Source: Streptomyces sp. NBC_00250 (GTDB taxonomy: Bacteria; Actinomycetota; Actinomycetes; Streptomycetales; Streptomycetaceae). Taken from it: 64,000 nt of DNA. The number at the start of each line of letters is the position of its first letter. Positions within the stretch are counted from its first letter, which is position 1. Of this stretch, positions 1-64,000 are shown in pieces. The DNA lies in contig NZ_CP108088.1 in the NCBI RefSeq assembly GCF_036192275.1, positions 1,860,001-1,924,000 on the forward strand, given 5' to 3'. Position numbers and translations under genes: made by a program. The notes below the pieces were generated by a model that saw nothing but the letters and a program-made list of their open reading frames with translations, was not told where the DNA came from and did not search any database.

Positions 1-272
1 CTGGCCTCCGGTGACGTCGACACGGGCGGTGGCGGGGTCGAATCGCCCGCCGTCCCCTCACCGCGGCCGCCGCCGAAGGCCCCCGCGCCGATCAGGACGC
101 CCACCAGTCCGACGACGAGGACGAGCCCGCCCACCAGGGCGATGAGAAGGACCCGCCGGCGAGGCGGCGGGTGATCCGGGGACGAGGGGGCGCTCAGCGG
201 GCCGGAGGGCGGACCGGCTGGTGGTCGGCCGCCGTCCGACGGCGTCGGTCCGGGAGTCTTTCCTTCGGCCAT
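1..272 (-). CDS. Proline-rich single-pass membrane protein, C-terminus cut by the window edge
   Basis: Only the first 90 codons are inside the window and no stop is reached, so the gene is partial at its 3' end. Residues 1-40 are rich in proline, serine and glycine and end in a run of arginines (PPRRR). One hydrophobic helix of about 22 residues follows, then a glycine-rich stretch and a Pro/Ser/Thr-rich linker. This fits an anchored protein with a short cytoplasmic tail and an extracytoplasmic domain that lies outside the window. The ATG is preceded by GGAGG at a spacing of 6. The family cannot be told from this fragment. Confidence 0.7.
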   Translation of the reverse strand, partial: MAEGKTPGPTPSDGGRPPAGPPSGPLSAPSSPDHPPPRRRVLLIALVGGLVLVVGLVGVLIGAGAFGGGRGEGTAGDSTPPPPVSTSPEA

Positions 273-317
273 GGCGTGCCTCCGCCACTCGCACGACGGC
301 ATCGGCCGCCGCGCGGC

Positions 318-686
318 TCAGGCCTTCTTGACCACGCTGGACTTGAGCTGCATGGCGCCGAAGCCGTCGATCCTGCAGTCGATGTCGTGCCCGTCGACCC
401 CGTCGACCAGGCGGATGTTGCGCACCTTGGTGCCCGCCTTGATCCCGGAGGGGTTGCCCTTGACCTTGAGCGCCTTGACGACGGTCACCGTGTCGCCGTC
501 GCTCAGCACGTTGCCGACGGCGTCCTTGATCACGCGCTCCCCGCCCGCCTCCGCAGGCGCGGCACCGCTCGCGCCGTCGGCGGCCGGCACCCACTCGTGG
601 CCGCACTCGGGGCACACCACCAGATTGTTCATCTCGTAGGTGTACTCGCTGGAGCACTGGGGACAGGGGGGAATGTTCTCGATCAC
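318..686 (-). CDS. yjdM: PhnA/YjdM family zinc-ribbon protein
   Basis: A 122-residue protein of the PhnA/YjdM family (about 110 residues in E. coli). Its N-terminal zinc ribbon has two Cys pairs, CPQC near residue 8 and CPEC near residue 26, with the family string SEYTYE between them. The C-terminal beta domain carries the family motif [14 protein letters not shown]. The family was once linked to phosphonate use, but that role is not supported and the function remains unclear. The start is taken as the GTG at 686, which puts the zinc ribbon at the N-terminus as in homologues; a longer upstream reading would add about 59 residues without family similarity and run toward the tRNA terminator. 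Confidence 0.85.
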
Positions 687-795
687 TCCCCCAGGATAGG
701 CGGGCTCCCGGCCCGCCGCCCCAGGCCACCGGGGCCCGCCGGGGCCCGCTGGAGGCCTGATCGGAAGCCCGCTGGAGGTCACCGCCGCACAACGC

Positions 796-830
796 GAAAT
801 GCCGGTCGATACGAGATCGACCGGCATTTC
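796..830 (-). terminator. Hairpin terminator 3' of tRNA-Leu
   Basis: A perfect 15-bp inverted repeat (GAAATGCCGGTCGAT and its complement) around a 5-nt loop, starting 3 bp past the tRNA CCA end in the direction of tRNA transcription. Its arms end in short A/T runs. It would terminate the tRNA transcript before yjdM. Confidence 0.8.
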
Positions 831-833
831 CGC

Positions 834-921
834 TGGTGTCCGAGGGGGGACTTGAACCCCCACGCCCGATAAAGGGCACTAGCACCTCAAGCTAGCGCGT
901 CTGCCATTCCGCCACCCGGAC
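834..921 (-). tRNA. tRNA-Leu(GAG)
   Basis: An 88-nt class II tRNA read on the minus strand. The 7-bp acceptor stem pairs GTCCGGG with CTCGGAC and CCA is encoded. The anticodon loop TTGAGGT gives anticodon GAG, which reads leucine CUC/CUU codons. A long variable arm (around CCCTTTATCGGG) and the T-arm GGGGGTTCAAGTCCCCC are clear. A perfect hairpin follows directly. I looked for a second copy of the 3' end that would mark an integration site and saw none in the window. Confidence 0.97.
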
Positions 922-1120
922 AAGGTGTCTGTCGCTTCGGGGTTTCCCTCGCGGCGACAGATGTAACTCTACCAGGGGTTCCAGGTGCCTTTCACCAGCG
1001 TTTTCCGTGGTCAGTGGGGTGAAGCCGCCTTGCAGTCCTTGATCAAGTCGGGATTCCCCCGGGTGCGCGTACGGATCGCGTCCGCTCGCGCACGCAGAGT
1101 GCGGCAGTGGGCTGCGCGGC

Positions 1121-1155
1121 GGCCTCGAACCCCCTGGTCGAGGGGGTCCGAGGCC
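1121..1155 (-). terminator. Terminator at the end of the EBO operon
   Basis: A 15-bp inverted repeat with one mismatch (arms 1121-1135 and 1141-1155, loop GGTCG) starting 10 bp after the stop codon of the last gene of the operon. It marks the 3' end of the eight-gene transcript. Confidence 0.7.
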
Positions 1156-1165
1156 GTCCGGTGGG

Positions 1166-2227
1166 TCAGCGGCCCTTCTCGCGCAGGGAGTGGAGGTGGG
1201 CGCTGGACCTGCGGGCGAAGCTCAGCGAGTCGACGGGGTTGTCGCGCTCGGTCTGCCAGTGGTGGGCGTTCCTGCCGTGGTGGGTGCGGTTCACCGCCGA
1301 GATGAAGCGCCGGTAGTCGATGTCGCCGTCCCCGACGTCGGTCATCCGGTAGCCGTAGGGGACGGCGGTGTCGTCGCGGTCGCCGTCCTTGACGTGGAAC
1401 AGCGGATAGCGGTGGGGCTGGGCGAGGACGTAGTCGAGCGGGTCGAAGGGGGCGGGGGTGCCGTCCGGGCGGGTGGAGTAGCGGTACTGGCCGACGTACG
1501 CCCAGAAGATGTCCATCTCCAGGTGCACCAGGTCGGGGTCGGTCTCGGCGAGAAGGACGTCGTAGAGGCGTACGTCGGGGCGGTCACTGGCGAAGGAGAA
1601 CTCCTCCGAGTGGTTGTGCTGGTAGAACTTCATGCCGCGCTTCCTCGCCGCGGCGCCGAACCTGTTGAACTCCTCGGCACAGCGCTTCCAGCCGTCGACC
1701 GTGGAGCCGTAGCGCCAGGGCCCGGAGGCGGTGCCGATGTGGGGCAGGCCCAGGGCGGCCGCGTCGTCGAGGACACGGTCGAGGTTCTGGGCGAAGGTGT
1801 AGGCGGTGGGGTCGTCGGCGTAGTAGCCGACGTGGCTGCCTATGGGACGCAGACCGTGGTCGCGGGTGAGGCGCTTGAGCTGGGCGAGGCTGATGGGACC
1901 GGCGGAGCCCTGGCTGTAGCCGGCGTACTCGACCTCGTCGTAGCCGTACTTCTGCAGTTCGGCGAAGACGGCGGCGAAGCCGAGGGTCGCGACCTTGTCG
2001 CGGAGCGAGTAGAGCTGGATTCCGAGGCGGCCGGGCGGCAGGACGGGGCGGCCATGGCCCTGGCCGTGGCGCTCACTGTCGTTCTCGGCCGCGGCGGCCG
2101 CGGCGGCCGCGGCACCGAGGAGGGCGGCGGCGGTCGCGCCGGCGGCGACGCCCAGCATGTTCCGCCTGCTGAGCCTGTGGACGAGCTCGGGGTCGTTGGC
2201 GGCTTCGGAACGGCGGGTGCGACTCAT
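1166..2227 (-). CDS. Tat-exported sugar phosphate isomerase/epimerase-like TIM barrel
   Basis: A 353-residue protein. The N-terminus has a Tat motif (SRRNMLG, near residue 20) followed by an alanine-rich hydrophobic stretch, so export in folded form is predicted. The rest is an AP endonuclease 2/xylose isomerase-type TIM barrel: GIQLYSLRD opens the barrel, and Glu/His/Asp-rich strand ends (EVEYAGY, QHNHSEEF, LEMDIFW, FHVKDGD) supply likely metal ligands. The start overlaps the eboF stop by ATGA, making this the last gene of the EBO operon. A secreted sugar-handling protein fits the view that EBO products act on or move a metabolite outside the cytoplasm; the substrate is unknown. Confidence 0.85.
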   Translation of the reverse strand: MSRTRRSEAANDPELVHRLSRRNMLGVAAGATAAALLGAAAAAAAAAENDSERHGQGHGRPVLPPGRLGIQLYSLRDKVATLGFAAVFAELQKYGYDEVEYAGYSQGSAGPISLAQLKRLTRDHGLRPIGSHVGYYADDPTAYTFAQNLDRVLDDAAALGLPHIGTASGPWRYGSTVDGWKRCAEEFNRFGAAARKRGMKFYQHNHSEEFSFASDRPDVRLYDVLLAETDPDLVHLEMDIFWAYVGQYRYSTRPDGTPAPFDPLDYVLAQPHRYPLFHVKDGDRDDTAVPYGYRMTDVGDGDIDYRRFISAVNRTHHGRNAHHWQTERDNPVDSLSFARRSSAHLHSLREKGR

Positions 2228-3699
2228 CTGTGGATAACTCCTTGGCTGTCGGAGGGGCCTGCTTCACTGGATTCAGCTGGATTCGGAGAGGCGTCTCGGG
2301 CGACTCCGGCCAGCCTGAGCAGCAGGTTCTTCACATCGGTGGCCGCGACGCGGCCGTCCAGGGCGCGGGGGGTGGAGCACAGGATGAGCGGACCTTCGTC
2401 ATCGCTCGTGGGAAGGCGGCCATGGCTGCCGCGAAGAGGTGAGGGGTCGAGGGGGACGACCGCCAGCCGGTACCGCATACCGAGCTTCTTGCGGGCGATC
2501 TCCCTGGCTGCCTTGATCCGCACGTAGGGATCGAGGGGGTCCATGAGGAGTTCGGCGGGGTCGTAGCCGGGCTTGCGATGGATCTCGACGAGCCGCGCGA
2601 AGTCGGGGGCGCGGGCGTCGTCGAGCCAGTAGTAGTACGTGAACCAGGCGTCGGGCTCGGCGAGGGCGACCAGCTCCCCCGAGCGCGGATGGTCCAGGCC
2701 GTGTTCCTTCTTTCCCTCGTCGTCGAGGAGCCGCTCCAGACCGGGAAGGTCCGCGAGGGCTGCCCGGACGGCCGGCAGGTCCGTGGGCCGCCGGACGTAG
2801 ACATGGGCGATCTGGTGGTCGGCGACGGCGAACGCCCTGGAGGTCATGGGGTCGAGGTACTCCATGCCGTCCTGGGTGTGGACCTCGAGGAGGCCGGCGC
2901 GGCGCAGGGCGCGGTTGATGTCGACGGGACGCTCGACCCGGGTGATCCCGTACTCGGAGAGGACGACGACCGTACGGCCCTCGGCCCGGGCTTCGGCCAG
3001 GAGCGGGGCGAGGACGGTGTCGAGCGCTGCGGCGGCGCGGAAGGAGCGCGGGTCGTCGGGGCCGTAGCGCTGCAGGTCGTAGTCGAGGTGCGGGACGTAG
3101 CAGAGGGCGAGGTCGGGACGGCGGGTGCGGAGGATGTGACGGGTGGCGTCGACGATCCAGCGGCTGGAGACGAGGTCGGCGCCGGGTCCCCAGAAGTGGA
3201 AGAGGGGGAACGTGCCGAACTTCTCGGTGAGTTCGTCGTGCAGGGCGGGTGGCCGGGTGTAGCAGTCGGGTTCCTTGCGTCCGTCGGCGTAGTAGACGGG
3301 GCGTGGGGTGACGGTGATGTCGGTGTCGGCGCCCATGGCGTACCACCAGCAGATGTTGGCGACGGTGTAGCCGGGATGGCTGCGGCGGGCGGCGTCCCAG
3401 AGACGGTCGCCGGAGACGAGGCCGTTGTGCTGGCGCCACAGCAGGACGTCGCCGAGGTCCCGGAAGTACCAGCCGTTGCCGACGATGCCGTGCTCGGTCG
3501 GGAGGGTGCCGGTGAGGAAGGTGGTCTGGGCGGTGCAGGTGACGGCGGGCAGGACGGTGGAGAGCGGGGCCTGGGAGCCGCTGCGGGCGAGGGCGGCCAG
3601 GTGGGGCATGTGGGGCAGCAGCCGTGGGGTGAGACCGACGACGTCGAGGACCAGGAGGGGGGTGGGTGCGGGTGGGGAAGCGGGTGCGGTGTCGTTCAT
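2224..3699 (-). CDS. eboF: EboF-like alkaline phosphatase superfamily phosphodiesterase
   Basis: A 491-residue member of the alkaline phosphatase/nucleotide pyrophosphatase superfamily. Features seen are the metal-binding Asp near residue 19 (LLVLDVVG), the nucleophile region PAVTCTAQTTF near residue 51, the GNGWYFRD segment, HLDYDLQRYG near the middle, and the later metal motifs LSEYGI and DHQIAHV. No signal peptide is seen, so it is probably cytoplasmic. The ATG at 3699 overlaps the eboE stop by 4 bp (ATGA) and the stop overlaps the next start the same way, so translation is coupled. Type I phosphodiesterase-like proteins are the F component of EBO clusters. The substrate, probably a phosphorylated small molecule, is not known. 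Confidence 0.88.
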   Translation of the reverse strand: MNDTAPASPPAPTPLLVLDVVGLTPRLLPHMPHLAALARSGSQAPLSTVLPAVTCTAQTTFLTGTLPTEHGIVGNGWYFRDLGDVLLWRQHNGLVSGDRLWDAARRSHPGYTVANICWWYAMGADTDITVTPRPVYYADGRKEPDCYTRPPALHDELTEKFGTFPLFHFWGPGADLVSSRWIVDATRHILRTRRPDLALCYVPHLDYDLQRYGPDDPRSFRAAAALDTVLAPLLAEARAEGRTVVVLSEYGITRVERPVDINRALRRAGLLEVHTQDGMEYLDPMTSRAFAVADHQIAHVYVRRPTDLPAVRAALADLPGLERLLDDEGKKEHGLDHPRSGELVALAEPDAWFTYYYWLDDARAPDFARLVEIHRKPGYDPAELLMDPLDPYVRIKAAREIARKKLGMRYRLAVVPLDPSPLRGSHGRLPTSDDEGPLILCSTPRALDGRVAATDVKNLLLRLAGVARDASPNPAESSEAGPSDSQGVIHR

Positions 3700-4949
3700 G
3701 GCAGTTCCTTGAGGCCGAGGTCGGTCAGCAGCTCGCGGGCCAGGGTCAGTTCGGCGGCGATGCCGTCGGCGAGCCGGGCCCGGGTGCGGGGTCGGCTCTC
3801 GGGCGGAAGGGCCTGCCAGGTGTACGTCTCGACCTCCAGGTGGTGGGTGCGCGGGTGCGGGCCGCCGACGAGGAGGGCGAGGGCGTCCCGGAGTACGGGG
3901 AGCGTGGAGCTGAGCGGAGGGGCGGGCGGAGCGTGCAGGGGGACGTGGAAATGGGCGCGCCAGGGTGTGGCGTCGGGAAGGCCGGGGGCCGTGCGGGCGG
4001 CGGTGCCGAGGGCCTCCGGGAGGTCGTCGGTGCCGCGGAGGCCGGCGGCGGTTCGGGTGCGGGTCTGATGGAGGAAGCGGGGCTCGGCGAACGCGGTGAG
4101 CGCCGCCCTGACCTCGGGGAGGTGCGGGTGCTCGGCGTGGAGCGCGGCCGAGAGCTGGGCCTTGGGTACCGGGATGCCCGCGGCGGCGAGGGAGTCCAGG
4201 GCGGTGCGCGGGTCCTCGAAGGAGGTCGCGAGATGGCAGGTGTCGAGGCAGACGCCGATGCGGGGGATCGGACCGGGGCTCGGTTCCGGGCTCGGGCTCG
4301 GGCTCGGGCTGCGGCCAGGACGAGGGCTCGGCACGGCGGCGAGTGCGGTGAGTGCGGTGACGGCGACGGCGACGGTCTCGACGACGCAGCCGGGCTCCGG
4401 TTCGAGGCCGATCCGGATGCTTCTCCCGGTGAGTTCCTCCAGCGCGTCGAGCCGGGCGGAGAGCGTCGTGAGAGCGGTACGGGCGGTGGCGGCGCCCTCG
4501 GCGTCGAAGGCGGTGCGCCAGGCGAGGGGCAGGGTGGAGACGGACCCTTCGGTGACGTCCTCGGGAAGCAGCGCGGCAAGGAGACGGGCGAGGTCGGTGG
4601 TGTGCGCGAGGCGCTCGGGGCGGGTCCAGTCGGGCTGGTAGACGCGGTACTTGACCTCGTCGGCGCCGAAGCCTTCGTACGGGAAGCCGTTGAGGGTGAC
4701 CACTTCGAGGCCGCGGCGGTCCAGTTCGGCGCGCAGGGCTCGGAGCGAGGCCGGGTCGGTGGTCAGGGAACGGGCGGCGTCCCGGGCGAGCCAGAGTCCG
4801 ATGCCGAGGCGGTCGCGGCCGAGGCGGCGGCGGACCGGCTCGCAATGGTCGCGGAGCTGGGCGAGGACGCCGTCGAGGGTCTCGGCCGGGTGCACGTTGG
4901 TGCAGTAGGCGAGGTGGACGGTGGAGCCGTCGGGGTGCCGGAAGCGCAT
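3696..4949 (-). CDS. eboE: EboE-like metabolite traffic protein (TIM barrel)
   Basis: A 417-residue xylose isomerase-like TIM-barrel protein of the EboE type. It opens with LAYCTNVHPAET and has the barrel segments LEVVTLNGFPY, GLEPEPGCVVET and GVCLDTCHLA. In the last two, Glu, Asp and His residues are positioned as in the sugar isomerase superfamily metal site. A low-complexity Ser/Pro run near residues 205-230 interrupts the barrel and comes from a GGCTCG-type short repeat in the DNA; it looks like a lineage-specific insertion. The gene starts 9 bp after eboB with GAGG placed 7 nt before the ATG, and overlaps eboF by ATGA. The biochemical role of EboE is not established. Confidence 0.88.
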   Translation of the reverse strand: MRFRHPDGSTVHLAYCTNVHPAETLDGVLAQLRDHCEPVRRRLGRDRLGIGLWLARDAARSLTTDPASLRALRAELDRRGLEVVTLNGFPYEGFGADEVKYRVYQPDWTRPERLAHTTDLARLLAALLPEDVTEGSVSTLPLAWRTAFDAEGAATARTALTTLSARLDALEELTGRSIRIGLEPEPGCVVETVAVAVTALTALAAVPSPRPGRSPSPSPSPEPSPGPIPRIGVCLDTCHLATSFEDPRTALDSLAAAGIPVPKAQLSAALHAEHPHLPEVRAALTAFAEPRFLHQTRTRTAAGLRGTDDLPEALGTAARTAPGLPDATPWRAHFHVPLHAPPAPPLSSTLPVLRDALALLVGGPHPRTHHLEVETYTWQALPPESRPRTRARLADGIAAELTLARELLTDLGLKELP

Positions 4950-4958
4950 GGGGGTGCC

Positions 4959-5807
4959 TCATTCCCCGCCGCGAAGGACGGAGTTGCCCTCGTGCAGGTC
5001 CGGCGGGGTGGGGAGGTCGAGGTGGAGTCGTCCGCTGAGCCCGTAGAAGGCGACGGGGTTGCGCCAGAGGACCTGGTCGACGTCGTCGTCCGTGAAGCCG
5101 GCGGTGAGCATGGCCTCGGCGACCGAGCGGGTCTTGAGGGGGTCGCTGCGGCCCCAGTCCGCGGCCGAGTTCACGAGGACGCGTTCGGTTCCGTACTCCT
5201 TGAGGATCGCGACCGTCCGGTCCTCGTCCATCTTGGTGTCCGGATAGACGGAGAAGCCGAGCCAGGCGCCACTGTCGGCGGCCTCCTTGACGGTCGTCTC
5301 GTTGAGGTGGTCGAGGAGCACGTGGTCCGGGGCGAGCGCGGACTCGCGCACGACGTCCACGGTGCGGCGCAGGCCGGTGAGCTTGTCGCGGTGCGGGGTG
5401 TGGACGAGCGCCGGCAGGCCGTGGTCGGCGGCGAGCTGGAGCTGGGCGGCGAGCGCCGTGTCCTCGGCGGGCGTCAGGGAGTCGTAGCCGATCTCGCCGA
5501 CGGCGACGACTCCGTCCTTGGCGAGATACCGGGGCAGGGCGTCGAGGACGGGGACGCAGCGGGGGTCGTTGGCCTCCTTCGGGTTCAGGGCGAGGGCGCA
5601 GTGGTGGGCGATGCCGTGCTGGGCGGCGCGGAAGGGCTCCCAGCCGAGGAGGGAGTCGAAGTAGTCGAGGAAGGAGGCGGGCGAGGTGCGGGGCTGGCCG
5701 AGCCAGAACGACGGTTCGACGAGGGCGCGGACACCGGCGTCGTACATCGCCCGGTAGTCGTCCGTGGTGCGCGAGGTCATGTGGATGTGCGGGTCGAAGA
5801 TGCGCAT
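4959..5807 (-). CDS. eboB: EboB-like TatD-family metal-dependent hydrolase
   Basis: A 282-residue amidohydrolase-fold protein. The N-terminal metal motif is DPHIHM, followed by VGEIGYD, HTPHRDK and LDHLNE, all in the order expected for TatD-type hydrolases, and a late Asp-rich segment (NSAADWG). EBO B proteins belong to this family; the true substrate is unknown. The ATG sits in TGATG, where the upstream eboA stop and this start share one base, so translation is coupled. Nothing suggests export. Confidence 0.88.
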   Translation of the reverse strand: MRIFDPHIHMTSRTTDDYRAMYDAGVRALVEPSFWLGQPRTSPASFLDYFDSLLGWEPFRAAQHGIAHHCALALNPKEANDPRCVPVLDALPRYLAKDGVVAVGEIGYDSLTPAEDTALAAQLQLAADHGLPALVHTPHRDKLTGLRRTVDVVRESALAPDHVLLDHLNETTVKEAADSGAWLGFSVYPDTKMDEDRTVAILKEYGTERVLVNSAADWGRSDPLKTRSVAEAMLTAGFTDDDVDQVLWRNPVAFYGLSGRLHLDLPTPPDLHEGNSVLRGGE

Positions 5808-6373
5808 CAGGACTCCTCGGCGGGGGCGGTGAGGGCGAGGACGCGGGGCAGGTCGGCGGGGACGTCGCGGCCGGCGGCGGTGCGCTCGGCGGCGTGGTCG
5901 GTCAGCATCCGGGCGAGTTCGGTGTCGCCGGCGGCGCGCTCGGCGAGTCCGGCGACGACGGTGACGGGGACGCCGGTGAAGAGACATTTGAGGAGGGCGT
6001 GACGCCAGGTGTGGGGGGTGAGGTGGGTGGCGGCGTAGGGGCCGAGGGCGGCGGCGAGGAGGGTGGTGTCGTGGGTGCGGAGGGCGTCCTCGACGAGGGG
6101 AAGGGCCTCGGGACCGGTGACGAGGGCGGGGAGGGCCAGGAGGACGGCGCGGCGCTCGGCGGTGGCGCCGTGGTGGTAGAGGCGGGTGAGGGTGTCGGGG
6201 TCGGCCTCTGCCGCCCGGAGGAGAAGGGTGCGGGCCTCGTCCGCGTGCTCGTGCCCGCAGTGCCGGCCGGCGGTGACGAACCGCTCCTCCCACCCGGAGG
6301 TCCGGGCGGAGGCCTCGGCGAGGGCGGAGTCCAGCCAGGCGCGGATGGTGGCGGTGGCGGTGCCGGTCAGCAT
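5807..6373 (-). CDS. eboA: EboA-domain protein
   Basis: A 188-residue, mostly helical protein matching the EboA family. The central part (LYHHGATAERRAVLLALPAL) and the C-terminal segment TWRHALLKCLFTGVPV are the features I recognise as EboA-like. No catalytic motif, signal peptide or membrane helix is evident; it may be a scaffold or adaptor, but that is a guess. Its first 7 bp overlap the end of the preceding TIM-barrel gene and its stop overlaps the eboB start. Because EboA is found almost only in EBO clusters, this gene is the best single marker that the operon is of EBO type. Confidence 0.88.
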   Translation of the reverse strand: MLTGTATATIRAWLDSALAEASARTSGWEERFVTAGRHCGHEHADEARTLLLRAAEADPDTLTRLYHHGATAERRAVLLALPALVTGPEALPLVEDALRTHDTTLLAAALGPYAATHLTPHTWRHALLKCLFTGVPVTVVAGLAERAAGDTELARMLTDHAAERTAAGRDVPADLPRVLALTAPAEES

Positions 6374-7380
6374 GGCGGGGTCTCCCGGCGCAGGAAGGAG
6401 AGGGAGGTGCGGGCTAGTTCGGGGCCGGCGTGGGAGTGCCGGGGCAGTTCGACGACGGTCAGCCCGGGGTAGCCGGCGGCGGTGAGTTCGCCGAGGGCGG
6501 CGAGTACCGGCGGGAAGTCGATCTCACCGTCGCCGAACGGCAGGTGTTCGTGGACGCCGCGCCGCATGTCCTCGATCTGGATGTGGTGCACCCAGGGCGC
6601 GGCGGCGCGTAGGCAGTCGGCGGGAGGGAGGGGTTCGAGGCACTGGCAGTGGCCGATGTCGAGGGTGAGGCCGAGTACGGCGGGTGCGGGGTCGCCGAGG
6701 AGTCCGCGCAGCTGGTGGAAGTCGGCGAGGGTGGCGAGGAGGTGGCCTGGTTCGGGTTCGACGGCGAGGGGGACGCGGGCGGCTTCCGCGGCCTCCAGGA
6801 CAGGAGCGAGCGAGGAGGTGAGGCGCTTCCAGGCCTCGTCGGGCGGGGTGTCGGCGGGGAGGACACCGCTGAAGCAGTGCACGGCGTGGGCGCCGAGGTC
6901 GGCCGCTACCCGCACGGCCCTCAGCAGCAGCCGGACGCGGGCGGCGCGGTCCTCGGGGTCCGGGTCGAGCAGGGACGGGCCGTGCTTGCGGCGCGGATCG
7001 AGGACGTAGCGGGCACCGGTCTCGACGGTCACGCCGAGCCCCAGATCGCCGAGGCGCCGGGCGACCTGGGCGGTGCGGGCGGCCAGGCCGGGGGCGAGGG
7101 GGTCGAGGTGCATGTGGTCGAGCGTCAGCCCGACGCCGTCATAGCCGAGATCGGCGAGGAGCCCGAGTGCCTCGTCGAGCCGTAGATCGGTGAGGCCGTT
7201 GGTGCCGTAGCCCAGCCGGGGGCGGGCAGAGGGACCGGCCGAGGGGTGGGCCGCGAGGTCGGGTGTGGGGTGGGCCGCGAGGTCGGATGTGGGGTGAGGT
7301 GTGGGGTGGTCGGTGCGCCGCGCGGAGGGCCTGGGGCCGGAAGCGGCTGGACGGCGGGCGGCGGGGCGCGGGGTGCTCAT
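6367..7380 (-). CDS. Sugar phosphate isomerase/epimerase-like TIM barrel of the EBO operon
   Basis: A 337-residue protein. Residues 1-55 form a low-complexity tail with repeated HPTPDLAAHP-type units; the barrel starts at LGYGTNGL. Likely metal ligands lie in VEPEPGH, TLDIGHC, HHIQIED and VELPRH, in the order of AP endonuclease 2-type TIM barrels. The start overlaps the eboC stop by ATGA and the end overlaps eboA by 7 bp. Genes of this type accompany actinobacterial EBO genes. The N-terminal tail is encoded by short DNA repeats, and a start at a downstream codon closer to LGYGTNG cannot be excluded. Confidence 0.85.
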   Translation of the reverse strand: MSTPRPAARRPAASGPRPSARRTDHPTPHPTSDLAAHPTPDLAAHPSAGPSARPRLGYGTNGLTDLRLDEALGLLADLGYDGVGLTLDHMHLDPLAPGLAARTAQVARRLGDLGLGVTVETGARYVLDPRRKHGPSLLDPDPEDRAARVRLLLRAVRVAADLGAHAVHCFSGVLPADTPPDEAWKRLTSSLAPVLEAAEAARVPLAVEPEPGHLLATLADFHQLRGLLGDPAPAVLGLTLDIGHCQCLEPLPPADCLRAAAPWVHHIQIEDMRRGVHEHLPFGDGEIDFPPVLAALGELTAAGYPGLTVVELPRHSHAGPELARTSLSFLRRETPPC

Positions 7381-8411
7381 GTGGGGCTCACCTTCCGGGC
7401 GAGGGCGCGCGCGGCCGGGACGAGACCGAGCAGCGCGAGCGCCGTTCCCGGTGCCCCGGCGCGGGCGGCGAGCGCGGCCTGGAGCGGGATCGTGGCCCGG
7501 ATCCCGCCACCGACGGCCCGCTCGGTGAGCGCCGCGGACGGGTTGAGCGCGGCGTGGAGGAGGAGGGTGGCGGGGGTACGGGCGTAGGCCAGGGCGAGGA
7601 GGGTGCCCAGACCACGGGAGGGGAGGGGCAGGCGGGTGGGGAGGGTGGGGTGGGGGCGGGGGGCGGGGGCCCCCGAGAGGGAGACGGAGGAAGCGGCGGT
7701 GGCGGCCGGCCGGCGGCCGGTCTCGCCGCCCGAGGCCGCCCCGGTCACTGCCCCTGCCGCCCCGGTCACTGCCCCTGCCACTGCCCCGGCCACTGCCAGG
7801 GTCACGGCGAGGGCGGCGAGCGGGGTGCGGGTGGAGCCGCCCTGGGTCTCGTGGCGGGAGACGGCGGTGACGGCGTAGGTGTGAGCCCCGAGCAGGGCGG
7901 CGGAGGGGAGGGCGTGGACGGCGCGGGGGTGGGGTGTGCCGCTTCCGCTCGTCGAGGCCGTGGCTCCCAGGAGGAGGTCCAGGGCTCGGGTCGTGGCCAT
8001 GGTGGCGGGGCCGGCCGGTGTGTGTTTGAGGCCGAGGTCGTAGGCCCAGACCGTGGTGGCGAGTGCGGTGGCGACCGCGAGGGACGGGCGCCCCGCGCGG
8101 GAGGCCAGTGCCAGGCCCGTCGTTGTCAGGGCCACCGAGGCCGTGAGGGCGGCTGTCGGCGTGATGCGGCCGGAGGGCAGCGGGCGGTGGGGGCGTTCGG
8201 CGGCGTCCTCGGTCCGGTCGGCCCAGTCGTTGAGGGCCATGCCCGCCTCGTACAGGCAGAGTGAGGCGCCGATCGCGCAGAGGGTGCCCCGGCCGGGGCG
8301 GGTGCCGGTCGCCGCGGCGCCGGCGAGGGCGTCGCCGGGTACCGAGAGCAGCGCCGATACGCGGAGGAGTTCCGCCCAGGCCTGTGCCCGGCCGGTACGC
8401 CGCCGGGTCAT
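7377..8411 (-). CDS. eboC: EboC-like UbiA-family prenyltransferase
   Basis: A 344-residue polytopic membrane protein of the UbiA superfamily, which transfers prenyl groups to aromatic or other small acceptors. The first Asp-rich motif (NDWADRTED, near residue 62) and the YDLGLKH segment after the following helices fit the UbiA active site; a canonical second Asp-rich motif is not obvious, as is common in EboC. Residues around 205-250 form an alanine/threonine/glycine and proline-rich low-complexity insert. The ATG at 8411 overlaps the cyclase stop by ATGA and the end overlaps the next start in the same way. A longer upstream reading frame is not supported because it would cross the cyclase gene. 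Confidence 0.88.
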   Translation of the reverse strand: MTRRRTGRAQAWAELLRVSALLSVPGDALAGAAATGTRPGRGTLCAIGASLCLYEAGMALNDWADRTEDAAERPHRPLPSGRITPTAALTASVALTTTGLALASRAGRPSLAVATALATTVWAYDLGLKHTPAGPATMATTRALDLLLGATASTSGSGTPHPRAVHALPSAALLGAHTYAVTAVSRHETQGGSTRTPLAALAVTLAVAGAVAGAVTGAAGAVTGAASGGETGRRPAATAASSVSLSGAPAPRPHPTLPTRLPLPSRGLGTLLALAYARTPATLLLHAALNPSAALTERAVGGGIRATIPLQAALAARAGAPGTALALLGLVPAARALARKVSPT

Positions 8412-9553
8412 CGGGGGGTCTCCGTACCCGTGTCCCTCGTGCCCGGACGCTCCCCCAGCGTGCGGCCGAAGGCCAGCAGGCGCTCGTACTGGTCCGCGAG
8501 GGAGGCCGGTGGGGTGCCTTCCGGGTCCTTGAAGTAGAAGGCGAGGTCTTCCAGGGGGCCCGTGAGTCCCCTCTCGTGGGCGGCGGCGGTGAGGCGCGCC
8601 AGGTCGAGGACGAGGGGGGCGGCGAGGGCCGAGTCGCAGCCCTGCCAGAGGGTCTGGAGGATCATGCGGGTGCCGAGGAAGCCGTCGAAGGCGATGTGGT
8701 CCCAGGCGGTCTTCCACTCCCCCATCGCGGGGACGTCGTCGATGTGGACCTGGCCTTCGACGCCGGTGCCGAGGGTGTCGGTGAGGACGCGTTCCTTGCC
8801 GGCGTTCTTGGCGGCGGCGGCTGCCGGGTCGGCGAGGGCGGCTCCGTCGCCGCCGCCGAGGAGGTTGCTGCCGGACCAGGCGCGTACGGTCAGGGCGCGC
8901 TGGCGGAACATCGGGGCGAGGACGGCGCGGAGGAGGGTCTGGCCGGTCTTGCCGTCGCGGCCGGCGTGCGGCAGTCCGCTCGCGGCGAGCGGGGCGGCGA
9001 GGGCGGGGTGGCGCAGGCCCGTGGACGGGGTGAAGTTGACGTACGGGCAGCCTGCGCGGAGTGCGGCGGCGGCGTACAGGGTGCTGGGTGGGAGCCCGAC
9101 GCCCCCCGACGCCGGCTCCGTGGAGGCCACATTGACGACCACGACGCGGTCCAGGCCAATGCGTGCCCGGAAGTCCGTCAGGTCGTGGGTGAAGGCGGTG
9201 ACGAGTTGTTCGTCGGTGCGGGTGTCGCCGGGGGTGGGTCCGCCGGGGCGGATCTCGTGGTCGGCGGCTTCGAGTTCGCGGGTGACGGCGTGGTTGAGGC
9301 CGTACGGGAGGACTCCGGCGGTGGTGAGTTGTTCGGCTCGTTTGGGGAGCGGGCAGTCGGTGGTGTCGTGGCCGCCGAAGACGAGGTCGGCGAGTGGGGG
9401 CAGGCCGGCGTCGGCGAGTTCGGGGGTTTCGGTGGCCATGCCGGTGGGTGGGTGGAGTCCGGCGACGAGGGCGGCGCAGCCGGCCACGGTGGTGGTGGCG
9501 ACGGAGCCTCTCGCTCCGATGAGCCAGATTCCGGTGCGGGGTGCGGGGGTCAT
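8408..9553 (-). CDS. Inositol-3-phosphate synthase-like cyclase, first gene of the EBO operon
   Basis: A 381-residue protein of the myo-inositol-1-phosphate synthase family, which turns glucose 6-phosphate into an inositol phosphate through NAD-dependent oxidation, aldol closure and reduction. Seen are the dinucleotide motif IGARGSVATTT (residues 12-22), VVVNVASTEP, the NFTPSTG and GKTGQT segments, GSNLLGGGDG, and the C-terminal CDSALAAPLVLDL. The ATG at 9553 is preferred to one seven codons upstream because GGGAGG lies 8 nt before it. The gene begins the EBO operon just after a terminator and overlaps eboC by ATGA. It is distinct from the EboD (dehydroquinate synthase-like) cyclase and may fill that position; the product could be a different cyclitol. 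Confidence 0.86.
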   Translation of the reverse strand: MTPAPRTGIWLIGARGSVATTTVAGCAALVAGLHPPTGMATETPELADAGLPPLADLVFGGHDTTDCPLPKRAEQLTTAGVLPYGLNHAVTRELEAADHEIRPGGPTPGDTRTDEQLVTAFTHDLTDFRARIGLDRVVVVNVASTEPASGGVGLPPSTLYAAAALRAGCPYVNFTPSTGLRHPALAAPLAASGLPHAGRDGKTGQTLLRAVLAPMFRQRALTVRAWSGSNLLGGGDGAALADPAAAAAKNAGKERVLTDTLGTGVEGQVHIDDVPAMGEWKTAWDHIAFDGFLGTRMILQTLWQGCDSALAAPLVLDLARLTAAAHERGLTGPLEDLAFYFKDPEGTPPASLADQYERLLAFGRTLGERPGTRDTGTETPR

Positions 9554-9617
9554 GGCGTCGGCCTCCCTGCTCATCCGGGGAATGGGGGATCGAGGGGTTG
9601 GGGCTTCGGGGGGTGGT

Positions 9618-9657
9618 GACGGTGGGCGGGGGGTACGGCGCCGCCCCGCCCACCGTC
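9618..9657 (-). terminator. Strong hairpin separating the ThuA gene from the EBO operon
   Basis: A perfect 14-bp inverted repeat (GACGGTGGGCGGGG and complement) around a 12-nt loop, 16 bp after the stop codon of the large secreted protein. It indicates that the EBO operon has its own promoter between about 9554 and 9617, although no clear -10/-35 pair stands out there. Confidence 0.75.
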
Positions 9658-9673
9658 GGCTGGGGGACTTCCG

Positions 9674-12600
9674 TCAGGAGGTGGGGAGTTCCTTGAGGCG
9701 GATGTCGCGGAAGGCGGCCTGGTCGGCGGCTCCGTGGTTCTGGATGCCGATGTGGCCGCTGGTGAGGCTGCGGGCGGGGTCGGTGTTGGTGAAGTCGTTG
9801 ATCTTGAGGCCGTTGAGGAAGACCTGGAGGCGTTCGCCCTGGACGCGGATTTCGTAGGTGTTCCACTGGCCGGGCGGGCGGAGGGCCTGGTCGCGGGCCT
9901 TGAGGTTGGCGGACTTGAAGCCGTAGACGGCGCCGGTGGTGCGGTCGGCGGCGTCGGTGGCGTCGATCTGGATCTCGTAGCCGTTGTTCACGGCGGACCA
10001 GGGGTCGTCGGAGGCGGGGAAGCCGACGAAGATGCCGGAGTTGGAGTCTCCGGTGAGTTTCCAGTCGAGGGTGAGGGAGTAGGAGCGGAGTTCCTTGGCC
10101 TGGTACCAGAGCATGCCCATGCCGCCGGTGGAGTGGAGTTCGCGGTCGGTGATGTCGAAGCCGCCGGGTCCGGCCTGCTTCCAGCCTTCGTGGGTCTCGC
10201 CGTTGAAGAGGTCGCGGTAGCCGGTCTGGGGTCGGCAGTCGGCCTTGACCTGGCCGGTGGCGTAGCGGAGGCCGCCCAGCAGGTGTTGGCGGAAGGCGGG
10301 TTCGGTGTACGACTCCTTGGTGTGGCCGCCTCCGGTGTAGAAGGAGCGGCCGCCGCCGTAGGTCTGGCACCAGGCGATGGGGTGGTCGCCCTTCATGGTG
10401 CCGCCCTGGTAGGTGGTCTCGTCGAGGGTGGCGAGGACGCGGGCCTGGTCGCGGGGGTTGGTGCGGTAGTTGTACCACTCGTCGGTGCGCTGCCAGGGCC
10501 CGTCGAGGTGGGCGGTGGCGGGGTGGTTGTGGTCTTCGGCGCGGACGGTGGCGGGCTGGATCTGGGGGTGGGACTGGAAGTAGGCGCCGACGAGTCCGCC
10601 GTAGAAGCTCCAGTCGTATTCGGTGTCGGCCGCGGCGTGGATGCCCATGTAGCCGCCGCCGGTGGAGACGTAGTTCTCGAAGGCCTTCTGTTGGTCGGTG
10701 TCGAGGACGTCGCCGGTGGTGGAGAGGAAGACGACGGCGTCGTAGCGGGCGAGGTTGTTGGTGGTGAACTGGCGGGGTTCTTCGGTGCTGTCGATGACGA
10801 TGTCGCTGGTGGCGCCGAGTTCCTTGAGGGCGGTGATGCCGGTGCCGATGGAGTCGTGGCGGAAGCCGGCGGTCTTGGAGAAGACCAGGACGCGCTTGGC
10901 GTTGCGGTTCACCGGGGCGCTGGAGAACGTGAAGTCGTCGAGGTCGTAGAGGGCGCCGGTGCCGCCCTTGAAGACGAGGAAGAGTTCGGTGGTCTTGCGG
11001 GGCAGGTTCCGCAGGGGTACGTCGATGTCCTGGAAGGTCTCCCAGCCGCCGGTGACGGGGACGGGTGCGGAGCCGTGGAGGGGGCCGGTGGGTGAGCCGG
11101 TGCGGACTTCGAGGAAGCCGCCGTTGCCGCCGGAGGAGATGCGGGCGGTGAGTTTGGTGGCTCCGGTGACGTTGTAGGGCTTGAAGGAGATCCAGTCGCC
11201 GTTGTCGATGTCGCCGACGGTGCGTCCGCCGTTGGCCTGGGTCTTGTCGAAGAGGTTGACGCCGTTCTGGGCGTCGAAGTGTTCGGCCTGGCGGTGGCGG
11301 GGCTGGAGTTTGGCCTGGTCGTTGCCGGTGAGGGCGGCCTGGCCGCCGGCTCCGCCGTCGGTGTATTCGGCGTTGAAGACGGCGAAGATGTTGGCGTCGT
11401 CGTCGTGTCCGCCGTCGGCGGAGGTCTTGATGGTTCCGGTGCAGCCGTTGGCGGTGGTGACGGGGTGGCCGTGGCTGTCGTGGCCGAGGACGTAGGTGAC
11501 CTTGACCTTGGCGCAGTCGATGGTGCCGTCTTCGGGGTCGGTGACCTGGACCTTGAAGGGGATGTCGTCGCCGAAGGAGAAGAGGGCTCCTTCTGCGGGG
11601 AGTTCGAGGGTGACCTTGGGTGCGGTGTTGCCGACGACGATGTGGACGGAGGCGGAGCCGGTGCGGCCGCTCGCGTCCTTCGCGGTCACGGTCGCCGTGT
11701 AGGTGCCGTTCTTGCGGTACGTGTAGGTGGGGTTGGCGGCCGTGGACGTTCCGCCGTCGCCGAAGTCCCAGGTGTAGGTGAGGGCGTCACCGTCGCCGTC
11801 GGTGGTGCCGGCGGAGGAGAGGGCGACCTTCAGCGGGGCGGTGCCGGAGGTCTTGTTCACGCTGGCCTCGGCGACCGGGGAGCGTCCGCCGGTGGCGTTC
11901 TCGATGCGGTAGAGGCCGGAGTTGTGGTCGCCGCCGAACCAGGCGGTGCCGTAGTCGAGGACGTAGAGGGCTCCGTCGGGGCCGAAGGCCATGTCCATGA
12001 TCTGGGTGCCGGTCCAGGGGACGTCGCTGATGGAGGCGACGGTGCCGTTGGTGTCCTGGTCGATGCGCTTGATCCAGCGGCGGCCGAATTCGCCGGCGAA
12101 GAAGTCGCCGTCGTACGCCTCGGGGAACTTCACCGGGGAGGTGTTGGCGGGGTCGTAGCGGTAGACGGGGCCGCCCATGGGTGATTCGGAGCCGGTGCCG
12201 AACTCGGGTACGGAGCCTCCGTTGTAGGGGATCCAGGCGGGTTCGGCGGGCGGGAGGTCGACGAGTCCGGTGTTGTGCGGGGAGTCGTTCTTGAGGGCTC
12301 CGCAGTCGTAGGTGGCGCCGGAGGTCTTGGTGGCGAAGTCGTAGTCGACGTAGGGGTCGTTGTCGCCGGTGCAGAAGGGCCAGCCGAAGTTTCCGGGCTT
12401 GGTGACGCGGGCGAATTCGACCTGTCCGGCGGGGCCGCGCTTCGGGTCGGCGGCGCCGGCGTCGGGGCCGTAGTCGCCGACGTAGAGGATGCCGGTGGTC
12501 TTGTCGACGCTGAAGCGGAAGGGGTTGCGGAAGCCCATGGCGTAGATCTCGGGCCGGGTCTTGGCGGTGCCGGGGGCGAAGAGGTTGCCTTCGGGGACGG

Positions 12601-13369
12601 TGTAGGTGCCGTCGTCGGCGACCTTGATGCGGAGGATCTTGCCGCGGAGGTCGTTGGTGTTGCCGGAGGTGCGGCGGGCGTCGAAGGCGGGGTTGCGGTC
12701 GGGGCGTTCGTCGATGGGGGTGTAGCCGTCGGAGGCGAAGGGGTTGGAGTCGTCGCCGGTCGACAGGTAGAGGTTGCCCTGGGCGTCGAAGTCGATGTCT
12801 CCGCCGACGTGGCAGCAGATGCCGCGGGTGGCGGGGATGTCGATGACCTTCTTCTCGCTGGCGTTGTCGAGGGTGCCGTCGGCTTTCAGGGTGAAGCGGG
12901 AGAGGCGGTTGACGCCGTCGTACTTCGCGAAGTCGGCGGCGGTGCCGCTCTCGGGGGCGTCGCCTGCGGGGGTGTCGAGGGGTGGGGCGTAGTAGAGGTA
13001 GATGGCCTTGTTCTGGGCGAAGTTCGGGTCGAGGCCGACGCCTTGGAGGCCTTCCTCGTCGTGGGAGTAGACGGGGACGGTGCCGATGACGGTGGTGTTG
13101 CCGGCGGCGTCGGTGCGGCGGAGTTCGCCGTTGCGGGAGGTGTGGAGGACGCTGCGGTCCGGGAGTACGGCGAGGGACATGGGTTCGCCGACTTCTTCGC
13201 CGCCCTTGGCGAGGGTGATCTGCTGGAACTCTTCGGCGGCGGCGGTTGCGGCGGCGGTTGCGGCGGGGGTTTCCGGTTCGGCGGCGAGGCTCTGGGGTGC
13301 GCCGAGGGCGAGCAGTCCGATGGTGAGCAGGGCGAGCGACTTCCTGGCTCGGAGTCGTTGTCTGTGCAC
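9674..13369 (-). CDS. Secreted multidomain sugar dehydrogenase/PKD/CBM6/ThuA/DUF1080 protein
   Basis: A 1231-residue exported protein. After a Sec signal peptide (about 29 residues) there are, in order: a PQQ sugar dehydrogenase-like six-bladed propeller (about 45-490; GDIDFDAQGNLYLSTGDDSN, YGPDAG); a PKD domain (about 500-580; WDFGDGGTS); a beta domain (about 585-685); a CBM6-like module (about 690-820; QAEHFD, NGDWISF); a ThuA trehalose-utilisation domain (about 830-1045; VLVFSKTAGFRHDS, MGIHAAADTEY); and a DUF1080/3-keto-disaccharide hydrolase domain (about 1050-1230; LFNGETHEGWK). The GTG start has GGAGG 7 nt upstream. The domain set suggests oxidation and breakdown of an extracellular sugar, consistent with the neighbouring importer, isomerase and oxidoreductase. 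It is terminated separately from the EBO genes. Confidence 0.9.
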   Translation of the reverse strand: MHRQRLRARKSLALLTIGLLALGAPQSLAAEPETPAATAAATAAAEEFQQITLAKGGEEVGEPMSLAVLPDRSVLHTSRNGELRRTDAAGNTTVIGTVPVYSHDEEGLQGVGLDPNFAQNKAIYLYYAPPLDTPAGDAPESGTAADFAKYDGVNRLSRFTLKADGTLDNASEKKVIDIPATRGICCHVGGDIDFDAQGNLYLSTGDDSNPFASDGYTPIDERPDRNPAFDARRTSGNTNDLRGKILRIKVADDGTYTVPEGNLFAPGTAKTRPEIYAMGFRNPFRFSVDKTTGILYVGDYGPDAGAADPKRGPAGQVEFARVTKPGNFGWPFCTGDNDPYVDYDFATKTSGATYDCGALKNDSPHNTGLVDLPPAEPAWIPYNGGSVPEFGTGSESPMGGPVYRYDPANTSPVKFPEAYDGDFFAGEFGRRWIKRIDQDTNGTVASISDVPWTGTQIMDMAFGPDGALYVLDYGTAWFGGDHNSGLYRIENATGGRSPVAEASVNKTSGTAPLKVALSSAGTTDGDGDALTYTWDFGDGGTSTAANPTYTYRKNGTYTATVTAKDASGRTGSASVHIVVGNTAPKVTLELPAEGALFSFGDDIPFKVQVTDPEDGTIDCAKVKVTYVLGHDSHGHPVTTANGCTGTIKTSADGGHDDDANIFAVFNAEYTDGGAGGQAALTGNDQAKLQPRHRQAEHFDAQNGVNLFDKTQANGGRTVGDIDNGDWISFKPYNVTGATKLTARISSGGNGGFLEVRTGSPTGPLHGSAPVPVTGGWETFQDIDVPLRNLPRKTTELFLVFKGGTGALYDLDDFTFSSAPVNRNAKRVLVFSKTAGFRHDSIGTGITALKELGATSDIVIDSTEEPRQFTTNNLARYDAVVFLSTTGDVLDTDQQKAFENYVSTGGGYMGIHAAADTEYDWSFYGGLVGAYFQSHPQIQPATVRAEDHNHPATAHLDGPWQRTDEWYNYRTNPRDQARVLATLDETTYQGGTMKGDHPIAWCQTYGGGRSFYTGGGHTKESYTEPAFRQHLLGGLRYATGQVKADCRPQTGYRDLFNGETHEGWKQAGPGGFDITDRELHSTGGMGMLWYQAKELRSYSLTLDWKLTGDSNSGIFVGFPASDDPWSAVNNGYEIQIDATDAADRTTGAVYGFKSANLKARDQALRPPGQWNTYEIRVQGERLQVFLNGLKINDFTNTDPARSLTSGHIGIQNHGAADQAAFRDIRLKELPTS

Positions 13370-13439
13370 GGGTGTCCTCCGGAGTCGGGCCGGGTGTGCG
13401 GGTTGTCCGGGGACCGGCGTGCGCCGTCACGCTGGTCGC

Positions 13440-13491
13440 GTCATGCGGTTACGTCATGCGGTCACGTCACGCAGTTACGTCATGTACACAT
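13440..13491. repeat. Tandem 13-bp repeats upstream of the ThuA gene
   Basis: Three adjacent 13-mers, GTCATGCGGTTAC, GTCATGCGGTCAC and GTCACGCAGTTAC, followed by a decayed fourth copy beginning GTCATGTACAC. They lie 70-120 bp before the start codon of the secreted multidomain protein, and on the minus strand a possible -10 (TACGGT, near 13498-13503) lies just upstream. Their position suits a repeated operator, but a simple tandem duplication is also possible. Confidence 0.7.
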
Positions 13492-13596
13492 CAGGGACCG
13501 TAGTCGGGTTCGTCCACCGCGGAAAGCCCTTGCGCACCAGTGCGGTCGAACTTTTCCCATCGAGAGGACAAAGGCTCTCGCGGGCAGCGCGGACCG

Positions 13597-13622
13597 GCCC
13601 GGCGGCGTCACCGCGGCCGGGC
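13597..13622 (-). terminator. Probable terminator after the sugar ABC operon
   Basis: A 7-bp GC stem (GCCCGGC with GCCGGGC) around a 12-nt loop, 20 bp after the stop of the isomerase gene. A smaller hairpin (CGAGAG with CTCTCG, 13561-13580) follows. Neither has a U-tract, as is usual in Streptomyces. Confidence 0.45.
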
Positions 13623-13641
13623 GCGGACCTGCGCGTTCACC

Positions 13642-14646
<1,005 letters not shown>

Positions 14647-14659
14647 GGTCGGGCGCCTC

Positions 14660-15928
14660 CTAGCTCGGTACGCGGGAAGGAGAGGGAGAAGGGACGGGAG
14701 CGGTGACGGCGGTGGGGACCGGGGTCGCCACCGGGGTGTAGACGGCGTTGCCGCGGGCGCTCTCCTCCACGGCGGCCAGGACCCGCTGGACCTGGAGGCC
14801 GTCGGCGAAGGAGGGTGCCGGAGCGATGCCGCTCGCGACGGCCTGGACCAGGTCGCGGGCCTGGTGGGCGAAGGTGTGCTCGTAGCCGAGCGCGTGACCG
14901 GGCGGCCACCAGCCCTCCAGGTACGGGTGGTCGGGCTCGGTCACGAGGATGCGGCGGAAGCCCGCCGAGACGGCCGGTTCGGTGTGGTCGTGGAAGGACA
15001 GTTCGTTGAGCCGCTCAAGGTCGAAGGCGAGCGAGCCGCGCTCCCCGTTGATCTCCAGTCGGAGCGCGTTCTTGCGGCCCGCGGCCATCCGGGTGGCCTC
15101 GAAGGAGGCGAGTGCGCCGGAGGCGAGCCGCCCGGTGAACACGGCCGCGTCGTCGACCGTGACCTGTCCGTACGCCTCCGATCCCGCTCCCCCGCCGAGT
15201 CCGCCGGCGCCGGTGCCGGTGCCGGTGAGCAGGGGACGCTTCCGTACGAAGGTCTCGGTGAGCGCCGACACTCCGACGAGCGGCTCCCCCGCGAGGTACT
15301 GGGCGAGGTCGACGGCGTGCGCGCCCAGGTCTCCGAGGGCGCCGGAGCCGGCGTGTTCGCGTTCCAGGCGCCAGGTCAGCGGGAACGCGGGGTCGACGAG
15401 CCAGTCCTGGAGGTAGGTGACGCGGACGTGCCGCAGGGTGCCGAGCCGCCCGTCCGCGACGAGCTGCCGTGCGTAGGAAAGGGCGGGCACCCGGCGGTAG
15501 TTGAAGCCGACCATGGCGATCTGTCCGCGGGCCGCGGCCGCCTCGGCGGCCGCGGCCATCGTCTCGGCCTCGGCGACCGAGTTGGCGAGCGGCTTCTCGC
15601 ACAGCACGTGTTTGCCGGCCTCCAGGGCGGCGACGGCGATCTCCGCATGGCTGTCGCCGGGGGTGCAGACATCGACGAGCTGGACGTCGTCGCGGGCGAT
15701 CAGGGCGCGCCAGTCGGTTTCGGCGGCGGCCCAGCCGTGCCGTCGGGCGGCGGCCCGGACGGCGGCTGCGTCACGGCCCGCGACGGCGGCGAGGACGGGT
15801 CGCAGCGGCAGGTCGAAGACGCGGCCGGCGGTGCGCCAGCCCTGGGAGTGGGCGGCTCCCATGAACGCGTAGCCGACCATGCCGATGCCGAGCGTCGGCG
15901 GTGCGGCCCCGCTCTCCGTCTGTTCCAT
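14660..15928 (-). CDS. Gfo/Idh/MocA family NAD(P)-dependent oxidoreductase
   Basis: A 422-residue oxidoreductase. The N-terminal Rossmann fold has GMVGYAFMG, and the family motif EKPLANS near residue 105 supplies the conserved catalytic-region Lys. The C-terminal Gfo/Idh substrate domain contains [12 protein letters not shown] with the conserved Asp/His region. The last 25 residues are a Pro/Val/Thr/Ser-rich tail. The start is set at the ATG at 15928 because GGAGG lies 7 nt upstream; an ATG six codons earlier has no such site. It sits between a sugar binding protein and an isomerase, so it probably oxidises or reduces the imported sugar or cyclitol. Confidence 0.9.
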
Positions 15929-16025
15929 ACGGTTCCTCCGTTTCATGGTGCGGCGAGGTGCTGCTCCCCGGGGGCGGTCGGGCCGCCGGGGGCCGGTCCG
16001 GTCGGACCGCCCGGGTTCGGGCCGG

Positions 16026-17063
16026 TCAGCTGAAGCCGGTGGGCAGGTACTCGTCGACGTTCTCCTTGGTGACGACGGCCGAGTAGAGGGTGATCGAGGC
16101 GGGGATCTCCAGCTCGGACATGCCGCCGATCCCCTTCTTCTGGCCGAGGGCGCGGGCGAGGTCGATCGCGGAGGCGGCCATGGTCGGCGGGTAGAGGACG
16201 GTGGCCTTGAGGACGCCGGTGTCGGCCTTGATGGCGTCCATGGCGGCCTTGGCGCCCGCGCCGCCGACCATCAGGAAGTCCTTGCGGCCGGCCTGGGCGA
16301 CGGCCCGCAGCGCACCGACGCCCTGGTCGTCGTCGTGGTTCCAGAGGGCGTCGAACTTGGGCTGGGCCTGTAGGAGTTGGGCCATCTTGGCCTGGCCGGA
16401 CTCGACGGTGAAGTCGGCGGCCTGGCGGGCGACCTTGCGGATGTTGGGGTAGTTCTTCAGGGCGTCGTCGAAGCCCTGGGTGCGCTGCTTGGTGAGTTCG
16501 AGGCTGTCCATGCCGGCGAGTTCGACGACGGTGGCGTCGGGCTTGTCCTTGAGCTGTTCGCCGATGTAGTTGCCGGCGTTGAGGCCCATGCCGTAGTTGT
16601 CGCCGCCGATCCAGCAGCGGTAGGCCTGCGGGGAGGCGAAGATCCGGTCGAGGTTGATGACGGGAATGCCTGCCTTCATGGCCTGGAGGCCGATCTGGGT
16701 GAGGGCCTTGCCGTCGGCGGGGAGGATGACGAGGACGTCGACCTTCTTGTTGATGAGGGTCTGGACCTGGCCGATCTGGGTGGCGGTGTCGTTGGAGCCC
16801 TCGGTGATCTCCAGGGTGACGTCGGAGTACTTCTTGGCGCGTCGTTCGGCGTTGTCGTTGATGGCGTTGAGCCAGCCGTGGTCGGCCTGCGGGCCGGCGA
16901 AGCCGATGGTGACAGGGGTGCCGGGCTTGTCGTCGACGGCGGGCCCCGCGCTCGCGACGGGTGCCTGGTTCTTGGGCTCGTTGCTGGTGCAGGCGGTCAG
17001 CAGGGCGCCGGCGGAGACGGCCGCGCCGCCGAAGAGGAGGTGTCTGCGGCTGGTTTCGGGCAT
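16026..17063 (-). CDS. Sugar ABC transporter substrate-binding lipoprotein
   Basis: A 345-residue periplasmic-binding-protein-like lipoprotein of the ribose/galactose type (Peripla_BP_4). It has a Tat-like SRRHLLFGG start and a lipobox (LLTAC) near residue 25. Barrel segments such as IGFAGPQADHGWLNAI, VDVLVILPADGKAL, GIPVINLDR and DALWNHDDDQG are typical of the family. It belongs with the permease and ATPase upstream (73-bp gap). The residues around the ligand differ among relatives, so the sugar cannot be named. Confidence 0.93.
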   Translation of the reverse strand: MPETSRRHLLFGGAAVSAGALLTACTSNEPKNQAPVASAGPAVDDKPGTPVTIGFAGPQADHGWLNAINDNAERRAKKYSDVTLEITEGSNDTATQIGQVQTLINKKVDVLVILPADGKALTQIGLQAMKAGIPVINLDRIFASPQAYRCWIGGDNYGMGLNAGNYIGEQLKDKPDATVVELAGMDSLELTKQRTQGFDDALKNYPNIRKVARQAADFTVESGQAKMAQLLQAQPKFDALWNHDDDQGVGALRAVAQAGRKDFLMVGGAGAKAAMDAIKADTGVLKATVLYPPTMAASAIDLARALGQKKGIGGMSELEIPASITLYSAVVTKENVDEYLPTGFS

Positions 17064-17136
17064 GGCGGTGGATCCCTTCCGAGGGGGTGGTGGTGAAGGG
17101 GTGGTGGTGAGGCGGGTTCCGGACGGGGGTGTCCGG

Positions 17137-18138
17137 TCAGCCGTCGCCGTCGCGGACGGTGCGGCGCTGGACCAGGACGGCGGCGACGATGATCGCGCCC
17201 TTGGCGATCTGCTGGACGTCGCTCTGCAGGTTGTTGAGCGCGAAGATGTTGGTGATGGTCGTGAAGACGAGGACGCCGAGGACGGAGCCGACGATGGTGC
17301 CCCGGCCGCCGCTGAGGAGGGTGCCGCCGATGATGGCGGCGGCGATGGCGTCGAGCTCGTACAGATTGCCGTTGGTGTTCTGGCCGGAGCCGGCGAGGAC
17401 GACGAGCAGGAACGCGGCGATGCCGCAGCACAGTCCGGAGAGCAGATAGAGGAAGAGCCGCTGGCGGCGTACGTCGATGCCGGCGAGGCGTGCGGCCTCC
17501 GGGTTGCCGCCGACGGCGATCGTGCGTCGCCCGAAGGTGGTCCGGTTGAGCAGCAGCCATCCGGCGACGGTGACGGCCGCGAAGACGAGGACGAGCGGCG
17601 GGATGCCCAGGACGTAGGCGTCGGGGACGCCGAGGTCGAGGACGGAGGGGACGGTGACGATCTGCGTCTTCCCGTCGGTGATCTGCAGGGCGAGACCGCG
17701 GGCCGAGGCCAGCATGGCCAGGGTCGCGATGAACGGGACCATGCCGCCGTACGCGACGAGGACGCCGTTCACGATGCCGCAGCCGAGGCCGACGGCGACC
17801 GCGGTGAAGAGGATGCCGGCGAAGCCGAACTCCTGGGTGGCGAGGGTGGTGGCCCAGACGGAGGCGAGGGCGACGATCGCGCCGACGGACAGGTCGATGC
17901 CTCCGCTGGTGATGACGAAGGTCATGCCGACGGTGACGACACCGATCACGGACGCCTGCGTCAGGACGAGTTGGAGGTTGGAGGTGGCGAGGAACTCGGC
18001 GGGCCGGGTGAGGCCGCCGACGGCGATGAGTACGGCGAGCACGCCGAGAAGCGACAGGTTGCGTACGTCGGCCCGGAGGCCGAGGGTGCGCCAACGTCCC
18101 TCCTGGGGCGGCGCCTTGGCCGGGGTGGTGAGCGTCAT
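17137..18138 (-). CDS. Ribose-type sugar ABC transporter permease
   Basis: A 333-residue integral membrane protein with about eight to ten hydrophobic helices, of the RbsC/XylH family. Seen are GMTFVITSGGIDLSVGAIVAL near the middle, AYGGMVPFIATLAML, and the C-terminal GGTLLSGGRGTIVGSVLG block that contacts the ATPase. Its start overlaps the ATPase stop by ATGA, so the two are translationally coupled. It forms the import channel for the sugar bound by the downstream lipoprotein. Confidence 0.95.
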   Translation of the reverse strand: MTLTTPAKAPPQEGRWRTLGLRADVRNLSLLGVLAVLIAVGGLTRPAEFLATSNLQLVLTQASVIGVVTVGMTFVITSGGIDLSVGAIVALASVWATTLATQEFGFAGILFTAVAVGLGCGIVNGVLVAYGGMVPFIATLAMLASARGLALQITDGKTQIVTVPSVLDLGVPDAYVLGIPPLVLVFAAVTVAGWLLLNRTTFGRRTIAVGGNPEAARLAGIDVRRQRLFLYLLSGLCCGIAAFLLVVLAGSGQNTNGNLYELDAIAAAIIGGTLLSGGRGTIVGSVLGVLVFTTITNIFALNNLQSDVQQIAKGAIIVAAVLVQRRTVRDGDG

Positions 18139-19652
18139 GCCGCAGGGCTCCCTTCCATCACGAGGTCGAGTACGCGGTGTTCGTCGAGGTCGCGGGCGGG
18201 TGCCTGGTGGACGACCCGGCCTTCGCGGAGCACCAGGACGCGGTCGGCGAGGCCGAGGACCTCGGGCACCTCGCTGGAGACGAGGAGGACGGCGAGGCCG
18301 TCGTCGGCGAGGCCGCGGATGACGGCGTACAGCTCGGCGCGGGCACCGACGTCGACGCCGCGGGTGGGTTCGTCGAGGAGGAGGACGCGGCAGCCGCGCA
18401 GCAGCCAGCGGGCGAGGACTGCCTTCTGCTGGTTGCCGCCGGAGAGGGTGCGGACGGGGGCGTCGGGGAGATCGGGGCGCAGGGAGAGGGCGCGGGTGGC
18501 AGTCCCTGCGGTCTCGCGTTCGGTGGCGCGGTCGATCCAGCCGGCCCGGGAGAAGCGGGCGAGGGAGGAGACGGAGACGTTGCGGGTGACGGATTCGAGG
18601 AGGAGCAGTCCCTGCGCCTTGCGTTCCTCGGGGGCGAGGCCGAGGCCGGCGGCGACGGCGGCGGGGACGCTGCCGGGGCGCAGGGGCCGTCCGTCGACGA
18701 TCACCCGGCCGGTGGTCGGTTTCCGCGCCCCGTAGACGGTCTCCAGGATCTCGGAGCGGCCGGAGCCGACGAGCCCGGCGAGCCCGACGATCTCGCCGGG
18801 GCGCAGTTCGAGGTCGAGTTCCTCGAACTCCCCTTTCCGGGCGAGGCCTTGAACCTGGAGGACGGGTTGGCCCGTCGGTGGCCGGGCGGGGCGTTCGGGG
18901 AAGACGTACGGGACGTCCCGGCCGGTCATGAGGGCGACGACCTCGCGGGTCGGGGTGGTCGCGGCGGGCAGTCCGCGGGCGACGGCCCGGCCGTCCTTGA
19001 GAACGGTGACGCGGTCGCCGATGCGGCGGATCTCTTCGAGGCGGTGGGAGATGTAGACGACGGCGACGCCGTCGGCGGTGAGGTCGGCGACGATCCGGAA
19101 GAGGTTGGCGACCTCGTCTGGGTCGAGAGCGGCGGACGGTTCGTCCATGACGATGAGGCGGACGTCGTGGGAGAGGGCGCGGGCCATGGAGACGATCTGC
19201 CGTTGGGCGGCGGAGAGTTCGCCGACGCGGCGGGCGGGGTCGATCTCGGGGTGGCCGAGTCGCTTCAGGAGTGCGGCGGTGGTCGTGCGGGCGGCCCGTC
19301 TGCGGACGAATCCGGCGGTGGTGGGCTCGTGGCCGAGGTGGACGTTCTCGGCGACGGAGAGGCCTTCGACGAGGTCGAGTTCCTGGTAGATGGTGGCGAT
19401 GCCGAGGCGGACGGCGGCGCTCGGGGAGCGGAGCCGAACGGGTGCGCCGTTCCAGGTGATCCGGCCCTCGTCGGGCTGGTGGGCGCCGGCGAGGACCTTG
19501 ATGAGGGTGGACTTTCCGGCGCCGTTCTGGCCGAGGAGGCAGTGGACCTCGCCGGGCGCGACCTCCAGGTCGACGCCGTCGAGGGCTCGGACGCCGGGGA
19601 AGGACTTGGTGATTCCGGACATGGTGAGCAGGGGCGGGTGTTCTTCGGGCAT
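18135..19652 (-). CDS. Sugar ABC transporter ATP-binding protein, two nucleotide-binding domains
   Basis: A 505-residue RbsA/MglA-type protein with two fused ABC domains. The first has the Walker A motif GQNGAGKST, a weak signature (LSAAQRQ) and the Walker B region LIVMDEPSAAL. The second has the degenerate Walker A typical of the family (LVGSGRSE), signature LSGGNQQK and LLLDEPTRGVD. The ATG at 19652 gives the usual family length; the reading frame stays open further upstream but that part is proline-rich with no similarity. It is the first gene of the importer operon and lies 171 bp from the ROK regulator gene. Confidence 0.93.
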   Translation of the reverse strand: MPEEHPPLLTMSGITKSFPGVRALDGVDLEVAPGEVHCLLGQNGAGKSTLIKVLAGAHQPDEGRITWNGAPVRLRSPSAAVRLGIATIYQELDLVEGLSVAENVHLGHEPTTAGFVRRRAARTTTAALLKRLGHPEIDPARRVGELSAAQRQIVSMARALSHDVRLIVMDEPSAALDPDEVANLFRIVADLTADGVAVVYISHRLEEIRRIGDRVTVLKDGRAVARGLPAATTPTREVVALMTGRDVPYVFPERPARPPTGQPVLQVQGLARKGEFEELDLELRPGEIVGLAGLVGSGRSEILETVYGARKPTTGRVIVDGRPLRPGSVPAAVAAGLGLAPEERKAQGLLLLESVTRNVSVSSLARFSRAGWIDRATERETAGTATRALSLRPDLPDAPVRTLSGGNQQKAVLARWLLRGCRVLLLDEPTRGVDVGARAELYAVIRGLADDGLAVLLVSSEVPEVLGLADRVLVLREGRVVHQAPARDLDEHRVLDLVMEGSPAA

Positions 19653-19823
19653 GGCGGAGATCCCCTCGGCGTGTACGGGTGGCCGTCCGGCGGGTACGGG
19701 TGCGCGTGCGCTGTGGCGGGGTGGGCGTGGGGGCGTGCGGGGGTGGTGCGGCGGGTGCGGGCCGGTGGTGGGTTTTGCACCCACCTGTTCCGCCCTTGCG
19801 GGACGGGTGCCCACCAACCCCTG

Positions 19824-21005
19824 TTACGCCGGGGAGAAGAGGTGGTCGCTGATGAGGCGGGCCGCGCCGGTGACGCCGGCGGTCTGGCCCAGTTCCCCGA
19901 GGACGATGGGAAGGTTGCCGGTGGCCAGGGGCAGTGACTGCCGGTAGACCTGGGTGCGGACACTGGCGAGGAGGTTGTGACCGAGGCCGGTGACACCGCC
20001 TCCGATCACCACCAGACCGGGGTTGAAGAAGCTGACGAGCCCGGCGATGACCTGCCCGACCCGGTTGCCGCCCTCTCGGATGAGGGCGAGCGAGGTGGCG
20101 TCACCGGCGGCGGCGGCCGCGGCGACGTCGACGGCGGTGAGGTGGCCGGCCGCGGCGAGCCGGGCGGCGAGCTCCTCCGATCTGCCGCCGCGCGCCGCGT
20201 CCTCGGCGTCGCGGGCCAGGGCGGCGCCGCTGAAGTGGGCTTCCAGACAGCCGTTGTTGCCGCAGGCGCAGGGGCGGCCGTCGGGTTCGACCTGGATGTG
20301 TCCGATGTCGCCGGCGCTGCCCGTCGTACCGCGGTAGACCTCTCCGCCGACGACGATGCCGCAGCCGATGCCGGTGCCGATCTTGACGCAGAGGAAGTCG
20401 CCGACGGAGCGGGCGACGCCGGCGTGCTGCTCCCCCATGGCCATGAGGTTCACGTCGTTGTCGACCATGACGGGGCAGCCGAGTTCCTGGCTGAGGGCCT
20501 CCCGTACGGGGAAGCCGTCCCAGCCGGGCATGATCGGCGGCGCGACGGGGACGCCCTCGGGGAAGCGGACGGGTCCGGGGACGCCGATGCCGGCGCCGTC
20601 GAAGCCTTCCGCGATTCCGGTGGAGCGGAGTTTCGCCGCCATCGACAGGGCCTGTTCGAAGACGGCGACGGGGCCTTCGCGGACGTCCATGGGGTGGTTG
20701 AGGTGTCCGAGCACCTCCAACTCGGCGTTGGTGACGGCCACATCGATGGAGGTGGCGCCGATGTCGATGCCGAGGAAGCGGAGTTCGGGCGCGAGTCGGA
20801 TGTTGTGCGAGCGGCGGCCGCCCCGGGAGGCGGCGAGGCCGTCGGCGACGACGAGGCCGGTCTCCAGGAGCCGATCGACCTCGACGGCGAGCTTGGAGCG
20901 GGAGAGATCGATCTGATCTCCCAGCTGAGCGCGGGAGTTGGGTCCTCCGTCACGCAACAGCCTGAGGAGTCGCGCCTGATGCCGGTTGGCAGGTCGTGCC
21001 GTCAT
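19824..21005 (-). CDS. ROK-family transcriptional regulator
   Basis: A 393-residue NagC/XylR-type protein. A winged helix-turn-helix (residues about 5-65; SRAQLGDQIDLSRSKLAVEVDRL) precedes a ROK sugar-kinase-like domain with GIDIGATSIDVAV, the NDVNLMAMGE segment and the zinc motif CACGNNGCLEAH. It lies just upstream of the ABC operon on the same strand and is the likely local regulator, with the imported sugar or its phosphate as effector. The ATG at 21005 matches the usual family N-terminus (MTARPANRH); a GTG three codons upstream at 21014 is better spaced from the GGGAGG sequence and could be used instead. Confidence 0.92.
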   Translation of the reverse strand: MTARPANRHQARLLRLLRDGGPNSRAQLGDQIDLSRSKLAVEVDRLLETGLVVADGLAASRGGRRSHNIRLAPELRFLGIDIGATSIDVAVTNAELEVLGHLNHPMDVREGPVAVFEQALSMAAKLRSTGIAEGFDGAGIGVPGPVRFPEGVPVAPPIMPGWDGFPVREALSQELGCPVMVDNDVNLMAMGEQHAGVARSVGDFLCVKIGTGIGCGIVVGGEVYRGTTGSAGDIGHIQVEPDGRPCACGNNGCLEAHFSGAALARDAEDAARGGRSEELAARLAAAGHLTAVDVAAAAAAGDATSLALIREGGNRVGQVIAGLVSFFNPGLVVIGGGVTGLGHNLLASVRTQVYRQSLPLATGNLPIVLGELGQTAGVTGAARLISDHLFSPA

Positions 21006-21176
21006 GCGTCTCACGCGCCCCTCCCTCTCGCGCTCTCGCCCACGCTCGTCTGCGGGCTTTCGAGGGGAACGTAGCAGCGGCGTACCGGGGTGGGAAGAAG
21101 TTGAGCATGAATCGACCCCGACTTTTTCCCGGTTGGGGACAAAGACGGGGTCGGGAAGGGAGAAGGGCTCGACTCG

Positions 21177-21264
21177 GGGAGGGAGAAGAGCCGGGGCCGG
21201 GAGGGAGTAGGGCCGGGGCCGGCAGGGAGTTGAGCCGGGGCCGGGAGGGAGTTGGGCCGGGGCC
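21177..21264. repeat. Four tandem 22-bp repeats
   Basis: Four consecutive 22-bp units (starts 21177, 21199, 21221, 21243), each with a GGGAGGGAG half and a GGGCCGGGGCC half and differing at one to three bases. They fill the gap between the ROK gene start and the sortase stop. No open function is suggested by the sequence. Confidence 0.85.
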
Positions 21265-21289
21265 GGGGCCGGAAAGGAGAGGGCCGGGG

Positions 21290-21970
21290 TCAGCGGACGT
21301 CGACCAGCCGGGCCGAGACCACCACGTTGCCCGCGTAGCCGTTCTCCTCGGTGAAGGTGCCTCCGCAGGTGATCAGGCGCAGCTCGGGCACGCCGGCGTC
21401 GCCGTAGACGCGCTCGGCGGGGAAGGCCTCCTTGGGGACGACCTCGACCCCGTACACGGCGAAGACGGCGGTCCGGCCGTCGCGGCGGGCGATCTCCACG
21501 CGGTGTCCCTTGCGGAGGGCGCCGAGGTCGTAGAAGACGGCCCGGCCGCTCGGGGTGTCGACATGGCCGACGACGACGGCGGTGCCGCGCTCGCCGGGGG
21601 TGACCGAGCCGGTGAACCAGCCCGCGAGCCGGTTCTCCTCGGGCGGCGGGGCCTCGATCCAGCCGTCGGCGTCGAGCCCGACCTTCGTGATCGGGGCGTC
21701 CGTCCGAACGGCGGGGACGCGGACCCGGACCGGGGTCGACGGGGGCAGCGGATCGGGTACGGACGCGGGGACGAGGGCTGCCTCGGCCCGGGCGCGGTCG
21801 GGTGCGGCGGCGGAGAGCGGCTGGGGAGGGCCGTCGGACCCGAGGTCGTCCGTACCGCCCGTGCCGCCGCGCACGAGGTGGACGCCGACCAGGAGGACGA
21901 CGGCGATGAGACCCCAGGCGCCGTGCCGCCCCGTCGCGTCCGGTCGCCCCGAAGCGTCCGACCGCCCCAC
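21290..21970 (-). CDS. Class F sortase
   Basis: A 226-residue sortase. An N-terminal membrane helix (about residues 18-35) anchors it, and the catalytic domain starts near residue 80 (VRVRVPAVRTDAPI). The active-site His lies in VVVGHVDTP and the Cys in LRLITCGG. Sortases cut a C-terminal sorting signal and join the protein to the wall or to another protein. GTG is the start, with GGAGGAGG upstream. The gene follows, on the same strand and 107 bp away, a gene for a signal-peptide protein with a C-terminal membrane helix, which is the obvious partner. Confidence 0.92.
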   Translation of the reverse strand: MGRSDASGRPDATGRHGAWGLIAVVLLVGVHLVRGGTGGTDDLGSDGPPQPLSAAAPDRARAEAALVPASVPDPLPPSTPVRVRVPAVRTDAPITKVGLDADGWIEAPPPEENRLAGWFTGSVTPGERGTAVVVGHVDTPSGRAVFYDLGALRKGHRVEIARRDGRTAVFAVYGVEVVPKEAFPAERVYGDAGVPELRLITCGGTFTEENGYAGNVVVSARLVDVR

Positions 21971-22077
21971 GTCCGCCCTCCTCCTCGCGCCGTGAGCGCG
22001 CCTTCTGGTGCCCCTCCGTCCCGGACCTCGTCACACCGGGGCGGAGGGGCCGTTTCAGGCCCCCCGGGTCCCGGCCG

Positions 22078-22635
22078 TCAGACGCGGCCGGCGGCGTCGC
22101 GGCGGCGGGCCAGGACGACGGCGGCGCCGAGCGCTCCGACGATGAGCAGCACGCCCGTGACCACTTCGGTGACGCCGAGGCCGTCGGTGTCCGCGCGGGA
22201 CGCGGCGGCGGTGCCGTAGCCGGCCTTCACGCCCTTGTGCGCTCCGGGCGGGGTGGCCTCGTTGTGCCCGGTGGTGTTCCCGCCGGTGTCGCCCTGGGCG
22301 ATCGTGAGCGTCGTGGTGCCGCGCTCGCCCTTGCAGTCGAAGGCGATCTCGTACTGGGTGCCGGCCTTGGCGTCGACGTCCACGGTCGCGCTGCCCGAAC
22401 GGCCCTCGTTGAGGGTCACGGTGTCGAAGACTCCGGAGGTGACGGTCACCGACGGCACTTCGCAGCCGTCGGACTTCAGCGTCACGGTGCCGCCGGGGGC
22501 GACGGTCTCGGGGGTGACGGAGAAGCCGAACGACGTGATGTTGTGGTTTTCGTCGCCCGCCAGGGCGAACGGCGCGACCGTGACCACGGCGGCGGCGCTC
22601 AGCAGGACGACGGAAGCGGCACGTATCGCGCGCAT
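22078..22635 (-). CDS. Secreted membrane-anchored protein, likely sortase partner
   Basis: A 185-residue protein with a signal peptide (cleavage probably after ALAG, near residue 27), a beta-rich domain of about 90 residues holding two cysteines (SDGCEVP and FDCKGER) that may form a disulphide, a Gly/His/Thr-rich linker, one C-terminal membrane helix and a basic tail (ARRRDAAGR). The layout is that of a sortase substrate, but no LPXTG or LAXTG motif is visible before the helix. The ATG at 22635 is chosen because GGAGG lies 6 nt upstream. The function of the domain is not recognised. Confidence 0.82.
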   Translation of the reverse strand: MRAIRAASVVLLSAAAVVTVAPFALAGDENHNITSFGFSVTPETVAPGGTVTLKSDGCEVPSVTVTSGVFDTVTLNEGRSGSATVDVDAKAGTQYEIAFDCKGERGTTTLTIAQGDTGGNTTGHNEATPPGAHKGVKAGYGTAAASRADTDGLGVTEVVTGVLLIVGALGAAVVLARRRDAAGRV

Positions 22636-22953
22636 GGCGGTCCTCCAGATCACGGGAGGGGCTCGGCCACGGAGCGATTCCGTGCCCGTCAGGCGACGAC
22701 CCTCACCGCGATCGAAGCTAGGTCCGCCACCGGCGCGCCGCCACCGGGCTCCGCCGAACGGGGCACGACGGCGACGGGACGTGACCTCGGCGCGGGCGGA
22801 CGGGAAGACCTCCTACGACGCCCCGCGGGCCAACCGACAGCCGGTCCCTGCGAAGCCCCGAGGCCGGACCGCAGCCCCGTCCTACGACGCCTGGGGGGGC
22901 CGGACCGCAGCCCCGTCCTACGAAGCCCCGGGGGGGCGGACCGCGGGCCCGTG
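22636..22953. other. 318-bp gap: promoter of the secreted protein and repeat array
   Basis: No gene is supported here. The left part (22636-22740) would carry the promoter and ribosome site of the secreted protein. The right part holds GC-rich repeats that run into the end of the KAS III gene (separate entry). Confidence 0.6.
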
Positions 22954-22957
22954 CTAC
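22862..22957. repeat. 36-bp tandem repeats, about 2.7 copies
   Basis: Units start at 22862, 22898 and 22934 and share GGCCGGACCGCAGCCCCG followed by TCCTACGA and a G-run. The third copy is shorter and diverged, and its end covers the stop codon of the KAS III-like gene. A weaker related stretch lies further left (22811-22860). Confidence 0.8.
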
Positions 22958-23910
22958 GGCACCCGGACGACCTGGCCCGCGTACGAGAGGTTTCCGCCGA
23001 AGCCGAAGAGGAGGACGGGGGCGCCGGTGGCGAGTTCGCCGCGTTCGACCAGCTTGGCCAGGGCCAGCGGGATGGAGGCGGCCGAGGTGTTGCCGGAGTC
23101 GACGACGTCGCGGGCGACGATCGCGTTGACGGCGCCGATCTTCGCGGCGAGCGGCTCGATGATCCGCAGGTTGGCCTGGTGCAGGACGACGCCCGCCAGT
23201 TCCTCGGGGGTGATGCCGGACCGCTCGCAGGTCTGCCGGGCGAGGGCCGGCAGCTGCTGGGTGGCCCAGCGGTAGACGCTCTGACCCTCCTGCGCGAAGC
23301 GGGGCGGGATGCCCTCGATCCGGACGGCGTGGCCCATCTCCGGGACCGAGCCCCACAGGACCGGGCCGATGCCGGGGGCGGCCCCCGCCTCCTCGTCGTC
23401 CACGGCCTCGACGATCGCGGCGCCCGCGCCGTCGCCGACGAGGACGCAGGTGGTGCGGTCGGTCCAGTCGGCCACGTCGCTCATCTTGTCGGCGCCGATC
23501 ACCAGCGCGCGGCGTGAGCCGCCGGCCCGGACGGCGTGGTCGGCGGTGGCCAGGGCGTGGGTGAACCCGGCACAGACCACGTTGAGGTCCATGGTGGCGG
23601 GCGAGGTCATGCCGAGGCGGGCGGCGACGCGGGCGGCCGTGTTGGGCGAGCGGTCGATGGCCGTGGAGGTGGCGACGAGGACGAGGTCGATGTCGTCGGG
23701 GGTGAGCCCGGCGGTGGCCAGGGCCTTGCCCGCCGCGTGCGCGGCGAGCTCGTCGACGGGTTCGTCGGGGCCTCCGATGTGCCGGGTGCGGATACCGACC
23801 CGGCTGGTGATCCACGCGTCGTCGGTGTCGACCAACTCCGCGAGGTCTTGGTTGGTGAGCACCTTGGCGGGCTGGTAGTGCCCGAGCGCGGCAATGCGAG
23901 TGCCCGTCAT
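22954..23910 (-). CDS. Beta-ketoacyl-ACP synthase III family protein
   Basis: A 318-residue KAS III-type condensing enzyme. The catalytic Cys lies in NVVCAGFTHAL, the His in VVLHQANLRI and the Asn in DSGNTSAASIPLA; the glycine-rich C-terminus is FGFGGNLSYAG. KAS III joins an acyl-CoA to malonyl-ACP to start fatty acid or related chains. The gene is not beside other fatty-acid genes, so it may be a second copy for special starters. The ATG at 23910 has AGGGGG 8 nt upstream. The 3' end is embedded in a 36-bp repeat. Confidence 0.92.
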   Translation of the reverse strand: MTGTRIAALGHYQPAKVLTNQDLAELVDTDDAWITSRVGIRTRHIGGPDEPVDELAAHAAGKALATAGLTPDDIDLVLVATSTAIDRSPNTAARVAARLGMTSPATMDLNVVCAGFTHALATADHAVRAGGSRRALVIGADKMSDVADWTDRTTCVLVGDGAGAAIVEAVDDEEAGAAPGIGPVLWGSVPEMGHAVRIEGIPPRFAQEGQSVYRWATQQLPALARQTCERSGITPEELAGVVLHQANLRIIEPLAAKIGAVNAIVARDVVDSGNTSAASIPLALAKLVERGELATGAPVLLFGFGGNLSYAGQVVRVP

Positions 23911-24084
23911 CCCGGGACCCCCTCGGTGGTTCGATCGTCCGGCAGGATTCCCCAGTCTTGCCAGCGACTGATGGGTAACAGGTGACGTAAACCACCAAGA
24001 TTCACCCGTACCCCTTGGCCGACCGTGACAACGGCCCGGGCGCCACACGGGCCCCACGGCTTCGGGCGGGCACCGTGTGGGGGG

Positions 24085-24468
24085 TCAGTTCTTCGGCGCA
24101 TCGATCATCTGGAGGGCGAGGGTGGCCGGGGGCGGGGTGATTCCGGGCCCGCCGGCCGCCGTCCAGGCGAGGATGTCGTCGAGGGCGTCGTCGTCGAGGG
24201 TGAAGGCGACCCAGGCGGCCCGCCCGCCGCGTCGGCGGCCCTCGGTGGAGGGCTGGACGACGACGATGTTGGCCTGGGCGCAGGGGCCGAGGCAGTCGCT
24301 CGTACGGACGACGAGTCGGCCGCCGGAGGCTGCGGCGGCTTCGCGGAGGCGGGCGAGCTGGCCGGTGTGGTCGGTGCCGGGGTTCTTGCGGGCGTCGCCG
24401 CAGCAGCAGCCGCGGCAGACGACGAGGGAGCAGGGGCGGGCCCCGTACCGTATCGGGACCGGGGTCAC
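24085..24468 (-). CDS. Thioredoxin-like [2Fe-2S] ferredoxin-domain protein
   Basis: A 127-residue protein with a thioredoxin-like 2Fe-2S fold: a cysteine-rich N-terminal part (LVVCRGCCCGD) and a second pair in DCLGPCAQANIVVVQP match the Cys spacing of this family. It probably transfers electrons; partners are unknown. The start overlaps the stop of the upstream isochorismatase-like gene by ATGA, so the two are made together. No signal peptide. Confidence 0.85.
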   Translation of the reverse strand: MTPVPIRYGARPCSLVVCRGCCCGDARKNPGTDHTGQLARLREAAAASGGRLVVRTSDCLGPCAQANIVVVQPSTEGRRRGGRAAWVAFTLDDDALDDILAWTAAGGPGITPPPATLALQMIDAPKN

Positions 24469-25061
24469 TCGGGGCCGTCCAGGGTGTCGGGGCCGTACGG
24501 AGCGTCGGCGTCGTCCGGGGTGGTCGCGGAGCCCAGCGTGATCGCGGAGACGGGGGCGACGGTGCCGAGGCGGGGGAAGTCGAGGCCGACGGAGGCGCGG
24601 TGCTCGTCGGCGGTGAGCGCGGTCATGGCGTCCTCGGCGAAGACGAGGTCGTAGCCGAGGTCGGCGGCGGCGCGGGCGGTGGACTCGACGCCGAGGTTGG
24701 TGGCGATGCCGCCGAGGACCAGGGTGGTGGCGCCGTACGAGGTCAGCAGCTCGTGGAGTCCGGTGTCGTGGAAGCCGCCGATGGTGCGCTTGACGACGAC
24801 GGGCTCGCCGTCCCGGACGAGGTCGGGGACGAGTTCGCTGCCGGGCGGCTGGGCGTCGACGTTCGGCCGCTCGACCCGGATGTGGACGACGGGGGCGTCG
24901 GCGGCCCGGAAGGTGGCGGCGAGCCGGGCCGCGGCGGCGAGGGCGTCGGTGCCGGGGCGGGGTGCGAGGGGCAGCGCGACGATGCGTTCCATGAAGTCGA
25001 CGAGGACGAGCGCGGTACGGCGGGGATCGAGCGCGGTGAGGCCGGGATCGGGTGCGGGCAT
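24465..25061 (-). CDS. Isochorismatase-like (cysteine hydrolase fold) protein without the catalytic Cys
   Basis: A 198-residue isochorismatase-fold hydrolase. The catalytic Asp is in ALVLVDF (near residue 22) and the Lys in VVKRTIGGF. The place of the nucleophilic Cys reads ATNLGVESTARAA, with Gly instead. True isochorismatases also lack the Cys, whereas nicotinamidases and carbamoyl hydrolases need it, so this one is more likely of the first chemical type, or a YecD-like protein. It is translationally coupled (ATGA) to a 2Fe-2S protein. A TACGGT element 6 nt before the ATG and no Shine-Dalgarno suggest a leaderless message. Confidence 0.86.
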   Translation of the reverse strand: MPAPDPGLTALDPRRTALVLVDFMERIVALPLAPRPGTDALAAAARLAATFRAADAPVVHIRVERPNVDAQPPGSELVPDLVRDGEPVVVKRTIGGFHDTGLHELLTSYGATTLVLGGIATNLGVESTARAAADLGYDLVFAEDAMTALTADEHRASVGLDFPRLGTVAPVSAITLGSATTPDDADAPYGPDTLDGPE

Positions 25062-25067
25062 GGGAGC

Positions 25068-25073
25068 ACCGTA
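25068..25073 (-). promoter_or_regulatory. Leaderless -10 element of the isochorismatase-like gene
   Basis: TACGGT on the minus strand, ending 6 nt before the ATG at 25061. No Shine-Dalgarno and no clear -35 are seen, so the transcript probably starts at or next to the start codon. Confidence 0.55.
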
Positions 25074-25086
25074 GCGGCCCGGATGA

Positions 25087-26169
25087 TCATCGCGGGGCGG
25101 TCATGGGTGTGATCCGGCCTACGGAGGGGGCACCATCGGTCTCCCCCGGCTCCCCCGTCCCCGCGGTCAGCTCTTCGTCGCGCGCGCGGCGCTTCGCGAT
25201 CACCGCGCAGACCATCAGCTGCATCTGGTGGAACAGCATCAGCGGGAGCACGGCGAGCGCGGCCTGCGGGCCGAAGAGGACGCTCGCCATCGGCAGTCCG
25301 GCCGCCAGGCTCTTCTTCGAGCCGGCGAACTGGATCGCGATCCGGTCCGCCCGGCCGAAGCCGAGGCGCCCGGCTCCGTACCAGGTCAGGGCCAGCATTG
25401 CCGCGAGCAGCACGGCCTCGACGGCGAGCAGCAGGCCGAGCCGGGCCGGGGTCACCAGGTGCCAGATGCCGGCGACCATGCCCTGGCTGAAGGCGGTGTA
25501 GACGACGAGGAGGATCGAGCCCCGGTCGACGTAGCCCAGGACCTTCTTGTTGCGGGTGAGGAACCCTCCGACCCAGCGTCGCAGGAACTGTCCGGCGAGG
25601 AACGGTACGAGGAGCTGGAGCACGATCTTCAGGAGCGCGTCGGCGGAGAGGCCACCCGCACTGTTGCCGAGGAGCAGTGCCGCGAGCAGGGGGGTCAGGA
25701 CGATGCCCGCGAGCGAGGAGAAGGAACCCGCGCAGATGGCGGCGGGGACGTTGCCGCGGGCGATCGAGGTGAAGGCTATGGAGGACTGGATGGTGGACGG
25801 CACCAGGCAGAGGAAGAGCAGGCCGGTGTAGAGCTGCGGGGTGAGCACGGTGGGGACGAGGCCCCGCGCGGCGAGTCCGAGGAGCGGGAAGAGCAGGAAG
25901 GTGCTGCCGAGGACGGTGAGGTGGAGCCGCCAGTGCTTGAGGCCGTCGAGGGCCTCTCGGGTGGAGAGGCGGGCCCCGTAGAGGAAGAAGAGGAGGGCCA
26001 CGGCCCCGGTCGACGCGCCTTCCGCGACGTCGGCCGCGGCACCGGACGCGGGGAGGAGCGCGGCGAGGGCGACCGTGCCGAGCAGGGCCAGGACGTACCC
26101 GTCGACGGGCAGCCAGGACGGCAGCCGGAGGGTGCGGCGTGGGGTGCGGGCGGGCGTACGGACGGTCAT
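25087..26169 (-). CDS. Bile acid:sodium symporter family protein
   Basis: A 360-residue membrane protein with about ten hydrophobic helices, of the BASS superfamily (SBF-like domain). Seen are YGARLSTREAL after the second helix, FLCLVPSTIQSSIAFTSIARGN with the conserved polar crossover motif, and FAGSKKSLAAGLPMA late in the protein, where the second crossover lies. Members carry organic acids with sodium; the substrate is unknown. The ATG at 26169 is the likely start, with GTG codons 3 and 7 codons upstream as alternatives. It diverges from a LysR regulator across a gap that holds three 45-bp repeats. Confidence 0.9.
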   Translation of the reverse strand: MTVRTPARTPRRTLRLPSWLPVDGYVLALLGTVALAALLPASGAAADVAEGASTGAVALLFFLYGARLSTREALDGLKHWRLHLTVLGSTFLLFPLLGLAARGLVPTVLTPQLYTGLLFLCLVPSTIQSSIAFTSIARGNVPAAICAGSFSSLAGIVLTPLLAALLLGNSAGGLSADALLKIVLQLLVPFLAGQFLRRWVGGFLTRNKKVLGYVDRGSILLVVYTAFSQGMVAGIWHLVTPARLGLLLAVEAVLLAAMLALTWYGAGRLGFGRADRIAIQFAGSKKSLAAGLPMASVLFGPQAALAVLPLMLFHQMQLMVCAVIAKRRARDEELTAGTGEPGETDGAPSVGRITPMTAPR

Positions 26170-26195
26170 GGGCTCCACTGCTTCGTGCACCGGGG

Positions 26196-26330
26196 GGCTG
26201 TGGCGCGGCGCGGTCGGGTTGCGGCCGGGGGCGGTCGTGCGGCTGTGGCGCGGCGCGGTCGGGTTGCGGCCGGGGGCGGTCGTGCGGCTGTGGCGCGGCG
26301 CGGTCGGGTTGCGGCCGGGGGCGGTCGTGC
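26196..26330. repeat. Three perfect 45-bp tandem repeats
   Basis: Units at 26196-26240, 26241-26285 and 26286-26330 are identical base for base; each begins GGCTGTGGCGCGGCGCGG and ends GCGGTCGTGC. They lie in the divergent gap between the symporter and LysR genes. Identity of all three copies suggests recent expansion. Confidence 0.97.
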
Positions 26331-26422
26331 CTTCCCATCCTGCTCCACCGGTCGGTGATCGGGAATCCCGTACAGCGCTCTGACTGTCATCACGAAAGGC
26401 GATGAACGGGCGCGGCAGGCGC

Positions 26423-26428
26423 TACCGT
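26423..26428 (+). promoter_or_regulatory. Leaderless -10 element of the LysR gene
   Basis: TACCGT ending 6 nt before the GTG at 26435, with no Shine-Dalgarno. It decides the start codon: an upstream in-frame ATG at 26402 would lie outside this transcript. Confidence 0.55.
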
Positions 26429-26434
26429 CGTCCT

Positions 26435-27301
26435 GTGTACGAGCCCACCCAGCTGCGCACCTTCCTCGCCGTGGCCCAGACGCTGAGCTTCACCCGGGCC
26501 GCCGAGCGCCTCGGGCTGCGCCAGTCGACCGTCAGCCAGCACGTACGACGGCTGGAGGAGGCGACCGGCCGGCCGCTGTTCACCCGGGACACCCACCGGG
26601 TGGCGCTGACGGAGGACGGCGAGGCGATGCTCGGGTTCGCGCGCACGATCCTGCAGGCGCACGAGCGGGCGGCGGCGTACTTCGGCGGGACCCGGCTGCG
26701 CGGTCGGCTGCGTTTCGGTGCGTCGGAGGACTTCGTGACGACCAGGCTGCCGGAGATCCTGGAGTCCTTCCGGCGTGAGCACCCGGAGGTCGACCTGGAG
26801 CTGACGGTCGAGCTGTCCGGGACGCTCCAGGCCAGGCTCGCGGCGGGCCGGCTGGATCTGATCCTGGCCAAGCGGCGCGGTGGGGAGAGCGAGGGGCGGC
26901 TCGTATGGGAGGACGCCCTGATCTGGATCGGGGCGCCGGGACTTCGGCTGGATCCCGACCGCCCGGTGCCGCTCATCCTGTACCCGCCGCCGGGGATCAC
27001 CCGGGCGCGGGCCCTGGAGGCGCTTGAGGCGCAGGGCCGGGCGTGGCGGATCGCGTGTACGAGTTCCAGCCTGAGCGCGAACGTGGCGGCGGCCCGCGCC
27101 GGGCTCGGCGTGATGGCGCACACGCGGGACCTGGTGCCGCCGGGGCTCGTGCCGGTTCCGGCGCGTGCGGGGCTGCCGGAGCTAGGCGAGGTGGGCTTCG
27201 TGCTGCGCGCGGGGCGCCGGGGCGGGGCGGTGCAGGAGGCGGCGGACGCACTGGCGGAGGCGATCCTGGCGGGCGGCGACCGGCTGCACCGGCCGGGCTG
27301 A
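26435..27301 (+). CDS. LysR-family transcriptional regulator
   Basis: A 288-residue LysR regulator: winged helix-turn-helix at residues 1-62 (FTRAAERLGLRQSTVSQHVRRLEE) and an effector-binding domain from about residue 85 (RLRFGASEDFVTTRLP). The GTG at 26435 matches the usual N-terminus (YEPTQLRTFLAVAQ). It faces the bile acid:sodium symporter gene across 265 bp, the classic layout for a LysR protein that controls its neighbour, so the transported acid may be the co-inducer (inference). Confidence 0.92.
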   Translation: MYEPTQLRTFLAVAQTLSFTRAAERLGLRQSTVSQHVRRLEEATGRPLFTRDTHRVALTEDGEAMLGFARTILQAHERAAAYFGGTRLRGRLRFGASEDFVTTRLPEILESFRREHPEVDLELTVELSGTLQARLAAGRLDLILAKRRGGESEGRLVWEDALIWIGAPGLRLDPDRPVPLILYPPPGITRARALEALEAQGRAWRIACTSSSLSANVAAARAGLGVMAHTRDLVPPGLVPVPARAGLPELGEVGFVLRAGRRGGAVQEAADALAEAILAGGDRLHRPG

Positions 27302-27393
27302 GGGGACCCGGCCGGTGCAGGTGCCGTGGCTCGTGGGGCGGCGGCCGGTGAGCGGCCCGTACAGATTCCGTGGAGATTCGTGTCCGGTGGACG

Positions 27394-27409
27394 TACCGAG
27401 CGGTCGGTA
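27394..27409. promoter_or_regulatory. TetR-type palindromic operator upstream of the acyl-CoA ligase
   Basis: TACCGAGCGGTCGGTA, a 16-bp inverted repeat with perfect 6-bp arms and a 4-bp centre, about 178 bp before the ligase start. TetR regulators of fatty-acid genes in actinobacteria often bind ACCGA/TCGGT palindromes; no TetR gene lies in the window. Confidence 0.5.
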
Positions 27410-27586
27410 ACGGGCCCGCAACACCCGTGACTTGACTCTCCCACCCACCCTGACCTGTGGGAACACGGAATGTCCCGGCTTGGTGAAGGCCCTCCCGCCG
27501 GGCAGTCGGGTGGGGTACCGTCACCCGCGCCGTACGGAGCGCTACAACGAGCTTTTCCAGCCATCGAGCCGTCGAGGAGCAGGTCA

Positions 27587-29410
27587 GTGCGCGAGTTCAC
27601 CGTGCCGCCCGTCGAGGCGGCGCCTCAGGTCGGCGGTCTGGCGGACGCCGTGTTCGAGCGTGCCCTGACGGAACCGGACCGGATCACGTTCGGCCGGAAG
27701 GGCCCGGACGGCGAGTGGCGGGACGTGACGGCCGCACGGTTCCGGGACGAGGTCATCGGCCTGGCGAAGGGGCTGATCGCGGAGGGTGTGCGGTTCGGTG
27801 ACCGGGTCGCGATCATGGCCCGCACCCGCTACGAGTGGACGCTCTTCGACTTCGCCCTCTGGGCGCTCGGCGCGCAGCCCGTGCCGATCTATCCGACGTC
27901 CTCCGCCGAGCAGGTCTTCTGGATGCTGCACGACTCCGAGGTCACGGCCTGCGTGGTGGAGCACGAGGACCACGCGATGACGATCGGTTCGGTGGTCGAC
28001 CGGCTGCCCCGGCTCCAGCGGCTGTGGCAGCTGGACGCGGACGCGGTGGGCGAGCTGACGGCGGCGGGGAGGGACATCGACGAGGACGTGGTGCACCGGC
28101 ACCGGCGGGCGGTGACCCCGGAGACGGTGGCGACGGTCATCTACACGTCGGGGACGACCGGCCGCCCCAAGGGCTGCGTGATCACCCATGCCAACTTCAT
28201 GTTCGAGACGGACATGCTGGTGGGCCGCTGGGAGTCGGTGTTCCGTTCCCGGCCGGGCGAGGAGGCCTCGACGCTGCTGTTCCTGCCGCTCGCGCACGTC
28301 TTCGGGCGGATGGTGGAGGTCGCGGCGGTCCGGACCGGGGTGAAGCTGGGGCACCAGCCGGTGATGGCGGCCGCGGAGCTGATCCCGGACCTCGCCGCGT
28401 TCCGGCCGAGTTTCGTCCTGGCCGTTCCGTACGTCTTCGAGAAGGTCTTCAACGCGGCGCGGCGCAAGGCGGAGCGGGAGGGGAAGACGGGCCCGTTCGA
28501 CAAGGCCGTGGCGGTGGCCGTCGCCTATGCGGAGGCCCTTGAGCACAAGGCCTTCGGCACCGGCCCGGGGCCTTCGGCGGCGCTGCGCGTGCAGCACCAG
28601 TTCTTCGAGAAGACGGTGTACGCGAAGGTCCGCGCGGCCCTCGGCGGACGGCTCCGGCACGCGATGTCGGGCGGGTCGGCGATGGACCGCCGGCAGGGGC
28701 TGTTCTTCGCGGGCGCGGGGGTCACGGTCTTCGAGGGGTACGGCCTCACGGAGTCGTCGGCGGCCGCGACCGCGAACCCGCCGGAGCGGACGCGGTACGG
28801 CACGGTGGGGCAGCCCGTCCCGGGGACGACCGTCCACATCGCGGAGGACGGCGAGGTGTGGCTGCACGGCGGCCAGGTCTTCTCCGGCTACCTGAACGCG
28901 CCCGAGGCGACCGCCGCCGTCCTCAACGACGGCTGGCTGGCCACCGGGGACCTGGGCTCCCTCGACGAGGACGGCTATCTGACGATCACCGGGCGCAAGA
29001 AGGAGATCCTGGTGACCTCGGGCGGCAAGAGCGTCGCGCCGACGGGCCTGGAGGAGCGGGTGCGGGCGCATCCGCTGATCGCCCAGTGCATCGTCGTCGG
29101 CAACGACCGCCCGTACATCGCCGCGCTCGTCACGATCGACCAGGAGGCGGTGGAGCACTGGCTCGCGATGCAGGGACGGGCGCCGCTCGCGCCGGCCGAG
29201 CTCGTGCGGGATCCCTCCCTGGAGACGGAGATCCGGCGGGGCGTGGTGGCGGCGAACACGCTGGTCTCGCAGGCCGAGTCGATCCGCACCTTCCGGATCC
29301 TGGCGCATCCGTTCAGCGAGGAGCACGGGCTGCTCACCCCGTCCCTGAAGCTGAAGCGGAAGGCGATCGAGCGGGCGTACGCGGCGGAGGTCGCGGCGCT
29401 GTACGGCTGA
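27587..29410 (+). CDS. Long-chain fatty acid--CoA ligase (AMP-forming)
   Basis: A 607-residue acyl-adenylate-forming enzyme of the FadD15 type, activating fatty acids to acyl-CoA. Seen are the AMP-binding P-loop IYTSGTTGRPKG (near residue 187), LPLAHVFGR, YGLTESSAAAT, the TGDLG motif and the C-terminal ITGRKKEILVTSGGKSVAP with the hinge and catalytic Lys region. The GTG at 27587 has GAGGAG 8 nt upstream and matches the usual N-terminus (REFTVPP). It is a single gene; a palindrome at 27394-27409 may be its operator. Confidence 0.94.
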   Translation: MREFTVPPVEAAPQVGGLADAVFERALTEPDRITFGRKGPDGEWRDVTAARFRDEVIGLAKGLIAEGVRFGDRVAIMARTRYEWTLFDFALWALGAQPVPIYPTSSAEQVFWMLHDSEVTACVVEHEDHAMTIGSVVDRLPRLQRLWQLDADAVGELTAAGRDIDEDVVHRHRRAVTPETVATVIYTSGTTGRPKGCVITHANFMFETDMLVGRWESVFRSRPGEEASTLLFLPLAHVFGRMVEVAAVRTGVKLGHQPVMAAAELIPDLAAFRPSFVLAVPYVFEKVFNAARRKAEREGKTGPFDKAVAVAVAYAEALEHKAFGTGPGPSAALRVQHQFFEKTVYAKVRAALGGRLRHAMSGGSAMDRRQGLFFAGAGVTVFEGYGLTESSAAATANPPERTRYGTVGQPVPGTTVHIAEDGEVWLHGGQVFSGYLNAPEATAAVLNDGWLATGDLGSLDEDGYLTITGRKKEILVTSGGKSVAPTGLEERVRAHPLIAQCIVVGNDRPYIAALVTIDQEAVEHWLAMQGRAPLAPAELVRDPSLETEIRRGVVAANTLVSQAESIRTFRILAHPFSEEHGLLTPSLKLKRKAIERAYAAEVAALYG

Positions 29411-29462
29411 GCCGGGGCGGAGCACGGGAAGCGGAACGCTGAATGCGGGAGTGGAGAAGAAC

Positions 29463-29504
29463 GGGAAGCGGAATGCGGGAAGCGGAATGCGGGAAGTGGA
29501 ATGC
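29463..29504. repeat. Three tandem 14-bp repeats
   Basis: GGGAAGCGGAATGC twice and GGGAAGTGGAATGC once, head to tail, with a decayed copy at 29427-29440. They lie between the acyl-CoA ligase stop and the aldo/keto reductase start. Confidence 0.85.
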
Positions 29505-29575
29505 GAGGCGGCCCGTGATCGTTGACGCTTGGAATAGCTACGCAAGACCCGCGACAACGTAAGGATCCCTCCCAC

Positions 29576-30415
29576 GTGAGCACGGACAGCAAGGTTCCCT
29601 CGGTCACCCTGAACAACGGCGTCCGGATGCCGCAGCTGGGCTTCGGTGTCTGGCAGGTGCCGGACGACGAGGCCGCGGCGGCCGTGGCGACCGCTCTGGA
29701 GGCCGGCTACCGCTCCATCGACACCGCCGCGATCTACGGGAACGAAGAGGGCACGGGCCGTGCCGTCGCCGCGTCCGGGATCGCCCGCGAGGACGTGTTC
29801 GTCACCACCAAGCTGTGGAACAGCGAGCAGGGCTTCGACTCGACGCTGAAGGCCTTCGACGCCTCGCTCGACAAGCTGGGTCTCGACTACGTCGACCTGT
29901 ACCTGATCCACTGGCCGGTGCCCTCGAAGGACGCGTACGTCGACACCTACCGCGCGATCGAGAAGATCCACGCGGACGGCCGCGCCAAGGCGATCGGTGT
30001 CTCGAACTTCCTCCCTGAGCACCTGGAGCGGCTGATCGGCGAGACCTCGGTCGTGCCCGCCGTCAACCAGATCGAGCTCCACCCGCAGCTCCCCCAGCAG
30101 GCCTCCCGCGAGGCCCACGCCCGGTACGGCATCGCGACCGAGGCGTGGTCGCCGCTGGGTTCGGGCAAGGGGCTCCTGGACGTACCGGCGATCGTGGCGA
30201 TCGGCCGGAAGCACGGGCGGACCCCGGCCCAGGTCGTGCTGCGCTGGCACCTCCAGCTGGGGAACGTGGTGATTCCGAAGTCGGTCACCCCGTCCCGCAT
30301 CCAGGAGAACATCGACGTCTTCGGCTTCGAGCTGGACGCCGAGGACCTGGCGGCGATCGCCGCGCTCGACGAGAACCGTCGGCTGGGCCCGAACCCCGCT
30401 GAGTTCGGCGCCTGA
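29576..30415 (+). CDS. Aldo/keto reductase
   Basis: A 279-residue AKR5-like (2,5-diketogluconate reductase type) NADPH-dependent reductase. The catalytic tetrad is visible: Asp and Tyr in IDTAAIYGNE, Lys in VTTKLWN and His in LIHWPVP. The cofactor-binding part has IPKSVTPSRIQENI near the C-terminus. The GTG at 29576 has AAGGA upstream. The range of substrates in this family is wide (small ketones, aldehydes, keto-sugars). A strong terminator follows. Confidence 0.94.
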   Translation: MSTDSKVPSVTLNNGVRMPQLGFGVWQVPDDEAAAAVATALEAGYRSIDTAAIYGNEEGTGRAVAASGIAREDVFVTTKLWNSEQGFDSTLKAFDASLDKLGLDYVDLYLIHWPVPSKDAYVDTYRAIEKIHADGRAKAIGVSNFLPEHLERLIGETSVVPAVNQIELHPQLPQQASREAHARYGIATEAWSPLGSGKGLLDVPAIVAIGRKHGRTPAQVVLRWHLQLGNVVIPKSVTPSRIQENIDVFGFELDAEDLAAIAALDENRRLGPNPAEFGA

Positions 30416-30432
30416 CCGGTCGCGTGACGACG

Positions 30433-30466
30433 ACGGCGCCGAGGTCCACCCGGACCTCGGCGCCGT
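30433..30466 (+). terminator. Terminator after the aldo/keto reductase
   Basis: A perfect 15-bp inverted repeat (ACGGCGCCGAGGTCC and complement) with a 4-nt loop, 18 bp after the reductase stop. Confidence 0.8.
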
Positions 30467-30534
30467 TGTCGTACCCCCGGCATAGAGTCGACGGCGGATC
30501 TTGGAGCGGAGTGGCGAGTGAGGGAGTCGATTCG

Positions 30535-31002
30535 GTGAGCGGTGGTTCTCCGGTGCCCGTCGAGGAGGGCCTCTACCGGGTGCGGAACGTGGCCAGTGGG
30601 CTGCTTCTGGAGGTGTACGAGGGGTCGAGCCGCAGCGGCGCGAATGTGCAGCAGGGTGCCGAGAAGGGCACGCCCGGGCAGCACTGGCGCATCACGGCCG
30701 TGCCGAACGGCGGCGGGCTCTACCACCTGGTCAACGAGGCCAGCGGCAAGCGGCTCGACGTCGCCAACGCCTCCACGGAGAACGGCGCCAACATCCAGCA
30801 GTGGAAGGCGAACAACTTCGGTGCGCAGGAGTGGATCATCGAGCAGGACCTCCAGTCGCCGGGGACGGTCGCTCTGGTGAGCTTCATCAGCGGGCTGTTC
30901 CTGGAGGTCGCCGACGGTTCGAAGGACGACGGCGGGAACGTACGGCAGTGGGAGGACACCGACTCCCCGTTCCAGTGGTGGCGGTTGGAGCCGGTGTCCT
31001 GA
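30535..31002 (+). CDS. Ricin B-type lectin (CBM13-like) domain protein
   Basis: A 155-residue protein made almost only of a beta-trefoil lectin domain. Three subdomain repeats can be seen, with LLLEVYEGSSRSGANVQQ, KRLDVANASTENGANIQQW and LFLEVADGSKDDGGNVRQW. QxW-type ends occur in the last two, and the first reads VQQGA. No signal peptide is visible, which is unusual for a CBM13 protein. The GTG at 30535 is chosen for the GGGAG 8 nt upstream; GTG codons at 30511 and further up are possible. It stands alone between terminators, so its carbohydrate partner cannot be inferred. Confidence 0.8.
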   Translation: MSGGSPVPVEEGLYRVRNVASGLLLEVYEGSSRSGANVQQGAEKGTPGQHWRITAVPNGGGLYHLVNEASGKRLDVANASTENGANIQQWKANNFGAQEWIIEQDLQSPGTVALVSFISGLFLEVADGSKDDGGNVRQWEDTDSPFQWWRLEPVS

Positions 31003-31021
31003 CCCGCCGGGGTACGGCGGG
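31003..31021. terminator. Bidirectional hairpin between convergent genes
   Basis: CCCGCCG and CGGCGGG pair around a 5-nt loop directly after the lectin stop and 16 bp before the methyltransferase stop on the other strand. Confidence 0.55.
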
Positions 31022-31036
31022 CGGGCGCGGTGGTCC

Positions 31037-31984
31037 TCAGCCCTTGCGGGCGGTGTGGACCGTGCGGGCCGTGAGGTGGAACAGGTCCGTGCGGTGGTGC
31101 AGGGACAGTTCGTCGGCCGGGTCGAGGAGCCGGTCGAGCATCGCCCGGTCGTCCGCTTCGAGCCGGTCGCCGAAGCCGTCCCGGATCCGCCCGTAGTGGG
31201 TGAGGGCCAGCTCCCGGACGACCGGGGACACCGGCGCGGGAATGTCGGTGAGGAAGGTGCGGGTGCCGGCGGGGGTGAGGCCCGCGTCGGCGAGGAGCGC
31301 CCGCCAGTCGTCCGGCTCGTCCTTGTGCCCGGGGACCGAGGCGCGCATCTCGCCGAACCAGTCGGCGTTGGCGGCGTCGAGGCGTGCCTCCAGGCCCGGT
31401 CGGCCGAAGCCGATGTGCCAGGGCAGGTGCCGGGCGGGCAGCCCGCCCTCGACGAGCACCATCAGGCCGCCGGGGTTCAGCAGCCCGGCGAACTCCGCGA
31501 GCGCGGCCCGCTGGTCGCCGATGTGGTGCAGGGAGTTGGCCGCCCAGATCAGGTCGGCCTTCCCCAGGTCGGCGATGCCTTCGGGGAGTTCGGCGTGGAG
31601 GGTGGAGACCCGGCCGCCGAGGCCGCGTGCCTCGGCACGTTCACGGGCGCGGACGAGGAGTTCGGGGGTGCCGTCGACGGCGACCGCCTCGGCGGCCGGG
31701 AAGGCCTCGGCGAGGATGCCGGTGACGACACCGGGGCCGCTGCCGACGTCGAGGATCCGGCGGACGCCCGGCACCGGGGCCAGCGTGCCGAGCCAGGCGG
31801 CGGCGTCCGCGTAGGCGGAGCCCTCCATCTCGGCCTGTCGCTCCAGGAGGGGACCGAGTTCGTTCCAGTCCAGATGGGTGCCGTCATGGTCGTGCCCGTG
31901 GGTTTGCTTGTGCCCGGGTGCGTGCCGGTGACCGTGCCCCTCGCCGTGGGGGTGGTCGTGGTGCGATGCGGTGTGCTGACTCAT
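31037..31984 (-). CDS. SAM-dependent methyltransferase with a His-rich N-terminus
   Basis: A 315-residue class I methyltransferase. The SAM-binding motif is ILDVGSGPGVV, with the acidic ribose-binding residue in VAVDGTPE, and later LIWAANSLHHIGD and LLNPGGLMVLVEGG. Residues 1-37 hold 13 histidines in HDHPHGEGHGHRH-like runs, followed by a catalytic part with no obvious metal need. The tail may bind Ni, Zn or Co, or sense metal, but this is a guess. The acceptor is unknown. It converges with the lectin gene. Confidence 0.87.
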   Translation of the reverse strand: MSQHTASHHDHPHGEGHGHRHAPGHKQTHGHDHDGTHLDWNELGPLLERQAEMEGSAYADAAAWLGTLAPVPGVRRILDVGSGPGVVTGILAEAFPAAEAVAVDGTPELLVRARERAEARGLGGRVSTLHAELPEGIADLGKADLIWAANSLHHIGDQRAALAEFAGLLNPGGLMVLVEGGLPARHLPWHIGFGRPGLEARLDAANADWFGEMRASVPGHKDEPDDWRALLADAGLTPAGTRTFLTDIPAPVSPVVRELALTHYGRIRDGFGDRLEADDRAMLDRLLDPADELSLHHRTDLFHLTARTVHTARKG

Positions 31985-32104
31985 GGGTCCAGCGTGCGGT
32001 GAGTCGGCCGGGAGTGCGAGAAGTGTTGCCGTTTCGGCAAGAAGATCGATCCCGTGTTGCCCGGGACGTCACCCCGCCGCCTTGCCCGGAGCTTGCCCGG
32101 AACA

Positions 32105-33037
32105 TCACCCGCCGGCGCGGTGCTCCTGCGGGCTGACCCCTCTGACCCGCTTGAACGCGGCGCTCAGCGCGAACGCGCCGCTGTAGCCGACCTGACGGGC
32201 GACGGACTCGACGGTGACGTCGGTCTCCCGCAGCAGATCGGCGGCGAGCGCGAGCCGCCAGCCGGTCAGGTACGCCATCGGGGGCTCGCCGACGAGTTCG
32301 GTGAACCGGCGGGCGAGCGCGGCCCGGGACACGCCCGTCTTCGCGGCGAGCGACGCGACGGTCCAGGGGTGGGCGGGATCGTTCTGGAGGAGCCGGAGCG
32401 CACGGCCGACCACCGGGTCGCCCATGGCCCGGTACCAGGCGGGGGCCTCGGCGCCGGGCCGGGAGAACCAGGCCCGGACGCCGGTGATGAGCATCAGGTC
32501 GAGGACCCGGTCGAGGACGGCGGTCTGGCCGGGTTCGTCGCGGGCGATCTCCTCGCCGAGGAAGGGCGTGAGCGGGCAGTTCCACTCCTCGGCGGGCAGG
32601 TGCAGCAGCCCCGGCAGGGCGTCGAGCAGCCGGCGGCCGACCTCGCCGTCCATCCGGTAGGTGCCGACGAGGAGCGTGGTGCCGCCGTCGGGGGCGTTGC
32701 CCCAGGTGCGGACGCCGAGCCGCATGGTCTCGGCGAGCGGCTCCCCGGAGAGGGTGGTGCAGTCGCCGTCGGGGCCGATCACGGCGCGTGGCGGGGCGTC
32801 GGGGGCGTCGGCGACGGTGTACGGCTCCGGACCGCGGGCGATGGCGATGTCCCCGGGCCGCAGCAGGACGGGTTCCCCCCTGTCGGGGACGATCCAGGCC
32901 TCGCCCTCGGTGACGCACATCAGACAGATCGGGGCGCCGTCCTCGATGCGCACGGACCACGGCGGTTCCATGATCATGCGGAGCAGGAAGGCGCCCCGGG
33001 CGCGGGGTCCGTCGAGGAGTCCGGCGAGTGCGTCCAT
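32105..33037 (-). CDS. AraC-family transcriptional regulator
   Basis: A 310-residue protein with an N-terminal cupin-like sensor domain (AraC_binding_2 type; residues 1-190, with MCVTEGEAWIV and LRPGDIAIARG) and a C-terminal pair of helix-turn-helices (about 205-305; SLAAKTGVSRAALARRF and SVARQVGYSGAFALSAAFKR). It diverges from the NmrA-like gene at 33133; in Streptomyces an AraC regulator of this kind is often found beside such a reductase and probably controls it. A TACCCT element lies 8 nt before the ATG. Confidence 0.93.
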   Translation of the reverse strand: MDALAGLLDGPRARGAFLLRMIMEPPWSVRIEDGAPICLMCVTEGEAWIVPDRGEPVLLRPGDIAIARGPEPYTVADAPDAPPRAVIGPDGDCTTLSGEPLAETMRLGVRTWGNAPDGGTTLLVGTYRMDGEVGRRLLDALPGLLHLPAEEWNCPLTPFLGEEIARDEPGQTAVLDRVLDLMLITGVRAWFSRPGAEAPAWYRAMGDPVVGRALRLLQNDPAHPWTVASLAAKTGVSRAALARRFTELVGEPPMAYLTGWRLALAADLLRETDVTVESVARQVGYSGAFALSAAFKRVRGVSPQEHRAGG

Positions 33038-33045
33038 GGGTCGTA

Positions 33046-33051
33046 AGGGTA
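33046..33051 (-). promoter_or_regulatory. Possible -10 element of the AraC gene
   Basis: TACCCT on the minus strand, 8 nt before the ATG at 33037. No Shine-Dalgarno is visible between it and the start codon, so the message may be leaderless. Confidence 0.4.
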
Positions 33052-33132
33052 GGCGGCCGGGTGAGACGGACGCGTAGGGGCGTGAGACTGCGGAGCATGG
33101 GCTGTGGGGGCCCTGGGCGGGAGTCTTGAACC

Positions 33133-34071
33133 ATGACGACGCAGACGAACAACTCGCAGACCACGCAGGCCACTCAGAACACGGAGAACACGGAGACCAG
33201 CGAGCACACGGAGAACACGGAGCACACGGTGAGCGTTCAGGGCAGCGACAGCACGCAGACGGTTCTCGTCACGAGCGCCACCGGCAAGACCGGGCGGCGC
33301 GTGGCCGAGCGGCTCGCGGCGCGCGGGGTGACCGTGCGCGCCGGGTCCCGTACCGGCGCGACCCCGTTCGACTGGGAGGCCCCGGAGACCTGGGCCCCGG
33401 CGCTGCGGGGCGCGGACGCCGCGTACGTGGCCTACTACCCGGATCTCGCCGCGCCCGGCGCGGTCGAGGCGATGGAGGCCTTCGGCCGGCTGGCCGTGGA
33501 GAACGGCGTACGGCGGCTGACGCTGCTGTCCGGGCGCGGGGAGCCCGAGGCGATCGTGGCGGAGGAGGCCCTGCGTGCGGCGGCCGACGGGGCGGAACTG
33601 GCCGTCGTGCGGGCCTCGTTCTTCGCGCAGAACTTCTCCGAGGGGCTGCTCGCGGAGGGGCTCGCGGAGGGCGTGATCGTCTTCCCGGCGGGGGACACGG
33701 CCGAGCCGTTCATCGACCTGGACGACCTCGCGGACGTGGTGGTCGAGACCCTGACGTCGGACGGTCACGCGGGGCGGGTGCACGAGCTGACGGGGCCCCG
33801 GCCCGTGGGCTTCGCGGAGGTGGCGGCGGAGATCGCACGTGCCTCGGGCCGTCCGGTGGCGTACCAGCCGGTGTCCGAGGCCGACTACGCCGGGCTCCTC
33901 ACCGGGTTCGGTCTCCCGGCTCCGGAGGCGGCGTGGCTGGCGGGGCTCTTCGCGACGCTCCTCGACGGCCACAACGCCTCGGTGACGGACGGGGTCAAGC
34001 GGGTCCTGGGCCGCGAGCCGCGCTCCTTCACCGCGTTCGCGGACGCGACCTGGGCGAGGGAGGAGGCCTGA
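33133..34071 (+). CDS. NmrA-like NAD(P)-binding protein
   Basis: A 312-residue atypical short-chain dehydrogenase/NmrA-type protein. The Rossmann motif is VLVTSATGKTGRRVAERL (near residue 44), followed by ADAAYVAYYPD, LTLLSGRGEPEA and VVRASFFAQNFSEG. Residues 1-42 are a Thr/Asn/Gln/Glu-rich low-complexity tail (repeats such as ENTE and EHTENTEHT) not expected in the family. Starting closer to the Rossmann fold would need a GTG near residue 33 (VSVQGSD). It diverges from the AraC gene, which probably controls it. Such proteins reduce quinones or act as redox sensors. Confidence 0.88.
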   Translation: MTTQTNNSQTTQATQNTENTETSEHTENTEHTVSVQGSDSTQTVLVTSATGKTGRRVAERLAARGVTVRAGSRTGATPFDWEAPETWAPALRGADAAYVAYYPDLAAPGAVEAMEAFGRLAVENGVRRLTLLSGRGEPEAIVAEEALRAAADGAELAVVRASFFAQNFSEGLLAEGLAEGVIVFPAGDTAEPFIDLDDLADVVVETLTSDGHAGRVHELTGPRPVGFAEVAAEIARASGRPVAYQPVSEADYAGLLTGFGLPAPEAAWLAGLFATLLDGHNASVTDGVKRVLGREPRSFTAFADATWAREEA

Positions 34072-34089
34072 GCCCGTTCCGCGCGGGAC

Positions 34090-34836
34090 TCAGCCCCGGC
34101 GGACGAAGCAGGCCAGCCGGTACCGGGGTTCGGCCCGGGGGCGGTCCTGGTCCGGGAGGGCGGCGAGGGCGGCGACGAGCGTCTCGGCGGTCGCCGGGTC
34201 GCCCGGGAACCAGGAGGCGAAGTACCCGGCGCGCAGCTTCCGTACGGTGTCGCGCGGGGTGGCGCCCTGGCCGTACCCCGTGAAGTGGGTGCCGGGGGCG
34301 GGTTCGAGGCCGTGGGCGGCGGCGTGTCCGGTGATCAGGTCCGCGCGGTCGGAGGCCGCCGCGGCCGAGCGGTGCGGGCGGAGGATCTCGTCGATGTCGC
34401 TGCCGACGTCGTGGGCCGCGTCCTTGTCGACGGTGGCGACGAGGACGCCGCCGGGGCGCAGGACGCGGGCCGCCTCGGTGACGATCTCCGCCGCGAACGG
34501 CACGAGGTGCAGCAGCCAGACGGCGCCGACCGCGTCCACGGATGCGTCGGGCAGGGGCAGGCGACGGGCGTCGGAGCGGACGACCCGGCCGGGTACGCGT
34601 CCGTCGGCGACCCGGAGCATGGCGTGGGCGGCGTCGGCCCCGTACACGCGCAGTCCGGGCCGGGTGAGCCGCTCGGTGACGAGGCCGGTGCCGCAGGCCA
34701 GGTCGAGCAGGGTCCGGGCGCCGGGCGGCACGAGCCGCAGGACGGCCTCGGCCGCCGCGCCGGCCCGGGGCACCCCGCCCCGGGTCCGGTCGTAGTGCGC
34801 TGCTTCGGCCTCGTAGTCGAGCACGGTCTCCGCCAT
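34090..34836 (-). CDS. Class I SAM-dependent methyltransferase
   Basis: A 248-residue methyltransferase of the UbiE/Methyltransf_11 type: LLDLACGTGLVTERL is the SAM motif, ADAAHAMLRVA the acidic loop region, RSDARRLPLPDASVDAVGAVWLLHLV motif II/III and ARVLRPGGVLVATVD motif IV. Two ATGs lie close together; the one at 34836 is chosen because a TACGAT -10 element ends 7 nt before it and would leave the upstream ATG (34842) outside the transcript. It converges with the NmrA-like gene with 18 bp between stops. Substrate unknown. Confidence 0.88.
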   Translation of the reverse strand: MAETVLDYEAEAAHYDRTRGGVPRAGAAAEAVLRLVPPGARTLLDLACGTGLVTERLTRPGLRVYGADAAHAMLRVADGRVPGRVVRSDARRLPLPDASVDAVGAVWLLHLVPFAAEIVTEAARVLRPGGVLVATVDKDAAHDVGSDIDEILRPHRSAAAASDRADLITGHAAAHGLEPAPGTHFTGYGQGATPRDTVRKLRAGYFASWFPGDPATAETLVAALAALPDQDRPRAEPRYRLACFVRRG

Positions 34837-34843
34837 GCCCATG

Positions 34844-34849
34844 ATCGTA
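34844..34849 (-). promoter_or_regulatory. Leaderless -10 element of the methyltransferase at 34836
   Basis: TACGAT on the minus strand, 7 nt before the preferred ATG. It decides between two nearby start codons. Confidence 0.5.
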
Positions 34850-34902
34850 CGAGGAAGGCGAAGCGAGTGATCACGGGAGGAAGCGGAAGAGGTGACCGTA
34901 CG

Positions 34903-35208
34903 TCAGGCGGCTCCGTGGCCCGGGGCGATCCTCTCCACCCGCTCGGCGAGTTCGAAGTCCTTCTCGGTGACGGCTCCGCCGGCGGAGTGGGTGTTCACGG
35001 ACAGGCCGACGGTGTTGTAGCCGAGGGTCAGATCCGAGTGGTGGTCGAGCTCCTGCTGGATCTGGGCCACGTGGACGACGAGCGCGGTCGCCGCGAAGTG
35101 GTCGCCGAGCCGGTACTCACGGGTGAGGCGGTCGTCTCCGACGGACCAGCCGGGGAGCTCCCGCAGTCGGTCCTCGATCTCCTTCTGCGACAGCGGCTGT
35201 GTGGGCAC
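34903..35208 (-). CDS. 4a-hydroxytetrahydrobiopterin dehydratase (pterin carbinolamine dehydratase)
   Basis: A 101-residue protein of the usual PCD length. The signature is clear: LDHHSDLTLGYNTVGLSVNTHS carries the active-site His pair and the N-terminal half has LPGWSVGDDRLTREY. PCD dehydrates the pterin carbinolamine made by aromatic amino-acid hydroxylases; in actinobacteria without such hydroxylases its role is uncertain and could relate to molybdopterin or folate. GTG at 35208 is the start, with GGAGG upstream. It diverges from the XRE regulator gene. Confidence 0.93.
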   Translation of the reverse strand: MPTQPLSQKEIEDRLRELPGWSVGDDRLTREYRLGDHFAATALVVHVAQIQQELDHHSDLTLGYNTVGLSVNTHSAGGAVTEKDFELAERVERIAPGHGAA

Positions 35209-35287
35209 GGCGGTGCTCCCTCCGGTCGGGTGGCGCGGGTGACGGACAGGGGTCCCAGGGGGAAAGTACCCGGGTCCCCCTCTGGGA

Positions 35288-35293
35288 TACCGT
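35288..35293 (+). promoter_or_regulatory. Leaderless -10 element of the XRE regulator gene
   Basis: TACCGT ending 6 nt before the ATG at 35300. There is no Shine-Dalgarno in the spacer CTGGCC. Confidence 0.6.
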
Positions 35294-35299
35294 CTGGCC

Positions 35300-36127
35300 A
35301 TGACAACTGTCGTGAGCGACACGGGGGTAGGGCCGCTGCTACGCGGTTGGCGTGAGCAGCGGCGGTTGAGCCAGCTGGAGCTGGCGCTGCGCGCGGACTC
35401 CTCGGCGCGGCACATCTCGTTCGTGGAGACGGGGCGCTCCCGGCCCAGCGAGGAGATGGTGCTGAAGCTCGCCGAGCATCTGGAGGTGCCGGTGCGCGAG
35501 CGGAACGCGCTGCTGCTCGCCGCAGGGTACGCGCCCCGGTACGCGGAGTCGCCGCTCGACGCCCCGCGGCTGGAGACGCTGCGGGAGGGCATCGAGCGGC
35601 TGCTGCAGGGGTACGAGCCGTATCCGGCGCTGGTGGTGGACGGCTCGTACACGGTGGTGGCGGCCAACCGGGGCATCGGGCTGCTCCTCGACGGGGTCGC
35701 CGAGCATCTGCTGAGGTCGCCGCTGAACGCGATGCGGCTCACCCTCCACCCGGAGGGTCTGGCGCCCAGGATCCGGAACCTGCCGGAGTGGCGCGGGCAT
35801 CTGCTGCACCAGATGGAGCGTCAGATCGGCTTGGCCCGTTCGGAGTCGCTGCGTGCGCTGTACGAGGAGGTGTCGGCGTATCCGCTGCCGCCCGGCACGG
35901 ACGCCGACGGCGCGTCGAGCGCCCCCGGGCCGGAGGACGTGTACCCGTACTTCGCGCTGCCGCTGCGGATCGAGCACGACGGGCAGGTGCTGTCCTTCGT
36001 GTCGTCGATCTCGACCTTCAACACCCCGCTGGACGTGACGGTCGCCGAGCTGGCCATCGAGACGTTCCTCCCGGCCGACCCGGCGACGGTCGCGTACCTC
36101 CAGGCTCTGCCGCCGTTCAGCGGCTAG
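35300..36127 (+). CDS. XRE-family regulator with MmyB-like ligand-binding domain
   Basis: A 275-residue protein. An N-terminal helix-turn-helix (residues about 13-65; LSQLELALRADSSARHISFVETGRSRPS) is followed by the MmyB-like domain (about 100-270; ALVVDGSYTVVAANRGIGLL, VSSISTFNTPLDVTVAELAIETFLPADP). MmyB domains are thought to bind a lipid-like ligand. Such regulators often sit beside an oxidoreductase or small membrane protein that they control; here the convergent membrane-protein gene overlaps its last 11 bp, and the divergent PCD gene could be a target. Confidence 0.93.
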   Translation: MTTVVSDTGVGPLLRGWREQRRLSQLELALRADSSARHISFVETGRSRPSEEMVLKLAEHLEVPVRERNALLLAAGYAPRYAESPLDAPRLETLREGIERLLQGYEPYPALVVDGSYTVVAANRGIGLLLDGVAEHLLRSPLNAMRLTLHPEGLAPRIRNLPEWRGHLLHQMERQIGLARSESLRALYEEVSAYPLPPGTDADGASSAPGPEDVYPYFALPLRIEHDGQVLSFVSSISTFNTPLDVTVAELAIETFLPADPATVAYLQALPPFSG

Positions 36128-36539
36128 CGGTGACGGCCCTCAGGGCCGCCCACTGGGCGAGGGCGAAGCCGCCGACGGTGGCCGCCTGCATCGGCGTCCA
36201 CACCAGGCCCGCGGTGGTCGGCTCCAGCCAGGCGACGAGGGCGACGATGCTGAGGACGGCCCAGAGCGCGTTGATGTCGACGACGAGCTTCACGCCGAGC
36301 GCCGGGGGCTGCGGGCGGCTCGCGAGCCAGGCGACGCCGGCGGCGTACACGGCGAGCAGGACGCCGAGTTCGAGCAGGAGACCCGCGTCGACCCCGAGGA
36401 ACTCCCCGAGCGGGCCGGAGGCGACGGCGTAGGCGATCCCGTTGGCTCCGGTGACGACGGCGTCGAGGGCGAGGAAGCGGCGCACCGCGGACTGGGGTCG
36501 GGTGGTGCGGGCAAGACCGGCGAGCAGGGCCTGGGACAT
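36117..36539 (-). CDS. Small integral membrane protein of unknown function
   Basis: A 140-residue protein with four predicted membrane helices (about residues 22-45, 52-72, 85-105 and 112-135) linked by short loops, typical of Streptomyces DoxX-sized hypothetical membrane proteins. No catalytic motif is seen. Its stop overlaps the end of the XRE regulator gene on the other strand by 11 bp. The ATG at 36539 has GGAGGGTGATCCGTC upstream, a good ribosome site. The function is not recognised. Confidence 0.8.
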   Translation of the reverse strand: MSQALLAGLARTTRPQSAVRRFLALDAVVTGANGIAYAVASGPLGEFLGVDAGLLLELGVLLAVYAAGVAWLASRPQPPALGVKLVVDINALWAVLSIVALVAWLEPTTAGLVWTPMQAATVGGFALAQWAALRAVTASR

Positions 36540-36800
36540 GACGGATCACCCTCCATGGGGGACGTTCGCGCTGGTGGTGGCCCCGGAGCCCGAGCGGAGT
36601 GCGCCGCCCGGGTTCCGGTGTTCATGAGCATGCCGGGCGGGGCGGAGGGGGTCGATTACCTGAGGGGTAATGCGCGTGCGACGGGGCGGCGTTCCCGGGC
36701 CCTCCGGTCGGATTCGGAACAGCGCGTCGTCGGTCCCCTTGCGTGAGTATTGTTCGCGCCGGGGTGGCCGGGAGTGGTCGCCCCGGAGGGGGAGAGACAC

Positions 36801-38009
36801 ATGGCGTGGAACAGGGAACGGGCCCGCATGGTGGCCACCGGGGACGATCACGCGGTGACGCCCGCGGAGCTCTTCTTCGACCTGGTGTTCGTGTACGCGA
36901 TCACCCAGGTCACCGCCTTGATGGCGGCCGCACCCTCGCCGGTGCGGGTGGTCGGCGCGATGGTCGTGCTCGCGCTGCTGTGGTGGTGCTGGTGCTGCTT
37001 CGCCTGGCTGGGGAACGTCGTACGGGCCGACTCCGGCGCCCTGTTCGGGGTCCTCGTCACGGTCATGGCCGTCGTCCTGATCGTGTCGCTCGCGGTTCCG
37101 GACGTGTTCGCGGACGAGCCGGGCGGGCTGTCGACGCCGCTGGTGTTCGTGCTCTGTTACGGGGCGGTGCGCGCCCTGCATCTGGTCTCGTACTGGATCT
37201 CCAGCCCCGGCGACCCCGCCCTGCGCGCCACCCTGCGCCGTACGGCCCTGACGTCCGTCGTCCCGCCGCTGGTGCTGCTCCTGATCGGCAGCGCGTACAG
37301 CGGACGGGTCCAACTCCTGCTGTGGCTGGGGGCGGTGGTCGTCGACTACCTCGGCATCTTCGTCACCGGCGGCTCCGGCTGGCGGGTCAACTCCCCCGGG
37401 CACTTCTCCGAGCGCCACGGTCTGATCGTGATCATCGCGCTCGGCGAGTCCATCGTCGCGATGGGCGTCGGCGTCTCCGGGCTCCCGCTCACCTTCGCCG
37501 TGCTCGGTGCCTCGGCCGCCGGGCTGCTGCTGTCGGCCGGGCTGTGGCGGCTGTACTTCCGGCAGCTCGGCGAGGCGGCCGAGCACCGGCTCGCCGGTCT
37601 CCAGGGCGACGAGCGCACACGGTTCGCACGGGACGTGTACACCTTCCTGCACCTTCCGCTGGTCGCGGGTGTGGTGCTGTGCGCGCTCGGTATGAAGAAG
37701 GTCCTCCAACAGGTCGCCGACACCGGCCACTACGGCCTCGCCGAGCCGCTGCACGGGGTCGTCGCCTGGTCGCTGACGGGTGGCGTCGGGGTGTACCTCC
37801 TCGGGGCGGCGGCGATCGTGCTGCGCACCACGGGCCGGCGGCCGACCGCGCTGGCCGCGGGCGGCGTGTGCTGTCTGGCGGCGGGCCCGCTCGTCGGCCT
37901 CGTCCCGGCCATGGTGGCGCTCGTGGCCCTCGCCACCGTCGCGGCGGCCCTGGTCTGGCTGCACGGCCGCCGGCAGGACCGGACGTTCGAGGCCGTGGAG
38001 GCGGCCTGA
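36801..38009 (+). CDS. ltrA: Low temperature requirement protein A (LtrA) family
   Basis: A 402-residue polytopic membrane protein of the LtrA family. The N-terminal PAELFFDLVFVYAITQVTALM is the family hallmark, and FSERHGLIVIIALGESIVAMGVG marks the centre. About eleven to twelve membrane helices are predicted. LtrA was named from a Listeria mutant unable to grow in the cold; the molecular role is unknown. The ATG at 36801 is used because GGAGGGGGAG lies just upstream; the frame stays open 17 codons further but without family similarity. Confidence 0.92.
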   Translation: MAWNRERARMVATGDDHAVTPAELFFDLVFVYAITQVTALMAAAPSPVRVVGAMVVLALLWWCWCCFAWLGNVVRADSGALFGVLVTVMAVVLIVSLAVPDVFADEPGGLSTPLVFVLCYGAVRALHLVSYWISSPGDPALRATLRRTALTSVVPPLVLLLIGSAYSGRVQLLLWLGAVVVDYLGIFVTGGSGWRVNSPGHFSERHGLIVIIALGESIVAMGVGVSGLPLTFAVLGASAAGLLLSAGLWRLYFRQLGEAAEHRLAGLQGDERTRFARDVYTFLHLPLVAGVVLCALGMKKVLQQVADTGHYGLAEPLHGVVAWSLTGGVGVYLLGAAAIVLRTTGRRPTALAAGGVCCLAAGPLVGLVPAMVALVALATVAAALVWLHGRRQDRTFEAVEAA

Positions 38010-38244
38010 GGAAGAGGGCCGCGAGAGGGGGCAGACGCAGAGGGCCGAGGGGGCAGAGGCAGCGGACCAGGAGGGCAACGTCGTGCGGCAGGGGCCCGGC
38101 GGAGGGGTCCGAGAGCGAGCCCCGAGGCCCACGGCACCGCACGTCCCCGCCGCCGGATTGGAGGATCGTCGCGCTCCTGCGTACCGCGCCGGGCCGATCG
38201 GACAAGGCTTGTGCGCCGGGACCACGCCGACGCGTCTGCGTCGT

Positions 38245-38250
38245 CACACT
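38245..38250 (+). promoter_or_regulatory. Leaderless -10 element of the IclR gene
   Basis: CACACT ending 6 nt before the ATG at 38257; no Shine-Dalgarno is present. Confidence 0.45.
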
Positions 38251-38256
38251 GGCCCC

Positions 38257-39006
38257 ATGCCTCCCACCGGCCCCACTCTCATAGGCTCCGTCCGGCGCGC
38301 CCTGGCTCTCCTCGAACTCGTCGCCGAGCACGGCGAGCTCACCGCCAAGCGTCTCTCCCGCATGGCGGGCCTGCCGCTCCCCACCACGTACCACCTGCTG
38401 CGCACCCTCGTCCACGACGGACATCTGCGGAACGAGCGCGGGGCGTTCCGGCTGGGGCCCGCCGCGCCGCGGCTCACGGGGGCGGGGCGGATGCAGGGCG
38501 CCCGGCTTCCCGAGTGGCTGCGGATGCTGGGCGAGGATCTGGACGCGCCCGTCTACTACGCCGTCCTGGCCGGGGAGGAGGTCGAACTCGCCGCCGTGGT
38601 GGACACCCCGGGGCGCCCGGCCGTCGAGGAGTGGGCGGAGTTCCGCGCCACCGCCCACGCCCACGCGCTCGGGCAGTGCCTGCTCGCACAGCTGGACACG
38701 GAGGACCGCAGGGCCTATCTGGCGCGGCGGCCGGTGAGCCGGCTGACGCCGCGGACGGTTCGGGACGAGGAGGCGCTGATGCGCCGGCTCGCCGGGGTCC
38801 GCCGGGGCGCGCCGGTGGTCGAGCGGGAGGAGTACCTCCTGGGCACGGTGTGCGGGGCCGTGCCGATCACGGTGGGCGGGGTGCACTCGGCGGTGGGCTT
38901 CTCACTGCCGGTGAGCGAGGAGGACCGCCTCGGCTCGACCGCGGTCCGGCTGCGCGAGCGGCTGGAACGGGGCCTGAGGGAACACGCGTTCACCGTACTG
39001 ACCTGA
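38257..39006 (+). CDS. IclR-family transcriptional regulator
   Basis: A 249-residue IclR protein: winged helix at residues about 8-70 (ALALLELVAEHGELTAKRLSRMAGLPLPTTYHLLRTL) and the effector domain from about residue 85 (YYAVLAGEEVELAAVVDTPG, TAHAHALGQCLLAQL, VGFSLPVSEED). Such proteins respond to small organic acids or aromatics. Neighbours give no obvious target; the LtrA gene upstream is on the same strand, 247 bp away. Its last 17 bp overlap a truncated hydrolase-domain gene on the other strand. Confidence 0.93.
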   Translation: MPPTGPTLIGSVRRALALLELVAEHGELTAKRLSRMAGLPLPTTYHLLRTLVHDGHLRNERGAFRLGPAAPRLTGAGRMQGARLPEWLRMLGEDLDAPVYYAVLAGEEVELAAVVDTPGRPAVEEWAEFRATAHAHALGQCLLAQLDTEDRRAYLARRPVSRLTPRTVRDEEALMRRLAGVRRGAPVVEREEYLLGTVCGAVPITVGGVHSAVGFSLPVSEEDRLGSTAVRLRERLERGLREHAFTVLT

Positions 39007-39433
39007 CGCCCGGCCCGGGGCTGGTCACGCGGCGGCCGTACCCCGTCGCCCGGCACCCGGCACCCGGCAGGGCCCGGACGATCCGGGCGAGGCCGGATCC
39101 GAGGAGGTACCCGATGACGGCGGTGATCCCGCCGACGACGCCCTGGAGGTACCGGGGGCGGGGCACCAGGGAGGGCGTGAGGCTCGACCGGAAGACCGTG
39201 GCGAAGCAGAGCGCGACGAGGTCGGGCCGGCGGCGGATGCGGTACGAGGGGTCCGGGCGGTCCCGGTAGGGGCGCTGCGCGAAGGCGAGGAGCCGGTCGG
39301 CGGCGCGGCGCGGGAGGGGCGGACGGGGAGGGGCGCCGGCGGTGGCTTCGGGGCCTCGCGCGGTCTCCGGCTCCCCGCCGGACGCGGGTCCGGCGGACCG
39401 ATCGGGGCTGGTGTTCCGGTCGGTCGAGGTCAT
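38990..39433 (-). pseudogene. N-terminal fragment of an Abhydrolase_9-type alpha/beta hydrolase
   Basis: A 147-residue open frame. Residues 1-45 are a disordered Pro/Ala/Gly tail. Residues about 70-120 (FATVFRSSLTPSLVPRPRYLQG and GGITAVIGYLLGSGLARIVR) match the start of the membrane N-terminal domain of alpha/beta hydrolases about 500 residues long (Abhydrolase_9_N). The remaining membrane helices and the whole catalytic domain are missing and replaced by about 20 unrelated residues overlapping the IclR 3' end. A remnant truncated by rearrangement is the simplest view; a stable short protein cannot be excluded. Confidence 0.55.
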
Positions 39434-39510
39434 CGGAACACCCTCGCACGCCCGAACACCGGTACGCAGATCGGATTTCGCCGTGGCCCGCGTCGGGGCG
39501 TGACGGAGGG

Positions 39511-39744
39511 TCAGCGGACGGGGCCCTCCCGGTACGTGGACTCCTTCCGGTACGCCTCCTTCCCGTACGTGGGCTCGTCCCGGTACGTGGGCGGCTCGGG
39601 TGCCGGAGTCGGAGCCGGAGCCGGGGCGGGGGCGGGGGCGGCGGCCGGGGCGGCGGGCTCGGGCGCCGGATGTCCGGAGCGCTGGGCCCGGGAGGCCTCG
39701 GCGCGCAGCAGGGCCTGGAGGACGGCGAACGGGTCGACGGGCAT
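39511..39744 (-). CDS. Small low-complexity protein, function unknown
   Basis: A 77-residue protein. It begins MPVDPFAVLQALLRAEASRAQ, a short amphipathic helix, followed by an Ala/Pro repeat region and a charged C-terminal part with repeated YRxExTYxxE-like units (YRDEPTYGKEAYRKESTYRE), coded by repeats of GGTACGT-type words in the DNA. The ATG at 39744 has GAGGAG 7 nt upstream, which supports translation. No family is recognised. It lies 61 bp after a gene for a small anchored protein on the same strand, possibly one operon. Confidence 0.6.
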   Translation of the reverse strand: MPVDPFAVLQALLRAEASRAQRSGHPAPEPAAPAAAPAPAPAPAPTPAPEPPTYRDEPTYGKEAYRKESTYREGPVR

Positions 39745-39805
39745 GGCGAAGCTCCTCATGGTGCGGAGGGGTGATGTGGGGGGACTGCGCGGAGGCGTGG
39801 GCCTC

Positions 39806-40192
39806 TCAGCAGCGCATCACCACGCACCGGAGCGCGTCGCCGCGCGGGGCGGGTACGGGGGCGGGGGCCGGGGTCCTGCGGTGCCTGGCGGCGCCGTGCC
39901 GCAGGCGCTGGGGCCGGACCGGGCGGAGGCCCGTCCGGTGCCGTCGGGAGCGGCCGGGGAGTCCGGCCTCGGTGGCGGCCGGCTCGTGGGTCTCGCCGCT
40001 CGGGTCGGACGCCGGGGACGCGGCGGCGGGCCGGAGTTCGGCGCCGCCGGTGAGCAGGCCGGCGGCCCCGGTGCCGAACAGGGCGGCGAGGACGAGGAGC
40101 AGCACGATCCAGCGGCGCCCTCGGGGGTCCGGGCGCGCCGGGCGGTCCGCCGGGGCGGCGGACGCGGGGGTCGGCTCGGGCGCGGGGCTCAC
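39806..40192 (-). CDS. Small single-pass membrane protein, function unknown
   Basis: A 128-residue protein. A proline-rich cytoplasmic segment of about 25 residues precedes one hydrophobic helix (WIVLLLVLAALFGTGAAGLL), followed by an Arg/Pro-rich extracytoplasmic tail ending in CVVMRC. GTG at 40192 is the presumed start; its ribosome site is weak. The tail is low in complexity and the gene call rests on the membrane segment and codon use, so confidence is moderate. Confidence 0.45.
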   Translation of the reverse strand: MSPAPEPTPASAAPADRPARPDPRGRRWIVLLLVLAALFGTGAAGLLTGGAELRPAAASPASDPSGETHEPAATEAGLPGRSRRHRTGLRPVRPQRLRHGAARHRRTPAPAPVPAPRGDALRCVVMRC

Positions 40193-40295
40193 GCTGATCC
40201 GTACTGCCCCGCCGGGGTCGCGGCACGGCGTCCCGGGGCCGAGATCCGCCCGTGCGGCCTACGGGTGGGGCCCCTTGTTCACCGATTCACCACAC

Positions 40296-40323
40296 CGGTG
40301 GTCGCGCGGCAGCCGCACCACCG
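40296..40323 (-). terminator. Hairpin after the holin/phosphodiesterase gene
   Basis: CGGTGGT and ACCACCG pair (7 bp) and an inner GCGGC/GCCGC stem continues the hairpin with a small bulge, 38 bp after the stop at 40361. Confidence 0.55.
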
Positions 40324-40360
40324 TCGTACCGCGGTCACGTCGGCCGTCAGGACGTACACA

Positions 40361-42502
40361 TCAGTGGTTCTTGTCCTGCGCGACCGGCCCGTCAACCGGA
40401 AGAAGTGGTTCCGACCCGCCTGTGGGCGGTGAGATGTCCAGCGGCACCTGCGGCCCGGAGCACTCGCGCAGCCAGCGCCGCAGCACCCGGTGCACGTGCT
40501 CCGCGCCGACCAGCTCCTCCCCCGCGCCGACGGGCGGCGACAGCTCCGGCGGCGAGAGGAGGAAGGGGTGCGACTGCTCGCCGCCGAGGCCGCCGTGGGA
40601 GCCGATCTGTTCCTCGAAGGCGTGCACGGTCCCGGTCGCCGGGTCGTACATCGAGTTGACCATGATGTCCGCGACGTGCGGGAAGCCGTCCGTACGCCGT
40701 ACCGCCCGCGCCGCGCCCCGCCCGAAGACGGCGAGCGGGCCCCCGTCGTCGAGCTCCGCGACCGGCACCTCCACTCCGTCGCGGGCGAGCACCACCGAGC
40801 CGTGCTCGGCGCTCGCCACGAGCACGAAGCCGACGCCCGGGTGGTGCGCCAGGGTGCGGAGCAGGGCCGGGTGGCGCCGGTCGATCTCCTCCCGGGTCAT
40901 CCGGTGCGGCACGTCGGGGAAGGAGATGAGACCGAGGTTGCCGGAGGCGAGGACGACCGGCTCGGAGGGCCGGGCGGGCAGCTCCCGCGCCGTCTCGCCG
41001 CTCTCGTCCACCGGCCGGTGCAGCGCGAGACGCAGCGCGTCCCTGGCCGCGTCGCGCGCCTCCGAGCCGCTGCGGGTCCGGCGCACCCGGCGCGGCACCG
41101 GAAGGCCGCAGCCCGCCCTGACCAGCTCCTTGAGCGTCAGCCCGTACGCCCCTTCGAAGGTCTCGCCGGGGCTCTGCCCGTGGTCGGACAGGAGCACGAT
41201 CCGGTACGGGCGGGGGGCGTGCTCGGCGACGGTGGCGATCAGCCCGATCGAGCGGTCGAGGCGCCGCAGCACCTGGTCGGTGTCCCGGCCGTGCGGGCCC
41301 GAGTGGTGGGCCACCTCGTCGTACGCGACGAGGTCGGCATAGACGGCGGTCCGCCCGGCGAGCATGTCGCCCATCACGGCGGAGACCACGACGTCCCGCT
41401 CCACGACCGTGGCGAAGGCGCGGACGAAGGGGTACGTGCCGCCGCGCGAGACCCTCGGGGTCTCGCGGCGCAGCAGCGCCCGGGTGGACTGGAACATCTC
41501 GCGGACGCACTCGGTGACCAGCGATCCGGCGGTACGGACGGCGTTGGCCGGGTCGGAGAAGTACGCGAAGTAGCCGGCGCGCGAACGGTTGCGAGGGCCG
41601 CGCCGGGCGGCCATCGACAGGACGAGCGCGAGCTGGTCGGCGCCGCCGCTGAACAGGTTGCCGCGCGAGGCCCCGTCGAAGGTGAGCAGGCCGCCGTCCC
41701 CGGTGCGGCGCACGGCCCGGCGCTGGAGCTCCACCGCACTGGCCGGGCGGTTCGACACCATGAGTCGGCCGGTGTCCTTCTCGTACCAGCGGAAGGCGGG
41801 CACGTCCTCGTTGGAGCCGTGCAGGATGCCGAGCTGGCTCGCGCCGGTCTGGCTGGACCAGTCGGTGCGCCAGGGGGTGAGGTGGTGGCCGGCGTCCAGC
41901 CAGGCCGCGACGGTCGGCATGAGGCCGTCGGCGACGGCGCCGCGCAGGACGTGGTGCCCGACGCCGTCGAGCTGGAGGAAGACCGTGCCGGGGACCTGCT
42001 CGGGCGCGCCGTCCGACGCACGGGGCCGGGTGCGACCGGTCAGCCGGTAGAGACGGCGCCGGTAGGCGTCGTCGTCGCGGACCGCGAGGCCGGTGGAGGT
42101 CGCCGAGGCGACGGCGGACATGACGGCGGCGACCACGACGGCGGTCTCGGGGTTCGCGGCGCCGCGCCCGTCGGGGATCAGCCAGAGCGCGACGAGCAGC
42201 AGGGAACCGTTGAGGAAGAAGACGAGCAGGCCGAGGACGAGGGCCGGGACGAGCAGCAGGGCCCGCACGATCACCGGCCACACGAGCGCGCCGAGCAGAC
42301 CGAACGCGCCGGCCGCCGCGGCGGCGGTGAGCGCCGTCCTCGTGAAGCTGTCGCCGTCGGCCGACTGCAGCTCGAAGTCGGGAAGCAGCCCGGCGAGGAT
42401 CAGCATCGTGAGCGTGGACACCGCCCACACCACGATCACCCGCCCGAGTGCACTGCCCGCGGACCGCCAGCGGTCGGCGCCACCCCATCGCCCGTCACCC
42501 AC
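40361..42502 (-). CDS. Phage-holin-like membrane domain fused to an alkaline phosphatase superfamily phosphodiesterase
   Basis: A 713-residue protein. Residues about 15-135 contain four hydrophobic helices resembling the holin superfamily IV membrane domain (MLILAGLLPDFELQ). From about residue 165 a type I phosphodiesterase domain follows: TVFLQLDGVGHHVL (metal Asp), the WSSQTGASQLGILHGSNEDVPAFRWYEK nucleophile region, YADLVAYDEVAHHSGPHG, VLLSDHGQSPGETF and a C-terminal IGSHGGLGGEQSHPFLLSP His motif. A membrane-bound, probably outward-facing phosphatase or phosphodiesterase is likely. GTG start with AAAGGTGAAG upstream. The function of such fusions, common in actinobacteria, is unknown to me. 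Confidence 0.88.
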   Translation of the reverse strand: MGDGRWGGADRWRSAGSALGRVIVVWAVSTLTMLILAGLLPDFELQSADGDSFTRTALTAAAAAGAFGLLGALVWPVIVRALLLVPALVLGLLVFFLNGSLLLVALWLIPDGRGAANPETAVVVAAVMSAVASATSTGLAVRDDDAYRRRLYRLTGRTRPRASDGAPEQVPGTVFLQLDGVGHHVLRGAVADGLMPTVAAWLDAGHHLTPWRTDWSSQTGASQLGILHGSNEDVPAFRWYEKDTGRLMVSNRPASAVELQRRAVRRTGDGGLLTFDGASRGNLFSGGADQLALVLSMAARRGPRNRSRAGYFAYFSDPANAVRTAGSLVTECVREMFQSTRALLRRETPRVSRGGTYPFVRAFATVVERDVVVSAVMGDMLAGRTAVYADLVAYDEVAHHSGPHGRDTDQVLRRLDRSIGLIATVAEHAPRPYRIVLLSDHGQSPGETFEGAYGLTLKELVRAGCGLPVPRRVRRTRSGSEARDAARDALRLALHRPVDESGETARELPARPSEPVVLASGNLGLISFPDVPHRMTREEIDRRHPALLRTLAHHPGVGFVLVASAEHGSVVLARDGVEVPVAELDDGGPLAVFGRGAARAVRRTDGFPHVADIMVNSMYDPATGTVHAFEEQIGSHGGLGGEQSHPFLLSPPELSPPVGAGEELVGAEHVHRVLRRWLRECSGPQVPLDISPPTGGSEPLLPVDGPVAQDKNH

Positions 42503-42635
42503 GCCCGCTTCACCTTTCGCCCGTTTCCTGCCTCAAGCGTGGCACAACGCCCACGATCGGCGGGGAAAACGGGTGAGGGCGACCGGCCCGGGTGTGTCAG
42601 GTCGCACGTCGGGGCGGTCGTGTGCGTAGGGGGAC

Positions 42636-42663
42636 GGTACGACTGCTCGGCAGCCGTCGTACC
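42636..42663 (-). terminator. Second of two tandem hairpins after the 138-residue protein gene
   Basis: GGTACGAC and GTCGTACC pair perfectly; after one mismatch the inner GCT/AGC continue around a CGGC loop. It shares its AGCCGTCGTACC arm with the neighbouring hairpin. Confidence 0.65.
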
Positions 42664-42695
42664 GGGTGCGACGGCTCAGCAGCCGTCGTACCCGG
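42662..42695 (-). terminator. First of two tandem hairpins, overlapping a stop codon
   Basis: A stem of about 15 bp (one G-T pair; arms 42662-42676 and 42681-42695, loop CAGC). The TGA of the minus-strand gene (42676-42678) lies at the loop, so the last codons form one arm. Confidence 0.65.
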
Positions 42696-43092
42696 CCGTC
42701 GGCATGGAGAGCCTCCGGTGCACCCCCGCCTTGGCCGCCGCGTCGTACGTCGGTTCGTACGCCGGCTCGTCGGGACAGGCGGTCTCCACCCGTACCCCGC
42801 GCCGCGCGCACTCGGCGCGGAAGCCGGGCACGGAGGTCAACGCGCGCGCGAGGACCCGCTCGTTGGCGGCGACGAAGAGGTCGACCGCCCCCGCCTCCAC
42901 GTCCGCCCACAGCGCCTCGTGGTCGGGCCTGATTCCGTAGAACAGCAGCTGGCGGGCGACCACGTACCCCTTGTCGTCGGCCCAGCGGGCGCACACCGCG
43001 TGCTGACCGCGCGTGTCGACAAGAAAGGGTTCGCTGTCCAGCTCTTCGAGCGGGGTGAGGCTGGCGATCGCCGCCACCCGAACGTCGTCCAT
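42676..43092 (-). CDS. Conserved hypothetical protein, 138 residues
   Basis: A soluble protein without signal peptide or membrane helix. It contains LFYGIRPDHEALWADVEAGAVDLFVAANERVLARAL and a Cys-containing C-terminal half (RAECARRGVRVETACPDEPAYEPTYD). No family or active-site pattern is recognised. The ATG at 43092 follows a TAGGGT element by 6 nt, giving a leaderless message. Its 3' end lies inside the first of two tandem hairpins. It stands alone between a phosphodiesterase gene and a divergent MBL-fold gene. Confidence 0.75.
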   Translation of the reverse strand: MDDVRVAAIASLTPLEELDSEPFLVDTRGQHAVCARWADDKGYVVARQLLFYGIRPDHEALWADVEAGAVDLFVAANERVLARALTSVPGFRAECARRGVRVETACPDEPAYEPTYDAAAKAGVHRRLSMPTAGYDGC

Positions 43093-43098
43093 GGGCCG

Positions 43099-43104
43099 AC
43101 CCTA
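43099..43104 (-). promoter_or_regulatory. Leaderless -10 element of the 138-residue protein gene
   Basis: TAGGGT on the minus strand, ending 6 nt before the ATG at 43092, with no Shine-Dalgarno. Confidence 0.5.
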
Positions 43105-43228
43105 CTGCGGGACGGCACGGCCGAACATCCTCCGGGGCACGCTCCGGACATTTACCCTCGATACGGAGTGAGGGTACGACCGCGGACATCGTGAACGGCG
43201 GCCGGCGCCCGCGACGACGGAAGGCGGC

Positions 43229-44008
43229 ATGCCGGTGGAGGTCACCTGGTGGGGTCACGCGACCTGCACGGTCGAGGACTCCGGGGTCCGTTTCCTCACC
43301 GATCCGCTGTTCGCCCGGCGGCTCGCGCATCTGCGGCGGCGGCGCGGGGCCCTGCCGCCGCCCGAGGCCGCGGTCGCCGAGGTCGTCCTCGTCTCGCACC
43401 TGCACTCCGACCATCTGCACCTGCCCTCGCTGGCCCGGCTCGCGCCCGGGACGCTCCTCGTCGTGCCGCGGGGTGCCCCCGCCGCCGTGCCGGGGCTGCG
43501 CAGGCTCGACGGGAACGGGCTGCGGCTGACCGAGGTGGAGGTGGGTGACACGGTGACGGTCGAGGGCGTGACGGTGCGGGCCGTGCCGGCGCTCCACGAC
43601 GGGCGGCGACTGCCGGTCGGGCCGCACCGGGCGCCCGCGCTCGGATACGTCGTCGAGGGCGAGGCGCGGACGTACTTCGCCGGCGACACCGGGCTCTTCG
43701 ACGGGATGGCGGAGGCGGTGGGACCGGTGGACGTGGCGCTGCTGCCGGTCGGCGGCTGGGGCCCGTACCTCGGACACGGCCACCTGGACGCGGGCCGGGC
43801 CGCCGAGGCGCTCGCCGCGCTGTCGCCCGCGGCGGCGGTCCCGGTGCACTACGGGACGTACTGGCCGATCGGGCTCGACGGGATCCGGCCGCACGAGTTC
43901 CACGCACCCGGGGACGAGTTCGTACGGCACGCGGCGCGGCTCGCGCCGAAGGTGGCGGTGCATCTGCTCGCCCACGGCGAGCGGGTCCGGCCGGAGGTCG
44001 CCCGGTGA
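43229..44008 (+). CDS. Metallo-beta-lactamase-fold hydrolase
   Basis: A 259-residue MBL-fold protein of the UlaG/NAPE-PLD-like group. Metal motifs are VTWWGHATC, LVSHLHSDHLH (the HxHxDH motif, near residue 57), YFAGDTGLFDG (Asp) and PVHYGTYW (His). The reaction is hydrolysis of a phosphodiester, lactone or similar bond; the substrate is unknown. Its stop lies in a 25-bp sequence repeated 38 bp downstream at the start of the DedA gene, so the two were probably once overlapping and form an operon. Confidence 0.9.
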   Translation: MPVEVTWWGHATCTVEDSGVRFLTDPLFARRLAHLRRRRGALPPPEAAVAEVVLVSHLHSDHLHLPSLARLAPGTLLVVPRGAPAAVPGLRRLDGNGLRLTEVEVGDTVTVEGVTVRAVPALHDGRRLPVGPHRAPALGYVVEGEARTYFAGDTGLFDGMAEAVGPVDVALLPVGGWGPYLGHGHLDAGRAAEALAALSPAAAVPVHYGTYWPIGLDGIRPHEFHAPGDEFVRHAARLAPKVAVHLLAHGERVRPEVAR

Positions 44009-44046
44009 GGCGCGCGACGACGGTCCGGCCGGAGGTCGCCCGGTGA
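43984..44046 (+). repeat. Duplicated 25-bp gene junction
   Basis: The same 25 bp occur at 43984-44008 and 44022-44046. Each copy contains GGAGG, a 7-nt spacer and GTGA. In the first copy TGA is the MBL stop; in the second the GTG is the DedA start. Confidence 0.9.
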
Positions 44047-44708
44047 TCCACGGGCTCACCGGGATCGCGGCGGCGGTGCGGGAGCTGCCCCCGGAGTCGA
44101 CGCAGCAGGCCGTCGGCTATCCGTCGCTGTTCCTCCTCGTGGCGCTCGGCGCGCTCGTGCCGGTCGTGCCGACGGGGGCGATCGTCAGTTCGGCGGCGGT
44201 GGTCGCGTTCCACCAGGAGTCGCCGCTCGCGCTGCTCCTCGTGTTCCTGGTGGCCGCGTTCGCCGCGCTCCTCGGAGACACCGCCCTCTACTGGCTCGGG
44301 CAGCGCGGGGTCCGTTCCCACAACGGCTCGCGGTGGCTCGCCGCGCTGCGGGGCCGGGTGACGCCCGACCGGCTCGCCCACGCGCAGGAGCGCCTCGACA
44401 CCCATCAGGTGCAGGTGCTCGTGCTGTCCCGGCTCGTACCGGCGGGGCGGATCCCCGTGATGCTGGCGTGCCTGCTGTCGGAGATGCCGCTGCGGCGGTT
44501 CGTCCGGGGCGACCTGGCGGCCTGTCTCGCGTGGGCGGCCACGTACCAGCTGATCGGAATCCTCGGCGGTTCGCTCTTCCCGGAGCCCTGGCAGGGAGTC
44601 GTGGCCGCGGTGGCTCTCACGGTGCTCATCAGTGCGGCGCCCGCCCTCTGGCGGCGGGTCCGAGGAGGGCCCAAGGCCGGCGAGGTGTCAGGCCACGAGC
44701 ACCCGTGA
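44043..44708 (+). CDS. DedA-family membrane protein
   Basis: A 221-residue DedA/SNARE-associated-domain membrane protein with about five hydrophobic segments. The family motif is seen in LVVALG-like helix 1, GDTALYWLGQRGVRS, and the conserved LVLSRLVPAGRIPVMLACLL with its Arg and Pro. DedA proteins act in lipid (undecaprenyl or phospholipid) flipping and membrane homeostasis. The GTG has GGAGG 7 nt upstream inside a duplicated junction. Its last 21 bp overlap the convergent MBL gene. Confidence 0.9.
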   Translation: MIHGLTGIAAAVRELPPESTQQAVGYPSLFLLVALGALVPVVPTGAIVSSAAVVAFHQESPLALLLVFLVAAFAALLGDTALYWLGQRGVRSHNGSRWLAALRGRVTPDRLAHAQERLDTHQVQVLVLSRLVPAGRIPVMLACLLSEMPLRRFVRGDLAACLAWAATYQLIGILGGSLFPEPWQGVVAAVALTVLISAAPALWRRVRGGPKAGEVSGHEHP

Positions 44709-45746
44709 GCCGCCGACCGGCAGGTCCCACAGGTCCTCCCGGGGCAGCCCGGCCCGCTCCCAGGCGGTCCTGACCCGGGTGAGGGGTTCGAGGACCGGTT
44801 CGGAGGACAGGACGAAGGTCGCCCAGTGCATGGGGGCCATCCGCCGCGCCCCCAGGTCCTGGTGGGCGCGGACCGCCTCCTCCGGGTCGGTGTGGACGTC
44901 GCTGAGCCACCAGCGGGGGTCATAGGCGCCGATGGGGAGCAGCGCCAGGTCGATGCCGGGGTATCGGCGGCCGATCTCGGCGAACCAGTGGCCGTAGCCG
45001 GTGTCCCCCGCGAAGTGGACGCGTCGCCCGGCCCGGTCGGTGAGCACCCAGCCGCCCCACAGGGAGCGGCAGGTGTCCAGGAGGGTCCGCTTGGACCAGT
45101 GGTGGGCGGGGACGAAGTCGAAGCGCACGCCGTCGAGTTCGGCCGCCTCCCACCAGTCGAGCTCGGTGACCCGGCTGAAGCGGCGGCGGGCGAACCAGCG
45201 GCCGAGGCCGGCCGGGACGAAGACCGGCGTGTGGCGGGGCAGCCGTTTCAGGGTGGGGGCGTCGAGGTGGTCGAAGTGGTTGTGGCTGATGACGACGGCG
45301 TCGACGTGCGGCAGGTCCTCCCAGCGGACGCCGACGGGGGTGAGCCGGGCGGGGGTGCCGAAGATGCGGCGGGACCAGACCGGGTCGGTGAGGACGGTGA
45401 GCCCGCCCAGCCTCACCACCCAACTGGCGTGCCCCGCCCAGGTGATGGCGAGGGTGTCGGGCCCGGTGGGCGGTAGCGGGCCCGGCTCGAAGGGCAGCAG
45501 CGGGATGTCGCGGAGGCCTTCGGGGCGGGGCCGTACGGCACCCTCGCGTGCCAGGCGCGCCAGGGCCCGTACGCCGGGGAGGGGTGCGGTGAGCCGGTCG
45601 GCGAAGGTGCGCGGCCAGTCGAGGCGCAGCCGCCCGAGGGGCTGGAGGACGGGGGCGGGGGCGGGCGAGGGAGCCGGAGCTGTGGCGGGGTCGGGCTGGT
45701 GCGGGGCCTGCGCGGGCCGCGCGGGGTGTGCCGTCCGTTCCGTCAT
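44688..45746 (-). CDS. Metallo-beta-lactamase-fold hydrolase (NAPE-PLD-like)
   Basis: A 352-residue MBL-fold protein. Metal motifs are ITWAGHASWVV, VISHNHFDHLD (HxHxDH), VPAHHWSKR, HFAGDTGYGHWF and MHWATF. This group includes N-acyl-phosphatidylethanolamine phospholipase D and bacterial relatives. About 40 N-terminal residues are Ala/Pro-rich. The ATG at 45746 has GGAG 7 nt upstream; an upstream frame extension has no support. It converges with the DedA gene (21-bp overlap), so two different MBL-fold enzymes flank one DedA gene. Confidence 0.9.
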   Translation of the reverse strand: MTERTAHPARPAQAPHQPDPATAPAPSPAPAPVLQPLGRLRLDWPRTFADRLTAPLPGVRALARLAREGAVRPRPEGLRDIPLLPFEPGPLPPTGPDTLAITWAGHASWVVRLGGLTVLTDPVWSRRIFGTPARLTPVGVRWEDLPHVDAVVISHNHFDHLDAPTLKRLPRHTPVFVPAGLGRWFARRRFSRVTELDWWEAAELDGVRFDFVPAHHWSKRTLLDTCRSLWGGWVLTDRAGRRVHFAGDTGYGHWFAEIGRRYPGIDLALLPIGAYDPRWWLSDVHTDPEEAVRAHQDLGARRMAPMHWATFVLSSEPVLEPLTRVRTAWERAGLPREDLWDLPVGGSRVLVA

Positions 45747-45891
45747 CTGCGGGCTCCGTTCTGCGCGGCTCTTGCGGATCGTGCGGGGCGGGCGGGGCTC
45801 CACCTGCGCGGGGCGCTTCGCCGGTGCGGGGCGCTTCGCCCGGGCGCGCTACGGGGTGGGGATTGCCGTCGGAGGTCATCTCGGGGCTCTG

Positions 45892-47124
45892 TCACCGGAG
45901 TTCCTCCAGGGCTCCTCCGAACTCCGCCAGTCTCTGTGCCACATGGGGAAGCTCCTCCGGGTTGCGTGCCCCGAGCGTCTCCGCCCGTTCCTCCTCCGTG
46001 CTCCCCAGGAACATTCCGGTGCCGAACCTGACGCGCAGGGCGCCGAGTTCGTCGCCGAACCGGTGGCCGCCGGTCGCCGGGGCGCCGAGCCGCGCGGTGA
46101 GATGACTCTCCAGCTCCAGGGAGTCGGTGACGCCCCTGGCCGCGAGACCGGCCCGCAGCGGCCCGAGGTCGGCGTAGAGGTGGCGGCCGGCCTGCGGAGG
46201 CCGGGCGAGGGCCCCGGCGGCGAGGACGGCGCGGTGCGCGGCCGCGGCCAGGCGCCCGTGGACGGCGGCCGCGCGCCCGGCCCGTACGGTGACGTCCTCG
46301 GGTTCGTCGAGGGCGTGCGCGGCGGCGGGGGCGACGGGCCCGGGGACGACGGCCCCGAGGGCGGTGAGCACGTCGAGGACGCGGGCCCTGCGGTCGGTCC
46401 ACCGGTCGGCGCGGGACGGGTCGGTGGGCGGGAAGCGGGCGACGGCGCAGGGCCAGGCGGCCGGGGTGAGCGCGCCGCCGAGGTCGGACAGGACCGTCAC
46501 GTCGTCCGGGCACATCTCGGCGGGGCTGAGGAGCACGGTGTCCTCGGGGTGGTGGCGGGTGTCGCGCCAGGTCTCGTCGCTGATGACGTGCAGGCCCTCG
46601 CCGACGGCTGCCTCGCAGGCCTCGCGGACCAGTTCGGGCGGGGCGACGGTGGCGGTGGGGTCGTCGGCGACGGAGAGCAGCAGGACGCGCGGGGTGCCGC
46701 CCTCGGCGCGGATCCGCCGGACGGTCTCCAGGAGGGCGTACGGGTCGGGGACGCCGCCGCATTCGGCGGGGGTCGGCACGTGGTACGCCGGGCGGCCGAG
46801 GAGGCGGGCCTGCGGGGTCCACCAGGCGGGGCAGGGCCGGGGCAGGAGGAGGTCGCCGCCGTGGGCGGCGATCAGGGCCAGCAGCAGCGCGGGGGCGCCG
46901 GGGCCCGCCACGACGTCCTCGGGGTGGGTGCGCAGGCCCCGGCGCCACCAGTAGCCGGAGGCGGCCTCGCGCAGGACGGGGCCGCCGCCGGGCGGCTCGG
47001 GGGTGGTCCGTCCGGCGGCGGCCGCGAGGAGTCCGGCGAGTCCCGGCAGGACGGGGAGGCCGGTGTCGGGGGCGGGAGGGCCGTAGCGCACCGGGCCACG
47101 GCCGTCCGGAGCCGTCTGCCGCAT
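45892..47124 (-). CDS. Aminotransferase class I/II-fold protein lacking the PLP lysine
   Basis: A 410-residue protein of the fold type I aminotransferase family. Seen are GPGAPALLLALIAAHGGDLLLP (phosphate/substrate region), SDETWRDTRHH (the usual SDEIY-type motif with Asp) and a late Arg segment (RVRFGTGMFLG). Where the Schiff-base lysine should be (normally SxxK), the sequence is VLSDLGGALTPAAW, so Gly replaces Lys. The protein therefore may not catalyse transamination; a PLP-binding or regulatory role is possible. The ATG at 47124 has AGGAGG 8 nt upstream. A TATAAA element lies about 50 bp upstream. Confidence 0.82.
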   Translation of the reverse strand: MRQTAPDGRGPVRYGPPAPDTGLPVLPGLAGLLAAAAGRTTPEPPGGGPVLREAASGYWWRRGLRTHPEDVVAGPGAPALLLALIAAHGGDLLLPRPCPAWWTPQARLLGRPAYHVPTPAECGGVPDPYALLETVRRIRAEGGTPRVLLLSVADDPTATVAPPELVREACEAAVGEGLHVISDETWRDTRHHPEDTVLLSPAEMCPDDVTVLSDLGGALTPAAWPCAVARFPPTDPSRADRWTDRRARVLDVLTALGAVVPGPVAPAAAHALDEPEDVTVRAGRAAAVHGRLAAAAHRAVLAAGALARPPQAGRHLYADLGPLRAGLAARGVTDSLELESHLTARLGAPATGGHRFGDELGALRVRFGTGMFLGSTEEERAETLGARNPEELPHVAQRLAEFGGALEELR

Positions 47125-47175
47125 GTCCCGTACCTCCTGAGCGCACGGGGGCGCCGGCACGGCACCCCCGTGCCC

Positions 47176-47181
47176 TTTATA
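47176..47181 (-). promoter_or_regulatory. Possible TATAAA -10 element for the aminotransferase-like gene
   Basis: TATAAA on the minus strand, an unusually AT-rich word in this GC-rich sequence, about 50 bp before the ATG at 47124. No matching -35 was recognised. Confidence 0.35.
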
Positions 47182-47211
47182 CGAAGGTTCGGACGGTTCC
47201 GCCGCTCCAGG

Positions 47212-47228
47212 CGTCGCTTCGGGCGACG
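47212..47228 (-). terminator. Hairpin after the sulfite oxidase-type gene
   Basis: CGTCGC and GCGACG pair around a TTCGG loop, 27 bp after the molybdoenzyme stop. The UUCG-type loop stabilises short stems. Confidence 0.5.
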
Positions 47229-47254
47229 GACAGTGAGCGGCACCCCGCCAGGGG

Positions 47255-48508
47255 TCAGACGACGGTCACCGGGTGGCGCACGATCGCGTTGAAGAGATAG
47301 CCCTGGGTGTTGTGGACGGCCCGCTCGGGCTGGGTGTTGCCGGCGGCGTCGGTGGTCCGCGACAGCAGGGTGACCGGCCCGGTGCCGCGCGGGTGCCACG
47401 GCACGCTCCAGCGCACCCAGCCGTCCCGCCGGGGCGTGTCGTGGAGGTGGGCCCGCCGCCAGTGCGCCCCACCGTCCGTGGACACCTCCACCGTCCGTAC
47501 GGGCGCGAGTGCCGACCACGCACGGCCCGTCAGGCGGTGGACGCGACCGGCCTCCAGCGTGGCGCCGAAGGGCAGCTGGTAGGCGGACTTGAGCGTCTGA
47601 CGGCTGATCGGGGTGGAGCCGCCCTCGGGGTGGGCGGGGCCGAAGAGGCGGTACCAGTCGGTGGACCAGGGCGAGCTGAGCGGGCGGGTGGAGACCTCGA
47701 TGTCGCCGAGCCACTTGACGGACGCGATGCCGACCCAGGAGGGCACGACGAGCCGGACCGGGTGACCGTGGTCGTACGGGAGGGGCTCGCCGTTCATCTC
47801 GTACGCGAGGATCACGTCGTCGAAGGCCTTGGCGACCGGCAGCGGGCGCCGCACCCGGCCGTGGTCGACGCCGCCGGAGATGTACGGGTCGTCGAGGCCG
47901 CGCGGCTGGAGGTCGACGGCGTCGCGGGCTATCCCGGCCCGCCGGAGCACGTCGGCGAGGCGCACCCCGCGCCAGCGGGCGGCTCCGACGGCCCCGAGGG
48001 TCCAGGCGGTGCCGGTGACCGGTTCGCCCTGCTGGCTCGCGTAGAGGCTGCGGCCGTTTCCGGCGCACTCGATCAGGGCCGTACGGGTGACGGAGGGCAG
48101 GTCGCGGAGCTGTCCGTACGTGAAGTGGACGGGGCCGCGGCCGTGCAGTCCGTCGCCCCAGAGGGTCAGGCGCCAGTCGGCGGCGTCGAGGACGGGGGTG
48201 GTGGTGTGGTTGCGGACGAAGAAGCGGTCCACGGGGGTGAGCGAACCGGTGTCCGCGAAGCCGTCGAAGCGCGCCTCGGCGTTGGTGCCCCGGACGGTGA
48301 AGTGCTCGGCGGGGAGGGCCTTGACGATGCCGGGCGCGGCGAGGGTGCCCCCGGACGGGGGCGGCGGACCGGCGGGGCCGGTGGCTCCGCCGGCCCGGGG
48401 CGTCGCGTGTGCGGGTGCGGCGGCGAGCCCGCCGAGGGCGGAGACCGCGGGGGCCGCTGCGAGGACCTTGAGCAGGGAGCGGCGGACGGGCGCGGGCGAG
48501 TTCGGCAC
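47255..48508 (-). CDS. Tat-exported sulfite oxidase-type molybdopterin oxidoreductase
   Basis: A 417-residue molybdoenzyme of the sulfite oxidase family. The N-terminus has a Tat-like motif (VRRSLLKVLAAAPAVSALGG), so the folded, cofactor-loaded enzyme is exported. The Mo-pterin domain has FFVRNHTTTPVLD, the cysteine ligand in LIECAGNGRS, and GHPVRLVVPSWVGIASVKWLGDIEV. A C-terminal dimerisation domain follows (VRTVEVSTDGGAHWRRA). Substrates may be sulfite or methionine sulfoxide-like compounds. The GTG at 48508 has GAGGAG just upstream; another GTG five codons earlier is possible. Confidence 0.92.
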   Translation of the reverse strand: MPNSPAPVRRSLLKVLAAAPAVSALGGLAAAPAHATPRAGGATGPAGPPPPSGGTLAAPGIVKALPAEHFTVRGTNAEARFDGFADTGSLTPVDRFFVRNHTTTPVLDAADWRLTLWGDGLHGRGPVHFTYGQLRDLPSVTRTALIECAGNGRSLYASQQGEPVTGTAWTLGAVGAARWRGVRLADVLRRAGIARDAVDLQPRGLDDPYISGGVDHGRVRRPLPVAKAFDDVILAYEMNGEPLPYDHGHPVRLVVPSWVGIASVKWLGDIEVSTRPLSSPWSTDWYRLFGPAHPEGGSTPISRQTLKSAYQLPFGATLEAGRVHRLTGRAWSALAPVRTVEVSTDGGAHWRRAHLHDTPRRDGWVRWSVPWHPRGTGPVTLLSRTTDAAGNTQPERAVHNTQGYLFNAIVRHPVTVV

Positions 48509-48724
48509 GGGACTCCTCGGCACAGGGGGGCGCGCCGCCGGGCGGCGGCGCGGCCGATCCTAGGCGCGCGGAGGGGGTCCGGACGGTCCGTTCACGGTGC
48601 TGTCACAGGGGGTTCGTCAGGTCGGTGGCCGACGACGGGGGCCGGCGCGCACGGCCGGACCGGCAGCGGCCGCCGAAGGGGGCGGCGCGCCGAATCACGG
48701 AGGCGGTCCGGGTGCCGTTCGGCC

Positions 48725-48730
48725 GACAAT
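48725..48730 (+). promoter_or_regulatory. Leaderless -10 element of the acetyltransferase at 48736
   Basis: GACAAT ending 5 nt before the ATG; no Shine-Dalgarno. It supports the downstream start over longer readings. Confidence 0.45.
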
Positions 48731-48735
48731 GCCGC

Positions 48736-49254
48736 ATGACCGTACGAGAAGCACTTCCCGAGGACGCGGCGGCCGTCGCCGCCGTGCACGTCCTGTCCTG
48801 GCGCGCGGCCTACCGCGACCTGCTCCCCCGCCCCTACCTGGACGCCCTGGACGTCGAGGAGCGGACCGCCGTGTGGCGGGCCCGTCTCACGGCCCCGGAC
48901 CGGCCCAGGGTCCTGGTCGCGACGGACACCGGCGGGCAGGTGCGGGCCTTCTCCTGCTTCCGGGCCTGGCCGGACGAGGAGTTCGCCCCGGGGACCACGG
49001 CCGAACTGGCCGCGCTCTACGCCCTGCCGGAGGTGTGGGGCACCGGAGTCGGCCGGGCCCTCCTCGCGGCCTCCACGGAGGCGCTCGTGGAGGCCGGGTT
49101 CCGCACGGCGGCGCTCTGGGTGCTCGCGGGGAACACGCGGGGCCGTCGCTTCTACGAGGCCGCGGGCTGGCGACCGGACGGCAAGGTCGTACAGGAGGAG
49201 ACAGGGGGCCGGATCCTCGAAGAACTCCGGTACCGGCGCGATCTGTTCGCCTGA
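48736..49254 (+). CDS. GNAT-family N-acetyltransferase
   Basis: A 172-residue GNAT acetyltransferase using acetyl-CoA. VREALPEDAAAVAAVHVLSWRAAYRDLLP is the family N-terminus, and the acetyl-CoA loop is PEVWGTGVGRALL (a Q/RxxGxG/A variant), followed by AALWVLAGNTRGRRFYEAAGW. The acceptor (amine of a drug, peptide or metabolite) is unknown. The ATG at 48736 gives the normal length; upstream frame extension lacks similarity. It is followed on the same strand, 91 bp later, by a methyltransferase gene. Confidence 0.92.
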   Translation: MTVREALPEDAAAVAAVHVLSWRAAYRDLLPRPYLDALDVEERTAVWRARLTAPDRPRVLVATDTGGQVRAFSCFRAWPDEEFAPGTTAELAALYALPEVWGTGVGRALLAASTEALVEAGFRTAALWVLAGNTRGRRFYEAAGWRPDGKVVQEETGGRILEELRYRRDLFA

Positions 49255-49345
49255 ACCGATGTCCACATCCCAAGACATGGGTCTCATCATTCGACATCCG
49301 TGCGTACGGTGGTGAGCACGCACCCACACCGAGGGAGTCGCTCCG

Positions 49346-50191
49346 ATGACGCATGCCTCCGCCCCTTCCGCGCACCCCGCGGCCCATGAGACGGCCGTCT
49401 ACACCCACGGTCACCACGAGTCCGTCCTGCGCTCGCACACCTGGCGGACCGCCGCCAACTCCGCGGCCTATCTGCTGCCCGCGCTCTCGGCCGGTCTCGA
49501 CGTCCTGGACGTGGGCTGCGGACCCGGCACCATCACCGCCGACCTGGCCGCGCTGGTCGCGCCGGGCCGGGTGACCGCGGTCGACGCGGCCGAGGGCGTG
49601 CTGGCGAAGGCCCGTGCCGTGGCGGCCGAACGCGGCCTGGAGAACATCGAGTTCGCCGTCGCCGACGTCCACTCCCTGGACTTCCCCGACGACTCCTTCG
49701 ACGTCGTCCACGCCCACCAGGTCCTCCAGCACGTCGGCGACCCGGTCCAGGCGCTGCGCGAGATGCGCCGGGTGTGCCGCCCCGGCGGTGTCGTGGCGGC
49801 CCGCGACAGCGACTACGGCGCCTTCGCCTGGTACCCCGAACGGCCCGCCCTGGACGACTGGTCGGACCTGTACCACCGGGTCGCCCGCGCGAACGGCGGC
49901 GAACCGGACGCGGGACGGCGCCTGTTCTCCTGGGCGCGGCAGGCCGGCTTCACCGACGTCACGACGACCGCCGCCACCTGGTGCTTCGCCACGCCCGACG
50001 AGCGCGCCTGGTGGAGCGGACTGTGGGCGGACCGTACGACCGGCTCCGACTACGCGGACCTGGCCGTGTCCGGCGGCCACGCGACCGCCGCCGAGCTGAC
50101 GTCGATCGCGGAGGCCTGGCGGGAGTGGGGCACGCGGGAGGACGCGTGGTTCATGGTCCCGCACGGCGAGATCCTGTGCCGGGTGTCCTGA
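49346..50191 (+). CDS. UbiE-type SAM-dependent methyltransferase
   Basis: A 281-residue methyltransferase. LDVLDVGCGPGTITADLA is the SAM motif, AVDAAEGVL the acidic loop, DVHSLDFPDDSFDVVHAHQVLQHVGDP motif II and RRVCRPGGVVAARDSDYGAF motif III. The first 30 residues hold several His (YTHGHHESVLRSHTWRT), a pattern common in this Streptomyces subgroup. GGGAG lies 8 nt before the ATG. The region upstream (49258-49298) has GATGTC and GACATC words in inverted order that might be an operator, but spacing is long. Substrate unknown. Confidence 0.92.
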   Translation: MTHASAPSAHPAAHETAVYTHGHHESVLRSHTWRTAANSAAYLLPALSAGLDVLDVGCGPGTITADLAALVAPGRVTAVDAAEGVLAKARAVAAERGLENIEFAVADVHSLDFPDDSFDVVHAHQVLQHVGDPVQALREMRRVCRPGGVVAARDSDYGAFAWYPERPALDDWSDLYHRVARANGGEPDAGRRLFSWARQAGFTDVTTTAATWCFATPDERAWWSGLWADRTTGSDYADLAVSGGHATAAELTSIAEAWREWGTREDAWFMVPHGEILCRVS

Positions 50192-50198
50192 GGGCCGG

Positions 50199-51542
50199 CT
50201 ACGAGACCCCGCGGCGGTCGTCGGGCAGCCGGTCGTCCACGTGGTCCTCGCTGAACCCGAGTTGCGCGGCGAGCGCTCGGTAGCGGACGCGCCGGGCCTC
50301 GCCGACGGGGACCTCGTACGCGGTCAGGACCTGGAGGAGGAGGCGGAAGCCGAGGTCCGGGTCGACCGCCGTGACCACGTCCTCCAGGACCCGAGCCGCC
50401 CCTCGTACCTGCTCCGCCCCGACGTGGACCGCGTCGCGCACCTCCCGCAGCACCGCCTCCGTCAGTTCGGTCCTGGCAGGGGCCAGGAAGGGCGCGTAGG
50501 CGGGGTCGACCTCCGCCAGGTGGGCGTGGCACACCTGGGAGACCTGGTCGAGCCAGTCCCGCCCGTCGGTGTCGAACTCGTCCTCGTCCAGGACGTTCAG
50601 ACGCCCGGCCGCGGTCCGCCAGAGCAGACCGATCGCCTGCTCCGAAAGGGCGGAGTCGAGCAGGCGCCACACGTCGTCGAGGAGTACTGCGGCGTAGGCA
50701 CCGGGGGTGCGGCCCGGGCCGTCGTCGGCGATCCGCTGGATGTGCTCGCGCGGGCTGCCGCCGTACGTCCGTTCCGACCCGTGGAGAGCGGCCGCGAGCA
50801 TCGGCAGCCCGAACCGGCCGGAGGCGAAGTCGCGAAGGCCCGGATCGAGGGGGCGCCAGCGCACGGCCAGCTCGTCATGGACGGCGGCCCGGGGGTGGGC
50901 CAGCCTGTCCCCGAGGGCGAGCAGCCGCTCGTACGTGTCCGCGTCGACGGGCACGGAGTACGCCTTGAGCGCCCTCAGGAACAGCCGGAACCCTAGGTCG
51001 GCATCCGACTGGCGCACGACCCGGAGGAGGGCGGGGACGATCCCCGGTACGGCGACGCGGAGCTCAAGACCCGCCGCGGCCGACTCGATCTCCGCCGCCA
51101 CGGCCGTCCGCAGCTCCCCCTCCGGCACCACGGGCCGCGCCTCGTCCAGGGACCGCGCCTCGTACGGGTCGCGCTCCGGTGCGCGCGGCGGGCACAGCTC
51201 CGCGACCCGCTCCAGCCAGGCCCGGGTGCCCGTGCCGTGCTCGGCAATGCCCTGGTCGGCCGTGCCCCGGTCGGCCGTGCCCTCCTCGGCCGGGTCGAAG
51301 CAGCGGCGTACGGCCGCCAGCCACACCGTGTGGAGCACCTCGTCGGGCAGCGGCGAGTCGAGGAGGAGTCGTACGTCCGCGCCGAGCTGGTGGTCGTCGT
51401 CCTCCGCCGCGGACGTGGCGAGATCGAGCACGACCGGTTCGTCGAGGCGGAGCGTCGCACGGGCGCACAGCGCGCCGGCGAAGCCGCTGAGCCCGAAGTC
51501 GGTCGCGTAGTCGTAGGAGTAGACCTCGCGCGTGCGCGCCAT
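50199..51542 (-). CDS. Hypothetical protein with an internal duplication
   Basis: A 447-residue soluble protein. Two halves of roughly 200 residues resemble each other: LLLDSPLPDEVLHTVWLAAV against LLDSALSEQAIGLLWRTAA, WLERVAEL against WLDQVSQV, and DADLGFRLFLRALKAYSVPV against DPDLGFRLLLQVLTAYEVPV. Each half is mainly helical and acidic. A short GTADRGTADQGIAEHG run near residue 100 comes from a small DNA repeat. No signal peptide, membrane helix or catalytic motif is seen. It converges with the methyltransferase gene at 8 bp. Function not recognised. Confidence 0.82.
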   Translation of the reverse strand: MARTREVYSYDYATDFGLSGFAGALCARATLRLDEPVVLDLATSAAEDDDHQLGADVRLLLDSPLPDEVLHTVWLAAVRRCFDPAEEGTADRGTADQGIAEHGTGTRAWLERVAELCPPRAPERDPYEARSLDEARPVVPEGELRTAVAAEIESAAAGLELRVAVPGIVPALLRVVRQSDADLGFRLFLRALKAYSVPVDADTYERLLALGDRLAHPRAAVHDELAVRWRPLDPGLRDFASGRFGLPMLAAALHGSERTYGGSPREHIQRIADDGPGRTPGAYAAVLLDDVWRLLDSALSEQAIGLLWRTAAGRLNVLDEDEFDTDGRDWLDQVSQVCHAHLAEVDPAYAPFLAPARTELTEAVLREVRDAVHVGAEQVRGAARVLEDVVTAVDPDLGFRLLLQVLTAYEVPVGEARRVRYRALAAQLGFSEDHVDDRLPDDRRGVS

Positions 51543-51700
51543 TTCCCGTACCTCCTGCCTCCTGCGCGGAACGGGCGCCCGTCGGTGCGAGGGGTGCCCG
51601 TACCCATGCTCGTCGCAGTGCGCGTCCGGCGCCCCTTCCGAACCGAAGACGCCGGGGCGGCCGGGGTGGCGGGGCAGCTGGGCGGGGGCGGGGGCGGCTG

Positions 51701-51754
51701 GGAGGGCCGGGAGGGCCGGGAGGGCCGGGAGGGCCGGGAGGGCCGGGAGGGCCG
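51701..51754. repeat. Six perfect 9-bp tandem repeats
   Basis: GGAGGGCCG occurs six times in a row without change, in the gap between the start of the duplicated hypothetical protein and the stop of the winged-helix protein. Confidence 0.95.
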
Positions 51755-51773
51755 GCGCGGCACCTCACGGCGA

Positions 51774-52907
51774 TCAGGTTGCGGGGGGCGGCGGGTCGCC
51801 GTAGGCCACCGTCGTGCCTCCCACGAACGGCAGCAGTCGCTCGGCCTCCTCCTCCAGGGCCGCCCTGTCCGCGGCGCGGAGCGGCCGGAACGGGGCGAGC
51901 CGCAGCGTCCCGGCGCCGAGGGACCACGTTCCCCGCACCCGGCCGTCCACCAGGAAGGTGGGCCGGACCTGCGCCCCTCCGGGCATCACGCGGGTGCGGT
52001 CCTCGTCGTCGATGATGCGCGTCCGGTCGAAGTGGGCGAGCAGGATGTTGTCGAAGGCGGGCAGCAGTCGCACCGGGGCGGGGGTCTCGGGGTCGGGCAG
52101 CTCCGCGTCGGCCAGATCGAACAGTTCCCCGCCTCCGGGGCCGGAGTAGCGGCGCAGTTCGCCGTCCATCTCCGCGACGACTTCGCCCAGGCGGGTCAGT
52201 CCGCACCAGACCTGGACGTCCTTCACGCAGGCCGGTCCGAAGGCCGCCAGATGGCGGCGGACCAGTACCTTCGCCGTCTCGGTCGGGGTCGCCATCGGCC
52301 GTCCCAGCCATGCCTCGGCGGGCGTGACCGAGATCGCCGACCGGTTGCCCCAGGAGCCCCAGGCGGCCGTCGCCGGGTCGTGGACGAGCGGAGTGCGCAG
52401 CTCGACCTCCCCGGCCAGGATCCGCCCGTCGTGCCCCGGGTGGCGGTCGGCCAGCCTTCGGGCCAGCTCCCTGCGGGGCAGCGTCCCGCCGCCGAGCAGG
52501 TCGAGCCCCTCGGCGACCAGGGACGCCGGGTCCAGGCCCACGCCGTGCCCGGTGGAGTCGCCGCGGGCGCTGTGGTTCCGAGTGAAGTACGGCGAGCCCG
52601 CCGTGCGGTCGAGCACGGGCTGCACCAGCGGGCGCAGCCGGCGGAAGTCGTCGGCGGCGGCGAGGTGCTGGGTGCTGCGGAGCAGGGTGGACCGGACGAC
52701 CTTCCGGTCCTCGACGAGCGCGGTGAGCTCCGTCCGGGTGAAGCCGTGGATCCTGCTCCACAGTCCGACGTAGGGCCAGTTGGGCTCCTGCGCCTGGAGT
52801 GCGACAAGGCGCCCGATCACCTCAAGGGGAGTGCGGTCGGTGCGCGCGAGCAGGAACTGGCGGTCGAGGAGCGCCCGGTTCAGGGCGCGGAGGGAGAGTG
52901 GGGTCAC
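51774..52907 (-). CDS. Winged helix DNA-binding domain (AlkZ/YcaQ-related) protein
   Basis: A 377-residue protein of the HTH_42/winged helix DNA-binding family, which includes the DNA glycosylases AlkZ and YcaQ. It begins LSLRALNRALLDRQFLLAR and has the conserved LVALQAQEPNWPYVGLWSR near residue 35, DRKVVRSTLLRSTQHL, and a C-terminal RLLPAFDNILLAHFDRTRII segment. The QxQ-type catalytic motif of AlkZ appears as ALQAQ, so repair of alkylated or crosslinked bases is possible but unproven in this subgroup. The GTG start overlaps the stop of the MDR reductase by GTGA. Confidence 0.87.
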   Translation of the reverse strand: MTPLSLRALNRALLDRQFLLARTDRTPLEVIGRLVALQAQEPNWPYVGLWSRIHGFTRTELTALVEDRKVVRSTLLRSTQHLAAADDFRRLRPLVQPVLDRTAGSPYFTRNHSARGDSTGHGVGLDPASLVAEGLDLLGGGTLPRRELARRLADRHPGHDGRILAGEVELRTPLVHDPATAAWGSWGNRSAISVTPAEAWLGRPMATPTETAKVLVRRHLAAFGPACVKDVQVWCGLTRLGEVVAEMDGELRRYSGPGGGELFDLADAELPDPETPAPVRLLPAFDNILLAHFDRTRIIDDEDRTRVMPGGAQVRPTFLVDGRVRGTWSLGAGTLRLAPFRPLRAADRAALEEEAERLLPFVGGTTVAYGDPPPPAT

Positions 52908-53893
52908 GGCAGACGCACCGAGACGTTGCCTCGGTAGGAGCCCTGGAGCAGCGAGAGGAACGCGCCCGGCACGTCCTCGATCCCGCCCTCGACGACGGTC
53001 CGCGGGTAGACGAAGCGGCCCTCGTCCAGCCACGTTCGGAAGTGCTTCTGCCAGGCCTCGATCTGATCGGGCGTGTGGTGGCAGGAGAAGGGCAGCAGCT
53101 CGACGCCCCTGGCCTCGGCCGCCGCGCGGTCGGGCTGCGGGAAGCGGACCGCCGCGTCGCCGAGCTGGCTCGACAACGAGCCGCACAGGGCGAAGCGTGC
53201 CCCGGGCCGGGCGGCTCGCAGGGCGGCGTCGTACTGCTCGCCGCCGACGACGTCGAAGAACACCGAGATGCCCTCGGGCGCCAGCTCCCGGAGCCGGTCG
53301 GCCGGGGAGCCGTCGTGGTAGTCGAACGCGGCGTCGAAGCCGAGCTCGTTCACCAGGTACGCGGCCTTCGCCGGGCTTCCGGCGCTGCCGATCACCCGCG
53401 CCGCGCCGAGGCACCGGGCGATCTGCCCGGCCAGCGAGCCGACCCCGCCCGCCGCGCCGGAGACGAACACCACGTCGCCCTCGCCGACGGCCGCCACGTC
53501 GGCCGTCCCGTAGTAGGCGGTAGGCCCCTGGCCGAGGTGGTGGCCGGGGTCGGGAAGGAAGCCGCGGTCGAGCCTGACGTACGCGGACGCCGGACCCGCC
53601 GAGAACTCGCTCCAGCCGGCCGTCGTCCGGACGAGGTCGCCGACCGCGAGCTCGGGGCTCGCGGAGCGTACGACCGTGCCGACGGTGACCAGTCCCACCC
53701 GCCGGCCCGGCTGCCAGGCCGGCACCGGGAGGGTGCAGTCGGCCCGCATCAGCTCCAGGTAGGCGGCGGCCAGGCCCACCTCCTCGGTGCGCACCAGGAC
53801 CTCGCCGTCCACCTCGGTCTCGGCGACGGTGAAGTGGTCGAGGGTCGGGACGCCGGTGATCTGCGTCGTCAGCCGGATCTCACGGGTGATCAT
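52904..53893 (-). CDS. MDR-superfamily NADPH-dependent reductase
   Basis: A 329-residue zinc-free medium-chain dehydrogenase/reductase of the leukotriene B4 dehydrogenase/curcumin reductase type. The dinucleotide motif is VFVSGAAGGVGSLAGQIA (near residue 147), with GSAGSPAKAAYLV following and FFDVVGGEQYDAAL later. It probably reduces an enone double bond with NADPH. The ATG at 53893 has GAGGA 8 nt upstream. It is co-translated with the winged-helix gene and diverges from a WYL regulator across 96 bp, which probably controls it. Confidence 0.92.
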   Translation of the reverse strand: MITREIRLTTQITGVPTLDHFTVAETEVDGEVLVRTEEVGLAAAYLELMRADCTLPVPAWQPGRRVGLVTVGTVVRSASPELAVGDLVRTTAGWSEFSAGPASAYVRLDRGFLPDPGHHLGQGPTAYYGTADVAAVGEGDVVFVSGAAGGVGSLAGQIARCLGAARVIGSAGSPAKAAYLVNELGFDAAFDYHDGSPADRLRELAPEGISVFFDVVGGEQYDAALRAARPGARFALCGSLSSQLGDAAVRFPQPDRAAAEARGVELLPFSCHHTPDQIEAWQKHFRTWLDEGRFVYPRTVVEGGIEDVPGAFLSLLQGSYRGNVSVRLP

Positions 53894-53977
53894 TTCTCGG
53901 TCCTCACATCGGTCCGGTGGGGCTTTCGAAATCGACTCTAAGGACACTTCCGGTCACTTTCCGGCCGGAACTCCGGG

Positions 53978-53983
53978 CAGTAT
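53978..53983 (+). promoter_or_regulatory. Leaderless -10 element of the WYL regulator gene
   Basis: CAGTAT ending 6 nt before the ATG at 53990, no Shine-Dalgarno. CACTTCCGG and CACTTTCCGG repeats (53945-53963) lie just upstream and could be operator half-sites. Confidence 0.5.
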
Positions 53984-53989
53984 TCCGGC

Positions 53990-54949
53990 ATGGCGAACAC
54001 CAGCTCACGGACCCTCCGGCTGCTCTCCCTGCTGCAGACCCACCGCCACTGGCCCGGCCCGGAACTGTGCGGCCGGCTCGGAATCTCCGAGCGGACCCTG
54101 CGCCGCGACGTCGACCGGCTGCGCGAGCTCGGCTACCCGGTCGGCGCGGCCCGTGGCACGGACGGCGGCTACCAGCTCGCGCCCGGCGCCGTCCTGCCGC
54201 CGCTCCTGCTCGACGACGAGGAGGCGGTGGCCCTCGCCGTCGGCATCGGCGACGCGGCGCAGAGCGGCATCGCGGGGATCGAGGACGCGTCCCTGCGGGC
54301 GCTCACCAAGGTGGTGCGGGTCCTGCCTCCCCGGCTGCGCGCCAGGGTGGACGCCTTGCGCGCGATGACCGTCTCCGCCTCCGCGGCCGGGCCGGCCGTC
54401 GCGGCGGGCGTGCTCACCGCGGTCGCCCAGGCGTGCCGGGACGAGGAGCGGCTGCGGTTCGGATACACCGCCCGGGGGTCCGCGGCCACCGAGCGCGAGG
54501 TCGAGCCGCACCGCGTCGTCGCCCTCGGCGGGCGCTGGTACCTGGTCGCCTACGACCTGGACCGGCACGACTGGCGCAGCTTCCGCCTCGACCGGCTGAC
54601 CGGGCCGACGGCGACCGGCGCCCGCTTCCGGCACCGTCCGCTCCCGGCCGGTGACGCCGTGGCCTTCGTCCGGGAGGCGAGCGGGGCCCCCGCGCCTCAC
54701 ACGGTCGAGGTCCTCGTCCACGCACCGTCGGCGCGGGTGCGGCAGACGGTCGGCCGGTGGGGCACGGTCGAGCCGGTCGACCGGGACAGCTGCCGGCTCA
54801 CCATGACCTCGACGTCCCTCGACTGGCCGACGCAGGCGCTGGGCAACGTGGGAGCCGAGTTCGAGGTCCTGGGCCCGCCGGAGTTCGCCGCGCACCTCCG
54901 GGAGTGGGGTGCCCGCTTCCTGCGCGCGGCCCCTCAGGACATGTCGTGA
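53990..54949 (+). CDS. WYL-domain transcriptional regulator
   Basis: A 319-residue protein: HTH_11-type winged helix at the N-terminus (TLRLLSLLQTHRHWPGPELCGRLGISERTLRRDVDRLRELGYPV), a central helical part and a WYL domain (about 145-225; EPHRVVALGGRWYLVAYDLDR), then a C-terminal extension domain. WYL proteins bind ligands or nucleic acids and often control neighbouring genes. Divergent position suggests control of the MDR reductase/winged-helix pair. Its last 16 bp overlap a small gene on the other strand. Confidence 0.93.
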   Translation: MANTSSRTLRLLSLLQTHRHWPGPELCGRLGISERTLRRDVDRLRELGYPVGAARGTDGGYQLAPGAVLPPLLLDDEEAVALAVGIGDAAQSGIAGIEDASLRALTKVVRVLPPRLRARVDALRAMTVSASAAGPAVAAGVLTAVAQACRDEERLRFGYTARGSAATEREVEPHRVVALGGRWYLVAYDLDRHDWRSFRLDRLTGPTATGARFRHRPLPAGDAVAFVREASGAPAPHTVEVLVHAPSARVRQTVGRWGTVEPVDRDSCRLTMTSTSLDWPTQALGNVGAEFEVLGPPEFAAHLREWGARFLRAAPQDMS

Positions 54950-55161
54950 AAGCCGAGGCAGTCCGGGTCCTGGAGGGGGCAGCTCGGATGGGGGGTGCGG
55001 TCCCGTTCCGGGGGTGGGGGCGGCTCGTCCGCGAGGGCCGGAGCCGGGGGCAGCTCGAAGGATCCGCAGAGGCAGGCTCCGCACGTGCCCGAGAACCGGG
55101 GTTCCCCGTGGCGGAAGCGCGGATGTCCGCACCGGCACTCCTGTGTCGCCCAGGCCGCCAT
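54934..55161 (-). CDS. Small Cys-rich probable zinc-binding protein
   Basis: A 75-residue protein. CRCGHPRFRH and CGACLCGSF supply five cysteines and some histidines in the first half, which looks like a zinc ribbon; the rest is Pro-rich with another Cys pair (SCPLQDPDCLG). The ATG has GGAGG 7 nt upstream, which supports a real gene even though the product is short and overlaps the WYL gene end by 16 bp. Function unknown. Confidence 0.7.
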   Translation of the reverse strand: MAAWATQECRCGHPRFRHGEPRFSGTCGACLCGSFELPPAPALADEPPPPPERDRTPHPSCPLQDPDCLGFHDMS

Positions 55162-55252
55162 CTCCGGACCTCCGCTCCCCCGCGGTCTCCGCGCCCGACC
55201 GTGCTTTCGCGGTCTCCAGGGTAGCGACCGCGCCCCCGGTCCGCCCCCGCCC

Positions 55253-57259
55253 TCAGTTCGGACGCATCCTGAACTCGTAGGCGTCCGGCAGGAGTTCGTC
55301 AGTGAGCCGCGCCCATAGCTCGCCCAGGATCTCGGCGCCCTCGCGCAGGTCCGCGACCTCGAAGCCCGCGTCGAAGACGGCGCGGGCCTCGTCCGGCCGG
55401 CCCTCGGCGATCAGCAGCCGGGCGTCGAGCAGCCGGAAGGCCCCGCGCTGCCGGACCGGCTCGGGCAGTCGCTGCCAGAGGGCCCTGGCCCGGTCGGGCC
55501 GGCCGACGGCGAGGAGGGCGTCCACGGCCTCGCGGCCGAGGGCGGCGGCGAGGGTCTCGCCCGCCCCCTCCCCCCGTCCGTCGTCTGCTCCCGCGTGGTC
55601 GGCGAAGGCTTCCGTGAAGTGCTCGGCGGCTCGCTCCGGGTGCCCGTCCTCCCGGTCGGCGACGGCCAGGCAGTACAGCAGCGGCCAGCGCACGGCGGCC
55701 TCCTTGAGCCCCCGCTCCCAGCTGCGTACCGCCTGGGCGCGGTCACCGGCGTGCCACTGGGCGATGCCGAGGTGGTACTCGGTGGTGGGGTCGGCGGGGG
55801 CGGTCTCCAGCATGTCCCGCCAGGGTGGTGCGACGAGCGGCGCGATCAGGGGCCCGCCCGGCGCCGAACCCCGCGCCGCGCCTCGCGCAGGCCCCGACGG
55901 TGCCGGCAGGACGCCGGTGCGCAGCAGCTCCCGCCAGGGTTCCTGGTCGGGTCCGAGCGTCGATTCGGGGAACGGCGTCCCGGGCAACTCGTATCCACCG
56001 CGCAGGACTTCGAGCGCACCCCAGCCGGAGCCGGCCGCGAGGACCTCGTCCGGACCGGTGTCTGCCGTGGTCTCCCGCCAGGCCGTGTACGCCGCGTCGA
56101 CGGCGGCGCGGGGCAGCGCACCGGCCAGCTTGTGCTCGACGTCGGAGCGGGCGGCGGCCCAGTCGTCGCCGAGCGCCGTGGCGGGGTCGGCGGCGAGCGG
56201 GCCGTACGCCTCCAGCCAGCTGAACTCCGCGCCGCCCGCGAGTTCCAGGTGTTCCAGCTGGGTGCGGGCGAGTCCGGCCTGGATCTCGGCGTAGCCGGGG
56301 GTGCCTGGTTCCGTCAGCCACTCCTGCCAGCGCCGGCCGCCGCGCTCGGTGCCCCATACGAAGAGCTTGCGGCCGCGCAGCGGGTCGGTGGAGGTCTGGA
56401 CGAGGCCGCCGCCGTCCGGATCCAGGGCGGCGATCCAGCGGCGCTGCCCCTCGGGCAGGTCGTAGAACCAATCGGCGGCGTGTGTGCTGTTCAGCGGGTA
56501 CGAGCGGTCGGTGCCGTCCTCCGTGCGCGCCACGGGGACCCGGCGCAGGCCGCGCTCGTAGCCGTGGTGCCAGGCCGTGTCGGCGGGGGCGAGGACCCGG
56601 CGGTCCTCGGGGACGGCGATGTTGGACCACCAGTAGACGGGGGCGGGGCGCTCGTGGGGGTTGCGGATCCGGACCCCGACGTACAGGAAGTCGGAGCCCT
56701 CCGGGAGCCACAGGTCCACCTGGAAGGGCAGGTCGCGCAGCCGCTCCCACTCCCAGAGACGGAGCATCGGTCCGCCGTCGGGTGCGCGGACGGTCGCCGC
56801 GTGGAGGGGCGAGCAGGACAGGGTGGTGTGGCCGGTGGCCCCGATGTTCCACTCGATGCCGCCGGAGAACCAGGCGCCGTTGAGGGCGAACGCGGCGGGC
56901 TGGAACACCGGGTTGCGGTAGAGGAGTTCGCGTCCGGTGGGCTTGTGGTGGAGCGAGTGGACGCGGCCGCCGAGGCCGGGCAGCACGGTCACCCGGAGCC
57001 GGTCGTTCTCGATCACGATCGTGTCGAGGTCGGCAGGGGTGCGATCGCGGCCGTAGCCGTCACGGACGGGGGCGGGCAGCAGGCTGCGCAGGGGTGCCCG
57101 CCCGATGCCGCGGGCCATGTCGCGCGGGAGTTCCGCGAGGGTCCGCGCGTCGACCGTGTGGGCCCCGGCACCGGCGGGGGCCCGCAGGGCGGGAAGAGGG
57201 TTGTCCGGGCCCAACGGGGCTGCGGGCAGCGTCAGTACGGCACGTCGTACGGTCGTCAT
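55253..57259 (-). CDS. DUF5107 galactose-mutarotase-like domain plus tetratricopeptide region
   Basis: A 668-residue soluble protein. Residues about 70-370 form the DUF5107 domain, a mutarotase-like beta-sandwich (IVIENDRLRVTVLPGLGGRVHSLHHKPTGREL, FSGGIEWNIGATGH). The C-terminal 200 residues contain TPR-like helices (TEYHLGIAQWHAGDRAQAVRSWERGL, DARLLIAEGRPDEARAVFDAGF). Proteins of this layout are found with carbohydrate genes and are thought to act on sugars; nothing nearby narrows this down. The start is set at the ATG at 57259 (MTTVRRAVL); an in-frame ATG five codons upstream is an alternative. Confidence 0.9.
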   Translation of the reverse strand: MTTVRRAVLTLPAAPLGPDNPLPALRAPAGAGAHTVDARTLAELPRDMARGIGRAPLRSLLPAPVRDGYGRDRTPADLDTIVIENDRLRVTVLPGLGGRVHSLHHKPTGRELLYRNPVFQPAAFALNGAWFSGGIEWNIGATGHTTLSCSPLHAATVRAPDGGPMLRLWEWERLRDLPFQVDLWLPEGSDFLYVGVRIRNPHERPAPVYWWSNIAVPEDRRVLAPADTAWHHGYERGLRRVPVARTEDGTDRSYPLNSTHAADWFYDLPEGQRRWIAALDPDGGGLVQTSTDPLRGRKLFVWGTERGGRRWQEWLTEPGTPGYAEIQAGLARTQLEHLELAGGAEFSWLEAYGPLAADPATALGDDWAAARSDVEHKLAGALPRAAVDAAYTAWRETTADTGPDEVLAAGSGWGALEVLRGGYELPGTPFPESTLGPDQEPWRELLRTGVLPAPSGPARGAARGSAPGGPLIAPLVAPPWRDMLETAPADPTTEYHLGIAQWHAGDRAQAVRSWERGLKEAAVRWPLLYCLAVADREDGHPERAAEHFTEAFADHAGADDGRGEGAGETLAAALGREAVDALLAVGRPDRARALWQRLPEPVRQRGAFRLLDARLLIAEGRPDEARAVFDAGFEVADLREGAEILGELWARLTDELLPDAYEFRMRPN

Positions 57260-57436
57260 CGCCCCATGGAACACGCCGATGGCCGTCCTGACCAGGGGCT
57301 CTCCGCGTCAGGCTTCGGCAAAGCCGGGAGCGGGGGCCCCGGAAACTCCCGGCGGACCGGACGGCCGCCGACCTAGGGTGGAGGGTCGGCACGCCGTCGG
57401 GCGGCCGAAGAACCGGCGGGACAGGGAGTACGAGGA

Positions 57437-57769
57437 ATGGGCACGCAGCACACCTACCGGGTCATCGTGCGCGGCACGTTCGACGGTCTGTCGGAGGAGA
57501 GCCCCGCCCGGCTGCTCGCCGAGGTGGACGCGCACGGGCTGACCGCGATGCAGTTCACGGAGGAGGGCTCGCTGACCTACGACCGGACGCTGAAGCACTT
57601 CTCGTACCGCCTGGTCGTCGTCTCCGACGCCGAGGACGGGGACGAGATGGCGGGCGCGCTCGCGGAGGACCGGGTGGAGACCGCGCTCGGGGAGCTCGGC
57701 CACGGGTACAAGGCGCTGCGTTCGACCGTGACCGACCTCGACACGATGAAGATCAACTACAAGCGCTGA
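57437..57769 (+). CDS. DUF6204-family small protein
   Basis: A 110-residue protein resembling the DUF6204 group of actinobacteria: THTYRVIVRG-like N-terminus, GLTAMQFTEEGSLTYDRTLKHFSYRLVV in the centre, and a conserved Thr/Asp C-terminal end (TVTDLDTMKINYKR). Likely a small soluble alpha/beta protein; function unknown. GGGAG lies 8 nt before the ATG. It converges with the acetyltransferase gene by a 13-bp overlap. Confidence 0.85.
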   Translation: MGTQHTYRVIVRGTFDGLSEESPARLLAEVDAHGLTAMQFTEEGSLTYDRTLKHFSYRLVVVSDAEDGDEMAGALAEDRVETALGELGHGYKALRSTVTDLDTMKINYKR

Positions 57770-58344
57770 GCGGCCTCGCCCCCGGCCGTCGCGCCTTCGG
57801 GCTCCGGGGCGGTGATCGCCCAGCGTTCGTGGTCGCGCCAGGCCCCGTCGATGAGCAGCATCGCGGGCGAGAAGCCCTCGAGACGGAAGCCCGCGCGGCG
57901 GACGAGCGCGCGGGAGGGGGCGTTGCCGGGCTGGATGTTCGCTTCGAGACGGTGGAGTCCGAGCGGCCCGAAGGCGTACGCGAGGAGCAGCCCGAGGGCC
58001 TCGGTGAGCAGTCCGCGCCCGGCGGCGTGCGCGAAGGCGCCGTAGCCGAGGGCGCCGCTGCGGAAGGCGCCCCGGACGATGTTGTTGACGGTGAGGAAGC
58101 CGGCGATCGCGCCGCCCGCGTCCCCGTGCTCGCACACCAGGAACCCCTCGCGCGCCGGTTCCTCGACGAGGGCGGACGCGTAGCCGCCGTAGGCCTCGGC
58201 CGTGCACGGCGGGAACAGCCAGGGCCGGTGGAGTTCCCGGCTCTCGCGGGCGCGGGCGGTGAACTCCTCGGCGTCGTCGAGGGTGAAGGCGCGCAGGCCC
58301 ACACGGGGCCCGGCGGTGAGGTAACGGCCAAGATCGTCGGGCAT
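57757..58344 (-). CDS. GNAT-family acetyltransferase (RimJ/RimL type)
   Basis: A 195-residue acetyltransferase. GPRVGLRAFTLDDAEEFTARARESRELHRPW is the RimJ-type N-terminus; the acetyl-CoA region is AGRGLLTEALGLLLAYAFGPLGLHRLEANIQPGNAPSRALVRRAGFRLEGF. These enzymes acetylate ribosomal protein N-termini or other amines; acceptor unknown. A TAGCCT element ends 6 nt before the ATG and there is no Shine-Dalgarno, so the message is probably leaderless. Confidence 0.93.
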   Translation of the reverse strand: MPDDLGRYLTAGPRVGLRAFTLDDAEEFTARARESRELHRPWLFPPCTAEAYGGYASALVEEPAREGFLVCEHGDAGGAIAGFLTVNNIVRGAFRSGALGYGAFAHAAGRGLLTEALGLLLAYAFGPLGLHRLEANIQPGNAPSRALVRRAGFRLEGFSPAMLLIDGAWRDHERWAITAPEPEGATAGGEAAQRL

Positions 58345-58350
58345 GGGGCC

Positions 58351-58356
58351 AGGCTA
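58351..58356 (-). promoter_or_regulatory. Leaderless -10 element of the RimJ-type acetyltransferase
   Basis: TAGCCT on the minus strand, 6 nt before the ATG at 58344. Confidence 0.5.
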
Positions 58357-58397
58357 AGCCGCACGGAGGAGCGAGCCACGGATGGGGTACGGCGCGC

Positions 58398-58745
58398 TCA
58401 GCGTCGCGCCGTGCGCACGCGGGGCGGGCAGCTCTCCCCCTTCCGTACGACTCCGATCATGACGGTGGTGCGGCGGTCGAGGCCCGTGCCCGCCGCCGGG
58501 TACTGCGTGACGACCTGCCATCGCGGCGGCCAGATCACCCGCCGGTCCCGCCCGCTCACGTCGTGGACGTCGAGTCGGGTACGGGGGTCCAGCCGGGTGA
58601 AGACGCGCCACAGGCCGCGGCCGAGGAAGTCGGGCACCGGGCGGGTCCCGGCGTCGTCGGCCGAGGCGGCGGTCTCCGTCGAGGTGACGGCGACGGCCGC
58701 CAGGGCGAGGACCGCGCCCGCCCCGACGACGGCGCGCCGCTTCAC
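58398..58745 (-). CDS. Secreted PASTA-like domain protein
   Basis: A 115-residue protein with a signal peptide (KRRAVVGAGAVLALAAVAV, cleavage near residue 28) and one PASTA-like domain: VPDFLGRGL at its start, VHDVSGRDRRVIWPPRWQVVTQYPAAGTG and TTVMIGVVRKGESCP at its end. PASTA domains bind peptidoglycan or act as spacers. Its ATG overlaps the stop of the upstream LapA-like gene (ATGA), so the two are made together. Confidence 0.82.
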   Translation of the reverse strand: MKRRAVVGAGAVLALAAVAVTSTETAASADDAGTRPVPDFLGRGLWRVFTRLDPRTRLDVHDVSGRDRRVIWPPRWQVVTQYPAAGTGLDRRTTVMIGVVRKGESCPPRVRTARR

Positions 58746-58993
58746 TTCCGCCTCCGGGCGGCGGCGTAGTACCCACAGGCGGCGCCGAGGAGCGCGGTGG
58801 CGAGCAGGGCCAGGTAGAGCGGCATGGTCACTTCGGGGATCAGGAGCCGGATCTTGACCTCGCGGGTGTTCTGGAAGATGAAGACCAGGGTGATGACGGC
58901 GAGCGCCATCATCCCGATCCGGCCGGGGGTGAGGGCTTCGGTGAACCGGGATCTACCCCCGTCCGTTGTCCGTGACGTCTCCTTGGGACTCAT
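58742..58993 (-). CDS. LapA-domain membrane protein
   Basis: An 83-residue protein with two hydrophobic helices: MMALAVITLVFIFQNTREVKIRLLI, the LapA-type QNTxxVxIxxL motif, and a second helix YLALLATALLGAACGYYAA followed by basic residues. LapA-like proteins have been linked to envelope assembly. ATG at 58993 has GGAGAGGG upstream; a longer upstream reading has no similarity. It is co-translated with the PASTA-like gene. Confidence 0.85.
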   Translation of the reverse strand: MSPKETSRTTDGGRSRFTEALTPGRIGMMALAVITLVFIFQNTREVKIRLLIPEVTMPLYLALLATALLGAACGYYAAARRRK

Positions 58994-59103
58994 GCCCGGC
59001 CCTCTCCTCCGTCGTGCCGTCGGTCGTACCCGGCCACAGCCGTGGGACCAGAATGAGGTGGGCGGAGCCTCGCCGTGACGGCGAGGAGAGCCGTACGGGT
59101 GAC

Positions 59104-59114
59104 TTGTCAGACAA
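59104..59114. promoter_or_regulatory. GntR operator candidate upstream of its gene
   Basis: TTGTCAGACAA, a perfect 11-bp palindrome, within ACTTGTCAGACAAC (59102-59115). The same 14 bp, apart from the central base, lie at the start of the adenosine deaminase gene. Confidence 0.6.
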
Positions 59115-59202
59115 CGTGGGCCGACTACCGTGGGTCCTGACACCGTCGGGACCCGGGGCCGGAACCGCCCGGAACCGACCGGATTCGAGACGAGGAGCGG
59201 CC

Positions 59203-60027
59203 GTGGCGGTCAGCGGACAGCGGCGGCGACCGGTCGTGGCGCTCTACGAGCGGATCGCGGACGCCGTCCACGACGGCACCTACCCGCCGGGCTCGACGCT
59301 CCCCTCCGAACCGAAGCTCGCCGCCGAGCTGGGCGTGAGCCGGCCCGCCCTGCGCGAGGCACTGCTGCTGCTCCAGGAGGACGGCGTGCTGACCGTGCGG
59401 CGCGGGGTGGGCCGGACCGTGAACGACCGGCCGCCACGGCGCGGGTTCGAGCACGTCCAGCCCCTTGAGGAGCTGATCGGCGCAGGGACGCCGCTGCGGG
59501 TGCGGGCGCTGCTGCGGACGGTCGAGGAACCGACCGACTTCACCACCCAGCACCTGCTGGCCCCGGCCCGCGCCGAGCTGCGGTTCTGGGAATCCGTGCT
59601 GACCGGGGAGGGTACGGCGGCGGCCCTGAGCCACGAGTGGGCGGCGCCCGACGAACTGCTCGACCGGGTGCACCCCGAGTTCGCGCGCGCCCTGCGGGCG
59701 ACGGAGACGGGCAGCCGGGCCGACACGGGCAGCCGGGCGGAAGCGGGCCCCTCGGCGGCGACGGGCGCCGGCGGCTCCGAGCGGAGGTCCGCCGTCTCCA
59801 TGCTCTCGGTCCTGGTCGGAGCCTCGCGCGAGACCGCGCTCAGCGCGCACAGCGGCATCACGGCGACACTGCTCGGACGGCGGCGCGGGGACCAGCTGGG
59901 CCGCCCGGCGGACACTCCGGCCGTGCTCGTCACCCAGGTCGTCCGGGTCGGCGAGGCCCCGGTCCTGGCCGCCAAGCACATGCTCCCGACGGGCGCCCCG
60001 GCACTGCCCGTACTGCAGTCCCACTAG
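59203..60027 (+). CDS. GntR-family transcriptional regulator
   Basis: A 274-residue regulator: GntR winged helix at residues about 12-75 ([42 protein letters not shown]) and a C-terminal UTRA-like domain with an inserted Gly/Ala/Ser-rich segment ([14 protein letters not shown], near residue 170-185). The GTG at 59203 has GAGGAG 5 nt upstream. It lies 100 bp before adenosine deaminase on the same strand. Identical palindromes upstream of this gene and at the deaminase start make it a likely regulator of both; the ligand could be a purine nucleoside. Confidence 0.92.
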
Positions 60028-60113
60028 GGACGCCCGAGGCCCGCGAAAGCCTCTTCCGGGGCTGCTGCCCCACCCCCGTCGGGGCCGTCACAGCGGCACC
60101 CTCTCCCGTGGCG

Positions 60114-60119
60114 TACACT
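60114..60119 (+). promoter_or_regulatory. -10 element of the adenosine deaminase gene
   Basis: TACACT, 8 nt before the ATG at 60128. The transcript would begin at or just before the start codon, immediately upstream of the palindrome at 60134-60144. Confidence 0.5.
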
Positions 60120-60127
60120 TCCCCGCC

Positions 60128-61231
60128 ATGCACTTGTCTGACAACCCTGCCACGCCTGTCGCCGCCACCGTCTCCGAGTGGATCCGCCGGGCCCCCAAGG
60201 CCGTCCTCCACGACCACCTCGACGGTGGACTGCGCGCCACGACCATCGTCGAGCTGGCACGGGAGTGCGGCTACACCGCGCTGCCGACCGAGGACCCGGC
60301 CGCGCTCGCGGTCTGGTTCCGGGACGCCGCCGACTCCGGTTCGCTGGAGCGCTACCTGGAGACCTTCGCCCACACCTGCGCCGTGATGCAGACCCGCGAG
60401 GCGCTCACGCGCATCGCGGCCGAGTGCGCCGAGGACCTGGCCGCGGACGGTGTCGTCTACGCCGAGATCCGCTACGCCCCCGAGCAGCACCTGGAGGGCG
60501 GCCTGACCCTCGACGAGGTCGTCGAGGCCGTCAACGACGGTTTCCGCGAGGGCGAGCGCCGCACCGGCGGCCGCATCACCGTCCGCACCCTCCTGACGGG
60601 CATGCGCCACACGGACCGCTCCCTGGAGATCGCGCGGCTCACGGTCGCGCACCGGGACAAGGGCGTGGCCGGATTCGACATCGCCGGCGGCGAGATCGGC
60701 AACCCGCCGGCCCGCCACCTCCCCGCCTTCCAGCACCTGAAGCGGGAGAACTGCCACTTCACGATCCACGCGGGCGAGGCCGTCGGCGCGGAGTCGATCC
60801 ACGAGGCCGTGCAGGTCTGCGGCACCGAGCGGATCGGCCACGGCGTGCGGATCACGGACGACATAGCCGAGGACGGCACCCTGGGCCGGCTCGCCTCGTA
60901 CGTCCGGGACAACCGCATCGCCCTGGAGGTCTGCCCGACCTCCAACCTCCAGACGGGCGCCGCGAAGGACTACGCCTCGCACCCGATCGACGAGCTGCGC
61001 CGCCTCGGTTTCCGGATCACGCTCAACACGGACAACCGGCTGGTCTCCGGCACCACCATGAGCGAGGAGTTCCAGCACATGGCGGACGCCTTCGGGTACG
61101 GCCCCGAGGTCTTCGAGGAGTTCACGGTCGCCGCGCTCGATGCCGCCTTCCTGCCGCTGCCGGACCGGCAGCGGCTGATCGACGAGGTCGTCCGCCCGGG
61201 GTACGCGGCGCTCGGGGCCGTGTCGGCCTAA
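60128..61231 (+). CDS. add: Adenosine deaminase
   Basis: A 367-residue purine deaminase that converts adenosine (or deoxyadenosine) to inosine. The zinc ligands lie in LHDHLDGGL (N-terminal His pair), FTIHAGEA and the Asp in TLNTDNR; the catalytic Glu is in AGEA and IGHGVRI supplies another His. The N-terminus contains the palindrome TTGTCTGACAA at codons 3-6. No Shine-Dalgarno is present and a TACACT -10 lies 8 nt upstream, so the message is short-leadered or leaderless. The GntR protein encoded just upstream may repress it through this palindrome. Confidence 0.96.
60134..60144. promoter_or_regulatory. GntR operator candidate inside the add 5' coding region
   Basis: TTGTCTGACAA, matching the palindrome upstream of the GntR gene except at its centre. 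It starts 6 bp after the first base of the ATG. Confidence 0.6.
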
Positions 61232-61275
61232 GCCGTTTCCGAACGTCCTGCCCTGATCCGGACGCCCGACGCGGG

Positions 61276-63060
61276 CTATTCCACCCTTCCCTGGATCAGG
61301 GGGAGTTCGAGCGTCCCCGTGTCCTCGGGGGCGCTGACGACGGTCACCGGCTTGATGCCGCGGTTGCCGGAGTAGGCGGTGTCGCTCGCCGCGATCACCA
61401 GCTCCAGCCGGTGGCCGGTCTCGTAGCGGTGGACGACGGCGGGCAGTTCGACCGTGAAGGGGCGGGTGACGTCCGGCACCCGCACCGGCGCGACCAGGCG
61501 GTTGACCAGGGTCCTGGTGCCGTCGGGGGCGAGGTCGTAGAGCTTGGCGAAGAGCACGAGCTTGTCGGCGGCGTCACCGGAACCCTGCATGCGCTCGGTC
61601 GCCGGAGAGACGACCTTCAGGGTGGCCTTCGGGGCGCCGACGAGGTCGACGGGCCCGGTGAGCGGGGCGCTGGTCCAGCCGAGGTGGGTGCCGGGGGTGT
61701 CGTACGGCCGGGGGTCGGGCAGCCCGATCGTCCCGGCGAGCGAGGACTCCGAATGGCTCGTCGGGAACAGCCAGTTGCTGTACGTCCTGGATCCCCTGGC
61801 CACCTTCGTACGGTTGTCGACGAGCTTGCCGTCGCCGGAGAGGTACAGCCGCTGGCTGAGCGCCGGGACCCCGGCCGCCGTGCCGTAGCCGCTCCGCCAG
61901 TCGCGGTACCAGGCGAAGGCGGGGCCGGTGTCCGCGGTCCGGTTCTTCCGCAGGTACCGGTCGAACCAGGCGAGTACGCGCTGCCCGACGTAGCTGGACT
62001 CCAGGTTGCCCTGGCCCAGGTCGAGTTCGCCGGGCTTCTGGCCCCCGCTGTGGCCCCAGGACTGCCAGATCATCCGGGTGTCGACGCCGCGCTCGCGCAG
62101 CCGGTCGTAGGTGGCCCGCGCCTCGTTGAGGTTGAAGAGGGTGTCGGCCTGGCCCTGGACGATCAGGGTGGGTGCGGTGACCCGGTCGACGTACGAGACC
62201 GGGGAGACGCTGCGGGCGTAGGCGAGCATCTTCTCCGTCTCGGCCCCGGGGTAGCGGCCGGAGTTGAGGAGCCGCACGGTGTCGCAGGCGTCGGAGACGA
62301 AGTGCAGACAGCCGAGCGAGTTGATCCGGCTGGGGTCCAGGGAGGGGACGAGCAGCGGCTGCCCCTCGCCCATCAGATAGAAGCCGTTCGCCCACTGCCA
62401 CTTGAAGACGCCGGGGGTGGTGCGGTCGGCGGCGTTGGGGGCGAGGGAGTACGCGAGGTCGTTCCAGGTGATGAGGGGGACGAGGGCGTCGATGCGGCGA
62501 TCGACGGAGGCGGCGGCCAGCTGTACGGCTCCGCCGTAGGAGCCGCCGATCATGCCGACCCGCGGGTCGCCCGCGCCGTCGCGGGTGACGAAGTCGACGC
62601 GCGTGCCGTCGTCCGCCGCCCGGCCGCCGGCGAGGAAGTCGACGAGCCGGGCGGCGGCGCGGCCGTCGATCTCCGGGTCGTCGAGGGAGATCAGACAGCC
62701 GGACTTCCCGAAGCCGAGGCCCGAGTAGACCAGGCCGACGTAACCGCGCTCGGCGAAGGCCTTGCCGATGGCGTCGGTGGAACCGTCGCTCTTGCTGCCG
62801 CCGAAGCCGTTGGTGGCGAGGACGGCGGGTGCGGGATGCCCGGCGTCCACACCCGTCGGCCGGTAGAGGTCGGCGTCGACGGCACAACTCCGGCCGCCCG
62901 CCTCGACGGTGAACCGGAGCGGGGTGACGGTGTAGGAGCCGGTGACGGCCTCCGCCTCGGCGCCGCTCGCGGGCGCGGCGAGAGCCAGGGGCGCGGCGAG
63001 TGCGGCCGCACCGGCCACGAGGGCGAGGGCTGTGCGGGAACGGGGCACGGCACGGGACAC
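61276..63060 (-). CDS. Secreted CocE/NonD family (X-Pro dipeptidyl-peptidase-like) hydrolase
   Basis: A 594-residue exported serine hydrolase. A signal peptide of about 35 residues (ALALVAGAAALAAPLALAA) is followed by an alpha/beta-hydrolase domain with the nucleophile in IGGSYGGAVQ, the Asp region in LIVQGQADTLFN, the His in WQSWGHSGG, and a C-terminal jelly-roll domain (RPFTVELPAVVHRYETGHRLELVIAASD). The family includes X-prolyl dipeptidyl-peptidases and cocaine esterase; the true substrate is open. The GTG at 63060 is used because GGAGG lies 5 nt upstream; another GTG four codons earlier is possible. Two palindromes lie upstream. Confidence 0.92.
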   Translation of the reverse strand: MSRAVPRSRTALALVAGAAALAAPLALAAPASGAEAEAVTGSYTVTPLRFTVEAGGRSCAVDADLYRPTGVDAGHPAPAVLATNGFGGSKSDGSTDAIGKAFAERGYVGLVYSGLGFGKSGCLISLDDPEIDGRAAARLVDFLAGGRAADDGTRVDFVTRDGAGDPRVGMIGGSYGGAVQLAAASVDRRIDALVPLITWNDLAYSLAPNAADRTTPGVFKWQWANGFYLMGEGQPLLVPSLDPSRINSLGCLHFVSDACDTVRLLNSGRYPGAETEKMLAYARSVSPVSYVDRVTAPTLIVQGQADTLFNLNEARATYDRLRERGVDTRMIWQSWGHSGGQKPGELDLGQGNLESSYVGQRVLAWFDRYLRKNRTADTGPAFAWYRDWRSGYGTAAGVPALSQRLYLSGDGKLVDNRTKVARGSRTYSNWLFPTSHSESSLAGTIGLPDPRPYDTPGTHLGWTSAPLTGPVDLVGAPKATLKVVSPATERMQGSGDAADKLVLFAKLYDLAPDGTRTLVNRLVAPVRVPDVTRPFTVELPAVVHRYETGHRLELVIAASDTAYSGNRGIKPVTVVSAPEDTGTLELPLIQGRVE

Positions 63061-63101
63061 AGAGACCTCCACGCTGAGGACGACGCCGAGAGACCCACCG
63101 C

Positions 63102-63119
63102 ACCTACCGACTGGTAGGT
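63102..63119. promoter_or_regulatory. TetR-type palindromic operator upstream of the CocE/NonD gene
   Basis: ACCTACCGACTGGTAGGT, perfect 7-bp arms around GACT, 42 bp before the hydrolase start. The pattern is typical of TetR-family operators in actinobacteria. No TetR gene is in the window. Confidence 0.6.
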
Positions 63120-63140
63120 ACCCGGGCAGCGCCCATGCTG

Positions 63141-63152
63141 TGACACGTGTCA
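63141..63152. promoter_or_regulatory. Palindrome TGACACGTGTCA upstream of the CocE/NonD gene
   Basis: A perfect 12-bp palindrome about 22 bp upstream of the TetR-type palindrome, in the likely promoter region of the secreted hydrolase. Confidence 0.45.
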
Positions 63153-63243
63153 GAGACCGTCAATGCACCGGACGAAGGTTATTGACGGAGATTCAGTGAA
63201 GGCCGTCCGGGCGTCCGGGACGGCCTCCACCCCCGCGTCCCGC

Positions 63244-64000
63244 TCAGCGCAGCGCCGGCACGTCCAGCGTGAGCGTGCCCTTGTCCGCGTCCAGCACGCC
63301 GGACACCCCCAGCGGCATGGTCAGCGCCGTCTCGCTGTGCCCGAAGCCCAGTTCCTCCACGACCGGCACCCCGAGACCGCCGAGCCGGTCCGCGAACACC
63401 GCCCGCACCTCCTCGTACGGGCCGCACTCCGCCCAGGATCCGAGGCCGATGCCCGCGACACCGTCGAGCAGACCGGAGCGCAGGAGTTGGGTGAGGATGC
63501 GGTCGAGGCGGTACGGCTCCTCCCCCACGTCCTCCAGGAGGAGCAGCCCGCCGCGGGCCGAGGGCCGGCCGTGCGGGGTGCCGAGGTCGGCGGCGAGGAG
63601 GCTGACGCAGCCGCCGAGCGTCACGCCCCTGGCCCGGCCCGGCACCAGGGTCCGTGCCGTGTCCAGGCCCAGTGTCCGTACCGACTCGGGTTCGAACAGG
63701 GTGGCCCGCAGCGACTCCCGGGTGCGCGAGTCGGAGAGGAAGGTGCCCGCGGCGACCATCGGACCGTGCAGGGTGGCGTAACCGGCCCGGACGGCGAAGG
63801 CCTCGTGGAGGGCGGTGATGTCGCTGTAGCCGACGAACACCTTGGGTCCGGCCTCCCGGACCGCCCTCCAGTCGACGAGGTCGACCATGCGCTGCGCCCC
63901 GAAGCCGCCGCGCGCGCAGAGGACGGCGGAGACCGAGGGGTCGCACCAGGCCTCGGTCAGATCCCGGGCGCGGGCCCGGTCGGCGCCCGCGAGGTAGCCG
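63244..64000 (-). CDS. LD-carboxypeptidase (S66 family), 5' end outside the window
   Basis: The C-terminal 251 residues of a peptidase S66 protein, which cuts the L,D bond in muropeptides during cell-wall recycling. The nucleophile Ser is in KVFVGYSDITALHEAF, ahead of it lies LCARGGFGAQRM, and the Glu and His of the triad are in LLLEDVGEEPY and ELGFGHSETALTMPLG. The frame is open to the window edge, so the true start is beyond 64000; an internal ATG at 63888 is not the start because the RGGFG motif lies upstream of it. Normal members have about 300 residues, so roughly 50 are missing. Confidence 0.93.
   Translation of the reverse strand, partial: GYLAGADRARARDLTEAWCDPSVSAVLCARGGFGAQRMVDLVDWRAVREAGPKVFVGYSDITALHEAFAVRAGYATLHGPMVAAGTFLSDSRTRESLRATLFEPESVRTLGLDTARTLVPGRARGVTLGGCVSLLAADLGTPHGRPSARGGLLLLEDVGEEPYRLDRILTQLLRSGLLDGVAGIGLGSWAECGPYEEVRAVFADRLGGLGVPVVEELGFGHSETALTMPLGVSGVLDADKGTLTLDVPALR

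Follow-up and report, generated by a model that had tools for sequence, protein, structure and literature searches.

Actinobacterial ebo-type gene clusters with an inositol-phosphate-synthase-like gene and a TIM-barrel gene in place of eboD

Results

An ebo-type operon without eboD

The window analysed here, 64,000 nucleotides of Streptomyces sp. NBC_00250 (NZ_CP108088.1, positions 1,860,001 to 1,924,000), contains a confirmed ebo-type operon that lacks EboD and begins with a gene for a myo-inositol-3-phosphate-synthase-like cyclase (INO). INO and EboD alternate between ebo clusters, the swap concerning two genes, INO and that of a TIM barrel, TIMX, and these clusters form a second class of which we found no description in the literature. 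We see an even chance that INO and TIMX replace EboD in the cluster and that the result is a prenylated inositol-type product aiding export. The features of the region are as follows.

13642..19652, minus strand: genes for a TIM barrel (SCO6571 orthologue), a Gfo/Idh/MocA protein, a sugar-binding protein, a permease and an ABC ATPase (Pfam)
9674..13369, minus strand: protein with GSDH, PKD, CBM6, ThuA and 3-keto-disaccharide hydrolase domains (Pfam) and a signal-like N-terminus, the latter judged by eye
9618..9657, minus strand: hairpin separating the ThuA gene from INO (fold of 9610-9665, -36.3 kcal/mol, z -4.45)
8408..9553, minus strand: INO, myo-inositol-3-phosphate-synthase-like cyclase (PF07994 and PF01658)
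7377..8411, minus strand: EboC-type UbiA prenyltransferase of the SCO3242 family (NF045897, 366 bits, cut-off 260)
6367..7380, minus strand: TIMX, AP_endonuc_2 TIM barrel, partner of INO (PF01261, 139 bits)
5807..6373, minus strand: EboA, all-helical protein in its model (NF035938, 158 bits, cut-off 50)
4959..5807, minus strand: EboB, TatD-like metal hydrolase (PF01026, 46 bits)
3696..4949, minus strand: EboE, TIM barrel (NF035939, 430 bits, cut-off 250)
2224..3699, minus strand: EboF, type I phosphodiesterase/nucleotide pyrophosphatase family (PF01663, 227 bits)
1166..2227, minus strand: TIM8, TIM barrel with a twin-arginine-like N-terminus judged by eye (PF01261, 64 bits)
1121..1155, minus strand: hairpin past the operon end (fold of 1115-1160, -39.7 kcal/mol, z -6.93)

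A preliminary description had reported eight linked minus-strand genes bracketed by strong hairpins, and both parts held. The eight reading frames were recovered from 9553 down to 1166, abutting or overlapping (gaps of -4, -4, -7, -1, +9, -4 and -4 nt in the order of transcription, i.e. overlaps at six of the seven junctions, with 9 nt between EboB and EboE as the exception), and none of 200 shuffles folded as stably as either hairpin region. A scan for stem-plus-T-run terminators found none at either hairpin. The conserved core comprises seven genes, in the order INO-EboC-TIMX-EboA-EboB-EboE-EboF; the proposed comparison of gene order around EboA in actinobacteria returned this order unchanged in all 18 INO clusters, two of which lie in the window's genome. 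The eighth gene, TIM8, follows eboF in eight of 20 loci, all of the same genus, and is an addition of that genus outside the core. TIM8 is related to PDB entries 8tcd, 8tcs and 8tct, and weak look-alikes (43 and 49 bits) occur on the opposite side of clusters L043 and L045.

INO contains NAD_binding_5 and Inos-1-P_synth domains (125 and 96 bits, cut-offs 25 and 27), and a start at 9574 is possible in place of 9553. The nearest solved protein is the myo-inositol-1-phosphate synthase of A. fulgidus (1u1i, E 6.3e-52; 83 of 200 aligned residues, or 41.5%, identical), as far as known a stand-alone enzyme, whereas INO comes linked with ebo genes and with TIMX. Residues N230, K249, K253, K281 and K342 of INO correspond to N255, K274, K278, K306 and K367 of 1u1i, which we take to be catalytic (variants of the A. 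fulgidus enzyme were seen for N255, K278 and K367 only), and all five are invariant in the 12 proteins aligned out of the 18 ebo-linked INO found. The main claim of the preliminary description, an ebo-type operon headed by an inositol-3-phosphate synthase-like cyclase and devoid of EboD, is borne out for the whole genome and for actinobacteria more widely, while its interpretation as a whole is supported in part. INO is not a mycothiol-type Ino1 (TIGR03450, 35 bits against a cut-off of 638); a separate housekeeping enzyme of that type is encoded elsewhere in the same genome (C1:4666989, 734 bits).

INO and EboD alternate between clusters

The same 396 actinobacterial genomes were searched for EboE and INO. 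EboE exceeded its cut-off in 18 genomes, and INO of the top tier (at least 567 bits, 18 matches in 17 genomes; next best 331 bits) was found in 17 of these and in none of the 378 others. The remaining genome, G381, is of the EboD type and has the only EboD over the cut-off among the 18 (564 bits, inside its ebo cluster), which served as positive control for the EboD model. None of the 17 INO genomes contained an EboD over the cut-off. A PF01761 search of the window's genome yielded no EboD but AroB, an EEVS-like cyclase and a weak glycerol-1-phosphate dehydrogenase match; the EboD model gave scores of 212, 184 and 21 bits in this genome (cut-off 333), and with our own EboD profile AroB and EEVS reached 165 and 178 bits, against at least 531 for its 75 long source sequences. 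The absence of EboD, first noted for the window, extends to the whole genome and to all 17 INO genomes, and an EboD elsewhere in the genome, one of two refuting observations set beforehand, was not found.

Among 80 ebo loci from other phyla, EboD was present in 76 (one a fragment) and no cyclase was seen in the other four, while INO and TIMX occurred in none. INO of top-tier strength was likewise absent from the 50 genomes of these loci and from all 191 genomes searched in the Herpetosiphon phylum. A tree of EboB, EboE and EboF placed the INO and EboD types on opposite sides of one branch (support 100).

TIMX tracks INO rather than Ebo

TIMX (predicted structure with AF2 pLDDT 85.8) has as its best PDB matches UlaE, SCO6571, tagatose 3-epimerases and YcjR. 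PF01261, the TIM-barrel model and the E, D/H and E positions place it in the xylose-isomerase-like/ketose 3-epimerase superfamily; E208, D241, H244 and E311, presumably the metal-site positions, are invariant in 12 of 12 sequences. TIMX was detected in 24 of the 396 genomes (E ≤ 1e-30), a set identical to that of the genomes with top-tier or tier-2 INO: the 17 INO-ebo genomes and seven with tier-2 INO. In all seven, INO and TIMX share one stretch outside any ebo cluster, six of these pairs sitting in a YcaO operon. Among the clusters examined, two, L026 and L044, encode TIMX fused to EboA.

The Ebo proteins

By the features of classical ebo clusters, the window has EboE, an EboA domain, EboB and EboF in clustered co-directional genes, but its EboC falls below the EboC model cut-off, and EboD is missing from cluster and genome. 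The other refuting observation, profile searches that place the proteins outside the Ebo families, came out mixed: EboE and the EboA domain are over their cut-offs, and EboB and EboF are 48-51% identical to their counterparts in EboD-type clusters, but EboC fits a sister family. EboA passed the EboA-domain model (158 against 50 bits) and failed the EboA-family model (55 against 320); its predicted structure (pLDDT 96.1) has 12 helices, and Foldseek gave no match at E ≤ 0.001. EboB and EboF matched no curated NCBIfam model of those names and were assigned by PF01026 and PF01663 together with their mean identity to the proteins of EboD-type clusters (50.6% and 47.8% respectively). The sole PDB match of EboB was 3guw (AF_1765, E 1.5e-26). 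Mean identity between the two cluster types is 33.1% for EboE and 29.3% for EboC.

The window's EboC scored 115 bits with NF035940 (cut-off 250). Because the EboC of the EboD-type genome G381 also falls below (98 bits), this cut-off does not divide the cluster types. An Asp-rich N-D-x-x-D-x-x-x-D-like motif is present in all 92 EboC proteins collected, from both types. Prenyl-diphosphate genes adjoin four of the 18 INO clusters: an IPP isomerase gene lies beside L030 and L042 and a polyprenyl synthase gene beside L030, L040 and L045, with a 4 nt overlap with eboF for the isomerase gene in L030 and the synthase gene in L040.

Discussion

A proposed route and its alternatives

In classical ebo clusters EboD, a sugar phosphate cyclase, is thought to make a cyclitol, and inositol-phosphate synthases act on glucose 6-phosphate. 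We infer that a two-gene module, the putative cyclase INO together with TIMX, stands in for the missing EboD, and each reaction, the product and its role are likewise offered as a reading of the gene content. INO would convert glucose 6-phosphate, in an NAD+-dependent manner, to an inositol phosphate or would release its keto intermediate, and TIMX, of the sugar-isomerase type, would isomerise or epimerise that product. EboC would prenylate it with an allylic diphosphate, the polar head would be completed by the phosphoesterase-type EboF, the metal hydrolase EboB and the TIM barrel EboE, and EboA might act as a helical adaptor. The membrane-anchored prenyl-cyclitol could then help metabolites to pass the membrane or to function there, as the Nostoc ebo genes do. 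The suggestion of the preliminary description that EboC prenylates a cyclitol supplied by INO appears more likely given the intact INO residues, the isoprenoid genes beside four clusters and the intact EboC motif.

Some observations sit less easily with this route. Isoprenoid genes lie beside only four of 18 clusters; L028 has TIMX without an adjacent INO, which is present in another cluster of the same genome; and cluster L177 of genome G279, whose EboE is under the cut-off, has no adjacent INO, TIMX or EboD. The low score of the window's EboC with the EboC model may mean that its acceptor differs from the classical one, and should TIMX require a ketone, an inositol phosphate proper would suit it poorly. 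The Nostoc deletions (PMC6282210) do not include eboD, so the evidence for export there concerns the other five ebo genes rather than the cyclitol step itself. Many clusters are also surrounded by genes for the use of sugars, which could hint at a different function.

The same enzymes may possibly, though this seems to us rather unlikely, make a prenylated cyclitol that is released as a secondary metabolite, for example as a deterrent, rather than a carrier or membrane helper. Nematode deterrence by Pseudomonas fluorescens is reported to require ebo genes (PMC6282210), Yurchenko et al. (PMC5133447) proposed an isoprenoid-cyclitol metabolite, and cluster L031 lies within an NRPS-type region. 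However, the seven core genes include no transporter, and each of five Nostoc deletions (eboA, B, C, E and F) traps the precursor of another pathway, the scytonemin monomer, in the cytoplasm (PMC6282210).

It is unlikely that INO makes a different cyclitol phosphate and that the end products of the two types differ. A solved protein that does so, 6k96, named five-membered-cyclitol-phosphate synthase, is among the relatives of INO (E 1.5e-9), and EboC and EboE are only 29-33% identical between types, but INO is far closer to the A. fulgidus enzyme, with the five checked residues kept, and EboB and EboF are strongly conserved across the types.

A very unlikely reading is that the operon serves 3-keto sugar uptake and use, with the Ebo proteins processing sugars. 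The ThuA/3-keto-disaccharide hydrolase protein, the SCO6571-type TIM barrel, the Gfo/Idh/MocA protein and the sugar ABC importer adjoin the operon; ThuA-type proteins occur in 12 of 20 loci, and three of the six ThuA matches in the window's genome adjoin its two ebo clusters. The SCO6571 orthologue (PDB 2zds, titled SCO6571, 707 bits) is also related to 2-hydroxy-3-keto-glucal hydratase, its like is found in four of 20 loci (cluster c13), and the start of a neighbour in L040 resembles the window's Gfo/Idh protein. Against this, ThuA was not seen at eight of 20 loci (L033 and L039 among them end at contig ends), isoprenoid or NRPS genes accompany other clusters, and sugar breakdown offers no obvious task for a UbiA prenyltransferase or an NAD-dependent cyclase. 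That INO is an ordinary extra synthase for the general inositol pool is highly improbable: its catalytic residues are intact, but the genome has a separate mycothiol-type Ino1, top-tier INO is confined, within the 396 genomes, to those with EboE over the cut-off, and the gene order is invariant.

Returning to the replacement of EboD by INO and TIMX, its occurrence in many actinobacteria gives a concrete handle on the product of the ebo genes, which help bacteria to make and transport small molecules. This natural swap of ring enzymes narrows the chemistry. Because inositol-phosphate synthases use glucose 6-phosphate, it should be possible to follow the product in actinobacteria by labelled sugar and mass spectrometry of lipids, and deletion tests are ordinary work, since eight sampled genomes of the same genus besides the window's carry the operon. 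The ebo ring proposed so far is sedoheptulose-derived. Quite tentatively, INO and TIMX could be a portable two-enzyme module for one specific isomer of inositol or an inosose phosphate, and actinobacteria would have plugged it into two pathways unrelated to each other. In the ebo cluster the module takes the place of EboD; the other pathway is an operon with genes for YcaO, a PIG-L deacetylase, a GT4 glycosyltransferase and Gfo/Idh, which has a mycothiol-type sugar-cyclitol look. Since the swap leaves EboB and EboF conserved, all bacteria with ebo genes might then build the cyclitol as a C6 ring from glucose 6-phosphate, and the product might be a prenyl-inositol lipid carrying metabolites across membranes.

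Relation to known systems

The window shares counterparts of EboA, B, C, E and F in one operon with classical eboABCDEF as presented in PMC5133447 (Yurchenko, 2016) and PMC6282210 (Klicki, 2018), but lacks EboD and has INO and TIMX; its EboC and EboA are under their family cut-offs, with the Asp-rich motif of EboC kept. Ebo genes without EboD were reported earlier in Leeuwenhoekiella and, unclustered, in two of three Planctomycetes, no replacement being named in that account (PMC5133447). Xylose isomerase-EboA hybrid proteins of Actinobacteria (data not shown there; Yurchenko, 2016, PMC5133447) resemble the TIMX-EboA fusion of L026 and L044, although their description names neither an inositol-phosphate synthase nor a loss of EboD, and the word 'inositol' has no occurrence in the main text of that paper. 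Ubi-297, the EboC of Maribacter, is also a UbiA-like prenyltransferase within an ebo cluster and was shown to farnesylate 8-hydroxyquinoline-2-carboxylic acid, but it comes from a classical cluster with EboD, and the 14 tested acceptors given there are aromatic, with no cyclitol named (PMC9235831).

The NCBIfam model matched by the window's EboC (366 bits) is named after SCO3242 of Streptomyces coelicolor. SCO3242 and SCO3243, by published annotation a 'Putative transferase' adjoining a 'Myo-inositol phosphate synthase', are counted in the CDA cluster SCO3210-SCO3249 and listed as CDA rather than ebo genes (PMC3610822). Our comparison suggests that the home of this inositol-synthase gene, now counted with those for the antibiotic CDA, is an ebo cluster, and it unites in one pathway proteins that databases call inositol-3-phosphate synthase, SCO3242 family prenyltransferase and sugar isomerase.

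An ebo operon led by an inositol-3-phosphate synthase-like gene

All eight genes of the operon (minus strand, 9553–1166) were borne out on the sequence at the positions claimed for them in the preliminary description, with gaps of −4, −4, −7, −1, +9, −4 and −4 nt between them (window at C1:1860001-1924000 of the 9.27 Mb genome). The two hairpins said to bracket the operon were both more stable than all 200 shuffles (z −4.45 and −6.93), and a terminator scan found no T-run terminator at either. Upstream of the operon lie:

Same strand: large GSDH/ThuA/3-keto-disaccharide hydrolase protein
Same strand: TIM barrel, orthologue of the solved SCO6571
Same strand: Gfo/Idh/MocA protein
Same strand: sugar ABC importer

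The first gene product, INO, contains both domains of myo-inositol-phosphate synthase (Pfam). Among solved proteins the A. fulgidus enzyme comes closest to it (E 6.3e-52), sharing 83 identical residues over an alignment of 200. Residues N230, K249, K253, K281 and K342 of INO correspond to N255, K274, K278, K306 and K367 of that enzyme, three of which are mutated in deposited chains. An alignment of 12 of the 18 ebo-linked INO proteins found shows no variation at any of the five positions. The mycothiol-type Ino1 of this genome is a separate gene (C1:4666989). Among the best 120 of 7908 INO matches, every organism-named protein was from Streptomyces. As to the Ebo types proposed earlier, EboE and the EboA domain scored above curated cut-offs; EboC fell under the EboC cut-off and scored above that of the SCO3242 family model, and EboB and EboF gave general Pfam matches only.

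Ebo clusters as such are already known, and the genes of this operon are annotated one by one in databases. A 2016 paper (PMC5133447) mentions clusters that lack EboD, the sugar phosphate cyclase of classical ebo clusters, and takes gene loss or gaps in the assembly as possible reasons. No description of an INO-type cluster was found in the literature searched, and the word 'inositol' has no occurrence in the main texts of the two main ebo papers (PMC5133447 and PMC6282210). We regard it as an apparently undescribed variant of the ebo cluster.

INO stands in place of EboD in most sampled actinobacterial ebo clusters

A single sample of 396 actinobacterial genomes served for both the EboE and the INO searches. 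EboE was above cut-off in 18 genomes (a nineteenth, G279, gave fragmentary matches below it), and the INO profile gave 18 matches of at least 567 bits in 17 genomes, the next best being 331 bits. All 17 INO genomes, which span seven coded families, fall within the 18 with EboE, and none of the other 378 has INO; the Fisher value for this association (6e-29) is overstated, the genomes being related. The remaining EboE genome, G381, carries EboD in its ebo cluster. The absence of EboD claimed for the operon extended to the genomes: G381 scored 564 bits with the EboD model, above its cut-off, and neither the 17 INO genomes nor G279 gave a match that exceeded it. Gene order around EboA was INO-EboC-TIMX-EboA-EboB-EboE-EboF in 18 of 18 INO clusters read (two of them from the window's own genome), with INO first as described for the window.

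Among loci sampled from other phyla EboD prevails. These were found with an EboE alignment headed by the G381 sequence, itself from an EboD-type cluster; of the 583 loci confirmed, 80 were retained, belonging to Bacteroidota, Cyanobacteriota, Chloroflexota, Acidobacteriota and others. EboD was present in 76 of these 80 (one as a fragment) and INO and TIMX in none; no cyclase was detected in the other four within the DNA stretches examined. The whole genomes of 50 of the 80 loci held no INO-like protein above 267 bits, with some match in 14. Genome sampling beyond actinobacteria covered the phylum of Herpetosiphon only (191 genomes; best INO match 250 bits). In a tree of EboB, EboE and EboF, limited to loci that have the full trio (61 of 93; L032 being an EboD-bearing locus), one branch with support 100 parts the INO clusters plus L028, a second ebo cluster of G128, from the EboD clusters.

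Mean identity between INO-type and EboD-type proteins (19 loci of one type versus 73–81 of the other) was 50.6% for EboB, 47.8% for EboF, 33.1% for EboE and 29.3% for EboC. The Asp-rich motif of EboC is kept in all 92 proteins collected. EboF has 101 positions with at least 97% identity across 98 sequences, which argues that its step is probably the same in both cluster types.

TIMX and a putative pathway

TIMX is modelled as a TIM barrel closest to ketose 3-epimerases, UlaE and YcjR, and all 12 sequences compared keep E208, D241, H244 and E311. At E 1e-30 or better it occurs in 24 of the 396 genomes, namely the 17 with INO-ebo clusters and seven with a second-tier INO (319–331 bits). INO and TIMX lie within one stretch in all seven of the latter, and no ebo genes were found in these stretches. 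Six (L173, L174, L175, L178, L179 and L180) share an operon of INO, HD-domain protein, methyltransferase, Gfo/Idh/MocA, rubredoxin-like protein (a CxxC start, judged by eye), YcaO, TIMX, GT4 and PIG-L; Gfo/Idh was not detected in L175, nor the methyltransferase in L180, whose contig ends inside TIMX. This operon looks like an undescribed sugar-cyclitol pathway. Since the same pair occurs in two contexts, we argue from gene linkage that TIMX may act on the product of INO.

In the proposed route INO would cyclise glucose 6-phosphate, TIMX would rearrange the product, EboC would prenylate it, and EboF, EboB and EboE would trim the prenylated compound. After its own two families, the next-best NCBIfam models for EboC were a prenyltransferase (54 bits) and geranylgeranylglycerol-phosphate geranylgeranyltransferase (51 bits), both far below cut-off. 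Enzymes of the latter type transfer a prenyl group to a hydroxyl on a phosphorylated polyol. At least one isoprenoid gene lies beside 4 of the 18 INO clusters, among those neighbours scanned: an IPP isomerase above cut-off adjoins eboF in L030 and L042, and polyprenyl synthases stand beside the cluster in L030, L040 and L045, the isomerase gene of L030 and the synthase gene of L040 overlapping eboF by 4 nt. Given this resemblance and these neighbours, a prenyl-inositol ether is a sensible guess at the product, and is offered as a guess.

Genomic setting and variant clusters

By analogy with Nostoc, the operon may have an export-related role. According to parts of PMC6282210, deleting eboA, B, C, E or F there leaves the scytonemin monomer in the cytoplasm; the deletion set did not include eboD, of which Nostoc punctiforme carries copies at more than one site. 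The INO-ebo cluster L031 (G352) is embedded in an NRPS-type region that encodes a MacB-like exporter, an MFS transporter and two phosphopantetheinyl transferases, and SCO3242/SCO3243 are counted within the CDA cluster in a section of PMC3610822; both settings agree with export. The L031 region also holds an ornithine/aspartate carbamoyltransferase-like gene. We retain as a rival a role in keeping with the ThuA-type, sugar-gene setting, which is frequent and unlike export: ThuA-type proteins occur in 12 of 20 loci, and three of the six ThuA matches of the window's genome adjoin its two ebo clusters.

ThuA stands beside INO-ebo clusters in the window (9674-19652), L026, L040, L043 and L045, often accompanied by genes of sugar ABC or ROK-like type; those in the window were assigned by Pfam, those at the other loci by resemblance of protein starts. 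An EEVS-like sugar-phosphate-cyclase family protein of the window's genome (L002/L027, G000:C1:9016266) adjoins a ROK/sugar-kinase-like protein, with no ebo genes in the 19 kb stretch examined.

TIMX is fused to EboA in L026 and L044; actinobacterial hybrids of this kind were reported by Yurchenko et al. as data not shown (in a passage of PMC5133447). L026 (G000:C1:8297200-8317000) is the second complete INO-type cluster of the window's genome; a SCO6571-like TIM barrel overlaps its INO start and ThuA proteins flank both sides. The eighth gene of the window's operon lies 3′ of eboF at 8 of the 20 loci, each of them from the window's own genus. L028 has TIMX and no INO beside it; a CrtI/CrtO-like oxidoreductase, an inositol-monophosphatase-family protein and a P450-type gene are nearby. 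In G279, the ebo cluster (L177) has EboE matches in separate frames and an EboC fragment, with INO, TIMX and EboD not beside it; a different contig of this genome, the seventh with a second-tier INO, carries INO and TIMX directly next to each other (L176). About 68 kb from the window, L003 (G000:C1:1792191) encodes a glycerol-1-phosphate dehydrogenase-like protein (238 bits, below the model cut-off of 413), the family being an archaeal-type lipid enzyme.
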